Assembly (NCBI GenBank): GCA_000830315.1
Contig: CP010426.1
Location: forward strand, 1-60,669
From: an archaeon GW2011_AR20
GTDB taxonomy: Archaea; Nanobdellota; Nanobdellia; SCGC-AAA011-G17; GW2011-AR20
DNA: 60,669 nucleotides
Direction of reading: 5' to 3'
A program made the translations under genes and the position numbers. Each line of letters opens with the position of its first letter. Within the stretch, counting starts at the first letter, position 1. Below, one piece after another: positions 1 to 60,669 of the stretch. The notes below the pieces were generated by a model. It was not told the DNA's origin. It worked only from the letters and a program-made list of their open reading frames with translations, and did no database searches.

Positions 1-440
1 TTTTTATTTCCTGGATTATACTGGATTCTTGTCAGCATCATCAGCCAATGTTTTAAAGCTGAATCTTTTAGAAACTGCCTTGCCTCTTCTATTTTTGTTT
101 TATATTGTGGATTATCCTTATTCTGGCTTAAAGCTGTTATCATGGAATGAAACAAAGGATAATCAGGAAGATAAAATTCATTGCTGTTATTGGCAATTAT
201 TTGTTTTTTATGCTCTGCATGCTCATCCTGTGTTTTGCTAGGTTGTAAAGCTTTGGCTAAATCCACTAAATAAATCCCGTTTCTGTAATTTATTCCGGCA
301 AATCTCCAGCAGTCTGTTAAATCTTCCAAAGAAAATTCAGCTGAAGTTGTCTGGGAAGGCGGTGCTTGTTTAGTCTCTGGAATAGCTACATTGTCAAAAT
401 TTAGTTCCTGCATAAATTGTTTTAGTCTTGGGTTGATCAT
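1..440 (-). CDS. Hypothetical protein, C-terminus cut by window edge
   Basis: A minus-strand frame stays open from an ATG at 440 to the left edge, giving about 146 residues without a stop. The ATG overlaps the stop of the upstream AAA ATPase gene as ATGA, so the two are probably translated together. I recognise no family. The visible part is soluble and begins MINPRLKQFMQEL, with a Trp/Asp/Tyr-rich middle. By position next to a MoxR-like ATPase it could be a partner or substrate protein, but nothing in the sequence proves this. Confidence 0.75.
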   Translation of the reverse strand, partial: MINPRLKQFMQELNFDNVAIPETKQAPPSQTTSAEFSLEDLTDCWRFAGINYRNGIYLVDLAKALQPSKTQDEHAEHKKQIIANNSNEFYLPDYPLFHSMITALSQNKDNPQYKTKIEEARQFLKDSALKHWLMMLTRIQYNPGNK

Positions 441-1768
441 TCTTCAAAATCTCCGATTTCTGCATTCATATCTCTAAAGTAAGGATGTGTTGCATTATTG
501 CTTGTAATCGTTTTTAATAATTCCTCCAACTCCTTCGCTTTCTTCTGATCCCCTGCTTGTTCAATTAATTCTTTCACTTTTTTAACATTTTCTAAGTTCT
601 CTATCATTCTTTTCTTAAGTCCGGGTATTTGCTGAGTCCCTTCATCGAGCATTTTTTTAGCTATAGCAAGCTCCAGATCAGAACCGTCATAATTTGTAAA
701 TCCGCTTTTCACATTGTCTTTCCATTCAACTTTATGCCAAAGGGCATATGGTGCAACTTTTAAAACATCTTCTAAATCAACTTTGTCTTTGCCCTGCAGC
801 CACGCCAGTGATTGCGCATATCTTATAACAACCTGATCAAGCCTTCTGCTTTCTGATTTTTGTTCAAGTAAATTTCTTAAATATACCCCGTTTGAAGGAA
901 CATTTAATTCAGCTGTTAAAAACACAGAATATAAATCTGCAATTGAATCAACTTTTATATTGCTTATTTCATTATTTATCTCTGATTTTTCCTCTTCACT
1001 TAATGTTGGAATGCCATTTTTATTTAATTTGCCTAAAAATTCTTCTCTTAATGGCTTTAAATTTTTATGAATTGCTTCGTAATTTGATTTTTCCAATAAA
1101 ATTCTTACTGCTTCCCTAGAAATCTTTTCATCCATCAGCAATTGTTCTTGTTCCTTATTATATCTTCTGCTGATTATCCTAGAATTAGTTAATCCTGGAA
1201 ATTTTGCAACAGTTGCTACATCAAATCTGTCTAGTAACGCTGGAATAATCGTAAAACTGCCCCTGTCAGAGTAATTTGCAGTTGCATAAAATGGTCTTCT
1301 TCCTTCCAGAATATGTTCATTTAAATAAGTCCAGCTACCTTCTTCTATTCCTGCTAAAGCTATGGATTGTGTGCTCTCTGGTGTTCTTGGCATTTCATCC
1401 CATATTTTTGGCGGGATTAGGCAAAATTTCTGCCATCTTACCCTTTCTTCGCCTTTTTGCAAATCACCATAATCCGGACGGCCGGTAACTTTCTCTTCTG
1501 TTATGCCTGCATTTCCCCTTATTACTGCCCCTTTAACTATTTCTAATGGCAGGCCGTAGAAAATTGTGTTTAAATATTCTGAAGATGTGGTTTTACCCCC
1601 GCCATAAGATCCGTAAATTAATTGGGTCCCATTATTCAATTGCGTTAATATCTGAAATAATAAATGCGAATTATAGCTTGAATTTCCAATTCTTAAATCT
1701 GGCCTGCATAAATAAAATTCGTCTTTAATTTTACCATAGATTTGTTTAATTTTTCCCTGCTTATTCAT
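437..1768 (-). CDS. MoxR-like AAA+ ATPase
   Basis: Predicted ATP-driven chaperone or remodelling ATPase of 443 residues. Walker A is GSYGGGKT (about residues 53-60), the Walker B-like acidic strand is IWDEMPR (about 122-128), sensor 1 is ATANY (about 162-166), and LLDRFD near 178-183 holds an arginine typical of MoxR/RavA/MCM-like AAA+ proteins. A charged helical lid and coiled C-terminus follow. A longer frame begins at 1807, but ATG 1768 is preferred because GGAG lies 8 nt before it. The first bases overlap the end of the AbrB-like gene, and the 3' end overlaps the next gene as ATGA, so this is the middle of an operon. The target is unknown. Confidence 0.8.
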   Translation of the reverse strand: MNKQGKIKQIYGKIKDEFYLCRPDLRIGNSSYNSHLLFQILTQLNNGTQLIYGSYGGGKTTSSEYLNTIFYGLPLEIVKGAVIRGNAGITEEKVTGRPDYGDLQKGEERVRWQKFCLIPPKIWDEMPRTPESTQSIALAGIEEGSWTYLNEHILEGRRPFYATANYSDRGSFTIIPALLDRFDVATVAKFPGLTNSRIISRRYNKEQEQLLMDEKISREAVRILLEKSNYEAIHKNLKPLREEFLGKLNKNGIPTLSEEEKSEINNEISNIKVDSIADLYSVFLTAELNVPSNGVYLRNLLEQKSESRRLDQVVIRYAQSLAWLQGKDKVDLEDVLKVAPYALWHKVEWKDNVKSGFTNYDGSDLELAIAKKMLDEGTQQIPGLKKRMIENLENVKKVKELIEQAGDQKKAKELEELLKTITSNNATHPYFRDMNAEIGDFEE

Positions 1769-1910
1769 TTTCACACTCCTTAACGACATTAATTTTAACC
1801 TCGACAATTGTCTTCGGCTTTAATTCACTCTGCAAAAAGCCGGGAATGACTATTACAGCCTGCTTCCCGTGTTTTGCTATCTTCTTTGTTATTGTATAGC
1901 TTCTTTTCAT
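1761..1910 (-). CDS. Small AbrB/SpoVT-like protein
   Basis: A 49-residue frame starts MKRSYTITKKIAKHGKQ and continues with a short beta-rich stretch ending in a VEVKI strand. The pattern of a TITKK strand, an HGKQAVIVIP turn and a VEV strand resembles swapped-hairpin AbrB-type DNA-binding domains. It overlaps the AAA ATPase start by 8 bp, and the last codons of this gene carry the ribosome binding site (GGAG) of the ATPase, so translation is coupled. It is likely a regulator or assembly partner. The family call is moderate. Confidence 0.6.
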   Translation of the reverse strand: MKRSYTITKKIAKHGKQAVIVIPGFLQSELKPKTIVEVKINVVKECENE

Positions 1911-1952
1911 TTTATTCTTATATTTTATACATATTTTGTTACTTTTTAGTAA

Positions 1953-1967
1953 GTAAAAGTAGTATAT
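1953..1967 (-). promoter_or_regulatory. TATA-type promoter for the AbrB/AAA operon
   Basis: Read on the minus strand this is CTTTATATACTAC, an archaeal TATA box about 45-55 nt before the ATG at 1910. It would give a short leader. Confidence 0.45.
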
Positions 1968-1999
1968 AAAGCTTTCGATTTATAACTTTTTAGAAGTAG

Positions 2000-2950
2000 T
2001 TACAATTTTCCAATCTGATAAATTTCCCTTGCAATCTTCATTATCGTAGTCTCATCTTTCAAAGTTTTAAAGATTATTTCGCCTTTTTTATCCACAATAA
2101 CTTCTTCATCATCAATTTCGACAAGCAGGCTTGTCTTACCTTCCCTCAATACACCAAAATTATCCTTTATTTTTTCTAAATCTAGCCCTTTATCTGTTTT
2201 TACGCTTAATGTGTTGCCTGTTCTGCATAAGGTTAATTCAAAATTCTTCCCAGATATATTGCCTTTGCATATCTCGCAATTAGGATTTTTATTGACTTTT
2301 ATCTTCTCAAAATTATTATTTCCTAAATCGACCCTGATCAAGTTCGTTTCATAATCTTTATTCAATAATATCTTCAAGGCTTCATTAACCTGCAAACTAG
2401 AAATCAAATTTGTTATTGTATTAAGAACACCGACGTCCTCGCATCTCTCAACATTTCCTGTAAACTTGTAGATGCAGTTAAAGCAGGCTTTTCCCGGGAT
2501 TACATTGAAGACTACCCCCTTGTCCTTTATGGCAGCGGCGTGCACAAAGGGGATTTTATTTGTGCAGCAATAATCGTTAATCAAAAATCTTGCTTCCAGG
2601 TTATCTGTGCAGTCTAAAACCAAATCTGACTTGATTAAATTAATATTATCTTTATTCAACTTCTCATTATAAGATTTAATATCAATCCCAGAATTAACAT
2701 TGCTTAAATAATATTTAACAATATCGGTTTTATTTTTTCCAATGTCCTTCTCTGTAAATATTGTCTGCCTTTGCAGGTTACTCAAATCAATCTTATCATA
2801 ATCTATTAAAACCAAATTCACCCCGGCCCTTGCAAGCAGGTTTGCGGATGTGTTTCCTAATGCACCTAATCCAACTACAGCAACTGTTTTTCTGTTGAGC
2901 AAGTTCTGTGCTTCTTTTCCAATGAATTTTTCCTGTCTCGAGTAACGCAT
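2000..2950 (-). CDS. ThiF/MoeB/HesA-type E1-like adenylyltransferase
   Basis: Predicted enzyme that adenylates the C-terminal Gly-Gly of a ubiquitin-like sulfur carrier, for thiamine, molybdopterin or tRNA thiolation, or for a SAMP-type modifier. The nucleotide loop GLGALGN lies near residues 27-33, followed by DYDKIDLSNLQRQ (the conserved R and Q), K and D of the adenylation site, and the VLDCTDN motif. Two zinc-binding pairs, CFNC and CEIC, are present, and CEDVGVL holds the likely catalytic-loop cysteine. At 316 residues it is longer than MoeB (about 250) because of a C-terminal extension that may be ubiquitin-like. No carrier gene lies beside it. It is divergent from the RSH gene across a 50-bp spacer. 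Confidence 0.85.
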   Translation of the reverse strand: MRYSRQEKFIGKEAQNLLNRKTVAVVGLGALGNTSANLLARAGVNLVLIDYDKIDLSNLQRQTIFTEKDIGKNKTDIVKYYLSNVNSGIDIKSYNEKLNKDNINLIKSDLVLDCTDNLEARFLINDYCCTNKIPFVHAAAIKDKGVVFNVIPGKACFNCIYKFTGNVERCEDVGVLNTITNLISSLQVNEALKILLNKDYETNLIRVDLGNNNFEKIKVNKNPNCEICKGNISGKNFELTLCRTGNTLSVKTDKGLDLEKIKDNFGVLREGKTSLLVEIDDEEVIVDKKGEIIFKTLKDETTIMKIAREIYQIGKL

Positions 2951-3000
2951 ATTTTTAGCTATAAAATAAAGTTTTTAAAGTTAATTAAGTCAATAATAGC

Positions 3001-4872
3001 ATGCTTGAACTTATAGAGAAGGTCAGGATGTATAATGAAAAGGCTGACTTTGATCTAATTACAAAAGCGTATGAATTTGCAAAAAAGGCCCATTCCGGCC
3101 AGTTAAGGGAATCTGGGGAAGAGCATATCTCTCATTTGGTCGGGGCTGCGAAGACCCTTGCAAAATTAAAAATGGATGAAAAAACAATTGCAGCCTGCTT
3201 ATTGCATGATATTCTCGAGGATACAAAGGTTGCAAAAGAAGAGCTAAAAAAAGAATTTGGGCAGGAGATTTTTGATTTGGTTGAGGGAGTGACAAAGATA
3301 GACAAATTAAGGATTTCTGATTTTAAAATCAGGCAGGCAGAAAACATGAGGAAAATGCTTTTTGCGACAGCCAAGGATATCCGGGTAATAATAATCAAGC
3401 TGGCAGACAGGCTCGATAATATGCTAAGCTTACAGTATCTTAAAGAAGACAAGCAAAAGAGAATAGCGCAGGAAACGCTGGATATATATGCACCAATTGC
3501 ATATAGGCTTGGATTATTCAGCATAAAATGGCGGCTTGAGGATCTGGCATTTAGGTATTTAGAGCCGAAAGTTTACCAGAACATTAAGAAAAACATAGCG
3601 CAGACTCACGAGCAGCGTGAAGCATACTTAGAAAAAGTAAAATCAATCCTAGAGACTAGTTTAAGCAAATACAACATTAAATTAGATATTAGGTCAAGGC
3701 CGAAAAGCTTTTACAGCATTTACAGAAAAATGCAGAAAAAAGAAGTCAATTTTAAAATGATATTTGATTTGCTCGGAATCAGGATTATCGCAGATGATGT
3801 CAAGGAATGTTATGAGGTTCTTGGCATAATACATAGTTTATGGAAACCAATACCAAAAGAATTTGATGATTACATTGCAAATCCTAAATTAAATTTATAC
3901 CAGAGCCTGCATACCGTGGTTGTGGGGCCGGACAAGCAGTTAGTTGAATTTCAAATAAGGACAAAAGACATGGATAAGATAGCAGAAGAAGGAATTGCCG
4001 CGCACTGGGAGTATAAGGGAGTCAAGGGAGATTTTAAATTCGATAAGCAATTATCCTGGTTAAAAGAAGTGCTGCAGTTAAAAGACAAATCTGGCCAGGA
4101 ATTTTTTGAGACATTAAAGCTGGATTTATTCAGCTATAAAGTTTATATATTCACACCAAACGGGGACATTATAGAATTGCCAAAGGGCTCCTGCCCAGTT
4201 GATTTTGCTTATGCAATTCATAGCGATATAGGAAACAGATGCGTTGGAGCAAGGGTTAATGAAAAATATGTTGGTTTGCAGCATGAGCTTGAAAACGGCG
4301 ATGTTGTAGAAATCATAACCCAAAAAAACCATATGCCCTCGAGAGAATGGTTAAAATTTGTTAAATCATCCAAGGCAAAGGAAAAAATCATTCAGGCAAT
4401 AAAATCGCATCAATTAATACCCATAAAAAGAATGGCCAAACTGGAAGAAACAAAATCCAGCTTAATTGAAGCAGATACTGAATTTAGGGAATTTAAACTA
4501 GGCGACTGCTGCAACCCCCTGCCCGGAGATGAAATTTTAGGATTAATTACAAGAAACGGAAAGATTACAGTGCATAAAAAAGACTGCAAAAACATTGCCG
4601 AGGTTAAAAGCAGGATAAACATCATGTGGAAAGAGTCGTCCACAAGCATAAACTTAAAGATTTTAGCCTTGGACAGGGTCGGATTGTTTGCGGATATCCT
4701 TCATAATGTCTCAAGCTTGGGGATTAATATTGATAAAGCAAATGTAAGCACAATAAACAAGGATTTGGCTGAATGCAATTTAAAGTTCGAGTTAAATAAT
4801 TTAAACGATGTAAGGAGAATTATTGAGAGGATCAACAAAATAGCAGATGTGAAAAAAATAAGCATTAATTAA
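3001..4872 (+). CDS. RelA/SpoT homologue (ppGpp synthetase/hydrolase)
   Basis: A full-length long RSH protein of 623 residues, expected to make and degrade (p)ppGpp. The N-terminal HD hydrolase has its metal and catalytic motifs (HISHL, LLHDILEDT, LADRLDN). The synthetase domain has RPKSFYSIYRKM, FDLLGIRI, YQSLHT and EFQIRT. A TGS domain (FTPNGDIIELPKG, DFAYAIH) near residues 375-440 and a C-terminal ACT domain (LDRVGLFADIL) follow. The loop between the domains reads EFDD, the ExDD form seen in RelA, rather than the RFKD form of bifunctional Rel, and the usual Gly before YQSLHT is Leu. RSH genes are uncommon in archaea, so transfer from bacteria is likely. Confidence 0.92.
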   Translation: MLELIEKVRMYNEKADFDLITKAYEFAKKAHSGQLRESGEEHISHLVGAAKTLAKLKMDEKTIAACLLHDILEDTKVAKEELKKEFGQEIFDLVEGVTKIDKLRISDFKIRQAENMRKMLFATAKDIRVIIIKLADRLDNMLSLQYLKEDKQKRIAQETLDIYAPIAYRLGLFSIKWRLEDLAFRYLEPKVYQNIKKNIAQTHEQREAYLEKVKSILETSLSKYNIKLDIRSRPKSFYSIYRKMQKKEVNFKMIFDLLGIRIIADDVKECYEVLGIIHSLWKPIPKEFDDYIANPKLNLYQSLHTVVVGPDKQLVEFQIRTKDMDKIAEEGIAAHWEYKGVKGDFKFDKQLSWLKEVLQLKDKSGQEFFETLKLDLFSYKVYIFTPNGDIIELPKGSCPVDFAYAIHSDIGNRCVGARVNEKYVGLQHELENGDVVEIITQKNHMPSREWLKFVKSSKAKEKIIQAIKSHQLIPIKRMAKLEETKSSLIEADTEFREFKLGDCCNPLPGDEILGLITRNGKITVHKKDCKNIAEVKSRINIMWKESSTSINLKILALDRVGLFADILHNVSSLGINIDKANVSTINKDLAECNLKFELNNLNDVRRIIERINKIADVKKISIN

Positions 4873-5323
4873 AAAGTAAAGTTAATGGGTAAATAACTGC
4901 ACCGAGGATTCTGTCTCCCAATGTTTTGTTTTTGTTGAATTTTGTCTTTGTGATTTTTTCAGCAATTAAAACAGCCATTTTACCTTTAAATGAAGTTCCG
5001 TAAATATTTAAATTATTAAGGTGTGTTTTAAATTCCTCGTCATCTGCATCAAGGATATTAACCAAGTCTTCTTCATTTCCCTGAATTATAATATCAACTT
5101 TTGCATCATTTACAAATTCTATATTTCCGTCTTTAGTTAAACTAAGCAAAAATTCTCCATTTTCGCTCGAAACTTTAACTGTCAAAGGCAGAAAGAACTT
5201 GTATCTTGCCAAATTAGAATCTTGCTCTAATTTATCTATTCTCGGTTCTAATTCTTCTTTAATGCCTGCGTCTGCCAAAGGAATTGAGAGAAGCAAGAGG
5301 ATCAGCAAAATATTTAATTTCAT
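4865..5323 (-). CDS. Exported small protein, possibly SCP2-like
   Basis: A 152-residue protein with an N-terminal signal peptide (a hydrophobic LLILLLLSIPLADA core). The middle, with alternating strands such as FLLSLTKDGNIEFV and VDIIIQGNEEDLVNIL, faintly resembles a sterol-carrier-protein-2 fold, and a hydrophobic C-terminus may be membrane-associated. The family call is only suggestive. Its ATG comes 1 nt after the CMP kinase stop (TAAAATG), so it is the second gene of that operon. It overlaps the RSH stop by 8 bp tail to tail. Confidence 0.7.
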   Translation of the reverse strand: MKLNILLILLLLSIPLADAGIKEELEPRIDKLEQDSNLARYKFFLPLTVKVSSENGEFLLSLTKDGNIEFVNDAKVDIIIQGNEEDLVNILDADDEEFKTHLNNLNIYGTSFKGKMAVLIAEKITKTKFNKNKTLGDRILGAVIYPLTLLFN

Positions 5324-5324
5324 T

Positions 5325-5840
5325 TTATTTTAAGCCATTTATTTCATTTATAAGCTTTTTTGTTGCCTGTTCAACTTTTAATTTATCCGTGTTTAATGAA
5401 ATATTGTAGAGATTCTTATTCCTGTAATCAATGTTGTACTCTTTTTTATAATGCCCCAATTCTTCCCTTTCTCTCGCCAAGGTTTGATGCATGGCTTCTT
5501 TGTAAGAAATTCTGTCTCTTTCGGAAATTCTTGTAACCCTTGTTTTTAACGGGGCGTGAATATAGATTTTCGCGCGGGCATTTTTTATCAAGTAAGCCCC
5601 GAGTCTTGAATCAATTATTGCGTCTCTATGCGTTTTGGCAATTTCTTTCTGAAGTCTGTCCATTTCATCGGCAAGCTTATTGTTTTTTTTAGTCAATTGC
5701 AAAACAGAAATCTTTTTTCTTCGTGCAATTTTCCTGACTAATTCCCCCATTGAATAATGCTTAATATGCAGATGTCTTGCAAGTTCTTTTGCAATGGTGG
5801 TTTTACCAGAACCAGGCAATCCGGTAATCGTAATAATCAT
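5325..5840 (-). CDS. cmk: Archaeal cytidylate kinase
   Basis: Predicted to phosphorylate CMP/dCMP with ATP in pyrimidine salvage. The P-loop GLPGSGKTT is at residues 7-15, and the NMP-binding helix follows HYSMGELVR. IIDSRLGAYL is the substrate strand, and the lid carries RISERDRISYKEAM, all typical of the short archaeal form. At 171 residues the length is normal. It is the first gene of a two-gene operon on the minus strand and shares a 43-bp divergent promoter region with the DNPH1-like gene. Confidence 0.85.
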   Translation of the reverse strand: MIITITGLPGSGKTTIAKELARHLHIKHYSMGELVRKIARRKKISVLQLTKKNNKLADEMDRLQKEIAKTHRDAIIDSRLGAYLIKNARAKIYIHAPLKTRVTRISERDRISYKEAMHQTLAREREELGHYKKEYNIDYRNKNLYNISLNTDKLKVEQATKKLINEINGLK

Positions 5841-5883
5841 AAAAATAATAAAAAACTTTAATATAAAAACCTTATTAAATTTT

Positions 5884-6363
5884 ATGGTAAATTATAATGG
5901 AATGAAAAATAGCAATATATACTTCGCAGCTTCTATAAGCGGCGGAAGAGAAGATGTCCAGATTTATTCTGAGATTATTAATTATTTAAAAAATTATGGT
6001 AATGTCTTAACAGAGATGATAGGGGACAAAAATCTTGGTGAAATGGGAGAAAGTTTAGATGATATATTTATCCATGACAGGGACATGAAATGGTTAAATG
6101 AATCCAATATTGTAGTAGCAGAAGTAACAACTGCAAGTCATGGGGTCGGTTATGAATTAGGCAGGATGGTAGAGAGAAACTTGTGGATTCCAAAATACTC
6201 CAGGAGACATATTTTGTGCTTATATCGTCCTAAAATTGATAAAAGATTGTCTGCAATGATAAACGGTTCTGATGGATTAATATGCAGAGAGTATAATAAG
6301 ATAGGAGAAGCTAAAACAAAAATAGATTCTTTCTTTATGAAAATGGGTTTAAAAAGAAATTAA
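5884..6363 (+). CDS. DNPH1-like nucleoside 5'-phosphate N-hydrolase
   Basis: Belongs by motif to the nucleoside 2-deoxyribosyltransferase/DNPH1 (Rcl) family, which cleaves the glycosidic bond of (deoxy)nucleoside 5'-monophosphates. The N-terminal YFAASISGG strand-loop and VVAEVTTASHGVGYELG, with the catalytic Glu after a small-residue helix start, are diagnostic. A TATA-like TTTAATATAAAA at about 5857-5868 puts transcription start near 5885-5895, so the message is leaderless or nearly so. ATG 5902 (MKNSNIYF) is an equally good start. It may clean up modified nucleotides. Confidence 0.75.
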   Translation: MVNYNGMKNSNIYFAASISGGREDVQIYSEIINYLKNYGNVLTEMIGDKNLGEMGESLDDIFIHDRDMKWLNESNIVVAEVTTASHGVGYELGRMVERNLWIPKYSRRHILCLYRPKIDKRLSAMINGSDGLICREYNKIGEAKTKIDSFFMKMGLKRN

Positions 6364-6629
6364 TAAATTAAACTTTCTAACTTTTCTTTAAATTCCCTAA
6401 ATTCTAATTTATCAAAATTATTAGATACATGGGTCCATGTTTTATTGTCCCTAATATCGGCAATTGTTTTCCAAGAAACCCCGTATTTATTACCAATAGA
6501 AGTTAAGGTCTGGCCACTTAGAAGGTTATTTTTAATATTAATTATATCTGACTCAGTTAGTTTAGACTTCCAATGTCTTGAACCTTTTGTTGATGCTTTG
6601 GGGATGAATATGTATTTTAAAAGATATAT
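6360..6629 (-). pseudogene. C-terminal remnant of an HNH/homing-endonuclease-type protein
   Basis: A minus-strand frame of about 89 codons is open between two stops and has no ATG, GTG or TTG at a sensible place, so it looks like the tail of a lost gene. It contains GSRHWKSKLTESDI, then a helix-turn-helix reading LTSIGNKYGVSWKTI and an ending TWTHV. That combination is typical of the DNA-binding tails of HNH homing endonucleases carried by introns and phages. It overlaps the upstream gene's stop by a few bases. The plus-strand frame here has no family features. Confidence 0.45.
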
Positions 6630-6708
6630 TTAGTCTTCTTCTGAATCTATCTCAGAAAAAGATTAAAAAACTATTTAAACATTTATGTATCTCAAGATTC
6701 ATAATAAA

Positions 6709-6984
6709 ATGGATAAAATCACAAAAGATAAATTGGAGAAGTACTATAAGATTACCAAGGAGGCTATTGAAAAAGCCAAATCAAGCAAATCAAAATTCAA
6801 TGATGATGTTCGAAGTGATTTCTTGAATATGATCGAGAGTTATTACAAAGATGCAGAATATTTTGAAAGCAAAGGGGATATAGTAAGCGCCTTTGCTGCC
6901 ATAAATTATGCGCATGGATGGCTAGATGCTGGTGCAAGAATCGGGGTGTTCTTAGTCAAGGATTCAAGGTTATTCACAGTGTAA
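6709..6984 (+). CDS. DUF357 family protein
   Basis: A small all-helical archaeal protein of unknown function, 91 residues from ATG 6709. The second half (DAEYFESKGDIVSAFAAINYAHGWLDAGARIGVF) is the hallmark of DUF357. A TATA-like TATTTAAAC at 6672-6680 predicts transcription start near 6700-6705, which favours ATG 6709 over ATG 6685. Its stop abuts the stop of the convergent gene. Confidence 0.8.
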   Translation: MDKITKDKLEKYYKITKEAIEKAKSSKSKFNDDVRSDFLNMIESYYKDAEYFESKGDIVSAFAAINYAHGWLDAGARIGVFLVKDSRLFTV

Positions 6985-7632
6985 TCAAAAGTCAAAACCG
7001 AGCAAACCAATCATCTTGTATCTTAATATATACTCTTCCTGATTGAATATTCTTGCCTTTACCCCATCAGCCATTCCGATTAATGTTTCGTAATTTGGGT
7101 TGTCATTCTCATTTTTATGAATTCTTCCTTCTATTGTCTCAAGTTCAGAAATTAATTTTAATATCTTCGAGTCACTTATAATTGAAGTATACATCCTTTT
7201 TCCAAGCTCATAAGCATTGCCCCCGTGATAATAAAAACTGGCACAAAATTCATAAAGCATATTTGATGAAATATCGGATGTGTTTATCTTTATATCTTTG
7301 AAAGTCTTGGCTAAATAACCTATGTTCACTTTTAAAAAATCTATAATCTCGTTTGGATTGGTTTTCTTATTCAGCACGTTATCAATGATCTTTTCCAAGC
7401 CAACTGAAATGTTTACTGCTTGAGCCAGCCTCAGGGAATCATTAGTTTCTTTTTTATTTTTTATATCCTCATTAATCATATGAAAAGAAGAGTGTATAAT
7501 ATTCAGTCCGATAAGGTAATCTGCTTTCTTCTTGCTTTCCAATCTGGATTTCAATCTATATGAACCCTGAAAATTGGTCAGCCTGTCATAATATTCTTTA
7601 TAGCATGGCTTGACAAATTGTATATTCTCCAT
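6985..7632 (-). CDS. Hypothetical helical protein
   Basis: About 215 residues from ATG 7632, mostly helical, with no family I recognise. ATG 7632 is preferred over the longer start at 7656 because GGGGGA lies about 5 nt before it. The protein has a conserved-looking Lys/Arg-rich N-terminus and a central SSFHMINEDIKN segment, which may be a HEPN-like or other helical bundle; this is only a guess. It is convergent with the DUF357 gene and divergent from the AK6-like gene across a shared AT-rich promoter at 7660-7680. Confidence 0.65.
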   Translation of the reverse strand: MENIQFVKPCYKEYYDRLTNFQGSYRLKSRLESKKKADYLIGLNIIHSSFHMINEDIKNKKETNDSLRLAQAVNISVGLEKIIDNVLNKKTNPNEIIDFLKVNIGYLAKTFKDIKINTSDISSNMLYEFCASFYYHGGNAYELGKRMYTSIISDSKILKLISELETIEGRIHKNENDNPNYETLIGMADGVKARIFNQEEYILRYKMIGLLGFDF

Positions 7633-7694
7633 AACTATTCCCCCGAAATCGTTCAATTAAGAAGATATATAAAACTAACCTGTAGATTATTATT

Positions 7695-8147
7695 ATGAAG
7701 GTTTTTATTGTCACGGGAAGTGTTTGCACAGGAAAAACAACTTTGGCTAAGCTAATCGCTAAAAAACACCATGCTATTTATATTAATGTAAATGAATTAA
7801 TTAAGGAATATAAATTATATTCTAATTATGATAAAAAATTTAAAAGTTATATTGTTGATTCTAAAAAATTAAACAAGTTCTTAATAAGGTTAATTAAAAA
7901 TTCCAGAAATAATTTAGTTTTAGATTCTCACTTAACCCATTATCTTCCAAGCAAGTATGTTGATTTATGCTATGTTACAAAATGCGAGCTGAAGGAGTTG
8001 AAGAAAAGATTGATGAAGAGAAGATACAGCAAGGAAAAAGTAAGGGAAAATCTTGATGCTGAGATTTTGGATGTGTGCTTGGTTGAAGCCTTGGAAAACA
8101 AGCATAAAGTGAAGGTTATCGATACAACAAAAGGAATTAATCTCTAG
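7695..8147 (+). CDS. AK6/Fap7-like adenylate kinase family protein
   Basis: A P-loop NMP kinase of the AK6/Fap7 group, whose eukaryotic members act in small-subunit ribosome maturation. Walker A is GSVCTGKTT (residues 7-15). NLVLDSHLTHYLP forms the second strand, and the RRYSKEKVRENLDAEI helix is the signature of this group. At 150 residues it is shorter than the usual 170-190. The last 11 bp overlap the convergent gene. Its ribosome role is inferred from homology. Confidence 0.8.
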   Translation: MKVFIVTGSVCTGKTTLAKLIAKKHHAIYINVNELIKEYKLYSNYDKKFKSYIVDSKKLNKFLIRLIKNSRNNLVLDSHLTHYLPSKYVDLCYVTKCELKELKKRLMKRRYSKEKVRENLDAEILDVCLVEALENKHKVKVIDTTKGINL

Positions 8148-8736
8148 GCCATATCATTTCTAAATTAAGATTTTCATAAGGAATCTTATCTTCATTATAA
8201 CCACGGTTAAATCCAGTGGCTTTAATCCTAGAAATTCCTAAGGCGTACATTCTCAAGTATTCGGTAATTGTCATCTGGTTTTCTTCAGCATATCTGCTTA
8301 ATTGCCTGTATAAACACCATCTTATATCATCCCACACAATTAAATCAAAATCTCGATTTAATTCCTTAATGCTTCGCGGATAATATTTTCCGTTTTTCAG
8401 AACCCAATTAACAAAGTGAGGAGCTCTTACATTATTATGTTCCATATAATATTTTTCTGCAATATTATAGAGTTTAAGATTTCTTCCATTAAGATAAAAA
8501 AGTGCTTCTAATGGTTCGCCAAAATCACCTTCTTTTTTCTCCTTAAACATCATTCCTTTGCAGACCGCATTTCCAACATGCCAAACATCATTCTTATTTT
8601 CATACAAACCGGGCGCATTCCTGCTAATTCTCTCTAAATTTATAACTTTCTCTGTAATCTGCTCTAATGTTAAACCATTCGGATTCTTATGAAATATCCT
8701 GGATAGATAATGCCTCATTCTTCCATAAATGCTCAT
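8137..8736 (-). CDS. Hypothetical protein
   Basis: 199 residues, soluble, rich in Tyr, Arg and Trp, with no family recognised. Notable segments are WHVGNAVCKGM, HFVNWVLKNGKYYPRSI and an Asp/Trp-rich VWDDIRWCLYRQL. It lies downstream of trm56 on the same strand with a 30-bp gap and may share its transcript. Codon use resembles the neighbouring genes. Confidence 0.65.
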   Translation of the reverse strand: MSIYGRMRHYLSRIFHKNPNGLTLEQITEKVINLERISRNAPGLYENKNDVWHVGNAVCKGMMFKEKKEGDFGEPLEALFYLNGRNLKLYNIAEKYYMEHNNVRAPHFVNWVLKNGKYYPRSIKELNRDFDLIVWDDIRWCLYRQLSRYAEENQMTITEYLRMYALGISRIKATGFNRGYNEDKIPYENLNLEMIWPRD

Positions 8737-8766
8737 AGCAAGTAAAATTAAGAAAATAATTTAAAT

Positions 8767-9282
8767 CTAACCTTTGACAACCTTCTTGCTATTTTCACTT
8801 TCTAAGATCTTTAATTTAGCGTCTTTAAATTCATTATCTAATTCTTTTCCATTGTTCAACAGATGCAGTAAAATTGCTAATGCAGAAACTTCTGAAATCG
8901 GCTGTTTTGTAACTGCGAGGTTGTATTCTGCTAATTTATAGTAAATTGGCTCAACTTTTTCCCCGCCGACTATAATTATTAAATTTCTATTTTTTAATTT
9001 ATTAACCTGATTCTGGGCATTCAAACCATAGCAGGTTAGATGAACTATTGTAAATTTATCTTTATTCTCTTTAACAAATCTAACAGGATCTTTGCAATGC
9101 TCAACTTCAAATTTAGAGCCAAATTGCTTGCAGACTTTAGAAATGCTTTGCTCAAAATTCGAATCTTTCTCGCCAGAATAATACAGTTTGTCGGCCAAGA
9201 ATGCCCTGGCAGTCAAGGCGACGTGGCTGGTTATTCTTTTATCCCTGAATATTCTGTGATTCAATCTCAGTACAATTATCAT
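8767..9282 (-). CDS. trm56: tRNA (cytidine-56 2'-O)-methyltransferase
   Basis: An archaeal SPOUT-class enzyme that methylates the ribose of C56 in the T-loop using SAM. The start VLRLNHRIFRDKRITSHVALTARAF, the HLTCYG strand, the LIIIVGGEKV knot-forming loop and YNLAVTKQPISEVSALAILL match aTrm56 closely. 171 residues is the normal length. It is divergent from secF. Confidence 0.88.
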   Translation of the reverse strand: MIIVLRLNHRIFRDKRITSHVALTARAFLADKLYYSGEKDSNFEQSISKVCKQFGSKFEVEHCKDPVRFVKENKDKFTIVHLTCYGLNAQNQVNKLKNRNLIIIVGGEKVEPIYYKLAEYNLAVTKQPISEVSALAILLHLLNNGKELDNEFKDAKLKILESENSKKVVKG

Positions 9283-9343
9283 ACTATTAGATTAAAACAA
9301 ACCTATAAAAAGATTTTTAAAGCATTAAACTACAAAAAGCTTG

Positions 9344-10222
9344 ATGACTTTAGAAAGTTTTTATGAAAAGAACTATAAGAAGCTGATAACATTCTCTTAC
9401 TTAATGCTATTAGTAAGTATTATCATTTTGGGGGTTAATTATGCGAAAACAGGTGAACTTTTTAGCAGGGATATTTCATTAAAAGGCGGGATTTCAGTAA
9501 CAATATACGATGAGAATCTGAACCTGGAAGAGGTCAAGGGATTATTAAAGGATAATTTCAGGGATTATAATGTACTTGAATTAGCTGACTTTAACACAAA
9601 CAAAAAAATAGGTTTGATAATTGAGGTAGCTGATATAACTGAACCGCAATTAAGAGAAGTGCTTAAGACAAGATATGATATTAATTTTAATGATAAAAAT
9701 ACGTATGACTCCGGGCTGACAAATTCAAGTTTTGGAGAAAGTTTTTACAGGGGATTATTAATAGCATTATTATTCTCATTCATCCTTATGTCTTTGTTCA
9801 TATTTTTTTCGTTTAAAACATTTACCCCGAGCCTGGCTGTAATTTCTGCCACATTAATTGATATCCTTGCTACCCTGGCTTTACTAAATATACTTGGAGT
9901 AAAGATATCGGCCGCCGGAATAGTTGCATTCCTGTTGATCATAGGATATTCCATTGACAATAATATTTTGCTGACAACGGCAATGATAAAGAGGCGCGAA
10001 GGAACATTATTAGAAAGATTAAAGTCAAGCATGAAGACCGGATTAACAACAACTATAGCTGCAATAGCTGCTTCGACAGTAGGATATTTTCTTTCAGCTC
10101 CGGAAGAATTGAAGCAGATATTCCTAATAATAACGATAGCCTCCTTATTTGATATATTAACAACTTATGCGGGCAATACAGGCATACTGATTAATTATTG
10201 CAAAAAGAAAAACATAACGTGA
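9344..10222 (+). CDS. secF: Protein translocase subunit SecF
   Basis: A membrane partner of the Sec translocon that, with SecD, helps release exported proteins. About 292 residues with one N-terminal membrane helix, an external domain beginning ISLKGGISVTIYDE (the conserved KGG element), and five C-terminal helices with the SecF motifs LRVTIID-like LAVISATLIDI and GYSIDNNILLT. The frame can begin at TTG 9341, but ATG 9344 is the simple choice. The stop overlaps the secD start, so secF and secD are co-translated in the usual archaeal order. Confidence 0.9.
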   Translation: MTLESFYEKNYKKLITFSYLMLLVSIIILGVNYAKTGELFSRDISLKGGISVTIYDENLNLEEVKGLLKDNFRDYNVLELADFNTNKKIGLIIEVADITEPQLREVLKTRYDINFNDKNTYDSGLTNSSFGESFYRGLLIALLFSFILMSLFIFFSFKTFTPSLAVISATLIDILATLALLNILGVKISAAGIVAFLLIIGYSIDNNILLTTAMIKRREGTLLERLKSSMKTGLTTTIAAIAASTVGYFLSAPEELKQIFLIITIASLFDILTTYAGNTGILINYCKKKNIT

Positions 10223-11769
10223 ACCTGAAAAAATTATTAAAATTTAGGGTATTATTTTTGCTATTTTGGATTTTAGTAAGCATTATAGCAATTAATCCAA
10301 AATTTAATGCTCAGGGAGTTGCAATAAAGGGCATAGAAAATAACAGTACAGCTGCTTTGGCGGGAATGACTTATGATTCAAGCAGAACACCAACTAACCT
10401 GGAAAAAATAATTGCAATAAACAATGAGGAAGTAAAAAACATTCAGGATTATAACAACATTCTTAGCAAGATAGGCAATTCCGAGGTTATTCGGGTTAAA
10501 ACTGATAAAAATGAATATGTGATGATAAAAACGGAGGATTTGGGGATTGATATATCTGAAGTTCAAAAAAATAATTTAAGAAAGGGTTTGGATTTGCAGG
10601 GGGGGACAAGGGTCGTTTTAGAACCCCAAGAGAAACTAACAGATCAGGAAGTTCAAGATTTAATTTCTACAATGGAAAATAGGCTTAACGTCTATGGTTT
10701 AAGCGACTTAAAAATTAGGCAGAGTAAAGATTTAAGCGGAAACACATTTATTGTTGTTGAGATTGCAGGTGCATCGCAGGAAGAAGTCAGGGAGTTAATT
10801 GCTGGCGAGGGTAAATTTGAAGCTAAAATAGGAAACGACGTTGTATTCGCTGGCGGAAAAAAGGATGTCACATTTGTCTGCAGGGAAGATGGAACATGCT
10901 CTGGTATAAGGCAATGCAGCGAATTTGAAGGAGGATACCAGTGTACGTTTGAGTTCCAGATAAAATTAAGCCAGGAAGCTGCGAGGAAGCATGCAGAAGT
11001 TACTTCAAAATTAGACGCTAACTTAAGTGCTACTGGCGGCTATTTAAGCAAACCCCTGGATTTGTATTTGGATGGTATTCTTGTTGATAGCCTGCAGATT
11101 AGTTCCAGCCTGAAAGGACAGGCTGCTACAGACATAGCAATTTCAGGACCCGGCATTGGTTCTAACAGGGATAATGCAATTGAAGATGCCACAAAAAACA
11201 TGAACAAATTACAGACGGTTTTAATCACAGGAAGCCTGCCGACAAAACTGAACATTGTCAAAATCGATACAATAAGCCCCATATTGGGAAAAGCGTTTTT
11301 TAATAATGCATTCACTGTAATCATCGCTGCAATAATAGCTGTTTCGCTGGTTGTTTTTATCAGATACAGGGATTTAAAAATTTCTCTGCCAATAATATTA
11401 ATCTCCTTGAGTGAAATTTTTATCACTCTAGGAATCGCTGCAATAATAAAGTATAATTTAGATATTGCTGCTATTGCAGGTATAATCGCCGCAGTCGGAA
11501 CAGGCGTGACTGACCAGATAATCATATCAGATGAAATAATAAAAGGGAAAAAAGAACAGGCTACAAACTTCAAAGACAGGATTAAGAGGGCATTCTTTGT
11601 TATTCTGGTTTCCTGGGGTGCCGGGGTAGCTTCAATGATTCCGTTGCTCTGGGCAGGAGCGGGATTATTTACAGGATTTGCATTAACAACAATTATCGGA
11701 GTTTCAGTCGGGGTATTTATAACAAGGCCTGCTTTCGCCGCTATAGTTGAGAATTTGGAAGAAAATTAA
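10219..11769 (+). CDS. secD: Protein translocase subunit SecD
   Basis: The larger partner of SecF. The GTG at 10219 overlaps the secF stop as GTGA and is preferred to TTG 10198. One membrane helix at about residues 9-26 is followed by a PDZ-like external insert (about 33-110), then GLDLQGGTRVVLEP (the D1 signature), a P1 domain with a Cys-containing loop (FVCREDGTC, then CTFEFQIKL), and five C-terminal helices including GIIAAVGTGVTDQIIISDE. A PDZ-like insert is unusual compared with bacterial SecD. The gene is of standard archaeal length. Confidence 0.9.
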   Translation: MNLKKLLKFRVLFLLFWILVSIIAINPKFNAQGVAIKGIENNSTAALAGMTYDSSRTPTNLEKIIAINNEEVKNIQDYNNILSKIGNSEVIRVKTDKNEYVMIKTEDLGIDISEVQKNNLRKGLDLQGGTRVVLEPQEKLTDQEVQDLISTMENRLNVYGLSDLKIRQSKDLSGNTFIVVEIAGASQEEVRELIAGEGKFEAKIGNDVVFAGGKKDVTFVCREDGTCSGIRQCSEFEGGYQCTFEFQIKLSQEAARKHAEVTSKLDANLSATGGYLSKPLDLYLDGILVDSLQISSSLKGQAATDIAISGPGIGSNRDNAIEDATKNMNKLQTVLITGSLPTKLNIVKIDTISPILGKAFFNNAFTVIIAAIIAVSLVVFIRYRDLKISLPIILISLSEIFITLGIAAIIKYNLDIAAIAGIIAAVGTGVTDQIIISDEIIKGKKEQATNFKDRIKRAFFVILVSWGAGVASMIPLLWAGAGLFTGFALTTIIGVSVGVFITRPAFAAIVENLEEN

Positions 11770-11806
11770 ACAGAAAAATTAAAGTTATTATTTAGCAAGC
11801 TTTTCA

Positions 11807-12529
11807 TTAGAATTCTTTTCTCGCTCTTGTTAATTCTTCATAATTCCCTATGTCAAACCATTTCCCCTTGAGTTCAAAAGCGTAAACATCGCCGTTATTA
11901 ACCAAATAGTGTATTAACTCTCCTGCATTTTCCTTAAATATTTTCTCATCTAAATGATGAAGGTCGTGCTTTGAAAGAATATAGCATAATGTGCTTATTA
12001 GGCTGGATTTTGGCTCGATTGGCTTTTCCTCAAAACTTTTTATTTTTTTATTTTTATCAATCTCAACACAGCCATAATTTTTTGCAACTTTTTCTTTATC
12101 TCCAATTTCATAAACAGCTATTGAAGTTTTCTTGCCGTTCGCCTGATAAAAAGCGATGAAATCGTCTATGCTAAAATCAATTAAATTATCCCCGCCGATT
12201 ACAAGCAAATCATCCTGAATATCCTTATGCTTAACAGTATAGGCTATAGCCCCGACAGAACCGGGCATTTCATTGACTAATTTGTGCTTGTCACTTACAA
12301 ATTCAATTTTCTTGTTGTATTTAAAATATCTTTCAAACTGGCTAAACTGGTATTCAAAAAGATGTGAGTACATAATATAAATTTCTTCTACATTTCTAGA
12401 GGTATCTAGACTGCTTACGATATGGTCCAGCACAGGTTTTCCTTTTACATCCAGCAATGATTTAGGAGTAATCCATGTAATAGGGCGCAGCCTGCTTCCT
12501 TCTCCTGCTGTTAATACTAAACTTTTCAT
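11807..12529 (-). CDS. Sugar-phosphate nucleotidyltransferase
   Basis: Predicted to make an NDP-sugar from NTP and a sugar 1-phosphate (glucose-1-phosphate thymidylyl-/uridylyltransferase type). The N-terminus LTAGEGSRLRPITWITPKSLL is the GxGxRL(R)P...PK nucleotide signature. VIGGDNLIDFS holds a metal-binding Asp, and GKWFDIGNYEEL is the product site near the end. At 240 residues it lacks the long left-handed helix domain of GlmU-like enzymes. It probably feeds surface glycan synthesis. It is convergent with secD. Confidence 0.85.
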   Translation of the reverse strand: MKSLVLTAGEGSRLRPITWITPKSLLDVKGKPVLDHIVSSLDTSRNVEEIYIMYSHLFEYQFSQFERYFKYNKKIEFVSDKHKLVNEMPGSVGAIAYTVKHKDIQDDLLVIGGDNLIDFSIDDFIAFYQANGKKTSIAVYEIGDKEKVAKNYGCVEIDKNKKIKSFEEKPIEPKSSLISTLCYILSKHDLHHLDEKIFKENAGELIHYLVNNGDVYAFELKGKWFDIGNYEELTRARKEF

Positions 12530-12564
12530 AATGCGGAAATTAAGTTGATGGTTTATAAAACTAG

Positions 12565-12675
12565 CGCTGGAGCGAGGATTTGAACCTCGAAGTCCGTAAA
12601 GGACAGCAGTTTTCCTGATAATTTCGAGATACGGCCTAAAAAGTCTGCCGCACTACCAGGTTATGCGACTCCAGC
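12565..12675 (-). tRNA. tRNA-Ser with intron, anticodon probably GGA
   Basis: The acceptor pairs GCTGGAG with CTCCAGC, followed by G73, which fits serine in archaea. There is a D-arm GCAT/GTGC, a long variable arm GTCC/GGAC and a T-arm CGAGG-TTCAAAT-CCTCG. At 111 nt it is about 26 nt too long. The extra bases lie in the anticodon loop directly after C32-T33. Removing about 26 nt there leaves GGA as anticodon, with an A31:A39 mismatch. CTCGAAA inside the insert could instead suggest CGA, so the splice position is uncertain. No CCA is encoded. Confidence 0.75.
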
Positions 12676-12711
12676 AATAAACTTATAAAAGTTTAGGAAG
12701 TTAAAAATGTT

Positions 12712-13125
12712 ATGTATTTGAGATATCACTTTTTATCATGCATAATATTGACCTTAATATTGTTTCCTTTCTTTAGTTATTACTCCTTGCTGGTTTTTGC
12801 ATTGGGATTTTTTATTGATGTTGATCATTACTTGTATGATTTAATCAGGAATAAAAATTTTGATTTAATCGAGGTTTACAGGATGCATATGGATGGAGAT
12901 TGGATCGCGAAAGATCAGCTGCATGTTTTCCATACAATTGAATTCATTTCATTATTTATTTTAATTACATTGCTTTCAAGGAATATTTACCTTCTTTTAT
13001 TGGGTATGGGATTGGTTCTGCATTTAATTCTGGATTACATTTACACAATTAATTTAATAAGAAATAATATCATCGATAATCAAACAAGGGCGTTCTCATT
13101 AATATCCTGGTTTTACAGAAATTAA
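12712..13125 (+). CDS. Multi-pass membrane protein with His/Asp motifs (YdjM/DUF457-like)
   Basis: 137 residues with about four membrane helices. Polar motifs FIDVDHYLYD, QLHVFHTIEF and LHLILDY repeat the H/D pattern of the YdjM/DUF457 group of putative membrane-bound metal-dependent hydrolases. The enzyme activity of that group is unproved, and this member is shorter than typical. It follows the tRNA-Ser on the opposite strand and is convergent with the transporter gene, overlapping it by 4 bp. Confidence 0.65.
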   Translation: MYLRYHFLSCIILTLILFPFFSYYSLLVFALGFFIDVDHYLYDLIRNKNFDLIEVYRMHMDGDWIAKDQLHVFHTIEFISLFILITLLSRNIYLLLLGMGLVLHLILDYIYTINLIRNNIIDNQTRAFSLISWFYRN

Positions 13126-14081
13126 TGTTTGTCTAAAATAGATTTCAATAATGTGATGAATATAACCAAAATTAACGGACCGAAAAATAATCCGATAAAT
13201 CCAAGCAATTGTATTCCCCCGAACACGCCAAGGGCGATTAATGCGGGATGAATGTTGGATTTCTTTCCGATGAATTTTGGCTTTAATATTGTCTCTGTTC
13301 CGCTTATGAACAAAAATCCGAAAATTAATAATCCGATTCCGTTAAACAAATCCCCATGGATGATCTTTATTAATCCTGCAGGAGCCCAGATAAATGATGT
13401 TCCTATGCCTGGCAAAATTGTGAGAATGACCATTATTAGACCCCAAAGCAGCGGAGAAGGGACATCAAATATGTAAAATCCCAGGGCGCCAATTACGCCT
13501 TCTATTATTCCAGTAAGAATTAATCCATAGACAATTGCGTGGGTAACATTTTTGAATTCTCTGAATAAATTCTCGCGGTGGGTTTTATCCATGGGAATTA
13601 ATTCTTTGATCTGCTGGGCTAATTCTTCCCCATCCTTTAGGAAATAATAAAATAAAAACATCGTAACAAAAGCGTGAACAAGGAAAGCGGGAATGGTTAA
13701 AGCAATTTCAGAGGCCTCATTTAATAAAAATTGGAAGACTTTGTTTAAGGCACTTGAAATTTCAGGACCTAAATTTAATTCATTTGACCTTACATAATTG
13801 TATATCGGCAATGCTTCCTTGACTAAAGAATTGATAACGAAGAACGTCGGCGCTAAAATTATTATTATGGAGAAAATAACCATGATCATGGCAGCAACTG
13901 ATTTGTATTTAACTGATTTAGCCAGTTTTTTATATAACGGGTAGAATAGATAAGCCAGGACAATGCTTGTCAGCAACGAGGCAATGAATAATTTAACAAC
14001 TAAAAACGCCAATAAAGCAATTATTAAAAACGCCCCTAAGAATAAATACTTCGAGTTCTTCTTTAAGAGATGATCTTCCAT
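13122..14081 (-). CDS. AI-2E family transporter (UPF0118)
   Basis: 319 residues with seven or eight membrane helices: paired helices at the N-terminus (LIIALLAFLVVKLFIASLL), a soluble middle, then GLILTGIIEGVIGALGFYIF, LPGIGTSFIWAPAGL and a final glycine-rich pair ending LFFGPLILVIF. These are hallmarks of the UPF0118/AI-2E exporter family. The natural substrate in archaea is unknown. The transposon lies just upstream of its start, so its promoter may have been changed by the insertion. Confidence 0.85.
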   Translation of the reverse strand: MEDHLLKKNSKYLFLGAFLIIALLAFLVVKLFIASLLTSIVLAYLFYPLYKKLAKSVKYKSVAAMIMVIFSIIIILAPTFFVINSLVKEALPIYNYVRSNELNLGPEISSALNKVFQFLLNEASEIALTIPAFLVHAFVTMFLFYYFLKDGEELAQQIKELIPMDKTHRENLFREFKNVTHAIVYGLILTGIIEGVIGALGFYIFDVPSPLLWGLIMVILTILPGIGTSFIWAPAGLIKIIHGDLFNGIGLLIFGFLFISGTETILKPKFIGKKSNIHPALIALGVFGGIQLLGFIGLFFGPLILVIFITLLKSILDKH

Positions 14082-14122
14082 AAAATCTTACAGGGAAAAA
14101 TTCTTTATAAATGTTATGAAAA

Positions 14123-14130
14123 TAAAATAG
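14123..14130. repeat. Target site duplication, left copy
   Basis: TAAAATAG directly before the transposon is repeated at 16169-16176. An 8-bp duplication is typical of IS6-family insertion. Confidence 0.85.
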
Positions 14131-14157
14131 TGGGCTGTTAAGTTAAAGTCACCTAAA
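14131..14157 (+). repeat. Terminal inverted repeat, left
   Basis: Begins TGGGCTGTTAAGTTAAAGTC and is a perfect reverse complement of 16142-16168. Confidence 0.92.
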
Positions 14158-14172
14158 TTGGTGCAATTTTCT

Positions 14173-14211
14173 TTCAGGTACAGACAAATTTATATACTTC
14201 ACGTTCCTGAA
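14173..14211 (+). promoter_or_regulatory. Promoter with palindromic operator
   Basis: TTCAGGTAC and GTTCCTGAA form a near-perfect inverted repeat around the TATA box TTTATATAC. The same arrangement recurs at 14382-14420. Transcription would start about at the ATG 14219 (leaderless). It probably binds the AbrB-like product. Confidence 0.7.
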
Positions 14212-14218
14212 TTAAATT

Positions 14219-14377
14219 ATGAAAATAAGGGAAGTCTTGGACAAAAAAGTAGGAGATACGGAATATACAAGGTACATTACAACTTTACCGAAAGATATAG
14301 TTAAAGATTCAAAACTGCTCGGTAAAGATTTAAAAGCTAGGATTGAAAAAGGAAAAATCATATTAGAAGAAGTATAA
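14219..14377 (+). CDS. AbrB-like small regulator in the transposon
   Basis: A 52-residue frame, MKIREVLDKKVGDTEYTRY onward, with TTLPKDIVKD and a closing ARIEKGKIILEEV strand. This is the layout of an AbrB/MazE-type swapped-hairpin DNA-binding domain. It starts 29 nt after a TATA box flanked by an inverted repeat, and the same box and repeat precede the transposase, so it probably represses both genes. It is too short for default gene callers but well placed. Confidence 0.7.
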   Translation: MKIREVLDKKVGDTEYTRYITTLPKDIVKDSKLLGKDLKARIEKGKIILEEV

Positions 14378-14381
14378 TTCT

Positions 14382-14420
14382 TTCATGTACCGAAAGGTTT
14401 ATATACCTCATGTACCTGAA
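14382..14420 (+). promoter_or_regulatory. Transposase promoter with palindromic operator
   Basis: TTCATGTAC and GTACCTGAA flank TTTATATAC, a second copy of the 14173-14211 operator. TATA-to-ATG spacing (to 14428) equals that of the first copy. Confidence 0.7.
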
Positions 14421-14427
14421 TATAAGT

Positions 14428-15288
14428 ATGATTAAATGTAAACATTGTTCAGGTAAAAATTTTCTAAAGAAAGGATTCAGAAAAACAGATAATCGGGGGA
14501 AAATTCAAAAATATTTCTGTAAAGATTGTAAAAGATTTTTTACAAATGATGATGGTTTTTATAGAATGAGAAATAAGCCAGAGATAATAACTATGTCAAT
14601 TGATATGTATGTTTCCAACTTATCAAGCAGGAAAATGAGAAACCAGTTGAAAAGACATCTTAGTCATAAAGTTAGTCATGTTTCTGTTTTAGACTGGGTT
14701 AGAAGATATACCTTAAAAGTTCATAAGTTTATAGAAAGACAAGGCTATAATTTAGGTAATAGTTTCTATGCTGATGAAACTATGATTAATAGAGAGGGCA
14801 AACTAGATAGGTTTTGGTGTTGTCTTGATTGGGATACTAGATTAATTACAGGATTTCATTATAGTTTATCGGCTAATCCTATTGAAGCTCAAGAATTTCT
14901 TAAAAAAGCAATAAACAAAGGAAAACCAAAATATATCCAAACAGATGCTGGAGTTTTCTATCCAAGAGCGTTTAGAAAACTCTTTTATTCCAATAAGATT
15001 GGCGGTTTAGTAATTGAACACAAAATACAAAACTATCAAACAACAAGAGTTCATAATTACAGAATTGAAACCGTATTTATGAAAATTAAAGATAGGGTTA
15101 TAGATTTTAGAGGATTGAAAGCTCTTTGGTCTGCTCCTATTCTAATGACTGCAATAGTTATTCAACACAACTTTATAGAAAATCATTCAACAACTGATGA
15201 AGTTCCTTCTGAAAGAGCAGGAGTTAATCTAGAATTAGGAGAAAATAGATGGTTGGATTTGATTAAGGTGGCTTCACTTAATCTCTAA
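14428..15288 (+). CDS. IS6-family DDE transposase
   Basis: 286 residues. An N-terminal zinc ribbon (C4, C7, C31, C34) is followed by a helix-turn-helix region and a DDE domain: YADETMI (first Asp), YIQTDAGVFY (second Asp) and YRIETVFMKIKDR (Glu). This matches IS6/IS240-type transposases, which carry out cut-and-paste or cointegrate transposition and make 8-bp duplications, as seen here. ATG 14428 is preferred over ATG 14410 because 14410 lies inside the operator and 14428 fits a leaderless start. Confidence 0.88.
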   Translation: MIKCKHCSGKNFLKKGFRKTDNRGKIQKYFCKDCKRFFTNDDGFYRMRNKPEIITMSIDMYVSNLSSRKMRNQLKRHLSHKVSHVSVLDWVRRYTLKVHKFIERQGYNLGNSFYADETMINREGKLDRFWCCLDWDTRLITGFHYSLSANPIEAQEFLKKAINKGKPKYIQTDAGVFYPRAFRKLFYSNKIGGLVIEHKIQNYQTTRVHNYRIETVFMKIKDRVIDFRGLKALWSAPILMTAIVIQHNFIENHSTTDEVPSERAGVNLELGENRWLDLIKVASLNL

Positions 15289-15292
15289 CTTT

Positions 15293-16075
15293 TTATTTAG
15301 GAGGAAATTTTCTCAACTTTTTTATGTCAAAAATATCAATCCCAATGTCCAATCTTTTAATAAGCTGTCTAGCCTTTTTTTCTCCCCCAACATAGTCAAA
15401 AACCTTCTTTACATTTCTTTCAAATCTCCATTTTTCTAATTTAGGTAATTGTTCTAGTAATAATTTTACTTCTCTCTTTTTTGGTGGTTTGAATCCAATC
15501 GACATAAAACGTAAACACGCAAAGAGGTTTCCAGGATGCCCAATATATCCAGGAACATTTAAGTGTAGTTGTCTATTCTTTAAATCACTCAACGCCGTTG
15601 TAAGAGCAATCAAATGTTTTCTCACATCTTGATCAAGATAATTACGAAGAGGTATAGCAAAACCATTTATTGTAAAGGCAGAATTTTCTTTTAAATTTTT
15701 GGGAATATTTGATTCGTAGTTTCGATGAATATCTAACATAAGATAGTCTGTAATTAATTTTGGTTTAGGAATTAGCTTTTTCTTTAATACAATCTCATTT
15801 TTTCTGCGTATTTTCCCATAAATGAATTTATATTCTCTGAGATTCTTCACAAATTTATCAAGGTCGCCAATAAGAAGGAGATCATAATCTCTCTGAGGCA
15901 ATTGTTTTTTAAATAAATCATAATAAATAGCATTACGGGCTGCCCCTCCAATAACATAAACTTTAGTTTTTCCAGGGATTGATAAAATAACCTCTTTTAG
16001 GATATCTGCTATTTTACCACCTCTAGTAAAAACCCTTGTATTGTTATTCAAACTCATAATCAACTCATCACTCAT
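15293..16075 (-). CDS. Pol-beta-type nucleotidyltransferase (transposon passenger)
   Basis: 260 residues with the poly(A) polymerase/CCA-adding enzyme head fold: VYVIGGAARNAIYYD, then QRDYDLLLIGD (the two metal-binding Asp residues), and a later LMLDIHRN that may give the third acidic residue, with AFTINGFAIP as in CCA-adding enzymes. The C-terminal half is helical and basic. It is too short for a full CCA enzyme and lies inside the transposon tail to tail with the transposase, so it is a passenger. An antitoxin-, toxin- or RNA-modifying role is possible. Confidence 0.75.
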   Translation of the reverse strand: MSDELIMSLNNNTRVFTRGGKIADILKEVILSIPGKTKVYVIGGAARNAIYYDLFKKQLPQRDYDLLLIGDLDKFVKNLREYKFIYGKIRRKNEIVLKKKLIPKPKLITDYLMLDIHRNYESNIPKNLKENSAFTINGFAIPLRNYLDQDVRKHLIALTTALSDLKNRQLHLNVPGYIGHPGNLFACLRFMSIGFKPPKKREVKLLLEQLPKLEKWRFERNVKKVFDYVGGEKKARQLIKRLDIGIDIFDIKKLRKFPPK

Positions 16076-16141
16076 TTTAATTTTCTATATCTTTACATTT
16101 AATAAACATTCCTTTTTGAAAGTTCTTTTCGAATTTATTAT

Positions 16142-16168
16142 TTTAGGTGACTTTAACTTAACAGCCCA
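16142..16168 (-). repeat. Terminal inverted repeat, right
   Basis: Ends ACTTTAACTTAACAGCCCA and is a perfect reverse complement of 14131-14157. Confidence 0.92.
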
Positions 16169-16176
16169 TAAAATAG
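16169..16176. repeat. Target site duplication, right copy
   Basis: TAAAATAG, identical to 14123-14130. Confidence 0.85.
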
Positions 16177-16181
16177 TTATA

Positions 16182-16240
16182 TTTATAAATGATTGAAATT
16201 GCTAATTTTCATCCCGAAATTACTACTTCATGTAGGAGGG
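16182..16240 (+). promoter_or_regulatory. uL1 operon promoter and leader
   Basis: TTTATAAAT at 16182-16190 is the likely TATA box. A leader of roughly 30 nt ends with the strong ribosome binding site GGAGG at 16235-16239. The transposon end is only 14 bp before the TATA box, so the upstream BRE region has been replaced. Leader autoregulation by L1 is known in archaea but its target hairpin is not clear here. Confidence 0.55.
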
Positions 16241-16244
16241 TTGA

Positions 16245-16898
16245 ATGGACAAAGAGAAATTATTAGAAGCTTTAGAAACATTAAAGGAAAAATCGCCTAA
16301 AAGAAATTTCACACAGAAGGTTGATTTAATTCTGAATTTACGAAATATTAATATTAAAAATCCTGAAGAAAATGTTGATGTGTTTGTCACTTTGCCAAAT
16401 CAGCCTGGTAAAAAAATCAAGATTTGCGCTTTGGTAGGAAAAGAACTTGAAGAGCAGGCGAAAATTTTTGACAAGATAATTAGGAAAGATGAATTTGCCA
16501 AGTACCAGGATAATAAAAAAGAGTTAAGCAAGCTTGCCAGCGAATTTGATTATTTTGTTGCACAGGCTAATTTAATGACCGATGTTGCCAAGATATTCGG
16601 CAGGACATTGGGTCCGAAGAATAAAATGCCAAATCCGAAATCTGGCGCAGTTGTAATGCCGACTTCAAATCTGCCGGAATTAAAGAATAAATTAGAGCGC
16701 AGCGTGAGATTAAAAACAAAGAATGAGCCTATTCTGAAGACATATGTCGGAAATGAAAAAATGAATGATGAGGAAATTATCGGGAACATAATAGCAGTTC
16801 ATGACTCTGTTGCGAAGATTTTGCCACAGGGTGAATCAAATATAAAGGATATAACACTGAAATTAACAATGAGTGCTCCGGTAAAGGTTGAAAAATGA
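16245..16898 (+). CDS. rpl1: 50S ribosomal protein uL1
   Basis: Forms the L1 stalk and binds 23S rRNA, helping E-site tRNA release; in archaea it also represses its own operon. 217 residues with the family signature GRTLGPKNKMPNPKSGAVV and a closing ITLKLTMSAPV. It is the first gene of the uL1-uL10-L12 operon. Its stop overlaps the uL10 start by 4 bp. Confidence 0.95.
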   Translation: MDKEKLLEALETLKEKSPKRNFTQKVDLILNLRNINIKNPEENVDVFVTLPNQPGKKIKICALVGKELEEQAKIFDKIIRKDEFAKYQDNKKELSKLASEFDYFVAQANLMTDVAKIFGRTLGPKNKMPNPKSGAVVMPTSNLPELKNKLERSVRLKTKNEPILKTYVGNEKMNDEEIIGNIIAVHDSVAKILPQGESNIKDITLKLTMSAPVKVEK

Positions 16899-17932
16899 CG
16901 CACGTAAGCAAGAAAAAAATTGAAGAACTAATCAAGATAAAGGAATTGATAAAGAAATATAAGGTAATAAGCATAGTGGATTTAACTACCTTGCCAAGTT
17001 CAAATCTGCAGGCTATAAGAAACAAATTACGTGATAAGATTGAATTCCGGGTTACTAAAAAAAGCTTGATTATCAGGGCAATCGACGAAGTAAAGGAAAA
17101 AGACCTGAGCAAGTTAAAACCGTATTTAGAAAACTCAATTCCCGCTTTATTATTCAGCAACGAAGATCCATTCAGGTTATTCAGATTAATCAAGGATAAT
17201 AAGACAAATGCGCCTGCAAAACCGGGGCAACTTGCGCCAGCCGATTTAACAATCCAGGCAGGTCCGACGCCATTTACGCCAGGTCCGATAATAGGAGAGC
17301 TGGGGGCAGTTGGATTGCAAACCAGTGTAGAGCAGGGCAAGATAGTAATCAAGAAAGACAAGCTGGTGGTGAAACAAAATGAAGTTATAAAACCAGAAGT
17401 TGCTTCAATATTGGCAAAACTCGGAGTTGAGCCAATTGAAGTAAGAATGAGTGTGCTTGGTATTTATGATAATGGAATAATTTATGAAAAATCTGTTTTG
17501 GATATTAGTCAGGAGGAATACATAAACAACATAAAATTAGCACATTTCCAGGCATTGAAATTAGCTGAGGAAATTGGATATATTAGCAAAGATAATGTTG
17601 AATCATTATTAATAAAAGCTTACAGAAATGCATTGGTATTAAGCAAAGAACTGAAATTGGAAACAACAGAAAGCCCAGAGAAAGAAGAAGTTAAGGCAGA
17701 AATTAAAGAAGAAAAAGAATCTAAACCAGAAGAACAAAAAGAAATAAAGGAAGAAAGAAAAAGTGAAGAAGCAGAGAAAAGCGAAGAAATGAAAGAAGAA
17801 ACAAAAGCAAAAGGCGGGTTTGTCGGTTATAAAAAAGAAGTGGAAGAAAAAGCCCAGAAAATACTTCAGGACTTGCAGGATAAAAAAATCCACGAGCAAG
17901 AAAAACCAAAACAAAAGAGTACGTGGGATTAA
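16895..17932 (+). CDS. rplP0: 50S ribosomal protein uL10 (P0)
   Basis: The base of the ribosomal stalk; it anchors L12 dimers that recruit translation factors. 345 residues: rRNA-binding N-terminal domain (VSIVDLTTLPSSNLQAIRNKLR, FRVTKKSLI), then the archaeal insertion domain with GPTPFTPGPIIGELGAVG, helical L12-binding spine, and a Lys/Glu-rich tail of about 90 residues. The tail ends in a Trp-Asp motif rather than the usual GLGALF-like end. Starts with ATGA overlap on uL1. Confidence 0.94.
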   Translation: MTHVSKKKIEELIKIKELIKKYKVISIVDLTTLPSSNLQAIRNKLRDKIEFRVTKKSLIIRAIDEVKEKDLSKLKPYLENSIPALLFSNEDPFRLFRLIKDNKTNAPAKPGQLAPADLTIQAGPTPFTPGPIIGELGAVGLQTSVEQGKIVIKKDKLVVKQNEVIKPEVASILAKLGVEPIEVRMSVLGIYDNGIIYEKSVLDISQEEYINNIKLAHFQALKLAEEIGYISKDNVESLLIKAYRNALVLSKELKLETTESPEKEEVKAEIKEEKESKPEEQKEIKEERKSEEAEKSEEMKEETKAKGGFVGYKKEVEEKAQKILQDLQDKKIHEQEKPKQKSTWD

Positions 17933-17956
17933 TTATGATTATGGAGGAAAAATAAA

Positions 17957-18253
17957 ATGGAATATATACACACTGCATTGCTGTTGCAGAAACTAGGAAA
18001 GCCTGTTAATGAAGCGAATGTAAAGAAAGTGTTAGAGGCTGCAGGCGCTGGTGTGCAGGAAGCTAAAGTGAAAGCTTTGGTAAGTGCACTTGAAAACGTC
18101 GACATTGAAAAAGTGATCAAAGAAGCTAGCGTAATGCCGGTAGCTCAGGCACCTATACAAGCAGGAGCGCAGGAAGCGAAGAAAGAAGATAAGAAAGAAG
18201 AGAAGAAAAGTGAAGAAGCAGCCGCGGCAGGCTTAGGTTCGCTATTCGGCTAA
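17957..18253 (+). CDS. rpl12: 50S ribosomal protein P1/L12
   Basis: The stalk protein that contacts elongation factors. 98 residues: an N-terminal dimerisation helix domain starting MEYIHTALLLQKLGK, an Ala/Lys/Glu hinge and the conserved end AAAAGLGSLFG. A GGAGG ribosome binding site lies 10 nt upstream. It closes the ribosomal operon and is followed by a T-rich terminator. Confidence 0.95.
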   Translation: MEYIHTALLLQKLGKPVNEANVKKVLEAAGAGVQEAKVKALVSALENVDIEKVIKEASVMPVAQAPIQAGAQEAKKEDKKEEKKSEEAAAAGLGSLFG

Positions 18254-18261
18254 TCAAAGCC

Positions 18262-18271
18262 TTCTTTTTTT
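18262..18271 (+). terminator. T-tract terminator after the L12 gene
   Basis: CTTCTTTTTTT lies 10 bp after the rpl12 stop, the usual form of an archaeal terminator. Confidence 0.5.
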
Positions 18272-18306
18272 ACGCAAATGCACAGTAATCTAGACTCAAG
18301 GTTAAA

Positions 18307-19173
18307 ATGGAAAAGAAAGAATTACTTACAAGATTAAGTGAATTAAGGAAGGAAATTAATAATTTAAGATCTGAGTTAAACAGAATAGACAACGAAAAAG
18401 AATCATGGTTTCGTAAAAAAGAGTCATTAAAGAAAGAGATTTCTAAATTTGTAAGGGAAGTTAAGGAAACGAAGCATAGCAAGGATGTTAGCAACGTAGA
18501 AATAAAGAAATTAAGAGAAGAGCGGGATAATTACAACAAAAGGGTAAGAGAATTAATTTCTAGAATAAAAGAATTGAATAAAAACAAGCTTGAGTTCATC
18601 AAGAAAAACAAAGTTAATTTTGATCCTGAACAAATTAAAAAGGAAATTGACAGGTTGGAATTCAAAATAGAGACAGAGGCTTTTACAATGAACAAAGAAA
18701 AGTCTGTGATGAAACAAATTAAGGATTTGAAAAAAATTTATGAGCAGAATTTAGGATTGAAAAAGATTATTGATGAAATGAGCAAGATCGATAAAGAAAT
18801 CAAGGAAAATAAGGCAAAATCAGACGAGTTGCATAAAAAAATCAGGGAATTAATCGGAAAGAGCGATCCAAATTACGAAAAATTCAAGCACGAATCCATT
18901 AAAATAAATAATTTAAGGAAGGAGCAGCAGGATGCGTTTGATAAGTTTATAGAATTTAAGAATAATTTCCTAAAAATCCAGGGGGAATTGCAGAAAAAAT
19001 TAATTGAAAGCAATGAGATAAACAAACAGCTTGATGAAATCAGCGCAATGGATAAAGCGAAGAGGGAAGCGAAGGAAGAGGCTGAACTGCAACAAAGAGA
19101 AAAATTAATTGAAGAGAAATTATTGACAAAGAAAAAATTAACAAAAGACGATTTGATTATGCTACAAAAATGA
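18307..19173 (+). CDS. COG1340-like coiled-coil protein
   Basis: 288 residues of nearly continuous heptad-like Leu/Glu/Lys pattern with no enzyme motif. The composition and length fit the archaeal coiled-coil family COG1340, whose function is not known. It begins 53 bp after the ribosomal operon, and its last codon overlaps the next gene (ATGA), so it is the head of an operon with the membrane exporter. The call rests on general character rather than a diagnostic motif. Confidence 0.7.
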   Translation: MEKKELLTRLSELRKEINNLRSELNRIDNEKESWFRKKESLKKEISKFVREVKETKHSKDVSNVEIKKLREERDNYNKRVRELISRIKELNKNKLEFIKKNKVNFDPEQIKKEIDRLEFKIETEAFTMNKEKSVMKQIKDLKKIYEQNLGLKKIIDEMSKIDKEIKENKAKSDELHKKIRELIGKSDPNYEKFKHESIKINNLRKEQQDAFDKFIEFKNNFLKIQGELQKKLIESNEINKQLDEISAMDKAKREAKEEAELQQREKLIEEKLLTKKKLTKDDLIMLQK

Positions 19174-19625
19174 TGACTTTACTAAAAACATTCTTGCTAA
19201 GTGTTTTGCCAATATCTGAACTAAGGGGGGCAATCCCTTATGCTATTGCAAATAATATTAATCCTTGGTTAGCATTTTTAATAGCCGTTTTAGGAAATTT
19301 TTTAGCTGCACCATTAGGATTTTATTTTTTAGATAATTTGCATCATCATTTTTTAAAAATTAAAAATTATGAAAAATTCTTTAATAAGTACATAGAAAGC
19401 AAAAGAAAAAATTTTGAAAGGCATGTTGGAACTAGTTTTGAATTCTGGGCCTTAATATTGTTTGTTTTAATCCCATTGCCTTTAACCGGTGCGTGGAGTG
19501 GCGTCTTATTAGCATGGTTCTTTAAACTAAAACGAAAAAAGTCATATCTGGCTATTTTTTTAGGAATTATCGGGGCTGGAATAATTGTTACATTAACAAC
19601 GCTGGGCATCAAAAATTTATTTTAG
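19170..19625 (+). CDS. Small multidrug-export-type membrane protein
   Basis: 151 residues with about four membrane helices. PISELRGAIPYAIA at the N-terminus and LIPLPLTGAWSGVLLAWFF match the putative small multidrug export family (COG2426). The true substrate is unknown. A longer second start (ATG 19173) is possible. Overlaps the preceding stop. Confidence 0.78.
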   Translation: MMTLLKTFLLSVLPISELRGAIPYAIANNINPWLAFLIAVLGNFLAAPLGFYFLDNLHHHFLKIKNYEKFFNKYIESKRKNFERHVGTSFEFWALILFVLIPLPLTGAWSGVLLAWFFKLKRKKSYLAIFLGIIGAGIIVTLTTLGIKNLF

Positions 19626-19659
19626 CAAGTTATTTAAGCCAAATTATTAACTGGATTTT

Positions 19660-20226
19660 ATGAAAAAAATCTATTATTACCTGATTGGAATTTTATTATT
19701 GATATTGGCTTTTGTATTTGATAACAAGATTGTTCTATTTTTTACAAGCTTTAGAGCAGATTTCCTGACAAATTTAGCATTATTCATCCACGATATAGAA
19801 GGTTATATGTTATTTGCATTTATTTTGCTGATTTTATTGTTGTTTAAGCAGAAAAACAAGATTCTGCCTTTAATCTTGGCTTTTGTCCTCTATACTGTTT
19901 TAACATTATTATTAAAAAATATAATTTTAAGGCCAAGGCCGTTTGAGAAATTGAATTTTGAGATCGTGGGAAATGAGATTAATTTAAACAAAAGCTTTCC
20001 GAGCGGGCATGCGACAGCAGTTTCTTCAGTAATTCCTTTCTTCAATTTTAATAAAATCTTATATTATTTGTGGATTATAATAGCAGTTTTAGTTTCCTTA
20101 TCCAGAGTTTACCTTGGGGTGCATTATTTAAGCGATGTAATAGCAGGATTTTTGCTTGGTTATTTCATAGGAGATTTAAGCATTTATATTATAAGAAATG
20201 GGGGGGATAAATCTTCGATAAATTAA
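19660..20226 (+). CDS. PAP2-superfamily membrane phosphatase
   Basis: 188 residues with six membrane helices and the three acid phosphatase motifs: KNIILRPRPFE, SFPSGHATAVSS (catalytic His) and SRVYLGVHYLSDVIAG (second His and Asp). It probably dephosphorylates a lipid phosphate such as polyprenyl pyrophosphate in the membrane. The start ATG lies 34 bp after the previous stop, so it may be in the same operon. Confidence 0.85.
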   Translation: MKKIYYYLIGILLLILAFVFDNKIVLFFTSFRADFLTNLALFIHDIEGYMLFAFILLILLLFKQKNKILPLILAFVLYTVLTLLLKNIILRPRPFEKLNFEIVGNEINLNKSFPSGHATAVSSVIPFFNFNKILYYLWIIIAVLVSLSRVYLGVHYLSDVIAGFLLGYFIGDLSIYIIRNGGDKSSIN

Positions 20227-20302
20227 TCTTTTTGGATTAAAAAATAATTTTCATCTTTTAGTAGTCAGAAACCTATTTATAATCCCTTTCTCTAATTAAT
20301 AA

Positions 20303-21580
20303 TTGGGATTTAACATATTTAAAAGAAGTATTAAAATATCAATAATATTAATTTTATGTAATATTTTAATATTGGGAACAATACCTCCCGGCTCGGCATT
20401 GGATATTTCATACAATTTATTTTATGATAAAAACGGAAATCTCGGTAGTGGTTTTGGATTAAATTATACATATAATGATTTTAATCAGCTATCAAAAGTA
20501 GCAACTAGTTATGGCACTTTAATAGCAGAGTATTTTTATGATTATGAAGGCAAGAGAATAAAAAAGATTGAATATGAAGGAAGCTTAAACACAACTATTC
20601 TTTATATAGACAAAAATTTTATTCAGGTGCTTAATAATTCTGGTGTTTATAATGAAACTTATTATTATGATGAATATGACCTGATTGCTAAAAAAGATTA
20701 CAATGGAAATATTTTTTATTATCATCCAGACCATTTAGGAAGCACTATATTAATAACAGATTCTTCTGGAAATGTCGTTGCGGATTTAAGCTACGAGCCA
20801 TACGGAGAGCTAATTGGAAGTTCTAATGAAAGATTTACTTTTACTTCCAAAGAGTTAGACGAGCAGTCTAATCTTTACTATTACGGAGCAAGATATTATG
20901 AAGCTAATTTATTAAAGCGTTTTACTCAACCAGACACAATAATACAAGATGTTTATAATCCTCAATCTCTTAATAGATATTCTTATGTTTTGAATAATCC
21001 TTATAAGTATGTTGACCCTAGCGGGAATTATTTTGAAACTGTGATTGATGTTGCTTTTATTTTATATGATATTAATGAAATAAGACAAGAACAAAGTTTA
21101 ACTAATTATTTAGCTCTCGGGGGGGATATTGTCGGGGCAGTTTTGCCATTTGCTACTGAGCTTGGCTTGGGTGTTAAGGGTGTTGTAAAAAGTGCCGACA
21201 AGATAAGGGATGCTACAAAAACCAGCAAAATCAATAAGGGTATTAATGCTAGCAAAATCACAGATAAAATCAGTGATACAAATAAGGTAAGTTCAAAAGC
21301 AATTTCTTCAATAAAACCATCTAAATTGCCCAAAGAAGCTCAAGAGACTCTTAAAATTATTGATAAAGGTAGGTGGGTTCCTTGGGTCCACATCCATTTT
21401 ATAATGAACCTATCAGCGGACAAAGACTATTACCTCAACGATCAGATCCTAAATATTATACGACCCATTATCTTCAAAGGTATGGTAGTAAGGATCCACA
21501 AAGAATTATTACCGGTAGAAGTGGTGAAACTTATTATACCCCAGATCATTACAAGACAATATATAAAATAAAAAAATGAT
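20303..21580 (+). pseudogene. Rhs-type toxin with frameshifted RNase tip
   Basis: The main frame (TTG 20303 to 21571, 422 residues) has a signal-like helix, YD-type Rhs repeats, and the Rhs core end: SYEPYGELIG, LYYYGARYYEANLLKRFTQPD, LNRYSYVLNNPYKYVDPSGN. The last part of the main frame reads as nonsense, while the overlapping frame to 21579 encodes a microbial guanyl-specific RNase end (RLLPQR, RIITGRSGETYYTPDHYKTI). Restoring one G to the GGG at 21384-21386 joins the frames. Only one Rhs core block remains, so it is short. No immunity gene follows. Confidence 0.7.
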
Positions 21581-21633
21581 ATATAAATATTTAAAATCAA
21601 TAAGGTTTATAGCCAAGCCAGCGTCATCGAAAG

Positions 21634-21692
21634 CTTTATATATCTTTCTTACTCTAAAATAACAACATATTATAATATATTCAAGGGGGTTA
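21634..21692 (+). promoter_or_regulatory. Strong promoter and leader of the S-layer-like gene
   Basis: CTTTATATATCT at 21634-21645 is a good TATA box. The leader ends with AAGGGGGT at 21683-21690, a strong ribosome binding site 6 nt before ATG 21697. Confidence 0.6.
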
Positions 21693-21696
21693 AAAA

Positions 21697-23337
21697 ATGA
21701 AAAAGTTACTATTAAGCGTATTAATGTTATTCGTTTTAGCTGGCTTTGTAAATGCAACAGCTAGTTTTACCACAAGTCCAACAACATTGACTGTTTCTGG
21801 ACAAGAAGATTTTAGTTTAACAAGAAATATTGTTATTACAAATACAGGTGATGAAAATTTAACATTTAGCGCCTTAGTCATTAATGGCACATTCACTGAT
21901 TCGCAAGGTGATGCTATTACATTCACATTGCCTAATACAGCTGGTTTGGCCGTAAGTGTCGGTGCGAGTTCTGCTGCTCAAAGTGTAACAGTTAATATTG
22001 CAGATAATGTAAGGGTAGGAACATATACAGGAACATTAAGTTTTAGCGCAACCGGAAGCGGTGGAAATTCAAGCAATTATACGATGCCGGTAAGTGTAAG
22101 GGTTGATCCAAAAGTATGCAAAGATGGCCGAGTAAGCGATGGAAACCAGATTAATGATCCTACTTCAGGAAATCTAATATTGGATATTAACGAGCCAGAT
22201 GATGGTGATAACTTCGGTCCTGGAGACGAGATTAGAGTAGAGGTAAATGTTGAAAACAATGATGACAATGATTTAGATGTCATTGTTGAAGCAAAATTAT
22301 ATAATATAGACCAAAATTCAGAAATAGTAAGCATCGAATCAAGCGATATTAACCTGGATGAAGACGGCGGAGACGATGATTTCGAATTAACATTAAAGGT
22401 GCCAACTTCCGATTCTGATTTAGACGAAGGCGATGATTTTGTATTATTCATAAAAACTTATGAAGACGGCAATGAAGATGAAAACTGCAATTATGATTCT
22501 TTAAGCCTTGACTTTGAAAGAGAAAGTAATGATGTCACAGTTAACTCCGTAATAGTAAACCCAAGTGTTGCAATGTGCTCTGAAACTGTTAACGTAGCAG
22601 TTGAAGTTCAGAATGTTGGAACAAGGGACCAAGATGTTGTGCAGGTAAGGGTCAAGGAAACAACTTTAGGAATGGACTTAAGTTCAGAAACATTTAGTTT
22701 AGATGAATTTGACAGGTCAGGAGACACTGCATTAAAGACATTCGCATTCACATTGCCAAAAGATACTGCTCCAGGAGATTACTTTATTGATACAAAAATA
22801 TTCTTCACAAGCAAAAGCTCTGATTCAGTATTAACCAAATTAACAGTGGGCGAATGTAAAGTCCAAGCAAGTGCAGTTGAGGTAACCTTACAGCAGACAA
22901 GCTTCACAGCTTCACAAGGAAAGATATTTACAGTTCCAGTAACATTAAAAAATGCAGGAAGTCAAACTGCAGTTTATTCAGTAGATGTCCAGTCAGACAA
23001 TGAGTGGGCAGATGTTTCTGCTGAACAAAAAATAAGTGTTGCTGCAGGAGAACAAAGCACAGTTTATGCTTACTTAACTCCAAAGCCAAGTTTAGCTTCT
23101 GGAACATATACTGCAACAATAACAGTTAAGCAAAACTCAGATTTATTAAAAACAGAAAAGGTTACAGTAAATGTTGGTGCAGCAACCCCGACAGGCGGTA
23201 CAGTATACCAGCCAAGCATAACAGCTGGAAGCGTGTGGAATAACTTAGCACAAAGCACAGCATTCTGGATAGTGGCTGTTGTTATTGTGTTTGCATTGGT
23301 AGTCTATGTCTTAAGCGCTTTATTAAGACCTAGATAA
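21697..23337 (+). CDS. Putative S-layer/surface protein
   Basis: 546 residues: signal peptide (LLLSVLMLFVLAGFVNA), several immunoglobulin-like beta domains with N-glycosylation sites (Asn-X-Ser/Thr), an acidic Asp/Glu-rich middle (about residues 160-260), a NEW3/CARDB-like repeat domain, then a Thr/Gly spacer and a C-terminal membrane anchor (FWIVAVVIVFALVVYVLSALL). This layout is that of the putative S-layer proteins annotated in Woesearchaeota and relatives. Its own strong promoter and following T-tract suggest high expression. Confidence 0.75.
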   Translation: MKKLLLSVLMLFVLAGFVNATASFTTSPTTLTVSGQEDFSLTRNIVITNTGDENLTFSALVINGTFTDSQGDAITFTLPNTAGLAVSVGASSAAQSVTVNIADNVRVGTYTGTLSFSATGSGGNSSNYTMPVSVRVDPKVCKDGRVSDGNQINDPTSGNLILDINEPDDGDNFGPGDEIRVEVNVENNDDNDLDVIVEAKLYNIDQNSEIVSIESSDINLDEDGGDDDFELTLKVPTSDSDLDEGDDFVLFIKTYEDGNEDENCNYDSLSLDFERESNDVTVNSVIVNPSVAMCSETVNVAVEVQNVGTRDQDVVQVRVKETTLGMDLSSETFSLDEFDRSGDTALKTFAFTLPKDTAPGDYFIDTKIFFTSKSSDSVLTKLTVGECKVQASAVEVTLQQTSFTASQGKIFTVPVTLKNAGSQTAVYSVDVQSDNEWADVSAEQKISVAAGEQSTVYAYLTPKPSLASGTYTATITVKQNSDLLKTEKVTVNVGAATPTGGTVYQPSITAGSVWNNLAQSTAFWIVAVVIVFALVVYVLSALLRPR

Positions 23338-23338
23338 A

Positions 23339-23356
23339 TTTTTTCTTTTTTTATTT
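23339..23356 (+). terminator. T-tract terminator of the S-layer-like gene
   Basis: TTTTTTCTTTTTTTATTTT begins 2 bases after the stop. Confidence 0.55.
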
Positions 23357-23360
23357 TAAA

Positions 23361-23672
23361 ATGGCAAAAATCTTTCATTACATTGTTGCGGCTTCTTCTC
23401 TTAAATATCAGGCAATTAACAAAAGGGAAGATAGAAAAATTTCTTCAGAATTGGAAAAATATCTAAGAAGCAAGATCTGCTTTATAGGCTATGCCGATTA
23501 CATAAAAGAACTGCCTTTTTACTTGATTAAAGAAGGCGGGGACAAACAGTTTTATTTCAGCCTCATAGCAAAAAGAGAACGCTTAAAAAAGAAAAAAATA
23601 AATGAGATAAAAGAAGGCATTAAAGACAGGGGTTTTATATTAAAAGTTTTTAAATTAGAAGAGCTGGTTTAA
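23361..23672 (+). CDS. Hypothetical small protein
   Basis: 103 residues, Lys/Glu-rich, soluble, no family recognised. IFHYIVAASSLKYQ and KEGGDKQFYFSLI are the most regular segments, suggesting a small alpha/beta fold. It starts 23 bp after the S-layer-like stop, in the T-rich terminator, and ends before the GTG of the next gene. Confidence 0.6.
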   Translation: MAKIFHYIVAASSLKYQAINKREDRKISSELEKYLRSKICFIGYADYIKELPFYLIKEGGDKQFYFSLIAKRERLKKKKINEIKEGIKDRGFILKVFKLEELV

Positions 23673-23707
23673 GTTAGTTTTTTAAATACTTGATTCTTTA
23701 AAATATT

Positions 23708-24460
23708 GTGAAAAAGTTTAATAATGAGAGATTAAGAGACAGGATTAAAAACAACCATTTATACAAAAGGGCTGTTGAAAGCAAGAGATTTCTTTTATTA
23801 TTAATCACAATAGTAATTTTAGTATCTTACAATTATTTCTCCCATGGTTTTATCTATGATTTGGCAAATAACAGCTTACAGGACACGATTAGTTTTATTA
23901 ATTCTTTTGGCAACTTGTCAGGGTTAATTTATATGCTCATAGTTCTGATAGAAACCATTTTAGCACCGATTCCTGGAATAATAATTTATTCTGCCGGTGG
24001 AATTGCATTTGGACCATTAATTGGATCGGCTTTGGCATTACTGGGAAATATAATCGGTGCAACAATATGCTTCTTTATTGCTAAAAGATACGTTGGGTTT
24101 TACTTTGAGAGATTAATTGGAGAAAGAAAGTTAAGCCAGTTTCAGAAATATTCTGAGAAATATGGATCTTTAGTTTTGTTTGTTTTAAGATTAAATCCAA
24201 TAACCTCTAGTGATTTGTTTAGCTATTTGGCGGGTTTTATCGAGATGTCTTATAAAAAATTTATTATAGCGACAACCTTGGGTTTATTGCCAACGATATT
24301 TATAACAGGTTATTTTGGGGAAATACTCATAAAAGAAAGTCCTTTTCTCAGATTGTTTTTCTTAATTATAACTTTGATTTATGTTTTGATCTTTGCTTAC
24401 GGCTATTATAAAATCGGAAAAGAAAAGGTCAAAAATAGATTAGAGAAATTCAGAAAATAA
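23708..24460 (+). CDS. TVP38/TMEM64 (DedA-like) membrane protein
   Basis: 250 residues, GTG start. Six or so membrane helices with the VTT-domain features: FLIVLIETILAPIPG..., FGPLIGSALALLGNIIGATICFFIAKRYVG (glycine-rich pair with Arg), and LRLNPITSSDLFSYLAG. Homologues act in lipid and membrane homeostasis or lipid scrambling. A role here is inferred from the family only. Confidence 0.8.
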   Translation: MKKFNNERLRDRIKNNHLYKRAVESKRFLLLLITIVILVSYNYFSHGFIYDLANNSLQDTISFINSFGNLSGLIYMLIVLIETILAPIPGIIIYSAGGIAFGPLIGSALALLGNIIGATICFFIAKRYVGFYFERLIGERKLSQFQKYSEKYGSLVLFVLRLNPITSSDLFSYLAGFIEMSYKKFIIATTLGLLPTIFITGYFGEILIKESPFLRLFFLIITLIYVLIFAYGYYKIGKEKVKNRLEKFRK

Positions 24461-24533
24461 AGCACACGGCAGGACTCGAACCTGCGAATATCCGCTCTGC
24501 AGGCGGAGGCGTTAGCCGCTTCGCCACGTGTGC
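24461..24533 (-). tRNA. tRNA-Cys(GCA)
   Basis: Acceptor GCACACG/CGTGTGC with U73, anticodon arm TCCGC-CTGCAGA-GCGGA and T-arm GCAGG-TTCGAGT-CCTGC. No intron, no CCA. Confidence 0.93.
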
Positions 24534-24536
24534 AAG

Positions 24537-24622
24537 CGGGCCTGACGGGATTTGAACCCGCGACCCCTAGCTCTCCTCAAATTTAGAAGGCTAGTGCGCT
24601 ATCCAGACTGCGCTACAGGCCC
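24537..24622 (-). tRNA. tRNA-Arg(TCT) with 11-nt intron
   Basis: Acceptor GGGCCTG/CAGGCCC with G73, anticodon stem CTAGC/GCTAG and T-arm GCGGG-TTCAAAT-CCCGT. The anticodon loop is 18 nt long. A loop CTTCTAA/A leaves anticodon TCT with an 11-nt insert at the canonical position 37/38, the usual archaeal intron site. It lies 3 bp from tRNA-Cys. Confidence 0.85.
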
Positions 24623-24700
24623 ATAAAGAAAAAGTCGTAAATTAACTTATATAAATCTTTTCAAAAAGTTTAAATACATTCCATCTTAGAATTAATTAAC

Positions 24701-27169
24701 ATGTATGACTTTAAAAAGATAGAAGAGAAATGGCAGGATCGTTGGGATAAAGCCAAGATATTTGAAACTAAAGCTAATTCAAAGAAAAAGAAGCTTTTCG
24801 TATTAGAGATGTTTCCATACCCCAGTTCAGGGGGCTTGCATATGGGTCATACAAGAAATTATTCTATAGGAGATGCCCATGCTCGCTTTAAGAGAATGCG
24901 GGGATTTAATGTTTTATATCCGATGGGCTATGATGCGTTTGGCTTACCGGCAGAAAATTATGCTATAAAAAATAAAATTCATCCAAAAAAATCAACTTTT
25001 GACAATATTGCTATAATAAAATCGCAACAGACTAAATTGGGATTAAGTTATGACTGGAATAGAGAAATAGCAACTTGTTTACCCGAATATTATAAGTGGA
25101 ATCAATTGATATTTTTGCAATTTTATAAAAAAGGGCTGGCATACAAAAAAGAGGCTTTGGTGAATTATTGTAATTCGTGTAAAACTGTCCTGGCAAATGA
25201 GCAGGTTATTAATGGTAATTGCTGGAGATGTCATAATAAAGTTGAATCAAAAAATTTAGAGCAATGGTTTTTCAAAATCACAGAATATGCTGAAGAATTA
25301 TTAAAAGATTTAGACAAATTAGACTGGCCCGAACGCGTGAAAACAATGCAGAAAAACTGGATTGGAAAATCAGAAGGAACTTTAATAAAATTTAAATTGG
25401 AAAATTCAAAAGATGAATTGGAGGTTTTTACAACAAGGGCAGATACATTATGCGGGGCTACATTCATGGTCATGGCTCCCGAACATCCTAAAGTTCTTGA
25501 ATTGGTTAAAGAAACAAGATATGAGGACGAAGTTAAAAAATTCATCAATAAAGTCGGCATAGAAGATAAATTTTCAAGAACGGCGGAAGACAAAGAAAAA
25601 TATGGGATGTTTATTGGAAAATATGCTATTAATCCATTAACAAATGAAAAGGTCCCAATTTATATTGCGAATTTTGTTTTATTAGATTATGGAACTGGAA
25701 TAATAATGGCTGTTCCTGCCCATGATCAAAGAGATTTTGAGTTTGCAAGAAAATATAAGCTGCCTATTAAAGTAGTTATAACACCAAAAGGCAAGAAATT
25801 AAAATCAGATAAATTAAAGAAAGCTTATGTTGATGAAGGAGTTCTAACTAATTCTGGAAAGTTCAATAATTTATTGGCGGGAGAAGCAAATAAAGAGATT
25901 GCCAAATACTTATCGAGCTTAAAAATTGGTAAAAAAACAACGCAGTATAAATTGCGCGATTGGTTAATTTCAAGGCAGAGATATTGGGGCACGCCAATTC
26001 CAATCATTTATTGCCAATATTGCGGAATCGTTCCTGTTCCAGAGAAAGATTTGCCTGTTAAACTAGCTGAGGACGTTCAGTTTACTGGCGAAGGAAATCC
26101 TTTGTCAAAAAGCAAAAATTTCATGAATGTAAAATGTCCCAACTGCGGCAAGATGGCCAGAAGAGAAACAGACACGATGGATACTTTTGTTGATTCTTCC
26201 TGGTATTTCCTAAGATATTGTGATCCAGACAATAATAAACAAGCGTTTTCAAAAGAGATGGTTAATTATTTTATGCCGGTTGACCAGTACATCGGGGGAA
26301 TTGAGCATGCGATATTGCATCTGCTTTATGCAAGGTTCTTTACAAAAGCGTTGCGCGATTTGAACATGTTGAAATTTGATGAGCCATTTCATAGATTGCT
26401 CACCCAGGGAATGGTGCTGAAAGACGGGGAAGTAATGAGCAAGAGCAAAGGAAATGTCGTTGATCCTATGGAAATAATAGATAAATACGGCGCAGATACC
26501 TTAAGGACTTTTGTTTTGTTTATAGCAAGCCCAGAAAAGCAATTTGAATGGAGCGATGAAGGAATCGAAGGTGTTTTCAGATTCTTGAACAGATTTTATT
26601 CCTTAATCGAAAACTTAAAAAAGAAAAACGATGAAGTTGTGGAGAGCAGATTGAATAAATTAATCAAAAAGGTTACCTTGGAGATTGAAGAATTTAGATT
26701 CAACAATGCAATAATTTCAATAATGGAATTATCTGATTACATTAAAAATAAAAATTACGACAAAGAGACCCTAGAGAAGTTGATTTTGTTGATTTCGCCA
26801 TTCGCTCCCCATTTATCCGAGGAGATGTGGGAGAAAATTGGAAATAAAGGATTTGTTTCGGTTGCATCTTGGCCAAAAGCTGATGAAAAAAAGATAAACG
26901 ACAGCCTGGAGAAGCAAGAAGATAGTTTAAAGAAAACTGTTGATGATATAAACAACATTAAAAAATTAGCAAACATTCATCATCCAAAAACCTACATTTA
27001 TTGCATTCCAAAAGAGCTTAAATTCTTTGAAGAAAATTTAAAATTCCTGGAAAACGCGACTAATTCTGTAAAGACAGAGGCATTTGCCGTAAATGATAAG
27101 AATAAATATGATCCTCAAAATAAAGCTATGAAAGCAAAATCTGGAAAGCCGGCAATATTTTTAGAATAA
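24701..27169 (+). CDS. leuS: Leucyl-tRNA synthetase, bacterial type
   Basis: Charges tRNA-Leu. 822 residues with [22 protein letters not shown] (HIGH motif), the CP1 editing domain ([31 protein letters not shown]), a zinc knot (CNSC, CWRC; later CPNC) and [12 protein letters not shown] (KMSKS). These features are those of bacterial LeuRS rather than the archaeal type, which has a different editing insertion site. Suggests replacement by horizontal transfer, as seen in other DPANN archaea. It is the first gene after the tRNA pair. Confidence 0.93.
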
Positions 27170-28390
27170 TCAATTAAAAAAGTGAAATAATTTTGATTGG
27201 GTCAAGCTTCTCAATAATTTGCTTTGTTTGTAAACATTACTAATATTATAATTAAATTTATTTTTTATTAGTTCTTTTGTTTTCTCCAGTAAAGCTTCCT
27301 TTGATTCAAACTTCAATGGATTATTTGCAAGGGTTTTTCTTGCTGCATTTCTCACAACAAAGACCCCCAAAGGCATATTATACTCCGGCGTTTCAAATCT
27401 TATAACTAGGCATGAAGCCTGTTTTTTTATTTTTGCTAAATGCTCCAGCATGCTTAATCTTGAGCTATAATAGCCTCCAACTGTATTATTTGCATAAGCT
27501 TTTCTTCCAAACATTGTTTCTGAGTCTGTTGCAAACTTAATTCCTTCGTCTAGGTTCCATAAACTTCTTGGCAAATATCCCTCAAACAATTCATACTGCC
27601 AAACTTCCGGAAACATTAAAATATAGTAGTAATTCCCAAGATAACTTCCGGTATAAAGCTGGTAATCTTCAATTAATTTGTAGTCTTTCATATATCCAAT
27701 TAAGTTTTTTCCCAAAGTATCATCGGTTGCCGTAATGCTCCACCTCGTGGGAACTAATTTTCTGTTCTTCTTTAAACCAAGCAAGCCGATGCTCAGTAGT
27801 TTAGTTAAAGTGTTTTCATCAAATCCGTTTTCATATAAATAATTTAAAGCATCTGAAGATTTTAAATCAACGTCGTTAACAACTTTCTCAACCTTATTGT
27901 CAACTTTTACATTTTCTGTGATTGTAATTTGCTTTAAACTTGCCCTTGGCCCCATAGGCATTGTAATCTTTTCAAAATCAAACCTAATTTCAGGTGCTTT
28001 GTTTAATTTAATTTCAACATCAACTGGTTTTTTAGCTATCCCAATCTCCTTTGCCTTGTCTAAAAATTTTCCTTCTTTTCTTACATCCTTGATATTAACA
28101 TTAAATCTTGAATTAATTAACGCGCTTCTTAATAATGCAATTTGCTTTATTGTAAAATCCTGCTCACTCCAAAAATTAGGAGCGTCATGAATCCAAGCAT
28201 CTTGCGTTTCAGCAGGAGGACTTAGAATTCCGACGTTTAAATTTGGATAGAAATTACTACCGACGAAAACTGAAGGTGGAGAAGTTCCAAAAAAATCTTC
28301 CTTCTTTAGTTCTTTGATAATTTGAAACATCGCTCCTGATTGAGCAATTAATTTAGAAAAATCACGTTTGGCTATGAAATCCATGTCCAT
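27170..28390 (-). CDS. nreA: DNA repair protein NreA
   Basis: 406 residues. The archaeal Nre protein functions in DNA-damage resistance and binds the sliding clamp PCNA. Matches: SPPSVFVGSNFYPNLNVGILSPP near the start, APNFWS, and VPTRWSITATDDTLG in the middle. The end QSKLFHFF is a PCNA-interacting (QxxLxxFF) motif, exactly where NreA has it. It is convergent with leuS. Confidence 0.85.
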   Translation of the reverse strand: MDMDFIAKRDFSKLIAQSGAMFQIIKELKKEDFFGTSPPSVFVGSNFYPNLNVGILSPPAETQDAWIHDAPNFWSEQDFTIKQIALLRSALINSRFNVNIKDVRKEGKFLDKAKEIGIAKKPVDVEIKLNKAPEIRFDFEKITMPMGPRASLKQITITENVKVDNKVEKVVNDVDLKSSDALNYLYENGFDENTLTKLLSIGLLGLKKNRKLVPTRWSITATDDTLGKNLIGYMKDYKLIEDYQLYTGSYLGNYYYILMFPEVWQYELFEGYLPRSLWNLDEGIKFATDSETMFGRKAYANNTVGGYYSSRLSMLEHLAKIKKQASCLVIRFETPEYNMPLGVFVVRNAARKTLANNPLKFESKEALLEKTKELIKNKFNYNISNVYKQSKLLRSLTQSKLFHFFN

Positions 28391-28391
28391 A

Positions 28392-28573
28392 TTAAGACTT
28401 TAGAATATATAAACATTTAGTTAATTTTTTATAGATAATTATTTTATCAATACTATTTTTTTCAAAATCAAAATATCCACATTTACCGCACCGATAACTT
28501 AAAGCTTTATTTTTAGCATTTTCTACTCTAACTATAATTTTTTTATATTTGAATCACAATTCAAACATTTCAT
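28392..28573 (-). pseudogene. Frameshifted zinc-ribbon protein (YgiT-type)
   Basis: From ATG 28573 the frame reads MKCLNCDSN and then stops after a few codons. A run of seven T on the plus strand (28538-28544) shifts the frame. With one more base the reading continues KKIIVRVENAKNKALSYRC, then GKCGYFDF, restoring two CxxC knuckles and a natural end at 28392. This is the layout of small zinc-ribbon proteins like the antitoxin finger domain of YgiT/MqsA. It is either a recent mutation or a sequencing error in a homopolymer. Confidence 0.55.
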
Positions 28574-28575
28574 TT

Positions 28576-28842
28576 TTATTTATATATTTTATCATGATGG
28601 TCAAAATCAGTAAAATAAATAAAATCATTCCTCTCATTATATTTAAAAATTAAAACAAAGCTTCCAATATGAACTCTTTTATATTCTTTTAAATCGTGTC
28701 TTAAGTTTTTATAATGCCCCATATCTAAAATATTGAGAACCTCATTTATCTTATTTTTTACTTGTTCATATAACGCCTTATTCTTTCTCTCTAATTTAAT
28801 TAGTTTTCTTTCAAGCCCCCTTTCAATAAGAAATCTACGCAT
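28576..28842 (-). CDS. RelE/ParE-family toxin
   Basis: 88 residues with the RelE-like fold: an N-terminal MRRFLIERGLERKLIKL helix and closing strands YKRVHIGSFVLIFKYNERNDFIYFTDFDHHDKIYK. Homologues cut mRNA on the ribosome or poison gyrase. Start overlaps the antitoxin stop by 8 bp, the usual toxin-after-antitoxin order. Confidence 0.8.
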   Translation of the reverse strand: MRRFLIERGLERKLIKLERKNKALYEQVKNKINEVLNILDMGHYKNLRHDLKEYKRVHIGSFVLIFKYNERNDFIYFTDFDHHDKIYK

Positions 28843-29098
28843 TTGATTTTAGGTGTCTATCTAATTCTTCCATAGAACTAAAAGGTCCGATATATTTACC
28901 TTCTTTTTCTATTCTTTTAAGCTTCTTAAGGTATTCTGGTCTTAATTCTGGTTCAAGGTTGTTTTCATATTCTCTAATAACCACCCTTAAAGCGTCATTT
29001 TTATTTCTCAATCTGTATTTAGCCTTTACAATATTCAGAACCTGATCTTCCCGTTCATCTAATTTTATTAAAGCCTTTATTGTTTTATTACGATTCAT
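28835..29098 (-). CDS. DUF2683-family antitoxin
   Basis: 87 residues: an N-terminal ribbon-helix-helix-like ALIKLDEREDQVLNIVK segment (DUF2683 type), then an acidic C-terminus EELDRHLK that would wrap the toxin. Found as the upstream partner of RelE-like toxins in archaea. It and the toxin sit between the zinc-ribbon pseudogene and alaS. Confidence 0.72.
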   Translation of the reverse strand: MNRNKTIKALIKLDEREDQVLNIVKAKYRLRNKNDALRVVIREYENNLEPELRPEYLKKLKRIEKEGKYIGPFSSMEELDRHLKSNA

Positions 29099-29182
29099 AA
29101 CATTTTGTAATATTTTGTTATATATAAATCTTTCTGTCTTAAATTAAGTAAATTATATAAAGATTATAAAAAGATTTAGTTT

Positions 29183-30937
29183 ATGCAAAGCAGCGAATTA
29201 AAAAAGAAATATCTGGAATTCTTCAATAATAAGCAGCATGCTATTATACCAAGTTCTAGCTTAATGCCAGAAAATGACCCGACTGTTTTATTCACAACAG
29301 CAGGAATGCATCCCCTGGTTCCATATCTATTAGGACAAAAACATCCCTCTGGAAAAAAACTTGTCAATTTTCAAAAATGCCTGAGAACAGATGATATAGA
29401 AGAAGTTGGTGACTCAACACATTTAACTTTTTTTGAGATGCTTGGTAACTGGAGTTTGGGGGATTATTTTAAAAAAGAGGCAATTGAGTGGAGTTATGAA
29501 TTTCTTACAAAGCATTTAAAATTAGATCCAAAAAGATTGCATGTAAGTTGTTTTAAGGGAGACAAAGATGCTCCAAAGGATACTGAATCGGCCAAGATAT
29601 GGCAAGGCTTGGGAATCCCAAAGGAAAGAGTTTACTTTTTTGGCAAGAAAGAAAATTGGTGGCCCTCTCCAAAACAGGAGACAACAGGTCCATGTGGCCC
29701 TGATACAGAAATGTATTATGATACCTTAAAAAAGAAATGCGGCAAGGACTGCATGCCCGGATGTAACTGCGGAAAGTATGTTGAAATCTGGAATAACGTT
29801 TTCATGCAGTACAATAAAACCAAAGATGGAAAATACACTGGATTAAAGCAAAAAAATGTTGATACTGGAATGGGTTTGGAACGTACAACAATGGTTCTGC
29901 AAAATAAGTCAAGTGTATTTGAAACTGATTTGTTTCAGGATATGGTAAAAAAGATAGAAAATTTATCGAGCAAAAAAGACACAAGGGCAGTAAGAATTAT
30001 AGCGGACCATTTAAGGGCTGCGACATTTATCCTGGCCGAAAGGATTTCCCCAAGCAATGTAGAGCATGGCTACATTCTAAGAAGATTGATCAGGAGGGCC
30101 ATACGTTACGGGCATTTAATCGGAATTAAAGATAAATTTGCAAAGCAGATTTCGGATATTGTAATCAGAAAATATAAAAATGATTACAATGACCTGGAAA
30201 GAAACAGGGAATTCATATTAAATGAATTCGAACTTGAAGAAGAAAGATTTGAAAAAACATTGATAAACGGCCTAAGAATAATCCAGGAAGAAATCCCAAA
30301 AATAAAAAACAAGATTATTTCCAAGGAACTAGCATTTAACTTGTTTACAACTTACGGTTTTCCTTTAGAGATGATTAATGAAGTTGCAAGGGAAAATAAA
30401 TTAAAAGTCGATGAAATGGGATTTAAGGAATTATTTGCAAAGCACCAGGAAATTTCAAGAAAAGGGGCTGAGCAGAAATTCAGGGGAGGATTAGCAGATC
30501 ATTCAGAAGAAGTTGTAAGAATGCATACTGCCACACATTTGCTGCATCAAGCCTTGCGGGATATCTTGGGAAAACACGTAAGACAAATGGGGAGCAATAT
30601 CACAAGGGAAAGATTAAGATTTGATTTCTCACATCCAAAAGCAATGACAAAAGAAGAAATTAAAAAAGTTGAGGATTTGGTTAATAAAAAAATAAAAGAA
30701 AACCTAAAAGTAGAGAGATCAGAATTAAAATACAATGACGCGATAAAACAAGGCGCCTTGGCATTTTTTAAGGAAAAATATCCGGACGTTGTTTCTGTGT
30801 ACAAAATCGGAGATTACAGTATGGAGCTATGCGGCGGACCCCATGTTAAAAACACGAAGGAAATTGGTAAATTTAAGATTATAAAAGAAGAGACTATTTC
30901 TGCTGGCGTAAGAAGAATAAAGGCAGTTGTTAATTAA
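29183..30937 (+). CDS. alaS: Alanyl-tRNA synthetase, short bacterial-type form
   Basis: 584 residues instead of the usual 850-900. The catalytic domain is complete (PSSSLMPENDPTVLFTTAGMHPLVPYLLG, FFEMLGNWSLGDYFK, GMGLER) and has the bacterial order; the editing domain is present (HTATHLLHQAL, CGGPHV). The frame then ends without the C-Ala/DHHA1 domain and coiled coil. CPR bacteria and some DPANN archaea have similar short forms. Expected to charge tRNA-Ala. Confidence 0.88.
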   Translation: MQSSELKKKYLEFFNNKQHAIIPSSSLMPENDPTVLFTTAGMHPLVPYLLGQKHPSGKKLVNFQKCLRTDDIEEVGDSTHLTFFEMLGNWSLGDYFKKEAIEWSYEFLTKHLKLDPKRLHVSCFKGDKDAPKDTESAKIWQGLGIPKERVYFFGKKENWWPSPKQETTGPCGPDTEMYYDTLKKKCGKDCMPGCNCGKYVEIWNNVFMQYNKTKDGKYTGLKQKNVDTGMGLERTTMVLQNKSSVFETDLFQDMVKKIENLSSKKDTRAVRIIADHLRAATFILAERISPSNVEHGYILRRLIRRAIRYGHLIGIKDKFAKQISDIVIRKYKNDYNDLERNREFILNEFELEEERFEKTLINGLRIIQEEIPKIKNKIISKELAFNLFTTYGFPLEMINEVARENKLKVDEMGFKELFAKHQEISRKGAEQKFRGGLADHSEEVVRMHTATHLLHQALRDILGKHVRQMGSNITRERLRFDFSHPKAMTKEEIKKVEDLVNKKIKENLKVERSELKYNDAIKQGALAFFKEKYPDVVSVYKIGDYSMELCGGPHVKNTKEIGKFKIIKEETISAGVRRIKAVVN

Positions 30938-31302
30938 AAGTTTAGATTATTCAGTTTATCCTGCAATTCCCGCAAATCTTTCTGTAAATTTTTATAATTT
31001 ATTGTCTTGTCAGCGTATTTGACGTCATCAACTTTTCTTTCAACGATTTTTTTCTCTTTCTTTATCTCATGCTCATTTACATCGGGAAAATATTCCCGGA
31101 TAAACATTGCATCGCTCTTTAAACCAAGTAGTTTTTCTTTCAATTGCGAAAATAACTTTCTTTTTTCATTCTTAATCTGCTTTAACAACTCATATTTCTC
31201 AAGAATTTTTATTGCATCTATCCCGCTTAAAAGAATATGTCTTCTGAAGGCAACAGGATCTTTAATAGATACATAAGTAATCTTGCTTGTTTCTTTTTTC
31301 AT
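30934..31302 (-). CDS. Hypothetical coiled-coil protein
   Basis: 122 residues from ATG 31302, which lies 1 nt after the stop of the upstream gene (TAATATG), so the two are co-translated. Starts MKKETSKITYVSIKDPVAFRR, then a long charged helix ending KDLRELQDKLNNL. No family recognised. The longer frame start at 31332 overlaps the upstream gene and is unlikely. Its end overlaps the alaS stop. Confidence 0.65.
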   Translation of the reverse strand: MKKETSKITYVSIKDPVAFRRHILLSGIDAIKILEKYELLKQIKNEKRKLFSQLKEKLLGLKSDAMFIREYFPDVNEHEIKKEKKIVERKVDDVKYADKTINYKNLQKDLRELQDKLNNLNF

Positions 31303-31303
31303 A

Positions 31304-31711
31304 TTAACTTTCGAATAAATTCTTGTCAACAATCATTAATTTTTCCTTGATTTGGTTTAGGCTTTCTTTCCACTCATCAAGCGCATTATCCTCGTCCTTT
31401 TTCATTCTCTTTAAATTCTCGATTAGATCCTCAATTTCCTTTATTCTGTCTTTTACAGAATTGATATGGTCAAGAACCTGTTCATACTTGTCTATTTTTA
31501 TGAATATGGGGCCTGTTTTTCTTTCCTCAGGTTCTTCCATCGGGGTTCTTGGCATTACCGGGAATCTTCTCTTTTCTCCAATATCATCAAAACCCCCCAT
31601 ATTTGGGGTATATCTTGGAAAATCATCCTCAAAATCAGGCTTGGAAATTGAAAAATCAGGTGCTGGTGGAGCAGGTAAATCAGAAATTTTTTTATTCTTA
31701 AATAAGGCCAT
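31304..31711 (-). CDS. Hypothetical protein with proline-rich head and coiled coil
   Basis: 135 residues. The N-terminus is Pro/Asp-rich and disordered (PAPPAPDFSISKPDF); the second half is a heptad helix starting KIDKYEQVLDHINSVKDRI. A strong GGAGG ribosome binding site 7 nt before ATG 31711 fixes the start. It forms an operon with the downstream gene. No family recognised, but the layout resembles archaeal secretion or motility accessory proteins; this is a guess. Confidence 0.65.
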   Translation of the reverse strand: MALFKNKKISDLPAPPAPDFSISKPDFEDDFPRYTPNMGGFDDIGEKRRFPVMPRTPMEEPEERKTGPIFIKIDKYEQVLDHINSVKDRIKEIEDLIENLKRMKKDEDNALDEWKESLNQIKEKLMIVDKNLFES

Positions 31712-31827
31712 AATCAAACCTCCTTTTTATTAATTTAATTAAGTTTATTACTATTTAAAGGTTTTTCTTTTTGAGATGTAGTGTAACATGAAAAGCTTTT
31801 TAAATAAGATGTTAATTTAGTAATATA

Positions 31828-32559
31828 ATGGACTTTTTATCTATACTAGAAAACTTTGTTGAGAGCATTGCTGGTAAGGATGCTGTTAAATTATTGGGTC
31901 TGTTAAAGGAAAGGGAGAATATTTCCGAATTTAAATTAGCCGAGGATTTAAAAATTAACATTAATCAGGTCAGAAATTTGCTCTACAAATTAAACGCTTA
32001 TAATTTTGTTTATTCTACAAGAAGAAAGGATAAAGATAAGGGATTGTATATTTACTATTGGACATTTAATTTTAAGCACGCCAGGGATGTATTAACAACT
32101 AGAAAAAACCATGAATTGGGAAATTTGCAGGAAGAGCTAAAGAAAGAAAATGAACAAAGGTATTATGCATGTAAAAATGGGGATATAAGGGTTGAGTTAG
32201 AAGAAGCAATGGAACTTGGTTTTAAATGCCCTGAATGCGGATCATTATTACAGCAAGAAGACAGCACAAAAAAAATAGGAGAGATAAACCATAAGATAAC
32301 CACATTAAATGAAGAGCTTGAGGAACTGAGGAAACCAGTATCAATTATCCCCAAGCCAGAAGAAGAAGTCAAAGTCAGGAAAGCAAGAAAGAAAAAGATT
32401 AAGAAAGCCAAAAAGAAAGTTAAGAGGGCAAAGAAAATAAAGAAAGCTAAAAAAACAAAGAAAACTAAGCCAAGAAAAATAAAGAAAAGGGTTAAGCAAA
32501 AAAAGAGTTCTAAAAAAAGGCCAAAGTTATTAAAGAGATTAAGAAAATTCAGGTTCTAA
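31828..32559 (+). CDS. tfe: Transcription factor E with a Lys-rich tail
   Basis: Helps open promoter DNA with RNA polymerase and TFB. 243 residues: an extended winged helix (residues about 1-95; EFKLAEDLKININQVRNLLYKL), linker, and a zinc-ribbon region where YYACKNGDIRVELEEAMELGFKCPECGSLL keeps three cysteines but has CKN instead of the first CxxC. A Lys-rich tail of about 65 residues (KKAKKKVKRAKK-type repeats) follows, unlike the usual 170-180-residue TFE. It may add DNA binding. Confidence 0.85.
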   Translation: MDFLSILENFVESIAGKDAVKLLGLLKERENISEFKLAEDLKININQVRNLLYKLNAYNFVYSTRRKDKDKGLYIYYWTFNFKHARDVLTTRKNHELGNLQEELKKENEQRYYACKNGDIRVELEEAMELGFKCPECGSLLQQEDSTKKIGEINHKITTLNEELEELRKPVSIIPKPEEEVKVRKARKKKIKKAKKKVKRAKKIKKAKKTKKTKPRKIKKRVKQKKSSKKRPKLLKRLRKFRF

Positions 32560-32651
32560 GAGGCAACGCAAATTTCTTCTTCTTCATTGCCCAATTCTTC
32601 AAAAGTTTCCTCTAATTCTTTTATATCTAATTTTTGTTTTTTATTCAGCAT
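32556..32651 (-). CDS. Possible small acidic protein
   Basis: A 31-residue frame starts inside the end of the next upstream gene (an ATG overlapping its stop codon region). It is Glu-rich (ELEETFEELGNEEEE) and ends in Cys-Val-Ala-Ser. Translation coupling supports expression, but nothing else does. It is listed as a candidate; coding is not certain. Confidence 0.35.
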   Translation of the reverse strand: MLNKKQKLDIKELEETFEELGNEEEEICVAS

Positions 32652-32859
32652 TCTTTAAATCACTAAATCCGACAAGTAATAAAACTAGACCTATCAAAAC
32701 AACTAAAATGACTATTCCGCCTTGGATTAGGTTCCAGGCTGCCTGACCCCAGTCACTTCCTAAAGGAGAGGTAACAAACCATATCGCAACTACAATCAAT
32801 AATACTCCAAAAACAACCTTAAACAAATTATTTGCTATTCCTGCCATTTTACTCTTCAA
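32641..32859 (-). CDS. Small two-helix membrane protein
   Basis: 72 residues with two membrane helices (VVFGVLLIVVAIWF and GGIVILVVLIGLVLLLVGF) joined by a short loop SPLGSDWGQAAWN. No family recognised. Translation could also start at MAGIANN four codons on. Convergent with tfe through the 31-residue frame. Confidence 0.65.
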   Translation of the reverse strand: MKSKMAGIANNLFKVVFGVLLIVVAIWFVTSPLGSDWGQAAWNLIQGGIVILVVLIGLVLLLVGFSDLKNAE

Positions 32860-32942
32860 AAGTAAAAATTAACTACTATAAAAATCTTTTGGAAATATCT
32901 TAATCTAAACATTTAAATAAATTTCTATAATTTTTCTTTATA

Positions 32943-34112
32943 ATGAGGAAAAGAATAGGTTTTGTTGGAGGGGGCCAGCTTTGCAGAATGATTGGAGAGG
33001 ATATTCGGTCAAAAAATCTTCCTTTTGAATTAATAGCTTTGGATCCGACTCCTAAATGTCCTGCTTATCCGTTCTTATCTGAACAGATAATCGGTGGATT
33101 CAAGGATGAGAATAAGATTAGAGAGTTAGCTGAAAAATCAGATATCCTCACATACGAGATTGAGCTGGCAAACAGCAAAATTTTAAATGAAATTCAAAAA
33201 AATAAGCCAGTGCACCCTTCTCCCGAAACGCTCGAGATTATTCAGGATAAATATATGCAGGCTTCTTTTCTAAAGAACAATGATATCCCTGTCCCAGATT
33301 TTATGAAGATATATAACAAAACAGATTTGATTGAAGCAATCAATATTTTTGGACTGCCACTTATGATCAAGGCTAGAATAGACTCTTATGACGGAAGGGG
33401 CAATTTTGTTTTAATGGAAAAAAGACAAATCGAAGATGTTATTGAAATGTTTAAAGAAAGAAGTTTAATGGCTCAGAAATACATCCATTATGATGTTGAA
33501 ATTTCTGTAATCGCTGCAAGAAACATTAAAGGAGAAATTTCGACTTTTCCTGTTGGAGAGAATATACACGGCAAAGATTATAATATATTAAGGACAACTA
33601 TTGTACCGGCAAGAATTAAATCAAATCTTGAAATTAAAGCTAAGCAAGTCGCAGAAATTACCATGAATACTTTAAAAGGGGGAGGAGTATTTGGAATAGA
33701 AATGCTTGTAAAAGGCGAAAATGTATTGGTCAATGAGATAGCGCCAAGGGTCCATAATTCTGGGCATTATACCATAGAAGCATGTGAAACATCCCAATTC
33801 GAGCAGCATTTAAGGGCAATCGCTGGAATGGATTTGGGGGGCACAAGATTAAATTCTATTGCAATAATGCACAATATTATCGGGGAAAAAAATTACAGTG
33901 GGGGGTATGATATCAGCTATCTTGGCAAAGGCATAACAGGGGTTTGTGAAATAGAAGAAGGGGTTTATGTTCATAACTATGGAAAACATGAGGTAAAACC
34001 ATACAGAAAAATAGGGCATATTACTTTGCTTGGCAGAAAAAAAGAATCTACGGAAGAATTAATGATAAGGGCTTTTTCCATAAAAAACTTGGTAAAAATA
34101 TTGCCAAAATAG
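32943..34112 (+). CDS. purK: N5-carboxyaminoimidazole ribonucleotide synthase
   Basis: ATP-grasp enzyme that carboxylates AIR using ATP and bicarbonate in purine synthesis. 389 residues: RIGFVGGGQLCRMI at the N-terminus, KYMQASFLKNNDIPVPDF and the central ATP-grasp (LMIKARIDSYDGRGNFV, QKYIHYDVEISVIAARN), FGIEMLVKG and NEIAPRVHNSGHYTIEACETSQFEQHLRAI. Its usual partner PurE is not in the window. It is the last core gene before the accessory island. Confidence 0.92.
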   Translation: MRKRIGFVGGGQLCRMIGEDIRSKNLPFELIALDPTPKCPAYPFLSEQIIGGFKDENKIRELAEKSDILTYEIELANSKILNEIQKNKPVHPSPETLEIIQDKYMQASFLKNNDIPVPDFMKIYNKTDLIEAINIFGLPLMIKARIDSYDGRGNFVLMEKRQIEDVIEMFKERSLMAQKYIHYDVEISVIAARNIKGEISTFPVGENIHGKDYNILRTTIVPARIKSNLEIKAKQVAEITMNTLKGGGVFGIEMLVKGENVLVNEIAPRVHNSGHYTIEACETSQFEQHLRAIAGMDLGGTRLNSIAIMHNIIGEKNYSGGYDISYLGKGITGVCEIEEGVYVHNYGKHEVKPYRKIGHITLLGRKKESTEELMIRAFSIKNLVKILPK

Positions 34113-34123
34113 AATAAAGCTTT
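34109..34123 (+). repeat. Island-flanking repeat, left copy
   Basis: ATAGAATAAAGCTTT overlaps the purK stop and resembles ATAGAATAAGAAAGCTTT at 41650-41667. It may be an insertion footprint. Confidence 0.35.
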
Positions 34124-34132
34124 GCACTTAAA

Positions 34133-35227
34133 CTAGTCCTCTACTTGTGCAAAATATAGTTCTGCACATTTTTTAAAGTCTATTTCAATTCCAAGTTCGA
34201 AGCCCTCCTGAACTAAAACTGCTAGATTATGACATAGACATTTCATTAGAATCTCATTTATTTGTCCTGTTTCATCCCTCAACCTTAAGAAGTTTCCATA
34301 AATTCTTTTTAACATAGAGAAAGTTGTTTCTATATTTGAACGTGCATGATAATGCTTCATAAATTCTTCTTGATTATTATAGAAAAATAGCCACATTTGT
34401 TTCCATAATCTAGAACCCCTAGAGTTCTTTAATGAATTTGATTTAAATGGAATAAAAGGAATCGCTCCATGTTCACCTATAAAATTTAGATTATTTCTAG
34501 AAAGATATGCTTTGTCTGCTGAGATTTCTTTCATGTCAAAATGTTTTGCAGTATTTTTAATTAATGGAACAAGTTCTGGAGAGTCTCCATAATTTCCTGG
34601 TGTTATTCTAACAGAAGTAATACAATGAGTTTTTGCTCCGCATGATAGATGAACTTTCTTCCATTTTCTTTTCCTTGATACTGCTTGAGTTCTTATGTCA
34701 AACCAACGTTCATAAAGCGATGTAGAAAATCCACTCGAATCAACAATTATTTTTTCTTCTACCAATCTCAAAGGCATTGCAGTAATTTCAACTAATTGAG
34801 AAAGTATCGAAGTCATTTCATCTTTCTTGAAGAAATTACAGACTGTATTAAAATGAGGAGTTTTATCTATAAGTTTATTCTGTCTTGCAAGTTCTAAATC
34901 CGAAATAACCCTTCTTGAACTAAATCTTGAATAAGTATAAAGAAACATGCAAATCATTTGTTCTTTCAATGGAATCAAAGGTCTTCCATTACATTTGTTT
35001 TTTTCTATTTCAAAATTTTCTATAAGTTCAGATAATAATCTTAATGCAACAATTTTTTCAGAAGTTTTTGCTTGATTATATTCGCTCCATTTTTGGGCAT
35101 AGGTCTTTCTAAGCGAATTTACTTGATTTAAAACTTTTTGAGTGTTTTTTCTCTTGAATTCATCATCACCATGATTACCATCTATCGTTTTCATTCTTAT
35201 AGCCTTTTTATCCTTTTCGAAGTTCAT
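34133..35227 (-). CDS. IS4/IS5-like DDE transposase
   Basis: 364 residues with a DDE triad context: EEKIIVDSSGFS, EISADKAYLS and ARSNIETTFSMLKR. The middle carries the charged GRPLIPLKEQM segment of this group. I find no clear terminal inverted repeats; the hairpin TTTGCAC/GTGCAAA at 34121-34152 overlaps its 3' end and could be a terminator. It is the left gene of the island and probably helped bring it in. Confidence 0.8.
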   Translation of the reverse strand: MNFEKDKKAIRMKTIDGNHGDDEFKRKNTQKVLNQVNSLRKTYAQKWSEYNQAKTSEKIVALRLLSELIENFEIEKNKCNGRPLIPLKEQMICMFLYTYSRFSSRRVISDLELARQNKLIDKTPHFNTVCNFFKKDEMTSILSQLVEITAMPLRLVEEKIIVDSSGFSTSLYERWFDIRTQAVSRKRKWKKVHLSCGAKTHCITSVRITPGNYGDSPELVPLIKNTAKHFDMKEISADKAYLSRNNLNFIGEHGAIPFIPFKSNSLKNSRGSRLWKQMWLFFYNNQEEFMKHYHARSNIETTFSMLKRIYGNFLRLRDETGQINEILMKCLCHNLAVLVQEGFELGIEIDFKKCAELYFAQVED

Positions 35228-35273
35228 CAGTATGGATTCTTTCCGGAATTCGCAATCAATCTTTATAACTATC

Positions 35274-35298
35274 TACTTATGTAAGTAAATAGCTTACT
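35274..35298. promoter_or_regulatory. Shared island motif, first copy
   Basis: TACTTATGTAAG followed by ATAGCTTAC. The same 12-mer and 9-mer recur at 38481-38496 before the winged-helix gene. A candidate binding site for an island regulator. Confidence 0.4.
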
Positions 35299-35368
35299 AA
35301 TATATAAATGTTTCTATTTCTAAATTTTAACAGGTAAGATTTTATAATTCGAAAAGCTTATATAATAA

Positions 35369-35418
35369 GTATAACACCTTTATTTATTAAAGTATAACTC
35401 TTTTATGAAATAAGGTGT
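35369..35418 (+). promoter_or_regulatory. Operator array before the RHH gene
   Basis: AGTATAACACCTTTAT (35369-35384) is repeated as AGTATAACTCTTTTAT (35391-35406), 22 bp apart. ACACCTTTATTT (35374-35385) and AAATAAGGTGT (35408-35418) are inverted. A TATA-like TATATAATAAG lies at 35360-35370. Tandem sites two turns apart are the usual way ribbon-helix-helix proteins bind. Confidence 0.55.
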
Positions 35419-35423
35419 AATAC

Positions 35424-35585
35424 ATGCCATCGGAAAGAAGAATAACAATTTATCTGGAAAAGGAAGACTTTAAATTATTCAAAGTTGCCCTTAAAAAGTA
35501 TAAAAAAGATGATTCCAAATTGGGAAGAGAAATAGTGCACATGTGGCTTTTTAACAACAAGTTGCAGCTGGAGGCTAAGAAATGA
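35424..35585 (+). CDS. Small ribbon-helix-helix-like regulator
   Basis: 53 residues, MPSERRITIYLEKEDF then a helix KLFKVALKKYKKDDSKLGR and a second helix. A short N-terminal strand followed by two helices is the ribbon-helix-helix layout, as in CopG-type regulators. Its stop overlaps the methylase start (AAATGATT), so it is translated with the methylase. Role by position: controller of the restriction-modification island, acting on the tandem repeats just upstream. Missed by default length limits. Confidence 0.6.
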   Translation: MPSERRITIYLEKEDFKLFKVALKKYKKDDSKLGREIVHMWLFNNKLQLEAKK

Positions 35586-36637
35586 TTCCGGTAGCAATTG
35601 ATTTTTTTGCAGGAGCAGGAGGCTTGAGCGAAGGATTCAAGCAAGCAGGATTTCGCATAGCAGTAGCCAACGAGATAAACAAGGATGCTGCAGCAACTTA
35701 TTCTTTAAATCATCCGGATACAAAAGTCTTGATAGGGGACATACACAATATTAAATCAAGAGATATTATAAAAATAGTTGGAAGAAAGCCGGATATAATT
35801 ATCGGGGGTCCCCCATGCCAAGGATTTTCTCTTGCCGGTAAAAGAAATAAGAACGATTCGCGCAACTTTTTATTTAAGGAATTTATAAAAAAGATAAAGG
35901 AAATTAAGCCCAAATTTTTTTTAATGGAAAATGTAACTGGTATAATTTCATTTAACAAGGGAAAGACAATTGCGGAGATCGAGGATTCGCTTAAAAAATC
36001 CGGATATACAGTTTCAAAGATAATTCTAAATGCTGCGGATTTTGGTGTACCACAAGTCAGGAGAAGGCTTTTCATATTCGGAGCCCTGAAATCAAATATA
36101 AATATTAATGAGATTAAAGTTTGGAAAAACAAAGCCATAACAACAAAAGAAGCCATATGTGACTTAGACTTTTTGGGAGTTGGAGAAAGTTCTAATCATT
36201 ATAAAAAATCGCCATCAAACAAATACCAAGCAATCATGAGAATAAAAAATAACAAGCTTCACAACCATACATCTTCGAGGCATAATAAAATGACAATTAA
36301 AAGATTCTCTATGCTAAAGCCTGGGCATACCATGAAAGAAATTCCCGCTTATTTTAAAACTAAAAAAAGAACATTGCTAAGGATAGAGGAATCAAAACCA
36401 ATTAATACCATAACAACAATTCCGGATGATTATATACACTATTCCTTGAATAGGACCTTGACGGTAAGGGAATGCGCCAGACTGCAAAGCTTCCCCGATT
36501 CTTACGTTTTCTTGGGGTCTAGAACTACTGGTGGAAAAAGAAGAGTGTTCGAGTGTCCGCAATATACACAAGTAGGAAATGCTGTTCCGCCGATACTTGC
36601 CAAAGTTGTTGGCGAATGGATAAAAAAACAATTCTAG
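35582..36637 (+). CDS. C5-cytosine DNA methyltransferase, first copy
   Basis: Adds a methyl group to cytosine C5 in a target sequence. 351 residues with motifs in order: DFFAGAGGLSEGF (I), GGPPCQGFSLAG (IV, catalytic Cys), LMENVTG (VI), QVRRRLFIFG (VIII), RECARLQSFPDSYVF (IX-like) and QVGNAVPPILAKV (X). The variable recognition domain is short, and the target sequence cannot be read from it. Starts with a 4-bp overlap on the RHH gene, in an operon. Confidence 0.92.
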   Translation: MIPVAIDFFAGAGGLSEGFKQAGFRIAVANEINKDAAATYSLNHPDTKVLIGDIHNIKSRDIIKIVGRKPDIIIGGPPCQGFSLAGKRNKNDSRNFLFKEFIKKIKEIKPKFFLMENVTGIISFNKGKTIAEIEDSLKKSGYTVSKIILNAADFGVPQVRRRLFIFGALKSNININEIKVWKNKAITTKEAICDLDFLGVGESSNHYKKSPSNKYQAIMRIKNNKLHNHTSSRHNKMTIKRFSMLKPGHTMKEIPAYFKTKKRTLLRIEESKPINTITTIPDDYIHYSLNRTLTVRECARLQSFPDSYVFLGSRTTGGKRRVFECPQYTQVGNAVPPILAKVVGEWIKKQF

Positions 36638-36661
36638 CTTAAAATTCGATAAATAACAAAG

Positions 36662-36715
36662 TTTATATACTAGTTCTGTAGCCCTTGGTAACATACCCGG
36701 GCAAATGCCATGGGC
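36662..36715 (+). promoter_or_regulatory. Promoter and GC-rich hairpin before the GHKL ATPase
   Basis: TATA-like TTTATATAC at 36662-36670, then GCCCTTGG (36681-36688) facing CCATGGGC (36708-36715) with CCCGGGC between. Transcription would start inside the hairpin, so this may be an operator or leader structure. Confidence 0.4.
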
Positions 36716-36751
36716 ATTAACTTTAAAAATAGAGGAATCTGATAATAAACC

Positions 36752-38236
36752 ATGAAAGATAAAGAATCTAAAATCAAAGGCGAAGAGAATTCTGAAAAAA
36801 TAAAAGTTGGAACAAATATAATTAAAAATCTTAGCACAACTTTTTATCCAAATCCAAAGATTATTTTTGACGAATTAATAACTAATTCTAGAGATGCAAT
36901 GGCAAATATTGTAAAGATGCATGTAAATAATAATACCATAACAATAGAGGATGATGGAGATGGAATGAGTAGAGACGAACTTATACATTTCTTCTTTATT
37001 TCACATTCAAATAAACTGGAACAACCGATAAAATCCAAGGGCGGAGTAAAAAGAGAAATTATTGGTAAGTTTGGAATAGGAAAATTATCTCTTTATCAAA
37101 TATGCAAATGGTTTGAAATCACGACCTGGAAAAATGGCGTTGAATCTAAAGCAACATTTAACTTTGAAGATTTCGAAAAAGAAAAATATGTCGATGATTT
37201 TTCATTACATATAATTTCTGAAACAAGAACTTCTAAAAAAAATGGTACAAGGATAGTATTGCATGATCTTAAGAAAAAAAATAGTGCTAATGATATAAAA
37301 AGGCATTTAATAAGAACAATGCCTTTCACCAAAGATTTTAAGATAATTATTAGTGGCGGAGACTTAGCAAGACCTGTAGAATTAAGAAGCGAAGATATTC
37401 TGCATGGGAATGTAGCATCTAAATACGAAATTGATGAAGATGTTGCAGGAGTTGGGAAAGTAACTGGAACAATTATTTACAAAAAACATGAGCCAGGAGA
37501 TTTTGGGGTTTACATTAGAGTATTTGGAAGAGTTGTAAACCTAAGTGACCCCCACGGGATCATAAACTTCTCTTCATTAACAAGCGCATTTTTTGCAGCC
37601 AGAAAAATATATGCTGACCTTAACGTGGATAGTTTAAATAATGCAATTCAAACTAATAGGGCGGGATTTGTAAAGGATAATCCATCTTATATTGCTTTTA
37701 CAAAATGGCTTACAACAAAATTGAACAAGTTAAATAAGGAAATGAGTACCAAAATAAAAGAAATGAAAAGGGGGGCAGAAGTTATAGAGGTTAAAGATAT
37801 TGTTTCTAGTTTCTTCTCATCAAGGGGGGATAAGAAAATGGAGGGAATAAAACCAAAACAAAAGCACTTGAAAAGAATGAAAAGGGGTGCTAAGCTAGAG
37901 GAAGATACAATCCTAAATAAAAAAAGTTATATTTTACTGCATGGCAGAAGATTTGGAGTAGAAGTAGAACCTATCGGAAGAGACAAGCCAGAAGCTATAA
38001 TGGACAAAAAAGAAAACAAGATAGTAATAAATTCAGATAACCCCCTCTATGAGATTTCCCGAGCTAACGGTGGCGTTTGGGGTGTTCAATATCATGCTCT
38101 TAGAGCTTCAATAATAGTTTTTGCGATAGAGATCTCAAAAAATCTCGATGAATTTATAAAAAATTATAACTTAATGGTTAAAGAAAGCGAAGAGATAGTA
38201 CAAAACATGAAGAGGAGGCTAGTAATAAATAATTGA
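36752..38236 (+). CDS. GHKL (MORC/MutL-like) ATPase
   Basis: 494 residues. The GHKL ATP site is complete: IIFDELITNSRDA (N-box with the Glu-Asn pair), EDDGDGMSRDEL (G1), GKFGIGKLSLYQ (G2) and NGTRIVLHDL. A charged middle and a domain with a basic linker (RMKRGAKLEED) follow. Iyer, Abhiman and Aravind described MutL/MORC-type ATPases coupled to DNA methylases in restriction systems, and this context is the same. Likely an ATP-driven clamp that senses or loops DNA for the island nucleases. The function is inferred. Confidence 0.78.
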   Translation: MKDKESKIKGEENSEKIKVGTNIIKNLSTTFYPNPKIIFDELITNSRDAMANIVKMHVNNNTITIEDDGDGMSRDELIHFFFISHSNKLEQPIKSKGGVKREIIGKFGIGKLSLYQICKWFEITTWKNGVESKATFNFEDFEKEKYVDDFSLHIISETRTSKKNGTRIVLHDLKKKNSANDIKRHLIRTMPFTKDFKIIISGGDLARPVELRSEDILHGNVASKYEIDEDVAGVGKVTGTIIYKKHEPGDFGVYIRVFGRVVNLSDPHGIINFSSLTSAFFAARKIYADLNVDSLNNAIQTNRAGFVKDNPSYIAFTKWLTTKLNKLNKEMSTKIKEMKRGAEVIEVKDIVSSFFSSRGDKKMEGIKPKQKHLKRMKRGAKLEEDTILNKKSYILLHGRRFGVEVEPIGRDKPEAIMDKKENKIVINSDNPLYEISRANGGVWGVQYHALRASIIVFAIEISKNLDEFIKNYNLMVKESEEIVQNMKRRLVINN

Positions 38237-38248
38237 ATATTATTCAAT
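38232..38248 (+). terminator. Possible hairpin after the ATPase gene
   Basis: ATTGAAT-ATT-ATTCAAT, a 7-bp stem overlapping the stop of the ATPase gene. Confidence 0.3.
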
Positions 38249-38250
38249 GG

Positions 38251-38400
38251 AAAACAACAGACCGCTGAGGCGAAGCATATAAAAAAGAAGTGAGAAAAGA
38301 ACTGGGTGCGCCACATACTGGTTCTCATGAACATCCGCCCGATGATCAGGTCATGAGCTAGGAGGGTTCCATCGCTCAGCGGGTTGATATTTCCGCAGAC
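38251..38400 (+). ncRNA. Candidate structured RNA
   Basis: A GC-rich 150-bp block in an otherwise very AT-rich region. CCGCTGAG (38262-38269) can pair with CTCAGCGG (38375-38382). Inside, AGAACTGG (38299-38306) pairs with CTGGTTCT (38317-38325, with G-U pairs), and CTCATGA (38324-38330) with TCATGAG (38351-38357), enclosing CATC/GATG. I match it to no known RNA family. The strand is not certain. An alternative is a decayed coding remnant (see findings). Confidence 0.4.
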
Positions 38401-38465
38401 GTTATTAATATAACAAAATCAGGGGGAAGATTTAGTATATAAATTATTCGCTCATAACAGCGATA

Positions 38466-38496
38466 TATTTATATAGGTACATAGCTTACATAAGTA
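38466..38496 (+). promoter_or_regulatory. Promoter with shared island motif, second copy
   Basis: TATTTATATAGG gives a TATA box at about 38465-38474, and CTTACATAAGTA (38485-38496) is the reverse complement of the 35274 motif. It sits directly before ATG 38499. Confidence 0.45.
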
Positions 38497-38498
38497 AA

Positions 38499-38750
38499 AT
38501 GACTGAACCTTTGCCAAAATGGGAAATGAGGAAGTATGCTTACCTGTGGAAAAATTTTCAAAAAAAAGAATTCACGAACGAACAGGCAATAAAAGCCTTG
38601 AAAGAGAAGAATCCTCATCTGATGAGCGTTCTTTTTTACGACTTGAAAAATATGGGATGGCTATTCGTTGAAAGAGATAAAAAAGATCAGCGAAAAAAAG
38701 TTTACAAGATAAAAGAGCCTAACGAGGCAGTAAAGGAAATGGCAAAATGA
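38499..38750 (+). CDS. Winged-helix-like small protein
   Basis: 83 residues. RKYAYLWKNFQKKEFTNEQAIKALKEK is followed by a recognition-type helix and a beta wing (WLFVERDKKDQRKKVYKI), so a winged-helix fold is likely. It heads the three-gene operon with the Cas4-like nuclease and second methylase; its stop overlaps the nuclease start as ATGA. A regulator or DNA-recognition subunit is a fair guess. Confidence 0.6.
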   Translation: MTEPLPKWEMRKYAYLWKNFQKKEFTNEQAIKALKEKNPHLMSVLFYDLKNMGWLFVERDKKDQRKKVYKIKEPNEAVKEMAK

Positions 38751-39406
38751 CATTTAAACTTTCTCCTTCATCAATGAATTTAGTAGAGGATTGTCCAAGA
38801 TGTTTCTGGCTACAAATTGTTAAAAAGATTTCAAGACCTTCTGGAATATTCCCAAGTTTACCTTCTGGGGTTGATAAAATGCTTAAAGAACATTTTGACA
38901 GATTTAGAGATAATAACAAATTACCGCCTGAATTAAAAGAACTTAAAGATGTTAAATTATTTGAGGATAAGGAATTATTAAAAAAATGGAGAAATAATCT
39001 AAAAGGAATTGAATTTAAAGATGAGGATAATGATGTTCTTCTGCATGGAGCAGTTGACAATTTATTAAGCAAGGACAATAAGTTAATTGTTATCGATTAT
39101 AAAACAAGAGGATTCGCACTAAAAGAAGATACCGCCCATCATTATCAAGATCAACTTGATATTTACAATTTTTTATTAAGAAAAAATGGTTATGAAACGG
39201 AAGACTTTGCTTACCTGTTATTCTACTTACCTGAGAAAGTTTTGGAAAGCGGAGAATTTATATTTAAGAACGAATTAGTGAAAATGAAGATTGATATAAA
39301 ACACGCAGAATTTTTGCTTGATAGGGCAATTAATATAATAAAGGGGGAAATGCCTGAAGCAAGCAAAGATTGTAAATATTGTAAATGGGGGGAAAATGAA
39401 TTTTAA
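38747..39406 (+). CDS. Cas4/RecB-like PD-(D/E)XK nuclease
   Basis: 219 residues. FKLSPSSMNLVEDCPRCFW holds two Cys near the start, and DCKYCKW two at the end; together they can bind an Fe-S cluster as in Cas4 and AddB. The nuclease core has LLHGAVDNLL (Asp), LIVIDYKTRG (Asp-x-Lys) and HHYQDQLDIYNFLL (the Gln motif). There are no CRISPR genes nearby, so it is a solo Cas4-like exonuclease, probably the processing nuclease of the island. Confidence 0.75.
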   Translation: MTFKLSPSSMNLVEDCPRCFWLQIVKKISRPSGIFPSLPSGVDKMLKEHFDRFRDNNKLPPELKELKDVKLFEDKELLKKWRNNLKGIEFKDEDNDVLLHGAVDNLLSKDNKLIVIDYKTRGFALKEDTAHHYQDQLDIYNFLLRKNGYETEDFAYLLFYLPEKVLESGEFIFKNELVKMKIDIKHAEFLLDRAINIIKGEMPEASKDCKYCKWGENEF

Positions 39407-40376
39407 AACAGCAGATTTATTTGCTGGTGTTGGTGGTATAAGGCTTGGCTTTGAGCGAGCTGGATTTAAAACAGTTTTTGCAAATGATAATAATAAAAAT
39501 TGCAAGTTAACTTATGATTTAAATTTTAAAGAACCGGAATTACTGGTAAAAGATATTCGGAAAATTTATATAAAAGAAATGCCAGATTTTGATGTTCTTT
39601 TAGGTGGATTTCCATGTCAGGCATTCTCTATAGCAGGAAATCAAGGAGGCTTTAAAGACGAAGAATCTGGAGGAAATCTTTTTTTTAAAATTGCACAAAT
39701 TCTTAGAATAAAAAAACCTCAAGCATTTATGCTTGAAAATGTTAAGAACCTTAAGAGTCACTATAAAGGGCACACCTTCAAAGTTATAAAAAATGCTCTT
39801 GAAAAATTAGGCTATCATATTAAAGCAGAAGTGTTGAATAGCATGACTCATGGAAATATTCCGCAGAACAGGGAAAGAATATTTATTGTCGGTTTTTTAG
39901 ATAAGGATAAAGCAGAAGCATTTGAATTTCCAAAAGAAATACCATTGACTAAAAGTTTTAAGGAATTTATTTTGAGTAAAACAGAGGATAAATATTATTA
40001 TAATGATAAGCCTCTTTACGAAAAAATAAAGAATGATGTAAATTCGGAAGAAATGGTTTATCAATGGAGAAGAAGATATATAAGGGCGAATAAAAGAGGA
40101 GTTGTTCCCACTTTAACAGCAAATATGGGAACTGGCGGTCATAACGTTCCTATTGTAAGAAACGGCATTGGTATCAGGAAATTAACCCCCCAGGAATGTT
40201 TTTGGTTGCAAGGTTTTCCAAAAAATTTTAAATTACCAGGCATAGCAGATAGCTATCTATATCATCAAGCAGGGAACAGCGTAACAGTTCCCGTGGTTGA
40301 AAGAGTTGCACAGAATATAATGCTTGTTATGAAAGGCAAAATTATAAATGAACAGCAAATGATTTCAAGATTTTAA
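39396..40376 (+). CDS. C5-cytosine DNA methyltransferase, second copy
   Basis: 326 residues with FAGVGGIRLGFERAG (I), GGFPCQAFSIAG (IV), LENVKNL (VI), NRERIFIVGF (VIII), TPQECFWLQGFP (IX) and HQAGNSVTVPVV (X). It overlaps the nuclease gene by 11 bp. It is divergent in sequence from the first methylase, so the two may recognise different sites. Convergent with Vsr, which repairs T:G mismatches from deaminated 5-methylcytosine. Confidence 0.92.
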   Translation: MNFKTADLFAGVGGIRLGFERAGFKTVFANDNNKNCKLTYDLNFKEPELLVKDIRKIYIKEMPDFDVLLGGFPCQAFSIAGNQGGFKDEESGGNLFFKIAQILRIKKPQAFMLENVKNLKSHYKGHTFKVIKNALEKLGYHIKAEVLNSMTHGNIPQNRERIFIVGFLDKDKAEAFEFPKEIPLTKSFKEFILSKTEDKYYYNDKPLYEKIKNDVNSEEMVYQWRRRYIRANKRGVVPTLTANMGTGGHNVPIVRNGIGIRKLTPQECFWLQGFPKNFKLPGIADSYLYHQAGNSVTVPVVERVAQNIMLVMKGKIINEQQMISRF

Positions 40377-40712
40377 ATTATGCTCCCAAATTCTCTTTAC
40401 TTTCCACCCAGAATTTTTATAGGCAAAATTTATTTCTCTATCTCTTAAGATATTCCTTTCAATTTTGGGCTTCCAATATTCTTTGTTGGATTGTGGCTTT
40501 TTAAAATGCTTTGGACATTTATGCCAGAAACAACCGTCAATAAAAATAGCTATTTTCTTTTTATAATCTATAAAATCAGGTTTCCCAAAGACTTTGGGCT
40601 GATAAGTAAACTCCTTAAACTTTTTTTTAAAATTAAGCTCGGGTTTTGTTTTTGAGCTTTTTATCCTTGACATAATGTAACTTCTTTGCTTTTTAGTCAA
40701 GTTGTCTGGCAT
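40365..40712 (-). CDS. vsr: Vsr-type mismatch endonuclease
   Basis: Nicks beside T:G mismatches that arise when 5-methylcytosine deaminates. 115 residues: LTKKQRSYIMSRIKSSKTKPE at the start, VFGKPDFIDYKKKIAIFIDGCFWHKCPKH (catalytic Asp and zinc-binding Cys/His) and the ending WKVKRIWEHNL. Length is normal (about 130). Its ATG follows the upstream gene stop by 1 nt, so they form an operon. Confidence 0.88.
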   Translation of the reverse strand: MPDNLTKKQRSYIMSRIKSSKTKPELNFKKKFKEFTYQPKVFGKPDFIDYKKKIAIFIDGCFWHKCPKHFKKPQSNKEYWKPKIERNILRDREINFAYKNSGWKVKRIWEHNLKS

Positions 40713-40713
40713 T

Positions 40714-41559
40714 TTATAATTTTTTAACTAAATCCTTCCAATCATCATTAGAATTATGCATTTGTCCAACTGCTTTTACATACCTATATCCATTATCAAA
40801 TCTCTGACCAGGTATTTCTCTAACTTTTTCTAATTCATTATGATAAGAAAAACCTGTAACCCAAATTGGTATTTCTCTCAATTCCTTTATTTTTTTAAAT
40901 CCTTCTGAGTTTTCTAAAAAGTCTTTAACATTTTTGAAAAAAGAATGTTCCCTTAAAATTCTAAATAAATGGTCTGATGGAAGTCCGACCCTGACAAAAA
41001 TATAGATGTCTGACCTTCTTCTCGGATTTTCATATTCAAGTGGGTCTATTATATTAAAACAATTCTTCCACTTGCTGGCTTTTACTGCAACATTTATTCT
41101 AATAGGTCTTATAGAATTCCTTTCTTTTATTCCAATAAAATCCTGTTCTGTGATATGGTCTGGATGTACTTCAGTATCCAATTCTACATCAATATTAAAT
41201 TTTTCCTTTATGAACTTTTGGATACCATGTTCTGCCAAAATTCCAAGAATAAAATCATCTGCCATTTGAACCTCACTTCTTGCTCCACGTATTCCCGTAC
41301 CATGACTTCCCCTTGCTGAATAAGCCATTTTTATTGCAAATTCAAAGCATTTTTCATATTCTTTTAAAGTAAGTATAACTGTTCTTTGTTCTTTAAGTTC
41401 CTTCCAAAAATCCAAATCTGATTTTTTAAACCAAAATCTTGAACCTATTTTGTTTCCCTTTATTTCTTTGCTATTTTTAAAATAATTATTAAATTCTTTC
41501 TTTTCTATACCAAGATGTTCTATTGCTTCTGAGGAATTTAATAACTCGTTTTCTCTCAT
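40714..41559 (-). CDS. Probable type II restriction endonuclease
   Basis: 281 residues. The N-terminus is an excisionase/MerR-type helix-turn-helix (NSSEAIEHLGIEKKEFNNYF, with SRFWFKKSDLDFW). The core contains GSHGTGIRGARSEVQMADDFILG and a plausible nuclease site with QDFIGI (Asp) and RINVAVKASKW (V-x-Lys). An Arg-rich PRRRSDIYIFVRVGLPSD segment follows. I cannot name its family, but its place with two methylases and Vsr argues for the restriction subunit. Confidence 0.55.
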   Translation of the reverse strand: MRENELLNSSEAIEHLGIEKKEFNNYFKNSKEIKGNKIGSRFWFKKSDLDFWKELKEQRTVILTLKEYEKCFEFAIKMAYSARGSHGTGIRGARSEVQMADDFILGILAEHGIQKFIKEKFNIDVELDTEVHPDHITEQDFIGIKERNSIRPIRINVAVKASKWKNCFNIIDPLEYENPRRRSDIYIFVRVGLPSDHLFRILREHSFFKNVKDFLENSEGFKKIKELREIPIWVTGFSYHNELEKVREIPGQRFDNGYRYVKAVGQMHNSNDDWKDLVKKL

Positions 41560-41600
41560 AAATCTGAAAGGAAAAGAGCATATTTAAAGAATTCTATTTT

Positions 41601-41644
41601 TGTGCAGAATCATCGCTAAATGTGCAGATTTAAGTTATTGTGCA
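41601..41644. repeat. Three TGTGCA repeats at about 20-bp spacing
   Basis: TGTGCAGA at 41601 and 41621 and TGTGCAAA at 41639, in the spacer between the restriction gene and rpl15e. Possibly operator sites for the restriction operon. Confidence 0.35.
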
Positions 41645-41649
41645 AAGCC

Positions 41650-41667
41650 ATAGAATAAGAAAGCTTT
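41650..41667 (+). repeat. Island-flanking repeat, right copy
   Basis: ATAGAATAAGAAAGCTTT, like 34109-34123. It also overlaps the rpl15e TATA region. Confidence 0.35.
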
Positions 41668-41675
41668 TTAAATCT
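41661..41675 (+). promoter_or_regulatory. rpl15e promoter
   Basis: AAGCTTTTTAAATCT is a TATA-like box about 30 nt before ATG 41703, so the message has a very short leader. Confidence 0.45.
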
Positions 41676-41702
41676 TTAATTTTGGTTTAAGCTATTAAGA
41701 AA

Positions 41703-42266
41703 ATGGGAATTTATAAATATTTGCGGCAAAATTGGAATCCTGAATTGTACAAGCAAAGGATGATAGAATGGCGTAAAGGCAATTCTGTAACTAGAATAGA
41801 GCATCCGACAAGATTAGATAGGGCGCATGCATTAGGATATAAAGCAAAGCAGGGTTATGTTGTTGTCAGGGTTAAATTATTAAGAGGAGGGAGACAACGT
41901 CCGAGAATTAGCTCAGGCAGAAAAAGCAAGAATACAAGAAGAAAACTAATTTTAGGAATGAATTATCAATGGGTTGCAGAACAAAGAGCAAATAAAAAAT
42001 ATCCAAATTGTGAAGTTGTTAATTCTTATTTCCTGGCAAAAGACGGAAAGAATTATTTTTTTGAAGTTTTGATGATTGATAGGGAGCTGGGGAAGAAATA
42101 TCCTGAAATAGTTGGATTAGCAGAACAAAGAGGAAGGGTTTATAGAGGTTTAACAAGTGCGGGAAGACGTTCTAGAGGATTAAGAGGAAAAGGAAAGGGT
42201 TACGAAAAAGTACGTCCTAGCTTAAGAGCTTATAAGAGACGTAATAAAAAAAGACATTTAAAATAG
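41703..42266 (+). CDS. rpl15e: 50S ribosomal protein eL15
   Basis: A large-subunit protein of archaea and eukaryotes. 187 residues: MGIYKYLRQNWNPELYKQRMIEWRKG, RLDRAHALGYKAKQGYVVVRV, the RGGRQRPR loop, and the Arg-rich end GLTSAGRRSRGLRGKGKGYEKVRPS. First core gene right of the island. Confidence 0.95.
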   Translation: MGIYKYLRQNWNPELYKQRMIEWRKGNSVTRIEHPTRLDRAHALGYKAKQGYVVVRVKLLRGGRQRPRISSGRKSKNTRRKLILGMNYQWVAEQRANKKYPNCEVVNSYFLAKDGKNYFFEVLMIDRELGKKYPEIVGLAEQRGRVYRGLTSAGRRSRGLRGKGKGYEKVRPSLRAYKRRNKKRHLK

Positions 42267-42286
42267 TTGAATATAATCAAAATTTT

Positions 42287-42466
42287 TTATAATTTAATCT
42301 TTCCAAATATTAAAAACGAAATTAATAATACAACCCCAATTATTAATATGGTAAAAATAATTGTTCCCAAGAAAAACAATATACTCGCTAATACCGGGAT
42401 AAAAATTAATAAAGCTAATATTAATATTAGTCTGATTTTCCAGCTTAATAACTTAATTTTTTTCAT
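42287..42466 (-). CDS. Small hydrophobic membrane protein
   Basis: About 59 residues from ATG 42466, nearly all hydrophobic: two membrane helices (LILILALLIFIPVLASILFF and IFTILIIGVVLLISFLIFG) after a basic KIKLLSWKIR head. A plus-strand frame also covers the region but has no such order. Convergent with rpl15e and divergent from the DHH gene. Confidence 0.5.
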   Translation of the reverse strand: MKKIKLLSWKIRLILILALLIFIPVLASILFFLGTIIFTILIIGVVLLISFLIFGKIKL

Positions 42467-42506
42467 TAACAAAACTTATAAATATTGAATTATAAAGCTT
42501 ACTATA

Positions 42507-43532
42507 ATGACGAACTTAAATGAAATTAAAAAATATCTTGATGATTGCGAGAATCCCTTAATACTATTTGATGATGATTCTGATGGGCTGGCTTCATTTT
42601 TATTGCTCTATAAATACATGGAAAGAGGAAGGGGAATAGTTGTAACCCACAATATCCTAGATGAAAGTTATGTAAAAAAAGTTGAAGAATACAAGCCGGA
42701 TTTAGTTGTTGTATTGGACAAGCACAAGATCGAGCAGGATTTTGTTGATAAGGTAAATGTTCCAATAATATGGATTGATCATCATCCCCTTGTTAAAATC
42801 AACGGGGTTAAGTATTTTAACCCAAAGATATACGGGAAAAAAGACTTGCCAACTTCTTACTGGTGCTATGAAATAACAAAGGAAAACTTATGGATATCCA
42901 CTGTCGGGGTAATTGCCGATCATTCTCTGGAAAATCTAAGGGAATTCTCAAAAAATTATAAAGACTTGGTAAATTACAATATCAAAGAGCCTTTTGACGC
43001 ATTGTTTAATACAAAAATCGGGACGCTGGCAAAATTATTTACGTTCATTTTAAAGGGAAATGCTTCAGAAGTGAAAAAATGTATTAATATTTTAACAAGG
43101 GTAAATAATCCTTATGAAATATTAAACAAAACAACACCAAGAGGAAAGTACATTTATGAGAGATTTGAAAAAATAAACAGGGAATACCAGAGAATTCTGC
43201 AGGATGCGTTAAAAAATAGCATATCAACAAAAAACATCTTGCTTTATACTTATTATGCAAAAGAGATGAGTTTAAGCCAGATATTATCAAATGAATTAAT
43301 TTATAAATTCAAGGATAAGGTTATAATTGTAGCTAGGCAGAAAGACGACAGGATAAGAATGAGTCTAAGAACACATTACAAATCCAAAGTAATACTCCCT
43401 CCTTTGGTTAAAAAAGCAATTGAAGGACTAAAGGGTACAAGCGGGGGGCACGATCACGCCTGTGGCGGCGACATTGATAAAGAGGATTTCAAAACATTTG
43501 TGGACAGATTAGAGCATTTAATAAAAAAATGA
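42507..43532 (+). CDS. DHH-family phosphoesterase
   Basis: 341 residues. DHH motifs: FDDDSDGLAS (the Asp cluster), PDLVVVLD, IWIDHHPL and VIADHS; the DHHA1 part ends GTSGGHDHACGG. It could be a single-strand nuclease of the archaeal RecJ/GAN group or a phosphodiesterase of small nucleotides; these motifs do not decide. Its stop overlaps the next gene by 4 bp, in an operon. Confidence 0.83.
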   Translation: MTNLNEIKKYLDDCENPLILFDDDSDGLASFLLLYKYMERGRGIVVTHNILDESYVKKVEEYKPDLVVVLDKHKIEQDFVDKVNVPIIWIDHHPLVKINGVKYFNPKIYGKKDLPTSYWCYEITKENLWISTVGVIADHSLENLREFSKNYKDLVNYNIKEPFDALFNTKIGTLAKLFTFILKGNASEVKKCINILTRVNNPYEILNKTTPRGKYIYERFEKINREYQRILQDALKNSISTKNILLYTYYAKEMSLSQILSNELIYKFKDKVIIVARQKDDRIRMSLRTHYKSKVILPPLVKKAIEGLKGTSGGHDHACGGDIDKEDFKTFVDRLEHLIKK

Positions 43533-45508
43533 GGTTGATAAGCTATTTTATTGTATTTTTGCTAATTATAACTACAATAAGCGCGCAGGATTTCAACGAC
43601 TATGAAAATCTGGAAATTGAAGCCAGATTATCTTCAAAATTAAATTTAGAATACCTTGAATCAGATTACAGGCTGGATTATGTCACAGCAAACTTAACCT
43701 TTTTCCCTAGAAATAATGAATTTCAAAGCACTAAAAATAAATTTACGAGTAAACCGAGCGGGAAAATAAATTTCAATGACAATTTTATATTATACCGGTG
43801 GGAAAATGTCGGGGATAATGAGATAGAATATGAATTAACTTCAAACCTGAATACAAGAACCAACTTCAAGATAATAAGAGAAAGGATAAAATTTCCTCTA
43901 AATGAGGAAGATATTAAAAATTTAGAAGAATACACTGAAGAAAGTATAACAATAACATCGAATGATCCCGATATAAGAAAGAAGGCCTCTGAGCTGGCAG
44001 AAGGGGAAGATGACCTGTTCGTTGTTGTGCATAAAATAGCCTCCTGGACAAAGCAAAACATAAATTACAGCCTAGAAACATTAACAGCAGAGGTTTCGCA
44101 AGATGCTTCATGGGTTTTTGATAACAGAAAGGGTGTTTGCGATGAGCTTACTTCTTTATTTGTTGCAATGCTTCGGAGCATTAATATTCCTGCTCGTTTT
44201 GTGACAGGACAGGCGTATACGAATGTAATAGACGGGTTTGGAAATCATGCATGGGCAGAAGTATATTTTCCAGGGCATGGATGGGTTGCATTTGATCCGA
44301 CTTACGGACAAATGGGCTATGTTGACAGCACCCATATAACGATGAGGGATAGTTTAGATGTAAGGGAATCAAGTGTGAATTATGCATGGCGTTCTTATGG
44401 TGTAGATATAAGTGCGGATAAATTAAACATCGAAAGCAATGTAACTCGTTTTGGCAGTTTATATAAAGAAGATGTGAAATTAAGCGCGGAATTATTACAA
44501 AAAGAAGTTGGTGCCGGAAGTTACGTTCCATTAAAAATCGAGGTGCAAAACTTGAACGATTATTATCTGCCATTGAATTTGAACATAATAAAAGCCCCAA
44601 AATCTTTGGATGACCGAGAAAGAAATGTTTTATTAAAACCCGGGGAAAGAAGAAATATATTTTTTGTAATCCAAGTTCCGGATGATTTGGAAAAGGGTTT
44701 TGTTTATACATCGGACATCGAGATAATAGACCAGTTTAAACACTCTGCATTAACAAATATTAAATTCGGCAGGGAGTACGGCATTTACACATTAGAAGAA
44801 GCCTTAGAAAAAATTTCCCAGCTGAAAGAGGAAGATAAAAAGATTTACTCGGCCAACATCAGAGCATCATGCAGCAAAGAGAAAGAATTTTACTATCCCT
44901 ATGAAAATATCCGCCTATCTTGCTCGGCTAAAAATATAGGCAATGTAAATTTAAAAGACCTTGATTTATGCTACTTAAACAGATGCTCTAAAATTAGTCT
45001 TGATATCGGAGAAGAGAAGGTATTTGGGATTGAGGTAAATGATGGTGAAATCGAAAAAGAACTTGCATTAAAATTAGAAAATTCAAACGTGAATAAGAAT
45101 ATCTTCATAGATTTGGGAATAATAAACCTTCCAAATTTAAATGTTATAAATCTAAGTTACCCGGAACATGTAGGTTATTTTGATAAAGACAGGCTTGCAT
45201 TTACCTTAACTTCAGATTCAGAAGCAAAGGATGTTGTGGTAAAATTTGGAAGTAGAAAAGTTTTTGACATTCCAAGTTTAAAGGGAAACAATGATTTCAG
45301 CATAGACTTCCGCGGTTATAGCTTTTACGATAAAAGATCTGATTTATTAATTTCTTATAAAGACTTAAATGATAAAAGTTACTCTTTAACGCAGGAGGTT
45401 GATGTAAAGGTTGAGAGTTTGCCTTTCTTCATCAAGTACTTTGGATTTATTATAATAATCTTATTGATAATAATTAGTATGATTTTCCAAAAAAAGCTAC
45501 GCCGTTAG
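43529..45508 (+). CDS. Exported transglutaminase-like protein
   Basis: 659 residues: signal peptide (ISYFIVFLLIITTISAQ), long beta domain, then a transglutaminase-like core with GVCDELTSLFVAMLRSINIPARFVTG (Cys), GNHAWAEVYFPGHGWVAFDPT (His and Asp) at about residues 205-265, then CARDB/Ig-like domains and a C-terminal membrane anchor (FIKYFGFIIIILLIIISMIF). Probably acts on the cell surface, as a protease, cross-linker or binding protein. Overlaps ProRS by 35 bp tail to tail. Confidence 0.83.
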   Translation: MRLISYFIVFLLIITTISAQDFNDYENLEIEARLSSKLNLEYLESDYRLDYVTANLTFFPRNNEFQSTKNKFTSKPSGKINFNDNFILYRWENVGDNEIEYELTSNLNTRTNFKIIRERIKFPLNEEDIKNLEEYTEESITITSNDPDIRKKASELAEGEDDLFVVVHKIASWTKQNINYSLETLTAEVSQDASWVFDNRKGVCDELTSLFVAMLRSINIPARFVTGQAYTNVIDGFGNHAWAEVYFPGHGWVAFDPTYGQMGYVDSTHITMRDSLDVRESSVNYAWRSYGVDISADKLNIESNVTRFGSLYKEDVKLSAELLQKEVGAGSYVPLKIEVQNLNDYYLPLNLNIIKAPKSLDDRERNVLLKPGERRNIFFVIQVPDDLEKGFVYTSDIEIIDQFKHSALTNIKFGREYGIYTLEEALEKISQLKEEDKKIYSANIRASCSKEKEFYYPYENIRLSCSAKNIGNVNLKDLDLCYLNRCSKISLDIGEEKVFGIEVNDGEIEKELALKLENSNVNKNIFIDLGIINLPNLNVINLSYPEHVGYFDKDRLAFTLTSDSEAKDVVVKFGSRKVFDIPSLKGNNDFSIDFRGYSFYDKRSDLLISYKDLNDKSYSLTQEVDVKVESLPFFIKYFGFIIIILLIIISMIFQKKLRR

Positions 45509-46907
45509 CTTTATTGCCGCAAGCAAAACATTTTCCTTTTGCTTTTTCTGTCAAAGAAATATTTAATGATTTAGATTCTGTTTTTTCTTTTAAAATATCC
45601 TCGCATTTATTTCCCAGGCACCAGTTTAATTTAGCGATTTTCCCTTTGCCAATAACTTTTTTCATATCGTTAATGTTTTTTACATTAACAATGCTGTCAT
45701 CTAAGAATTTTCTTGCCTTATTGTACAAATTATTATGGATATCTTGCAAGGTTTTCTCAACTTTTTTATTTAAATCCTTAATTTTTACAATTTCTTTCTT
45801 AAGCGTGTCTCTTCTTACTAAAACAACCTGATTTTTTGCCAAATCTTTAGGACCAATCTCTATTCTAATAGGAATGCCTTTTAATTCATGTTCATTAAAC
45901 TTCCATCCCGCACTATAATCTTCTCTTGAATCAAGATAAACCCTGTAATTTTTAAGCAACTTAAATAATTCATTTGCTTTTTTCAATACCTTACCCTTAC
46001 TTTCGTCAAACAAAATCGGGACAATAACAATTTGTGTTTCAGCCACCATAGGAGGAACAACCAAGCCCAAATCATCGCTATGCATCGCAATCATAATTCC
46101 GATTGTTCTGGTTGAGAAACCCCATGAATTTTGCCAGACATATTGTTTTTTTTCATTTTTATCTAGAAAATTAATATCAAAAGCCCTGCTAAAATTTTGT
46201 CCTAGATTATGAGAAGTACAGCATTGTATTGCTTTTCCATTAGACAATAAAGTTTCTAGGCTCAATGTATAAACCGCGCCCGCAAATTTTTCTTTCTCGC
46301 TTTTTCTTCCTTTTAAAGCTGGAATTGCATATAATTCTTTTAGTGTTTTTTCATAAACATCTAGAATTAACAATGTATCTTTCTGAACTTCTTGCTCGCT
46401 TGAAAATGCATTATGCCCCTCCTGCCATAAAAACTCCCTCGTTCTTAAAAATGGGACGGAATGCTTGAACTCCCATCTTAGAATATTATTCCATTGATTT
46501 ATCTTTAATGGCAAATCTTTCCAGCTGTGAATCCATTTTTTATAATGGTCATACATTATTGTTTCCGAAGTTGGTCTTATTGCTAGCCTTTCATTTAACT
46601 CTGAATCTCCTGTTTTAGTAACCCAAGCAACCTCTGGATTAAAACCTTGAAAATTTTCTTTTTCTTTTTTTAATAATGATTCTGGAATTAATAAAGGAAA
46701 GTAAGCATTTCTTACACCAATTTTTTTGAATTCATTATTCATATAAGATTGCACAGTCTCCCAGATATAATAAGCCCTTGGCCTAAAAACAATACATCCT
46801 GAAACATTTGTATATTCTGCTAACTCTGCTTTTTGAATAACTTGCGAGTACCATTCAGAAAAATCTTTGTCCTTTTTAAATGTAAGTCCTTCCTTTGATT
46901 CTTTCAT
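45474..46907 (-). CDS. proS: Prolyl-tRNA synthetase, archaeal/eukaryotic type
   Basis: 477 residues. Class II motifs: GCIVFRPRAYYIWE (motif 1 region), LAIRPTSETIMYDHYKKW, RTREFLWQEGHNAF (motif 2) and GFSTRTIGIMIAMHSDDLGLVVPP (motif 3). Anticodon-binding domain follows, and the end CFACGNKANGVAFFGKSY is the zinc-binding C-terminal domain of the archaeal/eukaryotic form, ending in Tyr. It lies beside tRNA-Pro on the same strand. Confidence 0.94.
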   Translation of the reverse strand: MKESKEGLTFKKDKDFSEWYSQVIQKAELAEYTNVSGCIVFRPRAYYIWETVQSYMNNEFKKIGVRNAYFPLLIPESLLKKEKENFQGFNPEVAWVTKTGDSELNERLAIRPTSETIMYDHYKKWIHSWKDLPLKINQWNNILRWEFKHSVPFLRTREFLWQEGHNAFSSEQEVQKDTLLILDVYEKTLKELYAIPALKGRKSEKEKFAGAVYTLSLETLLSNGKAIQCCTSHNLGQNFSRAFDINFLDKNEKKQYVWQNSWGFSTRTIGIMIAMHSDDLGLVVPPMVAETQIVIVPILFDESKGKVLKKANELFKLLKNYRVYLDSREDYSAGWKFNEHELKGIPIRIEIGPKDLAKNQVVLVRRDTLKKEIVKIKDLNKKVEKTLQDIHNNLYNKARKFLDDSIVNVKNINDMKKVIGKGKIAKLNWCLGNKCEDILKEKTESKSLNISLTEKAKGKCFACGNKANGVAFFGKSY

Positions 46908-46945
46908 AAAATTAAGGTAATTATTATAATTATAAATGTTTTGAT

Positions 46946-47018
46946 GGGGTTGCCCAGATTTGAACTGGGATTGCCACGTCCCGAACGTGGTAGAATAACC
47001 AAGTTATCTTACAACCCC
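46946..47018 (-). tRNA. tRNA-Pro(CGG)
   Basis: Acceptor GGGGTTG/CAACCCC with A73, anticodon arm CCACG-TTCGGGA-CGTGG and T-arm CCCAG-TTCAAAT-CTGGG. No intron. Confidence 0.9.
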
Positions 47019-47067
47019 CTCTTCTTTAAAAGGCAATTTAATTTTTCTCGATGCTTTTTCATTTTAA

Positions 47068-47139
47068 TGGGCTTACTGGGAATTGAACCCAGGTCTGAAG
47101 GTCCGAAGCCTTCTATTCTGTCCGTTAAACTATAAGCCC
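47068..47139 (-). tRNA. tRNA-Arg(TCG)
   Basis: Acceptor GGGCTTA/TAAGCCC with A73, anticodon arm GAAGG-CTTCGGA-CCTTC and T-arm CTGGG-TTCAATT-CCCAG. No intron. Anticodon TCG reads Arg CGN codons. Confidence 0.9.
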
Positions 47140-47199
47140 AACATTCTTAGAATTAGCAAATTTAAAAACTTATTTATATGAGTTATATCTTTATTTATT

Positions 47200-49671
47200 A
47201 TGCAAAAAAAGAGTATATTAATTGTTTTATTATTAATTATTTTATCTTCATACTTTGTTTATGCTTATTCTGCTAAGGAATTTTTACAAGATTATAAAGA
47301 ATTAATTACTGGAAAAGCTGTTCAAGAAAATAAAGGGGGTTTATTTGAAGAGATAGTTGATTTCTTCAAAAGTTTGTTTGGTAAAAAAAATGTTGGGGCG
47401 GATATCAGGAGAGAACAAGACAAAGAGGTTTCTCAATTAAATGAACAATTAGTATATCTCAATGAAAAATATCAACAAATTTATAATAAGCAAAATTTAG
47501 ATGAATTAGTCGAAATAAATAATAAAAGAAAACAAAAAACCATAGAGTTAATGCAAAAAGATCCTAATGAAGCTTTAAAATTAGTTTTTGATGAAAATGA
47601 GCGAAATAAATTTCCATTAGAAGTTCAAAAGGATATGGAAGAAAAGATTGTACAAGAAGGTAAACTAGAGATTAGGTATGCGGATGATTTTGAAAATCCG
47701 AAAAATTCTAAATATTATTATGATATTATTGATGATAATTTTAATAAGATAAACGTTTATCCAAACAAGAATATAAACTTGGTTTCAAATTCTAGGGTAG
47801 AAATAAACGGTTATAAATTAGAAAATAATTTATTAGTTGATGTAAACAATGAAAATTTGCAGATTTTAAGTTTGAATGAGAAGGCTGAAGAGACCAATGA
47901 AAACTTAGGCGAACAAAGAACAATTGTCATTTTAATGGATTATGTGGATGAAAACAATGTCTTATACCCAACAATTTCTAGAGAAGATGCCCAAAAAGCA
48001 ATTTTTGAAGAAGCAAACGATTATTATAAAGAAAATTCTTATGGTAAAACCTGGCTTACTGGTAATATCGTTGGACCATATAAAACAACAAAACCTTGTT
48101 CTGAATATGAATCAATTAAATTAGCAGATAAAGATGTTAATTTTCAAAACTATGAGAGAATAATAATTTTTTATCCATTTTATTTAAGACAGAATAATAT
48201 TTGTAATATTGGTGGGTGGGGATATGATGGAATTTCTAGTCTTGGTAAGAATTATTGGTCTACGGAAGATGGGTTGATATCCGCTTCTTATTCATTAAAT
48301 CTTAGAAAAGACTTATGGGTTACGGGACATGAACTAGGACATCAGTTTGGAGTGATGCACGCAAATTTATTGGATTGCAATAATCTCGGCTATTTTGAAC
48401 CAGACCTGTGCAATCTAGATTATTATGGAGACCCGTTTGATATTATGGGAAATGAAGGTACAAGAAGTCGTGGTTTAAACCCGCATTTAAATGCTTATAA
48501 TAAAGAAGTTATAGGATATTTGAGTGAAGAAGAAATTATAAACCAAATAGAAGGGGAATTTGATTTAAAACCAATAGAATTAGGAGGTGATGGAATCAAA
48601 TTGATAAAAATTCCAATGCCAAATAAAATTTATGAATATTCTTTAGAGTATAGGCAACCAATCGGTTTTGATAAAGATATCGATGATAAGCTGTATGATG
48701 GGGTTTTATTACATATAACTATGCCTTGGCATGGTGCTGATACTTCATTATACTACCCTAAAGACATTACTATTAAACCAGGTGAGGTTTTCGAAGACCA
48801 TAGTGATAATGATGTTAAAATCAAAGTTTTAAGTGCGTATGGTTCTTATGCTAAAGTTAATATAGAAAGTAAAATTCAACCATTCTCAAGATTAGATGGA
48901 ATTCTAATTGAACCAAAATGGGGTTTTATAGAAACTTTACCAAACACAATAAACACAATTAAATTATCTATTCATAATACGGGGGTTATTAAAGCGGAAA
49001 ACATCATAGCTAAATTATATAGATATGAGTTTATAATAGTTAATAATAGTAAGAATGGCGCTACAGAATATATAGAAGAATTATTAAGTGAAGAAAATTT
49101 TGGTAATTTAGATGCGGGTGAATATAAAATAATTGGGTTAAGATATAATACAGATGAACCTAGATATAATAAATATTTAATAAAAATAAATTCCGAAAAT
49201 AATTTCAATGAAGATGGCATTAAACTCAGGTTTACCAACAGGGTATCATATGAAGGAGCTTATCTTAGTTTAGCTAATTTTTATTTAAGAGATGAATTCA
49301 ATACTCGCCTCGACAAACCACCCAAAGTAAATCAAAAAATTTTATTAATAGTAGATATTTACAATCAAGGTCTAGAAACTGCACAAAATTCAACTTTAAG
49401 TATATATGAAGCTGAAAGAACATGTAATCCTTACGGATGTAATTATCAACCAATTGGGAAAATTTTTGAGACAACTCGAGATTTATTCAAGGACTTAAAC
49501 CGCGAGGTTTTCTATAATCTAGAGTATACCCCAAGAAAAAGTGGAAAAACATATCTAACCTTAGAATTAAATCACCCAAATAATAGAAATCCTCAAAAAG
49601 AGTTCTACTACGAATTTGATGTTCAGCCCAACAAAAGGCCATCATCAATAAAAGAAAAATATGAACGATAA
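47200..49671 (+). CDS. Exported metzincin-like zinc protease
   Basis: 823 residues. Signal peptide (ILIVLLLIILSSYFVYAYS), then a linker and a peptidase domain with GHELGHQFGVMHANL (HExxHxxGxxH, three zinc His) followed by FDIMGNE (Met-turn). This is the gametolysin/M11 type or a related metzincin. Two beta domains (CARDB-like, with glycosylation sites) follow. Probably a surface or secreted enzyme that cuts cell-wall or host proteins. The exact family is not certain. Confidence 0.78.
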   Translation: MQKKSILIVLLLIILSSYFVYAYSAKEFLQDYKELITGKAVQENKGGLFEEIVDFFKSLFGKKNVGADIRREQDKEVSQLNEQLVYLNEKYQQIYNKQNLDELVEINNKRKQKTIELMQKDPNEALKLVFDENERNKFPLEVQKDMEEKIVQEGKLEIRYADDFENPKNSKYYYDIIDDNFNKINVYPNKNINLVSNSRVEINGYKLENNLLVDVNNENLQILSLNEKAEETNENLGEQRTIVILMDYVDENNVLYPTISREDAQKAIFEEANDYYKENSYGKTWLTGNIVGPYKTTKPCSEYESIKLADKDVNFQNYERIIIFYPFYLRQNNICNIGGWGYDGISSLGKNYWSTEDGLISASYSLNLRKDLWVTGHELGHQFGVMHANLLDCNNLGYFEPDLCNLDYYGDPFDIMGNEGTRSRGLNPHLNAYNKEVIGYLSEEEIINQIEGEFDLKPIELGGDGIKLIKIPMPNKIYEYSLEYRQPIGFDKDIDDKLYDGVLLHITMPWHGADTSLYYPKDITIKPGEVFEDHSDNDVKIKVLSAYGSYAKVNIESKIQPFSRLDGILIEPKWGFIETLPNTINTIKLSIHNTGVIKAENIIAKLYRYEFIIVNNSKNGATEYIEELLSEENFGNLDAGEYKIIGLRYNTDEPRYNKYLIKINSENNFNEDGIKLRFTNRVSYEGAYLSLANFYLRDEFNTRLDKPPKVNQKILLIVDIYNQGLETAQNSTLSIYEAERTCNPYGCNYQPIGKIFETTRDLFKDLNREVFYNLEYTPRKSGKTYLTLELNHPNNRNPQKEFYYEFDVQPNKRPSSIKEKYER

Positions 49672-49677
49672 ACTTAT

Positions 49678-51282
49678 TTAATCTATCTTTTTATCTCTAA
49701 AATATTTGATTACTAAAACAACCATTAAAATTAAAATTAAAATTAAGCCCAATATCAAAATAGCCGAATTTAAAGAACTTAATGGCTGATCATAAAAAAC
49801 AGATTTATTTAATGCATCTGAGGCTATGTTCCCTGGAAAATTTAGGGCAATTTTAGCTGGAATTCTTCCCATCCTTTCTATTGGCAGTATAAATCCAGAG
49901 AAGAATAATAAGAATATCAACAAAAATACAGAAACTATTAATGTTAAAGACTTTTTCTTAATTAAATAAGATAATCCCATCCCGATTAATACGTAAATGC
50001 TTATCGAGATAAAAATTAACAGCAAAACAATCAATATTTTCTTGAAGAAGGGCAATAAAAATAAATAATTTCCCAGGATAATAACGCATATAATAGGAAT
50101 TATTATAATTAAAAATGATGAAATAAAGACTGCTAAAAATGAAGGGACGAACATCTTTTTTATTGTATTTATTCTATTGATTGCCGGCGATTCAAGATAA
50201 CTCAAACATATAAAACTTGAGGTTAGCAAAGAAATAAACATGACTATCAATAACAGGATTTTTGGGAATATAACTTGAAATGTCAATAAGGTTTCTCCTT
50301 TTATTAATGTATCAATACTTGACCCATTAGTTTTATATTTCTCTAAAGTCTCTGGATTTATCTCTGGCAGGTAGGTGGGATTAAATTTTAATTGAATTGG
50401 ATCAGCAATGGCCTCTGGATCAATTTTATTTATTTCATTTATATAGTATCTTAAAGAATTAATATTTGATCTCATTTCATTTAGAAGATTTTCATTATTC
50501 CTCAAGGAATCTTTTACATCAGCTAAATTGCCGGAGTTTAACGAGTTTATATCATTATTTTGGGTGTTTAAATTATTCCTTAATAAACTGCTCTTTGCTT
50601 TTATTTCATAACCATACTGTGAATAAGGCTGTACCCCAGAAGAAACCAAATAATTTGCATATTCGTCTAAAGCATTTAAATTGTCTACAGAACTGGAATA
50701 ATAAGACTGCTGGTTTAATTTTAAATTATTCATATTGTAAATTGAGCTATCTAATTTTGATGAATAGTCATCGAAATTTCTATCTAAACTATTTAATTCT
50801 GATTCGATGATATTAATGTAAGTTGGGGCATCTTCAGCCTGTTCTAAAACCTTAGTAGCAATTTCTTTTGTTTTTTCTTTTTTTATATAATCTACAGTTG
50901 TCTTTATATGATTTACAACACCCCATATAACTAATGGCTTGGTATTATCATAATGCAGGTTTAAATCATAGCCAAAATTTATATTTCTAATTATTTCAAT
51001 ACAGGCATATTGCTTATACTGCTTTAACTCAAACAAACATTCATCTAAATTATTAAATTCCTTGGTAACAAGAACTTCTGATAAGCGAGATTTAATCTCA
51101 TTTAATTCAATATTGCTGTTTGTTATAACACCCACAGGCAGTTCTTGCAGACCTTCTGCGCTAAACGATATAAAGAAACTCCCAATTAAAAGCAATGGTA
51201 ATATTAACAATAATATTATAGATCTCCAGTTTCTTACAAATTCTTTAATGCTTACAATTGTTAATGTAATTGTTTTTTTCAT
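49678..51282 (-). CDS. ABC-2 type transport permease
   Basis: 534 residues. One N-terminal helix (IILLLILPLLLIGSFFISF), a long extracellular coiled domain (about residues 40-330; repeats of Asn/Leu), then five or six helices ending the protein (for example LITVLFL-type ILLIVMFISLLTSSFICL and SALILGLILILILMVVLV). This matches ABC-2 exporters with a large outside domain. Its ATG overlaps the ATPase stop at 51282. Confidence 0.85.
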   Translation of the reverse strand: MKKTITLTIVSIKEFVRNWRSIILLLILPLLLIGSFFISFSAEGLQELPVGVITNSNIELNEIKSRLSEVLVTKEFNNLDECLFELKQYKQYACIEIIRNINFGYDLNLHYDNTKPLVIWGVVNHIKTTVDYIKKEKTKEIATKVLEQAEDAPTYINIIESELNSLDRNFDDYSSKLDSSIYNMNNLKLNQQSYYSSSVDNLNALDEYANYLVSSGVQPYSQYGYEIKAKSSLLRNNLNTQNNDINSLNSGNLADVKDSLRNNENLLNEMRSNINSLRYYINEINKIDPEAIADPIQLKFNPTYLPEINPETLEKYKTNGSSIDTLIKGETLLTFQVIFPKILLLIVMFISLLTSSFICLSYLESPAINRINTIKKMFVPSFLAVFISSFLIIIIPIICVIILGNYLFLLPFFKKILIVLLLIFISISIYVLIGMGLSYLIKKKSLTLIVSVFLLIFLLFFSGFILPIERMGRIPAKIALNFPGNIASDALNKSVFYDQPLSSLNSAILILGLILILILMVVLVIKYFRDKKID

Positions 51283-51989
51283 TATATCCTCTCAAACAAA
51301 TCTTCCAAAGAAAATAATTTTTTTTGTTTCATAATATAGATTAATTGCTTCGTGTCATAAAGGTTGCCCCCATAAACAAAACCAAGGGTTGTGCAGTGCT
51401 TTTGAATATCAGGAAGAAAGTGGCTAGAAACGATTATAATTTTCCCTTCTCCTGCTAAACTGCCAATTGTGTTCCAAATAAATTTAATTAAAGAAAAATC
51501 TAATCCTGCAAACGGTTCGTCTAAAATAATAACTTTTGGATCATCCAATAAAGTAATGATCAAATCGGCCCTTTTGGCCATGCCTCCCGAGAGTTCGACT
51601 ATTTTTTTATTTTGTGCGTAGTCCAATTTCAGTTTTTTGAGCAATAAATTCATTCTTTCATTTATATAACTTTTACTTAAGCCTTTTAATTTGCCGAATG
51701 CAATTATATTCTCTTTTAAAGTTAAATATGGAAAAAGAGAATTTTCTTGGGGGGAATATCCTAAATAATTGTTTAATACTGCCGGGATATTATCTATATA
51801 AAAATTTATTTGTCCTTTATCTAACTTTTTTAAGCCGACTAAAGTTTTAACTAGCGTGGATTTTCCAGAACCAGAATGCCCGATTAAGCCCATTATTTGC
51901 CCAGACTTAAGGGAAAAATTAACATTTTTCATAGAAAAATTTTTGTAAGAAGTTGCTACATTAGAAACTTCTAAATAAAGATTTTCCAT
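51282..51989 (-). CDS. ABC transporter ATP-binding protein
   Basis: 235 residues with Walker A GHSGSGKSTLVK, signature LSGGMAKRADL, Walker B VIILDEPFAGLD and switch His in SSHFLPD. Powers the adjacent ABC-2 permease. Head of the two-gene operon. A drug or polysaccharide exporter is likely; the substrate is not determinable. Confidence 0.92.
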   Translation of the reverse strand: MENLYLEVSNVATSYKNFSMKNVNFSLKSGQIMGLIGHSGSGKSTLVKTLVGLKKLDKGQINFYIDNIPAVLNNYLGYSPQENSLFPYLTLKENIIAFGKLKGLSKSYINERMNLLLKKLKLDYAQNKKIVELSGGMAKRADLIITLLDDPKVIILDEPFAGLDFSLIKFIWNTIGSLAGEGKIIIVSSHFLPDIQKHCTTLGFVYGGNLYDTKQLIYIMKQKKLFSLEDLFERI

Positions 51990-52021
51990 TAATCATCATA
52001 AGAAGTTTATTATTTAAAAAC

Positions 52022-53455
52022 TTATTTAATTACACTAACGTCATGTGGTTTGCTTTCAACTTTTCCAGCTTCGCTTATTTTAATAAACTCTGCATTCTTC
52101 CTTAAATCATTTAGATTAGAAACGCCGCAATAACTTAATCCAGAACGCAATCCTCCAATCAGCTGTTTTATTACCCCAGAAACTTTTCCTCGATAGGGAA
52201 CCTTTGCTTCCACTCCTTCTGGAACAATATCTTCAACATCTTCTTGAGTTATTTTTCCATTGCTAGATTTTCTTGCTAGGTTCGCTGTAACACCAGCCAT
52301 CCCCCTTGTCATTTTATACTTAATTCCATTTTTGTTCATAACAAATCCAGGACTTTCATCTGTTCCTGCTAACAAGCTTCCAATCATTACACTAGAAGCA
52401 CCCGCAGCCAATGCTTTTGTAATGTCCCCCGATGTTCTTATTCCTCCGTCTGAAATTATGGGAATATTATATTTTTCTGCTACTTCAACACAATCAATTA
52501 CAGCCGTTAATTGAGGAACGCCCGCTCCGGCTACTAATCTAGTCACGCACAAACTGCCCGAACCAACACCAACTTTAACTGCATCTGCACCTGCTGAGAT
52601 TAAATCTTCTGTCCCTTGCTTTGTCGCAACATTTCCCGCGATTAATTCGCATGAAAATTCTTTTTTTATTTTCTTAATCATGTTCAAGGCAATATCAGAA
52701 TGGCCGTGTGCAATATCTAGAACCAAAACATCTGCCCCGTTATCCAACAATTCTTGAGCCCTCTTAATATCCTCCTCTTTAACACCAATGGCGGCGCCAA
52801 CCATTAGTTTTCCTTTATTATCCTTGCTTGAATAGGGGTATTTCTTTATTTTATAAATATCAGAAGAGGTAATTAAACCATACAGATTATTGTTTTCGTC
52901 CACAATCGGCAATTTCTCTAATTTATTTGCATGCAAGATTTCTTGTGCTTTTTCCAGATTAATTCCGGGCAATGTTGTAATTAAATCTTTTTCCGGGGTC
53001 ATTAACTCATTAACATTTTTCTCTGAATCATCCTCAAAGATTATATCGCGTTCTGTAAGAATTCCCCGCAGCTTATTTTCATTATTAACAATCAATATTC
53101 CAGAGACATTGTTTTCCTGCATTAAAGATTTAGCATCTTTTAATTTCGCGTTTTCCAATAAAGTAAAAGGTTTATCAATAATAAAATTTTCCGCTCTTTT
53201 AACTTTTAAAACCTCGTTAACCTGCTCCTGGATTGTCAAAAATCTGTGGATTATACCAAGGCCACCCATTTTAGCAAGGGAAATTGCCATGCTGCTTTCA
53301 GTAACCGTGTCCATATTTGCACTTATTATCGGAATATTCAAAGAGATGTTTTTGCTTAATCTGGATTTTAATGAGATGTCTTTTCTAGAACCAACTACAG
53401 ATTTCTTCGGAACAAGCAAAACATCATCAAATGTTAAAGCCTCTCTTATTTCCAT
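52022..53455 (-). CDS. guaB: IMP dehydrogenase
   Basis: Oxidises IMP to XMP with NAD+ in guanine nucleotide synthesis. 477 residues from ATG 53455: [20 protein letters not shown]-type [13 protein letters not shown], two CBS domains (about 90-200), [14 protein letters not shown] (catalytic Cys), [25 protein letters not shown] and the flap [16 protein letters not shown]. An ATG 12 bp upstream is also possible; GGTGA precedes 53455. Next to the phosphoribosyltransferase gene, divergent. Confidence 0.95.
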
Positions 53456-53549
53456 AGTTTTCACCATTTAATTTAAATTTTAGAAGGAGTCTTTGAAACC
53501 CTTAATTTATGTAAATGTTAAAGATTAATAAATTTAACTATATTACAAA

Positions 53550-54110
53550 ATGATGGTAAAAATGGCCAAATATTTCGTTGACGCTGATAAATTCCTGCTA
53601 GATTCATTTAGGCTGGCAAAGATAGTTTATGATTCTGGTTACAAGCCAGATACGATTGTAGGATTATGGCGCGGTGGCGCAATTCCAACCTTTGCAATAG
53701 ATGAACTTTTTAGATTTAATAGAATAAATGTTCCGTGCTATCCGTTAAAAACCGAGGCGTATGCTGGAAATCATTTAAATAAAAAAATTAAAATTTTTGG
53801 AATTCGGGATACACTAAAAAAAATCGAGAAAGGCAGTAAATTATTGTTGGTGGATGATGTTTTTGATACGGGCTCTAGTTTAGAAAAGGTTATTAACAAG
53901 TTTAGCAGAAAAACCAGAGATATTAAGATAGCTACAATCTACTACAAGCCGGAAAAAAATAAATCAAGATTAACTCCGGATTTTTATTTACAAGAAAGAA
54001 ACATTTGGATAGTTTTTCCGCATGAATTAGAGGGATTAAAATTAGAGGAAATAAAGGATAAGAATGAAAAGCTGTATGATATCCTTACCACTCGAAAATT
54101 AAGAAATTAA
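53550..54110 (+). CDS. Purine-type phosphoribosyltransferase
   Basis: 186 residues. The PRPP motif LLLVDDVFDTGSSLEKV is complete, and IVGLWRGGAIPTFAIDEL is the 5' loop. Resembles hypoxanthine/xanthine phosphoribosyltransferases (salvage of purine bases using PRPP); the substrate cannot be fixed from motifs. Starts ATGATG; ATG 53562 is an alternative. Divergent from guaB, consistent with purine metabolism. Confidence 0.83.
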   Translation: MMVKMAKYFVDADKFLLDSFRLAKIVYDSGYKPDTIVGLWRGGAIPTFAIDELFRFNRINVPCYPLKTEAYAGNHLNKKIKIFGIRDTLKKIEKGSKLLLVDDVFDTGSSLEKVINKFSRKTRDIKIATIYYKPEKNKSRLTPDFYLQERNIWIVFPHELEGLKLEEIKDKNEKLYDILTTRKLRN

Positions 54111-54168
54111 AACGAAAGATATTTAAATAATTTTTGCAACATATTTGGTATAAAAAGGAGGTGTAATA

Positions 54169-54849
54169 ATGGCTTTAGATGCTATTTCAACTACAGGTTC
54201 ATTAATTCTTAATCCATTAATAAGTTTATGGAATGGTTTTGTTGGTGTTTTACCCGGAATTATCGCTGCGATTATTGTACTGATAATTGGTTATTTTGTG
54301 GCTTTGGGGGTAGGACATGCTGTAAAAGTCCTTTTAGAAAAGGCTGGTCTTGATGGATATTTGGAGAGATCTAAATTCGCAAAAGGAGTCGGTCATTTCA
54401 ACTTGTCCAGAATTCTTGGAGAAGTAACCAAATGGTATATTTTCTTAATCTTTATCCAATCTGGTGTTGATTTGTTAAGACTTGGAACATTGAGTTCATT
54501 GTTAAATGAATTTGTCAGGTGGTTGCCAAATGTAATTGTAGCGGCAATCATAGTCATCTTTGGTGTGGCATTGGCTCATTTTGTGAGTATGAAGATTGAG
54601 GAGCACACAAAAACAAAGGGAGTAAGATTTTTCAGCAAATTAATCAAGATTGTTATTTATTATGTTGTCTTGGTAATTTCCCTGGAACAAATTGGTGTGG
54701 AAGCTTCAATCCTTGAAAATACATTCTTAATCTTAATCGGAGCATTGGCTGTAGGAATCGCTGTTGCTTTGGGAATAGGATTAGGAAAGGCAATGCAGCC
54801 AGAAGGCAAGGAGATTGTCAATGACTTAAAGGATTTAATGCATCATTAA
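54169..54849 (+). CDS. MscS-type membrane protein (TM-helix repeat)
   Basis: 226 residues with five membrane helices; repeated TM-helix motifs (GIIAAIIVLIIGYFVALGVGHAV and LPNVIVAAIIVIFGVALAHFV), and a glycine-rich pore-like helix LIGALAVGIAVALGIGLGKAM. The soluble MscS beta domain is missing, so it is a short form. May be a mechanosensitive or small-ion channel. GGAGGTG ribosome binding site 8 nt upstream. Confidence 0.75.
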   Translation: MALDAISTTGSLILNPLISLWNGFVGVLPGIIAAIIVLIIGYFVALGVGHAVKVLLEKAGLDGYLERSKFAKGVGHFNLSRILGEVTKWYIFLIFIQSGVDLLRLGTLSSLLNEFVRWLPNVIVAAIIVIFGVALAHFVSMKIEEHTKTKGVRFFSKLIKIVIYYVVLVISLEQIGVEASILENTFLILIGALAVGIAVALGIGLGKAMQPEGKEIVNDLKDLMHH

Positions 54850-54850
54850 A

Positions 54851-54872
54851 TTCCTTCTTTTTCTCTTTTTTT
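54851..54872 (+). terminator. T-rich terminator after the MscS-like gene
   Basis: TTCCTTCTTTTTCTCTTTTTTT directly follows the stop. Confidence 0.5.
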
Positions 54873-54913
54873 AAAACAATATATTTATAAACACAATTTT
54901 TTCTCGTTAAGTT

Positions 54914-55504
54914 ATGGCAAAAGAAGAGCAAGACTTCCTGGTTCCGTTGGAAGAATATCTGAAGGTGGGCATTCATATAGGAACTAAATTTCGCACAAAG
55001 TATATGGCCCCTTTTATATATAAAACAAGGCCAGACGGCTTGGTTGTTTTGAATGTCCAGGAAATAGATAAAAGAATTAAATTAGCGGCAAACTTGCTTT
55101 CTCAATATAAGCCAGAAGACATTCTCGTGGTTTGCAGGCGCGAAAATGGATGGAAAGCTGTTAAATTATTTTCCAAATTAACAGGAATCAAGGTATTTGC
55201 AGGAAGATATCCTCCTGGAATTCTTACAAATCCCAGCTTAAGAACCTTCATAGAGGCGAGATTGATTCTTGTTGTTGATCCATGGCCGGATAAAAACATA
55301 GTAAAAGATGCTATTAAGATTGGAATACCTGTTATAGCATTATGTGACACAAACAATGAAACAAACAATCTTGATTTGATTGTTCCTTGCAACAATAAAG
55401 GCAAGAAAAGCCTTGGCTTAGTTTTCTGGATTTTGGCTCGCGAGTATTTAAAGGCAAGAAAAGAAGAGTTAAAAGAAAAAATTGAAGATTTTATGGACGA
55501 ATAG
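54914..55504 (+). CDS. rps2: 30S ribosomal protein uS2
   Basis: A small-subunit protein at the neck. 196 residues: YLKVGIHIGTKFRTKYMAPFIYKTRPDGLVVLNVQEIDKRI, FAGRYPPGILTNPS, VVDPWPDKNIVKDAIKIGIPVIALCDTNNE and NNKGKKSLGLVFWILAREYL are all archaeal uS2 signatures. A TATA box TTTATAAAC at about 54884-54892 gives a short leader. Confidence 0.95.
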   Translation: MAKEEQDFLVPLEEYLKVGIHIGTKFRTKYMAPFIYKTRPDGLVVLNVQEIDKRIKLAANLLSQYKPEDILVVCRRENGWKAVKLFSKLTGIKVFAGRYPPGILTNPSLRTFIEARLILVVDPWPDKNIVKDAIKIGIPVIALCDTNNETNNLDLIVPCNNKGKKSLGLVFWILAREYLKARKEELKEKIEDFMDE

Positions 55505-55550
55505 CAATATTTAAATATAACAATTGTTTCTTTTAGAAGAGAGGTGCATC

Positions 55551-56936
55551 ATGAATATAAAGAATATATTTTTATTTCTAATTTTATTATTATTAGTCAA
55601 TGTAGTTCAGGCTACAGAGGTCAGTGTTGAAGTTACACCTGTGCAGGATGTGTCATTATCAGGAAGGCCTGCTGTTTTTGACATCGAAGTCAGAAATTTA
55701 GGACCAAGGGGAGAGGTCAAAGCAATTGTAACTGACTTTAATTGGAGAAAGGAGAGCAATTACGGCTTTTACACAATTGACGGCGGTTCTACAATAAAGG
55801 ATACTCTTAGATTATCCCCAACATCAAATGTTAATCCTGGGATTTATTCTGTAAATGTAAGATTTTACGCAACAAGAGACCCGGAAGATTATCTTGATCA
55901 AGCATTTGTCATTACAGTTGTTCCATACAAGGATTTGGTTTTTGCAACCCTTGAGCATAATCCCCAAGGACTAAATCCAAATAAAGAAAATTTAGTGACA
56001 TTAAAATTAAGAAATCGGTATAAAGTTGAGTTAACAGACGTTGTATTCAAAGTAAGAAGCGAGTTTCTAAACCAGGATTTTGTAACAAACCTTGAAATGG
56101 AAGAAACCAAAGAAATTCCATTCAGCGTAGAATTAGGGAACATAAGAGAAGGTGATTATGAGGTTAATATTTTTGGTTTATTTGACAACAATATTGTGGC
56201 AAATTTGACATCAACTGTAAAGGTTGCTTCTAATCCAGATATAAAAGAGAACGTGAGGGATGAATTTTCATTTTTAGTTAAAACTTCTGAAGTGAGCAGG
56301 GTAAACAACGGCAATACTGTTTCGGGCGAAGTATATAGCAGGGTAGTAAGCTCTTTTGAAAGGTTATTTTTACAAACAAGTCCAAACCCTAGAAACATTG
56401 AAAAATTAAACGGTGCTTATAAATATACGTGGCAATTTAGCCTAAATCCAAATGATTCGTATGTCATAATGATGAAAACAAATTATGGCAAGCCCATCTT
56501 ATATTTGATTATTTTAGCCCTGATTGTTTATTTGATTTACAACAGAATTAACGTTGGCTTAACAATAACAAAAAAAGTTTTGCTGCTTAAATCAAAAGAA
56601 GGGCATATTGTGGGATTAAAGGTATTGTTAATTTTAAAGAATACCGGTCAGAAAGTAAAAAGTTTAAGGCTAAGTGACAATATTCCTGGCTTGCTTGAAC
56701 TTCCGCATGAGTATGGAACATTAAAGCCCAGTTCAACAAAAACGAGCGTAGCAGGAAGCACGGTTATCTGGGACATCCCCGAATTATTAAAGGGGGAAGA
56801 AAGGGTATTAAGCTATAAAATGAAGTCCAAAGTTGCCGGCTTGGGCAATGTAACAATTCCAAGGGCAATTTGCAGATTTAAAGATAAGGCGGAGAAGTTA
56901 TATATAGTTAAGAGCAATTCCTTCAACTTGTTTTAA
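55551..56936 (+). CDS. Surface protein with Ig-like domains and one membrane helix
   Basis: 461 residues. Signal peptide (IFLFLILLLLVNVVQA), two or three beta-sandwich NEW3/CARDB-like domains (NLGPRGEVKAIV, LKLRNRYKVELTDVVFKV), a membrane helix (ILYLIILALIVYLIYNRI, about residue 320) and a cytosolic COG1470-like tail. ATG 55551 follows AGAGGTG; the frame is also open from TTG 55524. Leads the pilin-like gene by 1 bp, so an operon. Confidence 0.7.
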   Translation: MNIKNIFLFLILLLLVNVVQATEVSVEVTPVQDVSLSGRPAVFDIEVRNLGPRGEVKAIVTDFNWRKESNYGFYTIDGGSTIKDTLRLSPTSNVNPGIYSVNVRFYATRDPEDYLDQAFVITVVPYKDLVFATLEHNPQGLNPNKENLVTLKLRNRYKVELTDVVFKVRSEFLNQDFVTNLEMEETKEIPFSVELGNIREGDYEVNIFGLFDNNIVANLTSTVKVASNPDIKENVRDEFSFLVKTSEVSRVNNGNTVSGEVYSRVVSSFERLFLQTSPNPRNIEKLNGAYKYTWQFSLNPNDSYVIMMKTNYGKPILYLIILALIVYLIYNRINVGLTITKKVLLLKSKEGHIVGLKVLLILKNTGQKVKSLRLSDNIPGLLELPHEYGTLKPSSTKTSVAGSTVIWDIPELLKGEERVLSYKMKSKVAGLGNVTIPRAICRFKDKAEKLYIVKSNSFNLF

Positions 56937-56937
56937 T

Positions 56938-57450
56938 ATGTTTAAGAAAGCACAAGCCACCTATGCAGATTTTTTAATTGGCTTACTTGTGTTAATAGCG
57001 ATAACTTTTATTTTCACGCAGACAATAATTGACCTTAATTCCAGAGAGGACAAATTTCAGGAATTAATTACTGACGGTACCGCAATATCAAGTTCTTTTA
57101 TGAGCTCGGCATACGGCTCTTACAACTGGGCAGGTAATCAGCCGACAGGGAGACTTGGTTTTGTCAGGGACGGAAAGGTAATAAAAGAAGATTTTGATGA
57201 TTACTTAAACTTACTAAACACCCAAGACGGTTATAAAAAAAGCACAATCTTGCTCGGGACAAGAAACGACTATGTTTTTTATTTTGAGTTCGATGAAACT
57301 AAATTAAACTATGGGGGAAAAGAAGTTTATGGTAAATATGACGATGTTGATGAAATTGAATCAAGCAATGTAATAAAAATAAACAGGGTTGTTTATTATG
57401 ATTTGGATGGAAGGGGCAGGATAGTTAAATTAGTAGTCTTGGTTTTTTAA
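56938..57450 (+). CDS. Archaeal type IV pilin-like protein
   Basis: 170 residues with a class III (prepilin) signal: MFKKAQA, then a hydrophobic helix TYADFLIGLLVLIAITFIFTQTI, as in archaeal pilins processed by PibD. The rest is a beta-rich head ending YDLDGRGRIVKLVVLVF. Follows the surface protein gene with a 1-bp gap. Could form part of a pilus or a pseudopilin. Confidence 0.75.
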   Translation: MFKKAQATYADFLIGLLVLIAITFIFTQTIIDLNSREDKFQELITDGTAISSSFMSSAYGSYNWAGNQPTGRLGFVRDGKVIKEDFDDYLNLLNTQDGYKKSTILLGTRNDYVFYFEFDETKLNYGGKEVYGKYDDVDEIESSNVIKINRVVYYDLDGRGRIVKLVVLVF

Positions 57451-57489
57451 AATAGAAAAAACTTTAAATACCAACGTTTAAATAAATTT

Positions 57490-57741
57490 ATGGGGGCATT
57501 AGAAATAATACAGGCAATATTGGCAGGCATATTGATATTTTTCTTAACGGGTTTTTTAATAATAAACAAATTTTTCAAAGAATTGGGTAAGTTTGAAAAG
57601 ATAATGCTAAGCATTGGAATTAGCTTATGTATTACAATTTTAATTGGTGTTATACTTGGTTTTTTGGGAGTATTCAGCTTAGTCAATAGTCTGATTGCTT
57701 ATGGTGTTATAACAATCTTAATATTAATAATAAAAAAATGA
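57490..57741 (+). CDS. Small membrane protein (DUF1616-like)
   Basis: 83 residues with three membrane helices. FLTGFLIINKFFKELGKFEKIMLSIGISLCITILIGVILG resembles the start of DUF1616 proteins, so it may be a shortened member. Its stop overlaps the glycosyltransferase start (ATGA), so it is in the same operon. Confidence 0.65.
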   Translation: MGALEIIQAILAGILIFFLTGFLIINKFFKELGKFEKIMLSIGISLCITILIGVILGFLGVFSLVNSLIAYGVITILILIIKK

Positions 57742-58841
57742 AATATAGTGTGATATTACCATGTAAGGATGAGGAAGCTACCTTAGCCATATGTATAAAT
57801 AAAATAAGAGAGGTCTTGCCTAAATCAGAGATCATAGTTGTTGACAATAATTCTGCGGATAATTCTGCTCTAATTGCCAAAAAATTAAAAGTTAAACTAA
57901 TAAAGGAAAGGAAACCGGGTTATGGTGCTGCATTATTGTCCGGGTTTAAAGAAGTTTCTGGAGATTACATTATAATTTGCGATGCAGATGATACATATGA
58001 TTTATCAGAAATTCCTAAATTAATTAAATATAAAAATTATGATTTAGTGATCGGAAGCAGGTTTAAGGGGGAAATTAAAGGGGGCGCGATGCCGTTTCTG
58101 CACAAATATATCGGAAACCCTTTTTTAAGCTATGTTTTAAGAAAATTCTTCAAAATAAATGTTAAGGATACGCATTCCGGTTTTAGGCTTATTAAGAAGA
58201 AGGCTTTAGAAAAATTAGAATTAAAAACCATGGGAATGGAAATTGCCTCTGAAATGCTGATAAAAGCCGGCAAAAACAAATTAAAAATTAAAGAGATCCC
58301 AATAACCTATTATCCAAGAAAGGGTCATTCAAAATTAAGTTCATTTAAGGACGGCTGGAGACATTTAAGATTTATGCTACTTTACAGTCCAAATTATTTA
58401 TTCTTGGTGCCTGGATTAGTATTGTTTTTATTTGGTTTCCTGATCATGCTCTTATTATTGGAAGGTCCTTTAAATATTTTTAATTTAAAACTAGACATCC
58501 ACCCAATGATATTTGGCAGTTTATCTGCGGTTGTAGGTTATCAAGTTATCCTATTGTGGCTGTATGCCAAGACATACGCTGTTAATTACTTGAATGAAAG
58601 AGACAGGTTAATCACGGTAATAAATAAATTAATAAATTTAGAGAGGGGAATTTTTATTGGTTTGATGATTTTGATTTTAGGAGTAATTTTAAATTTAAAT
58701 ATTCTAATAATTTGGATAAATTCTGGTTTTGGGAGTTTAAGTGAATTAAGAACGGCTGTATTTGCATTTACATTGGTCATTTTAGGAATACAGACAATAT
58801 TTTCAAGTTTCTTTTTGAGTATTTTAGGGTTAAGAAGATGA
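57738..58841 (+). CDS. Family 2 glycosyltransferase (polyprenyl-phosphate sugar type)
   Basis: 367 residues. GT-A fold: VILPCKDEEATLAICI, IIVVDNNSADNSA, YIIICDADDTYDLSEIP (metal-binding DAD) and the acceptor part RKGHSKLSSFKDGWRHLRFMLLYSP. Four C-terminal membrane helices. This is the dolichol-phosphate mannose/glucose synthase layout. Probably supplies lipid-linked sugar for surface glycosylation. Confidence 0.88.
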   Translation: MKYSVILPCKDEEATLAICINKIREVLPKSEIIVVDNNSADNSALIAKKLKVKLIKERKPGYGAALLSGFKEVSGDYIIICDADDTYDLSEIPKLIKYKNYDLVIGSRFKGEIKGGAMPFLHKYIGNPFLSYVLRKFFKINVKDTHSGFRLIKKKALEKLELKTMGMEIASEMLIKAGKNKLKIKEIPITYYPRKGHSKLSSFKDGWRHLRFMLLYSPNYLFLVPGLVLFLFGFLIMLLLLEGPLNIFNLKLDIHPMIFGSLSAVVGYQVILLWLYAKTYAVNYLNERDRLITVINKLINLERGIFIGLMILILGVILNLNILIIWINSGFGSLSELRTAVFAFTLVILGIQTIFSSFFLSILGLRR

Positions 58842-59917
58842 AAATTGCAATAATTCATGATTTTTTCGAGAGTATTGGAGGAGGGGAAAAATTAGTCTTA
58901 GAATTAGCAAGAGGGTTAAAGGCAGATGTTTATACCACAAATATTAATAAAGAAAATTTAAAAAGAATTAATAGGTATAATATAAATGTAGGAAGTCTTG
59001 GGAGATGCATCCAATTTCCAATATTAAAACAAATTCATGCGTCTTATATTTTTCATAAAGCTAATCTAAAAGGTTATGATTTTTATATTTTAAGCGGGAA
59101 CTGGAGTGTCTTTTCTGCGAAGAAACATCAGCCAAATTTGTATTATCTTCATACCCCGGTAAGGATGTTTTATGATAGTAAGAGGGAATTTTATAATATA
59201 GCGCCATGGTACGCCAAGTTACCATTTCTAGTATGGGTTAAATTTCATAAATCTCTTCTGGAAAGGCAGTTTAGATATGTAAATAAAATAATTACCAATT
59301 CTATTAATGTAAAAAAGAGGATTAAAAGATACCACAATAGAGAAAGCAAAATTATTTATCCGCCAATTAAAAGTTATGAATTCAAAAAATTTGGAGATTT
59401 CTGGTTAAGCGCTAGCAGAATTTATCCGCACAAGAGAATAAAGTTACAAATTGAAACTTTTAGAAATTTACCTGAAGAAAAGTTAATTATTGTCGGTGGT
59501 TATATGAAAGGAGACCATGCTAGAAGATATGCTAAAAGAGTTTTAAGAAACCTGCCAAAGAATATAAAATATTTGGGTGAAGTAAGTGAAGACAGATTAG
59601 GTGCATTATATGGGGATTGCAAGGGTTTTATAACCACGGCAAAGGACGAAGATTTCGGAATGACTGTTTTAGAGGCCATGGGCGCCGGAAAACCGGTTAT
59701 AGCTGTAAATGAAGGAGGCTATAAAGAAACTGTGAATAATAAAGTCGGGAAATTAGTTAAGGCAAATCTAAAAGAGATTACTAATGCAATAAAGATAATT
59801 TCAAAGAACCCGAAAAAATATAAGGATAATTGCTTAAAACAAGCGAATAAATTTAATGTTAATGTTTTTATTAAAAAAATGAAAGATGAACTTAGTCTAG
59901 ATGGTTCATCTTTCTAG
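58838..59917 (+). CDS. Family 4 glycosyltransferase
   Basis: 359 residues with GT-B features: IIHDFFESIGGGEKLVLELARGL at the start, LSASRIYPHKRIKLQIETF and the EDFGMTVLEAMGAGKPVIAVNEGGYKETV motif (E-x7-E). Likely uses a GDP- or UDP-sugar. Overlaps the preceding gene by 4 bp; part of the same glycan operon. Confidence 0.88.
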   Translation: MKIAIIHDFFESIGGGEKLVLELARGLKADVYTTNINKENLKRINRYNINVGSLGRCIQFPILKQIHASYIFHKANLKGYDFYILSGNWSVFSAKKHQPNLYYLHTPVRMFYDSKREFYNIAPWYAKLPFLVWVKFHKSLLERQFRYVNKIITNSINVKKRIKRYHNRESKIIYPPIKSYEFKKFGDFWLSASRIYPHKRIKLQIETFRNLPEEKLIIVGGYMKGDHARRYAKRVLRNLPKNIKYLGEVSEDRLGALYGDCKGFITTAKDEDFGMTVLEAMGAGKPVIAVNEGGYKETVNNKVGKLVKANLKEITNAIKIISKNPKKYKDNCLKQANKFNVNVFIKKMKDELSLDGSSF

Positions 59918-59959
59918 GTTATATTTGATAAAATTCATTTCCCGAAGGATCACTAGACA

Positions 59960-60669
59960 TTACTGCAGATATAATTTATTATAAATAACTTTCCTTTTTT
60001 CAGATATTCTTCCATTTTTGATTTTATCAAAATACGTCAAAAGTTCTGTATTACCATGTAAATTTTTATATCTGTAAACTTTCATTCCTTTGTCTATTAA
60101 AAATTTTAAATGCGCGTTGCTTATATGGCTGTCATTTGAGTCTGAATTAATTGTTTTGATGTAAATTGGGGGCTTAGCAATCTTACTTTCATCATAATAC
60201 TTAGATGAAATTCTTAAAAACTGGTCATTAAAATTATTTTTATTTATTGCTAAAGAATTTTTTAGAATTTTTATTAATTTATTTTTTTGAACTGTTTTCA
60301 AGCATAAAGCAAAGTATTCGTCTTTTGACTCTGTTTTGAATAAATAAGCATCGTTTAAATTAAATTTTTTTTGTAAATTTTTAATGTCTTCGACAACCTT
60401 GGGAAATATTTCATTTTTATATCTTAAAAAAACAACATACCTGTCTTTTAATCCAAGAACTTTATTACTAATAAAATAAGCATCATAATCATAAATCTGG
60501 TTTTGATATTTATCTATGGTTAATCTTAAATTTCTGATAAATTTAGCTTCCGCATCTCCGCCAATCATGCTTTTAGGAACAATCTTTATACGTTTAACAT
60601 TTTCAAGAATTTCATCAATTGGTTTTTTAAGTTCGTCATGATTTATTTCGGTGCAAACATAGCCCGTTT
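59960..60669 (-). CDS. Hypothetical protein, N-terminus cut by window edge
   Basis: A minus-strand frame is open from the right edge to a stop at 59960, about 236 residues. An internal ATG at 60568 exists, but the frame upstream is also open (DELKKPIDEILENVKRIKIVPKS), so the true start lies outside. The Tyr/Asn/Lys-rich sequence, with repeated F-L-R and Y-F-A-L-C strands, suggests an RNA-binding or HEPN-like fold; I cannot identify it. Convergent with the glycosyltransferase gene. Confidence 0.65.
   Translation of the reverse strand, partial: TGYVCTEINHDELKKPIDEILENVKRIKIVPKSMIGGDAEAKFIRNLRLTIDKYQNQIYDYDAYFISNKVLGLKDRYVVFLRYKNEIFPKVVEDIKNLQKKFNLNDAYLFKTESKDEYFALCLKTVQKNKLIKILKNSLAINKNNFNDQFLRISSKYYDESKIAKPPIYIKTINSDSNDSHISNAHLKFLIDKGMKVYRYKNLHGNTELLTYFDKIKNGRISEKRKVIYNKLYLQ

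Follow-up and report, generated by a model that had tools for sequence, protein, structure and literature searches.

The closest described relatives of the locus considered here fall into three groups. Restriction systems of the MORC/paraMORC kind combine GHKL ATPases with methylases (Iyer, Abhiman and Aravind 2008, PMC2292703), type II restriction-modification (RM) systems may carry the mismatch endonuclease Vsr, and the solo-Cas4 genes of DPANN archaea lie near RM genes, a pattern described by Hudaiberdiev et al. (2017, PMC5704561). What, then, is to be made of a locus where all three occur side by side? The window analysed, a stretch of 60,669 nt from archaeon GW2011_AR20 (contig CP010426.1), contains about 6 kb of chromosome in which two separate DNA-restriction systems flank a Cas4-like nuclease gene. 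The preliminary description had seen here a MORC-associated RM island and had proposed that its ATPase works with the Cas4-like nuclease as an effector module of a new kind. The reading preferred here, with a probability of about 0.86, is that the island consists of three separable units that have been brought together. Unit A is a paraMORC-type restriction unit of RHH regulator, C5 methylase and GHKL ATPase (35424–38236), unit B an ordinary type II unit of C5 methylase, Vsr and restriction endonuclease (REase; 39396–41559), and unit C, between them, a winged-helix protein with the Cas4-like nuclease (38499–39406). The proposed effector is thus dropped, and known units take its place.

The gene content first reported is real, with profile matches for both methylases (M1 and M2), the ATPase, the Cas4-like nuclease, Vsr and the REase, and with the RHH protein recognised by eye. 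The principal family matches (E from 1e-8 to 1e-87) lie far beyond chance, the RHH and winged-helix calls being weaker. The overlaps within operons that had been noted are equally evident: an ATGA joins RHH to M1 and another joins the winged-helix gene to the Cas4-like gene, the Cas4-like gene and M2 share 11 nt, and M2 and Vsr converge over 12 nt. The interval originally assigned, 34133–41559, does enclose the gene set, but its left part (34133..35227, minus strand) is an IS5-type DDE transposase (PF01609, E 6e-20; NF033579 IS5, E 8e-40) that belongs to neither RM unit and is present as a single copy, no second one being found in a DNA search of its own genome.

Unit A begins with the RHH-like small regulator of 53 aa (35424..35585, plus strand), an ORF assigned by inspection that has no library match and overlaps the start of M1. 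The C5-cytosine DNA methyltransferase M1 (35582..36637, plus strand; PF00145, E 1e-78) has a complete set of motifs (FAGAGG, GPPCQ, ENV, QVRRR and GNAV), and its closest solved structure is M.HaeIII. The third gene (36752..38236, plus strand; PF13589, E 7e-21) encodes a paraMORC-type ATPase in which the GHKL motifs are intact (DELITNSRDA at 40, DDGDGM, and IGKFGIGK at 104) and the S5 module is present. Its structure model is mostly confident over residues 17 to 340 or so and mostly of low confidence over 343–494, and it matches Hsp90/TRAP1 and the MORC3 ATPase, with MORC3 giving the top TM among the matches listed (TMt 0.60).

Unit A shares with the MORC/paraMORC systems (PMC2292703) and with BbrUII/HgiDII the pairing of GHKL+S5 ATPase and C5 methylase, some loci also having Vsr close by. 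A C5 methylase lies directly 5' of the ATPase gene in two phylum-mates (L011, L015), the pair is found on Halobaculum and Haloplanus plasmids, with overlapping genes in Halobaculum, and a Rhizobium plasmid has the pair with Vsr as well; L212 and L213 are among the loci where the two genes adjoin. The earlier assignment to the kind of island described by Iyer, Abhiman and Aravind is upheld. Homologues of the ATPase occur in 9 of 279 phylum genomes, and the GHKL homologues found are distant (26–32% identity); a search of genome contigs returned no relative of the GHKL ATPase. There are also differences from BbrUII/HgiDII. The NCBIfam model for that family (NF050001) aligns with the ATPase through the N-terminal part of its REase (E 9e-29), but the score of 100.5 bits is far under the BbrUII equivalog cutoff of 550, and the window ATPase is without the C-terminal nuclease-like domain of its L011 counterpart, a domain for which the HSDR_N_2 match is itself weak and under its cutoff. 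No profile matched a C-terminal nuclease domain of the paraMORC3 type in the window protein and none is recognisable. In the model of Iyer et al. (PMC2292703), M1 would mark host sites and the ATPase would couple ATP-driven DNA looping to the cutting of unmarked DNA; because the ATPase is without a recognisable nuclease domain, the cutter could in this genome come from a neighbour. Elsewhere, in Rubrobacter, a PD-(D/E)XK protein adjoins a distant GHKL relative.

Unit B resembles type II RM systems with Vsr in being a compact, recurring set of C5 methylase, REase and Vsr. M2 (39396..40376, plus strand; PF00145, E 3e-87) has M.HhaI as its nearest solved relative and has homologues 70–73% identical in L068 and L196. 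Vsr (40365..40712, minus strand) scores 114 bits with TIGR00632 against a cutoff of 97.85. The REase (40714..41559, minus strand) has a weak HTH match at its N-terminus, a PADLOC match to a type II REase (E 3e-8) and a QDF...VAVK...RRSD core. Three sequences keep VxVK at 157 and, apart from one homologue with QDI, QDF at 139, but the acidic residue that usually precedes the lysine of a PD-(D/E)XK motif is absent. The REase differs from described type II systems in that Pfam has no name for its family and a comparison with PDB sequences gave no match to a solved relative. The methylase and its cognate REase are adjacent and recur together. In G021 an M2 homologue (70% identical) adjoins a REase homologue (59%), and more distantly G109 has a C5 methylase (31%), a REase (36%) and Vsr (48%), the REase again beside the methylase; both sets are without Cas4 or GHKL genes. 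The 48% identical Vsr adjoins a related REase at L069. M2 would methylate a short site, the REase would cut the same site when unmethylated, and Vsr would repair the T:G mismatches that arise from 5mC deamination.

Between the two restriction units lies unit C. Its first gene, for a winged-helix regulator of 83 aa (38499..38750, plus strand), has weak HTH matches only, and relatives of it stand directly 5' of GmrSD, of a type IIG RM enzyme and of a two-gene type III RM-like operon (L053, L071, L150). The Cas4-like nuclease (38747..39406, plus strand; PF12705, E 4e-14), the hub of the locus, retains an intact catalytic set, with Cys16/19/209/212, D104, D117-x-K119 and Q136-x3-Y140; C16, C19, D104, D117, K119, Y140, C209 and C212 are invariant across 15 sequences and Q136 is nearly so. 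Its AF2 model (pLDDT 88.5) finds its best PDB fold in the Cas4/Cas1/Cas2 entry 7mi5 (E 4.7e-6, TM 0.49), while PDB sequences gave no match. It scores 30.9 bits with TIGR00372, against the cutoff of 65 for a CRISPR-associated Cas4, and no cas1, cas2 or other cas gene was identified in the island. It is instead a widespread DPANN solo-Cas4 (30 of 103 order genomes have one) and is like those described in PMC5704561 in its non-CRISPR setting, RM neighbours and Cas4 fold.

A decayed gene remnant or non-coding stretch (38237..38440, plus strand; 50% GC in the middle) follows the ATPase gene, and its GC-rich portion of about 150 nt (38250–38400) parts the two plus-strand operons. As a structured RNA this portion was rejected, with no Rfam match and no unusual folding (fold z −0.5), and as a known protein likewise, being without a Pfam or plasmid match or a convincing homologue; an order-wide search returned matches of 19–31 nt only, at chance level. 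An Rfam search of the island as a whole gave no credible match. A 38-nt sequence, 74% similar between its two copies, stands upstream of both plus-strand operons (35260–35297 and 38452–38489). It could reflect co-regulation of both operons, although the first copy lies in the gap that separates the transposase from the RHH gene.

Do the ATPase and the Cas4-like nuclease nevertheless work as one effector, the ATPase licensing Cas4 against unmethylated DNA? The missing nuclease domain of the ATPase, the position of the two genes on the same strand some 0.5 kb apart, the alike upstream sequences and the Rubrobacter neighbour would all suit such an arrangement. It was weighed by tblastn on a sample of the phylum and on near relatives of Cas4, the latter being the best 80 of 382 relatives in GTDB loci of up to 20 kb each. 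Relatives of the GHKL ATPase, Vsr and the REase were found near none of these 80 Cas4 genes (0, 0 and 0), C5 methylase matches near three and winged-helix matches near two, and none of eight distant ATPase loci has a Cas4-like gene. Rarity of co-occurrence had been named at the outset as the finding that would count against the module, and the outcome went that way: the module is unsupported because no ATPase, Vsr or REase relative lies near Cas4 in the best 80 of 382 loci. The ATPase is moreover rare where Cas4 is common (the 9 of 279 and 30 of 103 genomes given above), each gene has its own upstream region with the remnant between them, and the M2, REase and Vsr genes also travel alone. Since the GHKL homologues found are so distant, a pairing that is infrequent or has diverged might have escaped the search. 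The module is judged very improbable.

Alternatively, solo-Cas4 might serve the M2–Vsr–REase unit, for example by trimming cut ends or aiding repair after self-cutting. The 11-nt overlap with M2 would fit, as would an M2 73% identical at L196 that lies about 0.7 kb from Cas4 with another small ORF between, and the published DPANN cases of RM genes near solo-Cas4 (PMC5704561). However, M2 with its REase in G021 and the related set in G109 do without Cas4, C5 methylases are near only the three Cas4 genes mentioned, and a close downstream gene is common anyway, 27 of 63 lying within 25 nt in the best 80 of 382 loci. Such a partnership is therefore unlikely, and the three-unit reading is retained.

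In those same best 80 of 382 loci the neighbours of Cas4 change almost completely, 53 upstream neighbours falling into 50 clusters and 63 downstream neighbours into 60. In a small control with L15e, 7 of 10 upstream neighbours belong to one family, the downstream ones being variable too; in G302, of the same family, TFIIE adjoins L15e with about 0.6 kb between. The Cas4 neighbours include MNT-HEPN pairs, ResIII, D12 methyltransferases, HsdM, N6/N4 methyltransferases and Schlafen-type helicases. Solo-Cas4 is a gene frequent in DPANN archaea whose neighbours, in many cases of a defence type, keep changing. We infer that defence cassettes accumulate at the locus it marks.

Separate from the three-unit reading, and less certain, is what the ends of the gene may contribute. 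In relatives, stand-alone short copies of the 5' or the 3' end of Cas4 alone flank toxin–antitoxin and other cassettes, and short repeated sites bound cassettes at L065, L072, L138, L189, L195, L201 and L209. Most end-fragments share with the full gene a near-identical core of 20–37 bp beyond which the adjoining sequence has diverged, in the manner of an attachment site. The tentative proposal, which could well prove wrong, is that in DPANN of the Woesearchaeota/Pacearchaeota type the ends of solo-Cas4 genes are recombination sites for the addition of cassettes, toxin–antitoxin and restriction cassettes among them. With every event a 5'-end copy would be left upstream or a 3'-end copy downstream of Cas4; as the short copy shares a near-identical core of roughly 20–60 bp with the whole gene, an intact Cas4 would persist. 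The exchange may be driven by the Cas4 nuclease itself or by a host tyrosine recombinase. The window island may be one accretion product in which such traces have disappeared or never arose.

Alternatively, the fragments might be what is left of tandem duplicates that decayed, without any site-specific recombination. They look non-functional, some having stops, tyrosine recombinases are not enriched near Cas4 (11.5 per Mb near against 9.0 far), so that no linked integrase is established, and no credible Cas4 fragment was found in the window or its genome. Debris should, however, be evenly similar and varied in length, whereas codons for the same amino acid agree at 88% in the core and 47% just upstream (controls 49% and 38%), the 5' fragments are nearly all of about 17–31 codons, and the relatives yielded no stand-alone fragment from the middle of the gene. 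The core comparison left out G283, where fragment and full gene are on different contigs and the core is visibly weaker, and G329, which has no anchor, and the 5' fragment of G117 was unscored owing to a 1-nt gap in its core. Decay of duplicates is a possible but rather doubtful explanation. A palindrome in the 5' core (CCAGATGCTTCTGG) is largely a consequence of the PRCFW codons.

Recombination at the gene ends would amount to a way of collecting cassettes that has no relation to integrons or CRISPR. In orphan Rhs toxin arrays the displaced modules also retain a short stretch of the core gene, which is where the likeness to the Cas4 fragments lies; in the Cas4 relatives, by contrast, it is one or the other end of a stand-alone nuclease gene that is kept, beside unrelated cassettes. 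Integrons, including archaeal ones (PMC9668308), are alike in having cassettes separated by short repeated sites, but in the Cas4 relatives the repeats are nuclease gene ends rather than attC. The accessible part of PMC5704561 yielded no report of end-fragments, shared cores or near-total neighbour turnover. Because the neighbours change almost entirely and the gene ends resemble attachment sites, a role for Cas4 in the acquisition of defence genes, or as a landing site for them, is suggested, which offers a handle on the function of solo-Cas4 in DPANN archaea that are poor in CRISPR. Two suggestive cases of a recombinase near Cas4 were seen, at L072 and L201.

The genome of GW2011_AR20 is a single archaeal contig of 829 kb, the first 60.7 kb of which form the window, and the region considered here is bordered by purK (32943-34112) on the left and by the gene for ribosomal protein L15e (from 41703) on the right. 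The preliminary description had assigned 34133-41559 to one MORC-associated island and all of the genes it listed are present, overlaps included; on its left side the interval is taken up by an IS5-type transposase gene, which is a single copy in the genome. In G302, a genome from the same family, L15e has TFIIE as its neighbour at a distance of approximately 0.6 kb, and this single genome fits with an insertion of purK and the island at the TFIIE/L15e site. A 38-nt promoter-like element, ending in TAGCTTAC, is found 5' of both plus-strand operons (35260-35297 and 38452-38489, 74% similar). Within the 32% GC island there is also a 150-nt stretch of 50% GC (38250-38400) with one protein-like frame containing one TGA and one TAG, for which no convincing homologue was found.

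The Cas4-like nuclease (38747-39406) has RecB-type residues and four Cys that are invariant or nearly so among relatives, and its predicted structure (pLDDT 88.5) best matches the Cas4 of the Cas4/Cas1/Cas2 complex. The gene was detected in 30 of the order's 103 genomes, with full-length copies 54-70% identical, and the labels of its close relatives are mostly Woesearchaeota, Pacearchaeota or Nanoarchaeota, which makes a DPANN affiliation likely. Two loci with a gene 57% identical (L143, L199) come from records titled Methanoperedenaceae and Methanosarcinales, reflecting either transfer or mislabelling. Among the best 80 of 382 relatives' loci in GTDB, tblastn (E 1e-4) returned no match to the ATPase, Vsr or REase, and matched the C5 methylase in three and the winged-helix gene in two; the Cas4-like gene is likewise absent from all eight other ATPase loci. 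On this test of co-occurrence, the proposal that ATPase and nuclease form a new effector module is not supported. Hudaiberdiev et al. (PMC5704561) had earlier described solo-Cas4 genes next to RM genes in DPANN, as well as Dcm-Vsr pairs accompanied by other Cas4-like proteins and by MORC proteins.

The GHKL ATPase, which with an RHH-like gene and the methylase M1 occupies 35424-38236, matches the BbrUII/HgiDII restriction family over that family's N-terminal part (E 9e-29, under the equivalog cutoff). The model of the ATPase (mean pLDDT 62.6) is mostly confident at residues about 17-340 and resembles the Hsp90/TRAP1 and MORC3 ATPases, and no nuclease is recognisable in residues 343-494, unlike the ATPase of L011, which has a weak HSDR_N_2 match. 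This ATPase has homologues in 9 of 279 genomes of the phylum, and relatives outside its own genome are all distant. The order of C5 methylase directly followed by GHKL ATPase recurs in L011, L015, a Halobaculum plasmid and a Rhizobium plasmid, the last also with Vsr, and corresponds to the layout described by Iyer et al. (PMC2292703). Both M1 and M2 have the full complement of C5 motifs, the nearest solved relative of M2 being M.HhaI. The M2, Vsr and REase genes (39396-41559) recur without other island genes, with M2 (70%) and REase (59%) side by side in G021, and in G109 more distant counterparts of all three, at 31% (C5 methylase), 36% (REase) and 48% (Vsr). Relatives of the winged-helix gene (38499-38750) stand directly 5' of GmrSD in L053 (region 2909-6204), a type IIG enzyme in L071 (region 6759-10126) and a large two-gene operon in L150 (region 1704-6926), probably type III restriction as read by eye; this small gene would be a portable regulator of restriction genes.

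Turnover around Cas4 is extensive. In the same best 80 of 382 loci, the 53 same-strand neighbours upstream represent 50 families and the 63 downstream represent 60, with 26 and 27, respectively, within 25 nt; some calls will be wrong, since automatic calling took the longest nearby open frame. In the L15e control, with few loci, a single family supplies 7 of 10 upstream neighbours, the downstream ones being variable. Neighbours include MNT-HEPN pairs, ResIII proteins, methylases (D12, HsdM and N6/N4) and a Schlafen-type helicase, which, being chosen for scanning by eye, show variety rather than measured defence-gene enrichment.

Pieces of the Cas4-like gene itself are scattered among relatives. 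Profiles of 32 and 30 residues (N-terminus, middle, C-terminus) searched against the 103 order genomes gave stand-alone fragments of the 5' end (about 11) and of the 3' end (about 8, with more phylum-wide) and no middle-only fragment, counted by eye from tables as short open frames with contig ends left out. The longest is a 5' fragment of about 140 codons in G132; fragments are absent from the genome to which the window belongs. Where fragment and full copy share a contig, the 5' fragments sit upstream of the full copy in the same orientation (three in L065, two in L195, one each in L072, L138, L189, L201 and G117), and the sole such 3' fragment, in L161, lies downstream. Fragments separate MNT-HEPN and other small genes in arrays at L065 1-4200, L195 7400-10640 and L209 1900-3000: in L065 5' fragments alternate with MNT-HEPN pairs before an intact gene, and in L209 two 3' fragments bound a homologous pair. 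Several of the fragment-bearing loci are metagenome contigs. No published report of Cas4-end fragments was found in the open-access article texts searched.

Fragment and full gene were compared around the CPRC Cys codon in eleven pairs, of which one without an anchor and a cross-contig pair (G283, weaker core) were left out, giving nine pairs from six loci; the comparison is a description rather than a blind test because core and flank windows were set after viewing the alignments. Median core identity (-12 to +15) is 0.93 vs 0.74 in 3160 between-genome pairs, and the median longest identical run is 29 vs 9; in the preceding 30 nt identity is 0.67 vs 0.60, and 3' of the core the sequences are unrelated. 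Codons for the same amino acid are identical in 61/69 cases in the core (control 49%) and 31/66 just upstream (control 38%). One pair, L195b, runs opposite to the others. A rank test on run length gives p = 6e-7, and p = 1e-5 with one pair per locus; both values are indicative only, because control pairs are not independent, windows were picked afterwards and the L065 and L195 pairs kept for the second value have the clearer core or nearly so. In L161 the 3' fragment and the full gene are identical over a block of about 55 bp at the fragment's inner edge. A core common to both copies, flanked by outer sequence that derives from two separate parents, is the pattern that attachment sites leave, and is not proof of them; the fragments are possibly decayed duplicates subject to local gene conversion. 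Recombinases are not enriched near Cas4. A tyrosine recombinase gene lies just 5' of a 5' fragment in L072 (1604-2458) and L201 (8075-8887), two suggestive cases of a linked recombinase.

The Cas4-like gene is close to L15e in L170 (~5.6 kb), L174 (~1.5 kb) and the window (2.3 kb), and the L15e vicinity is possibly a recurrent locus for it. Elsewhere in the window, an Alanyl-tRNA synthetase-like ORF (29183-30937) encodes 584 aa, less than the usual length of an archaeal AlaRS.
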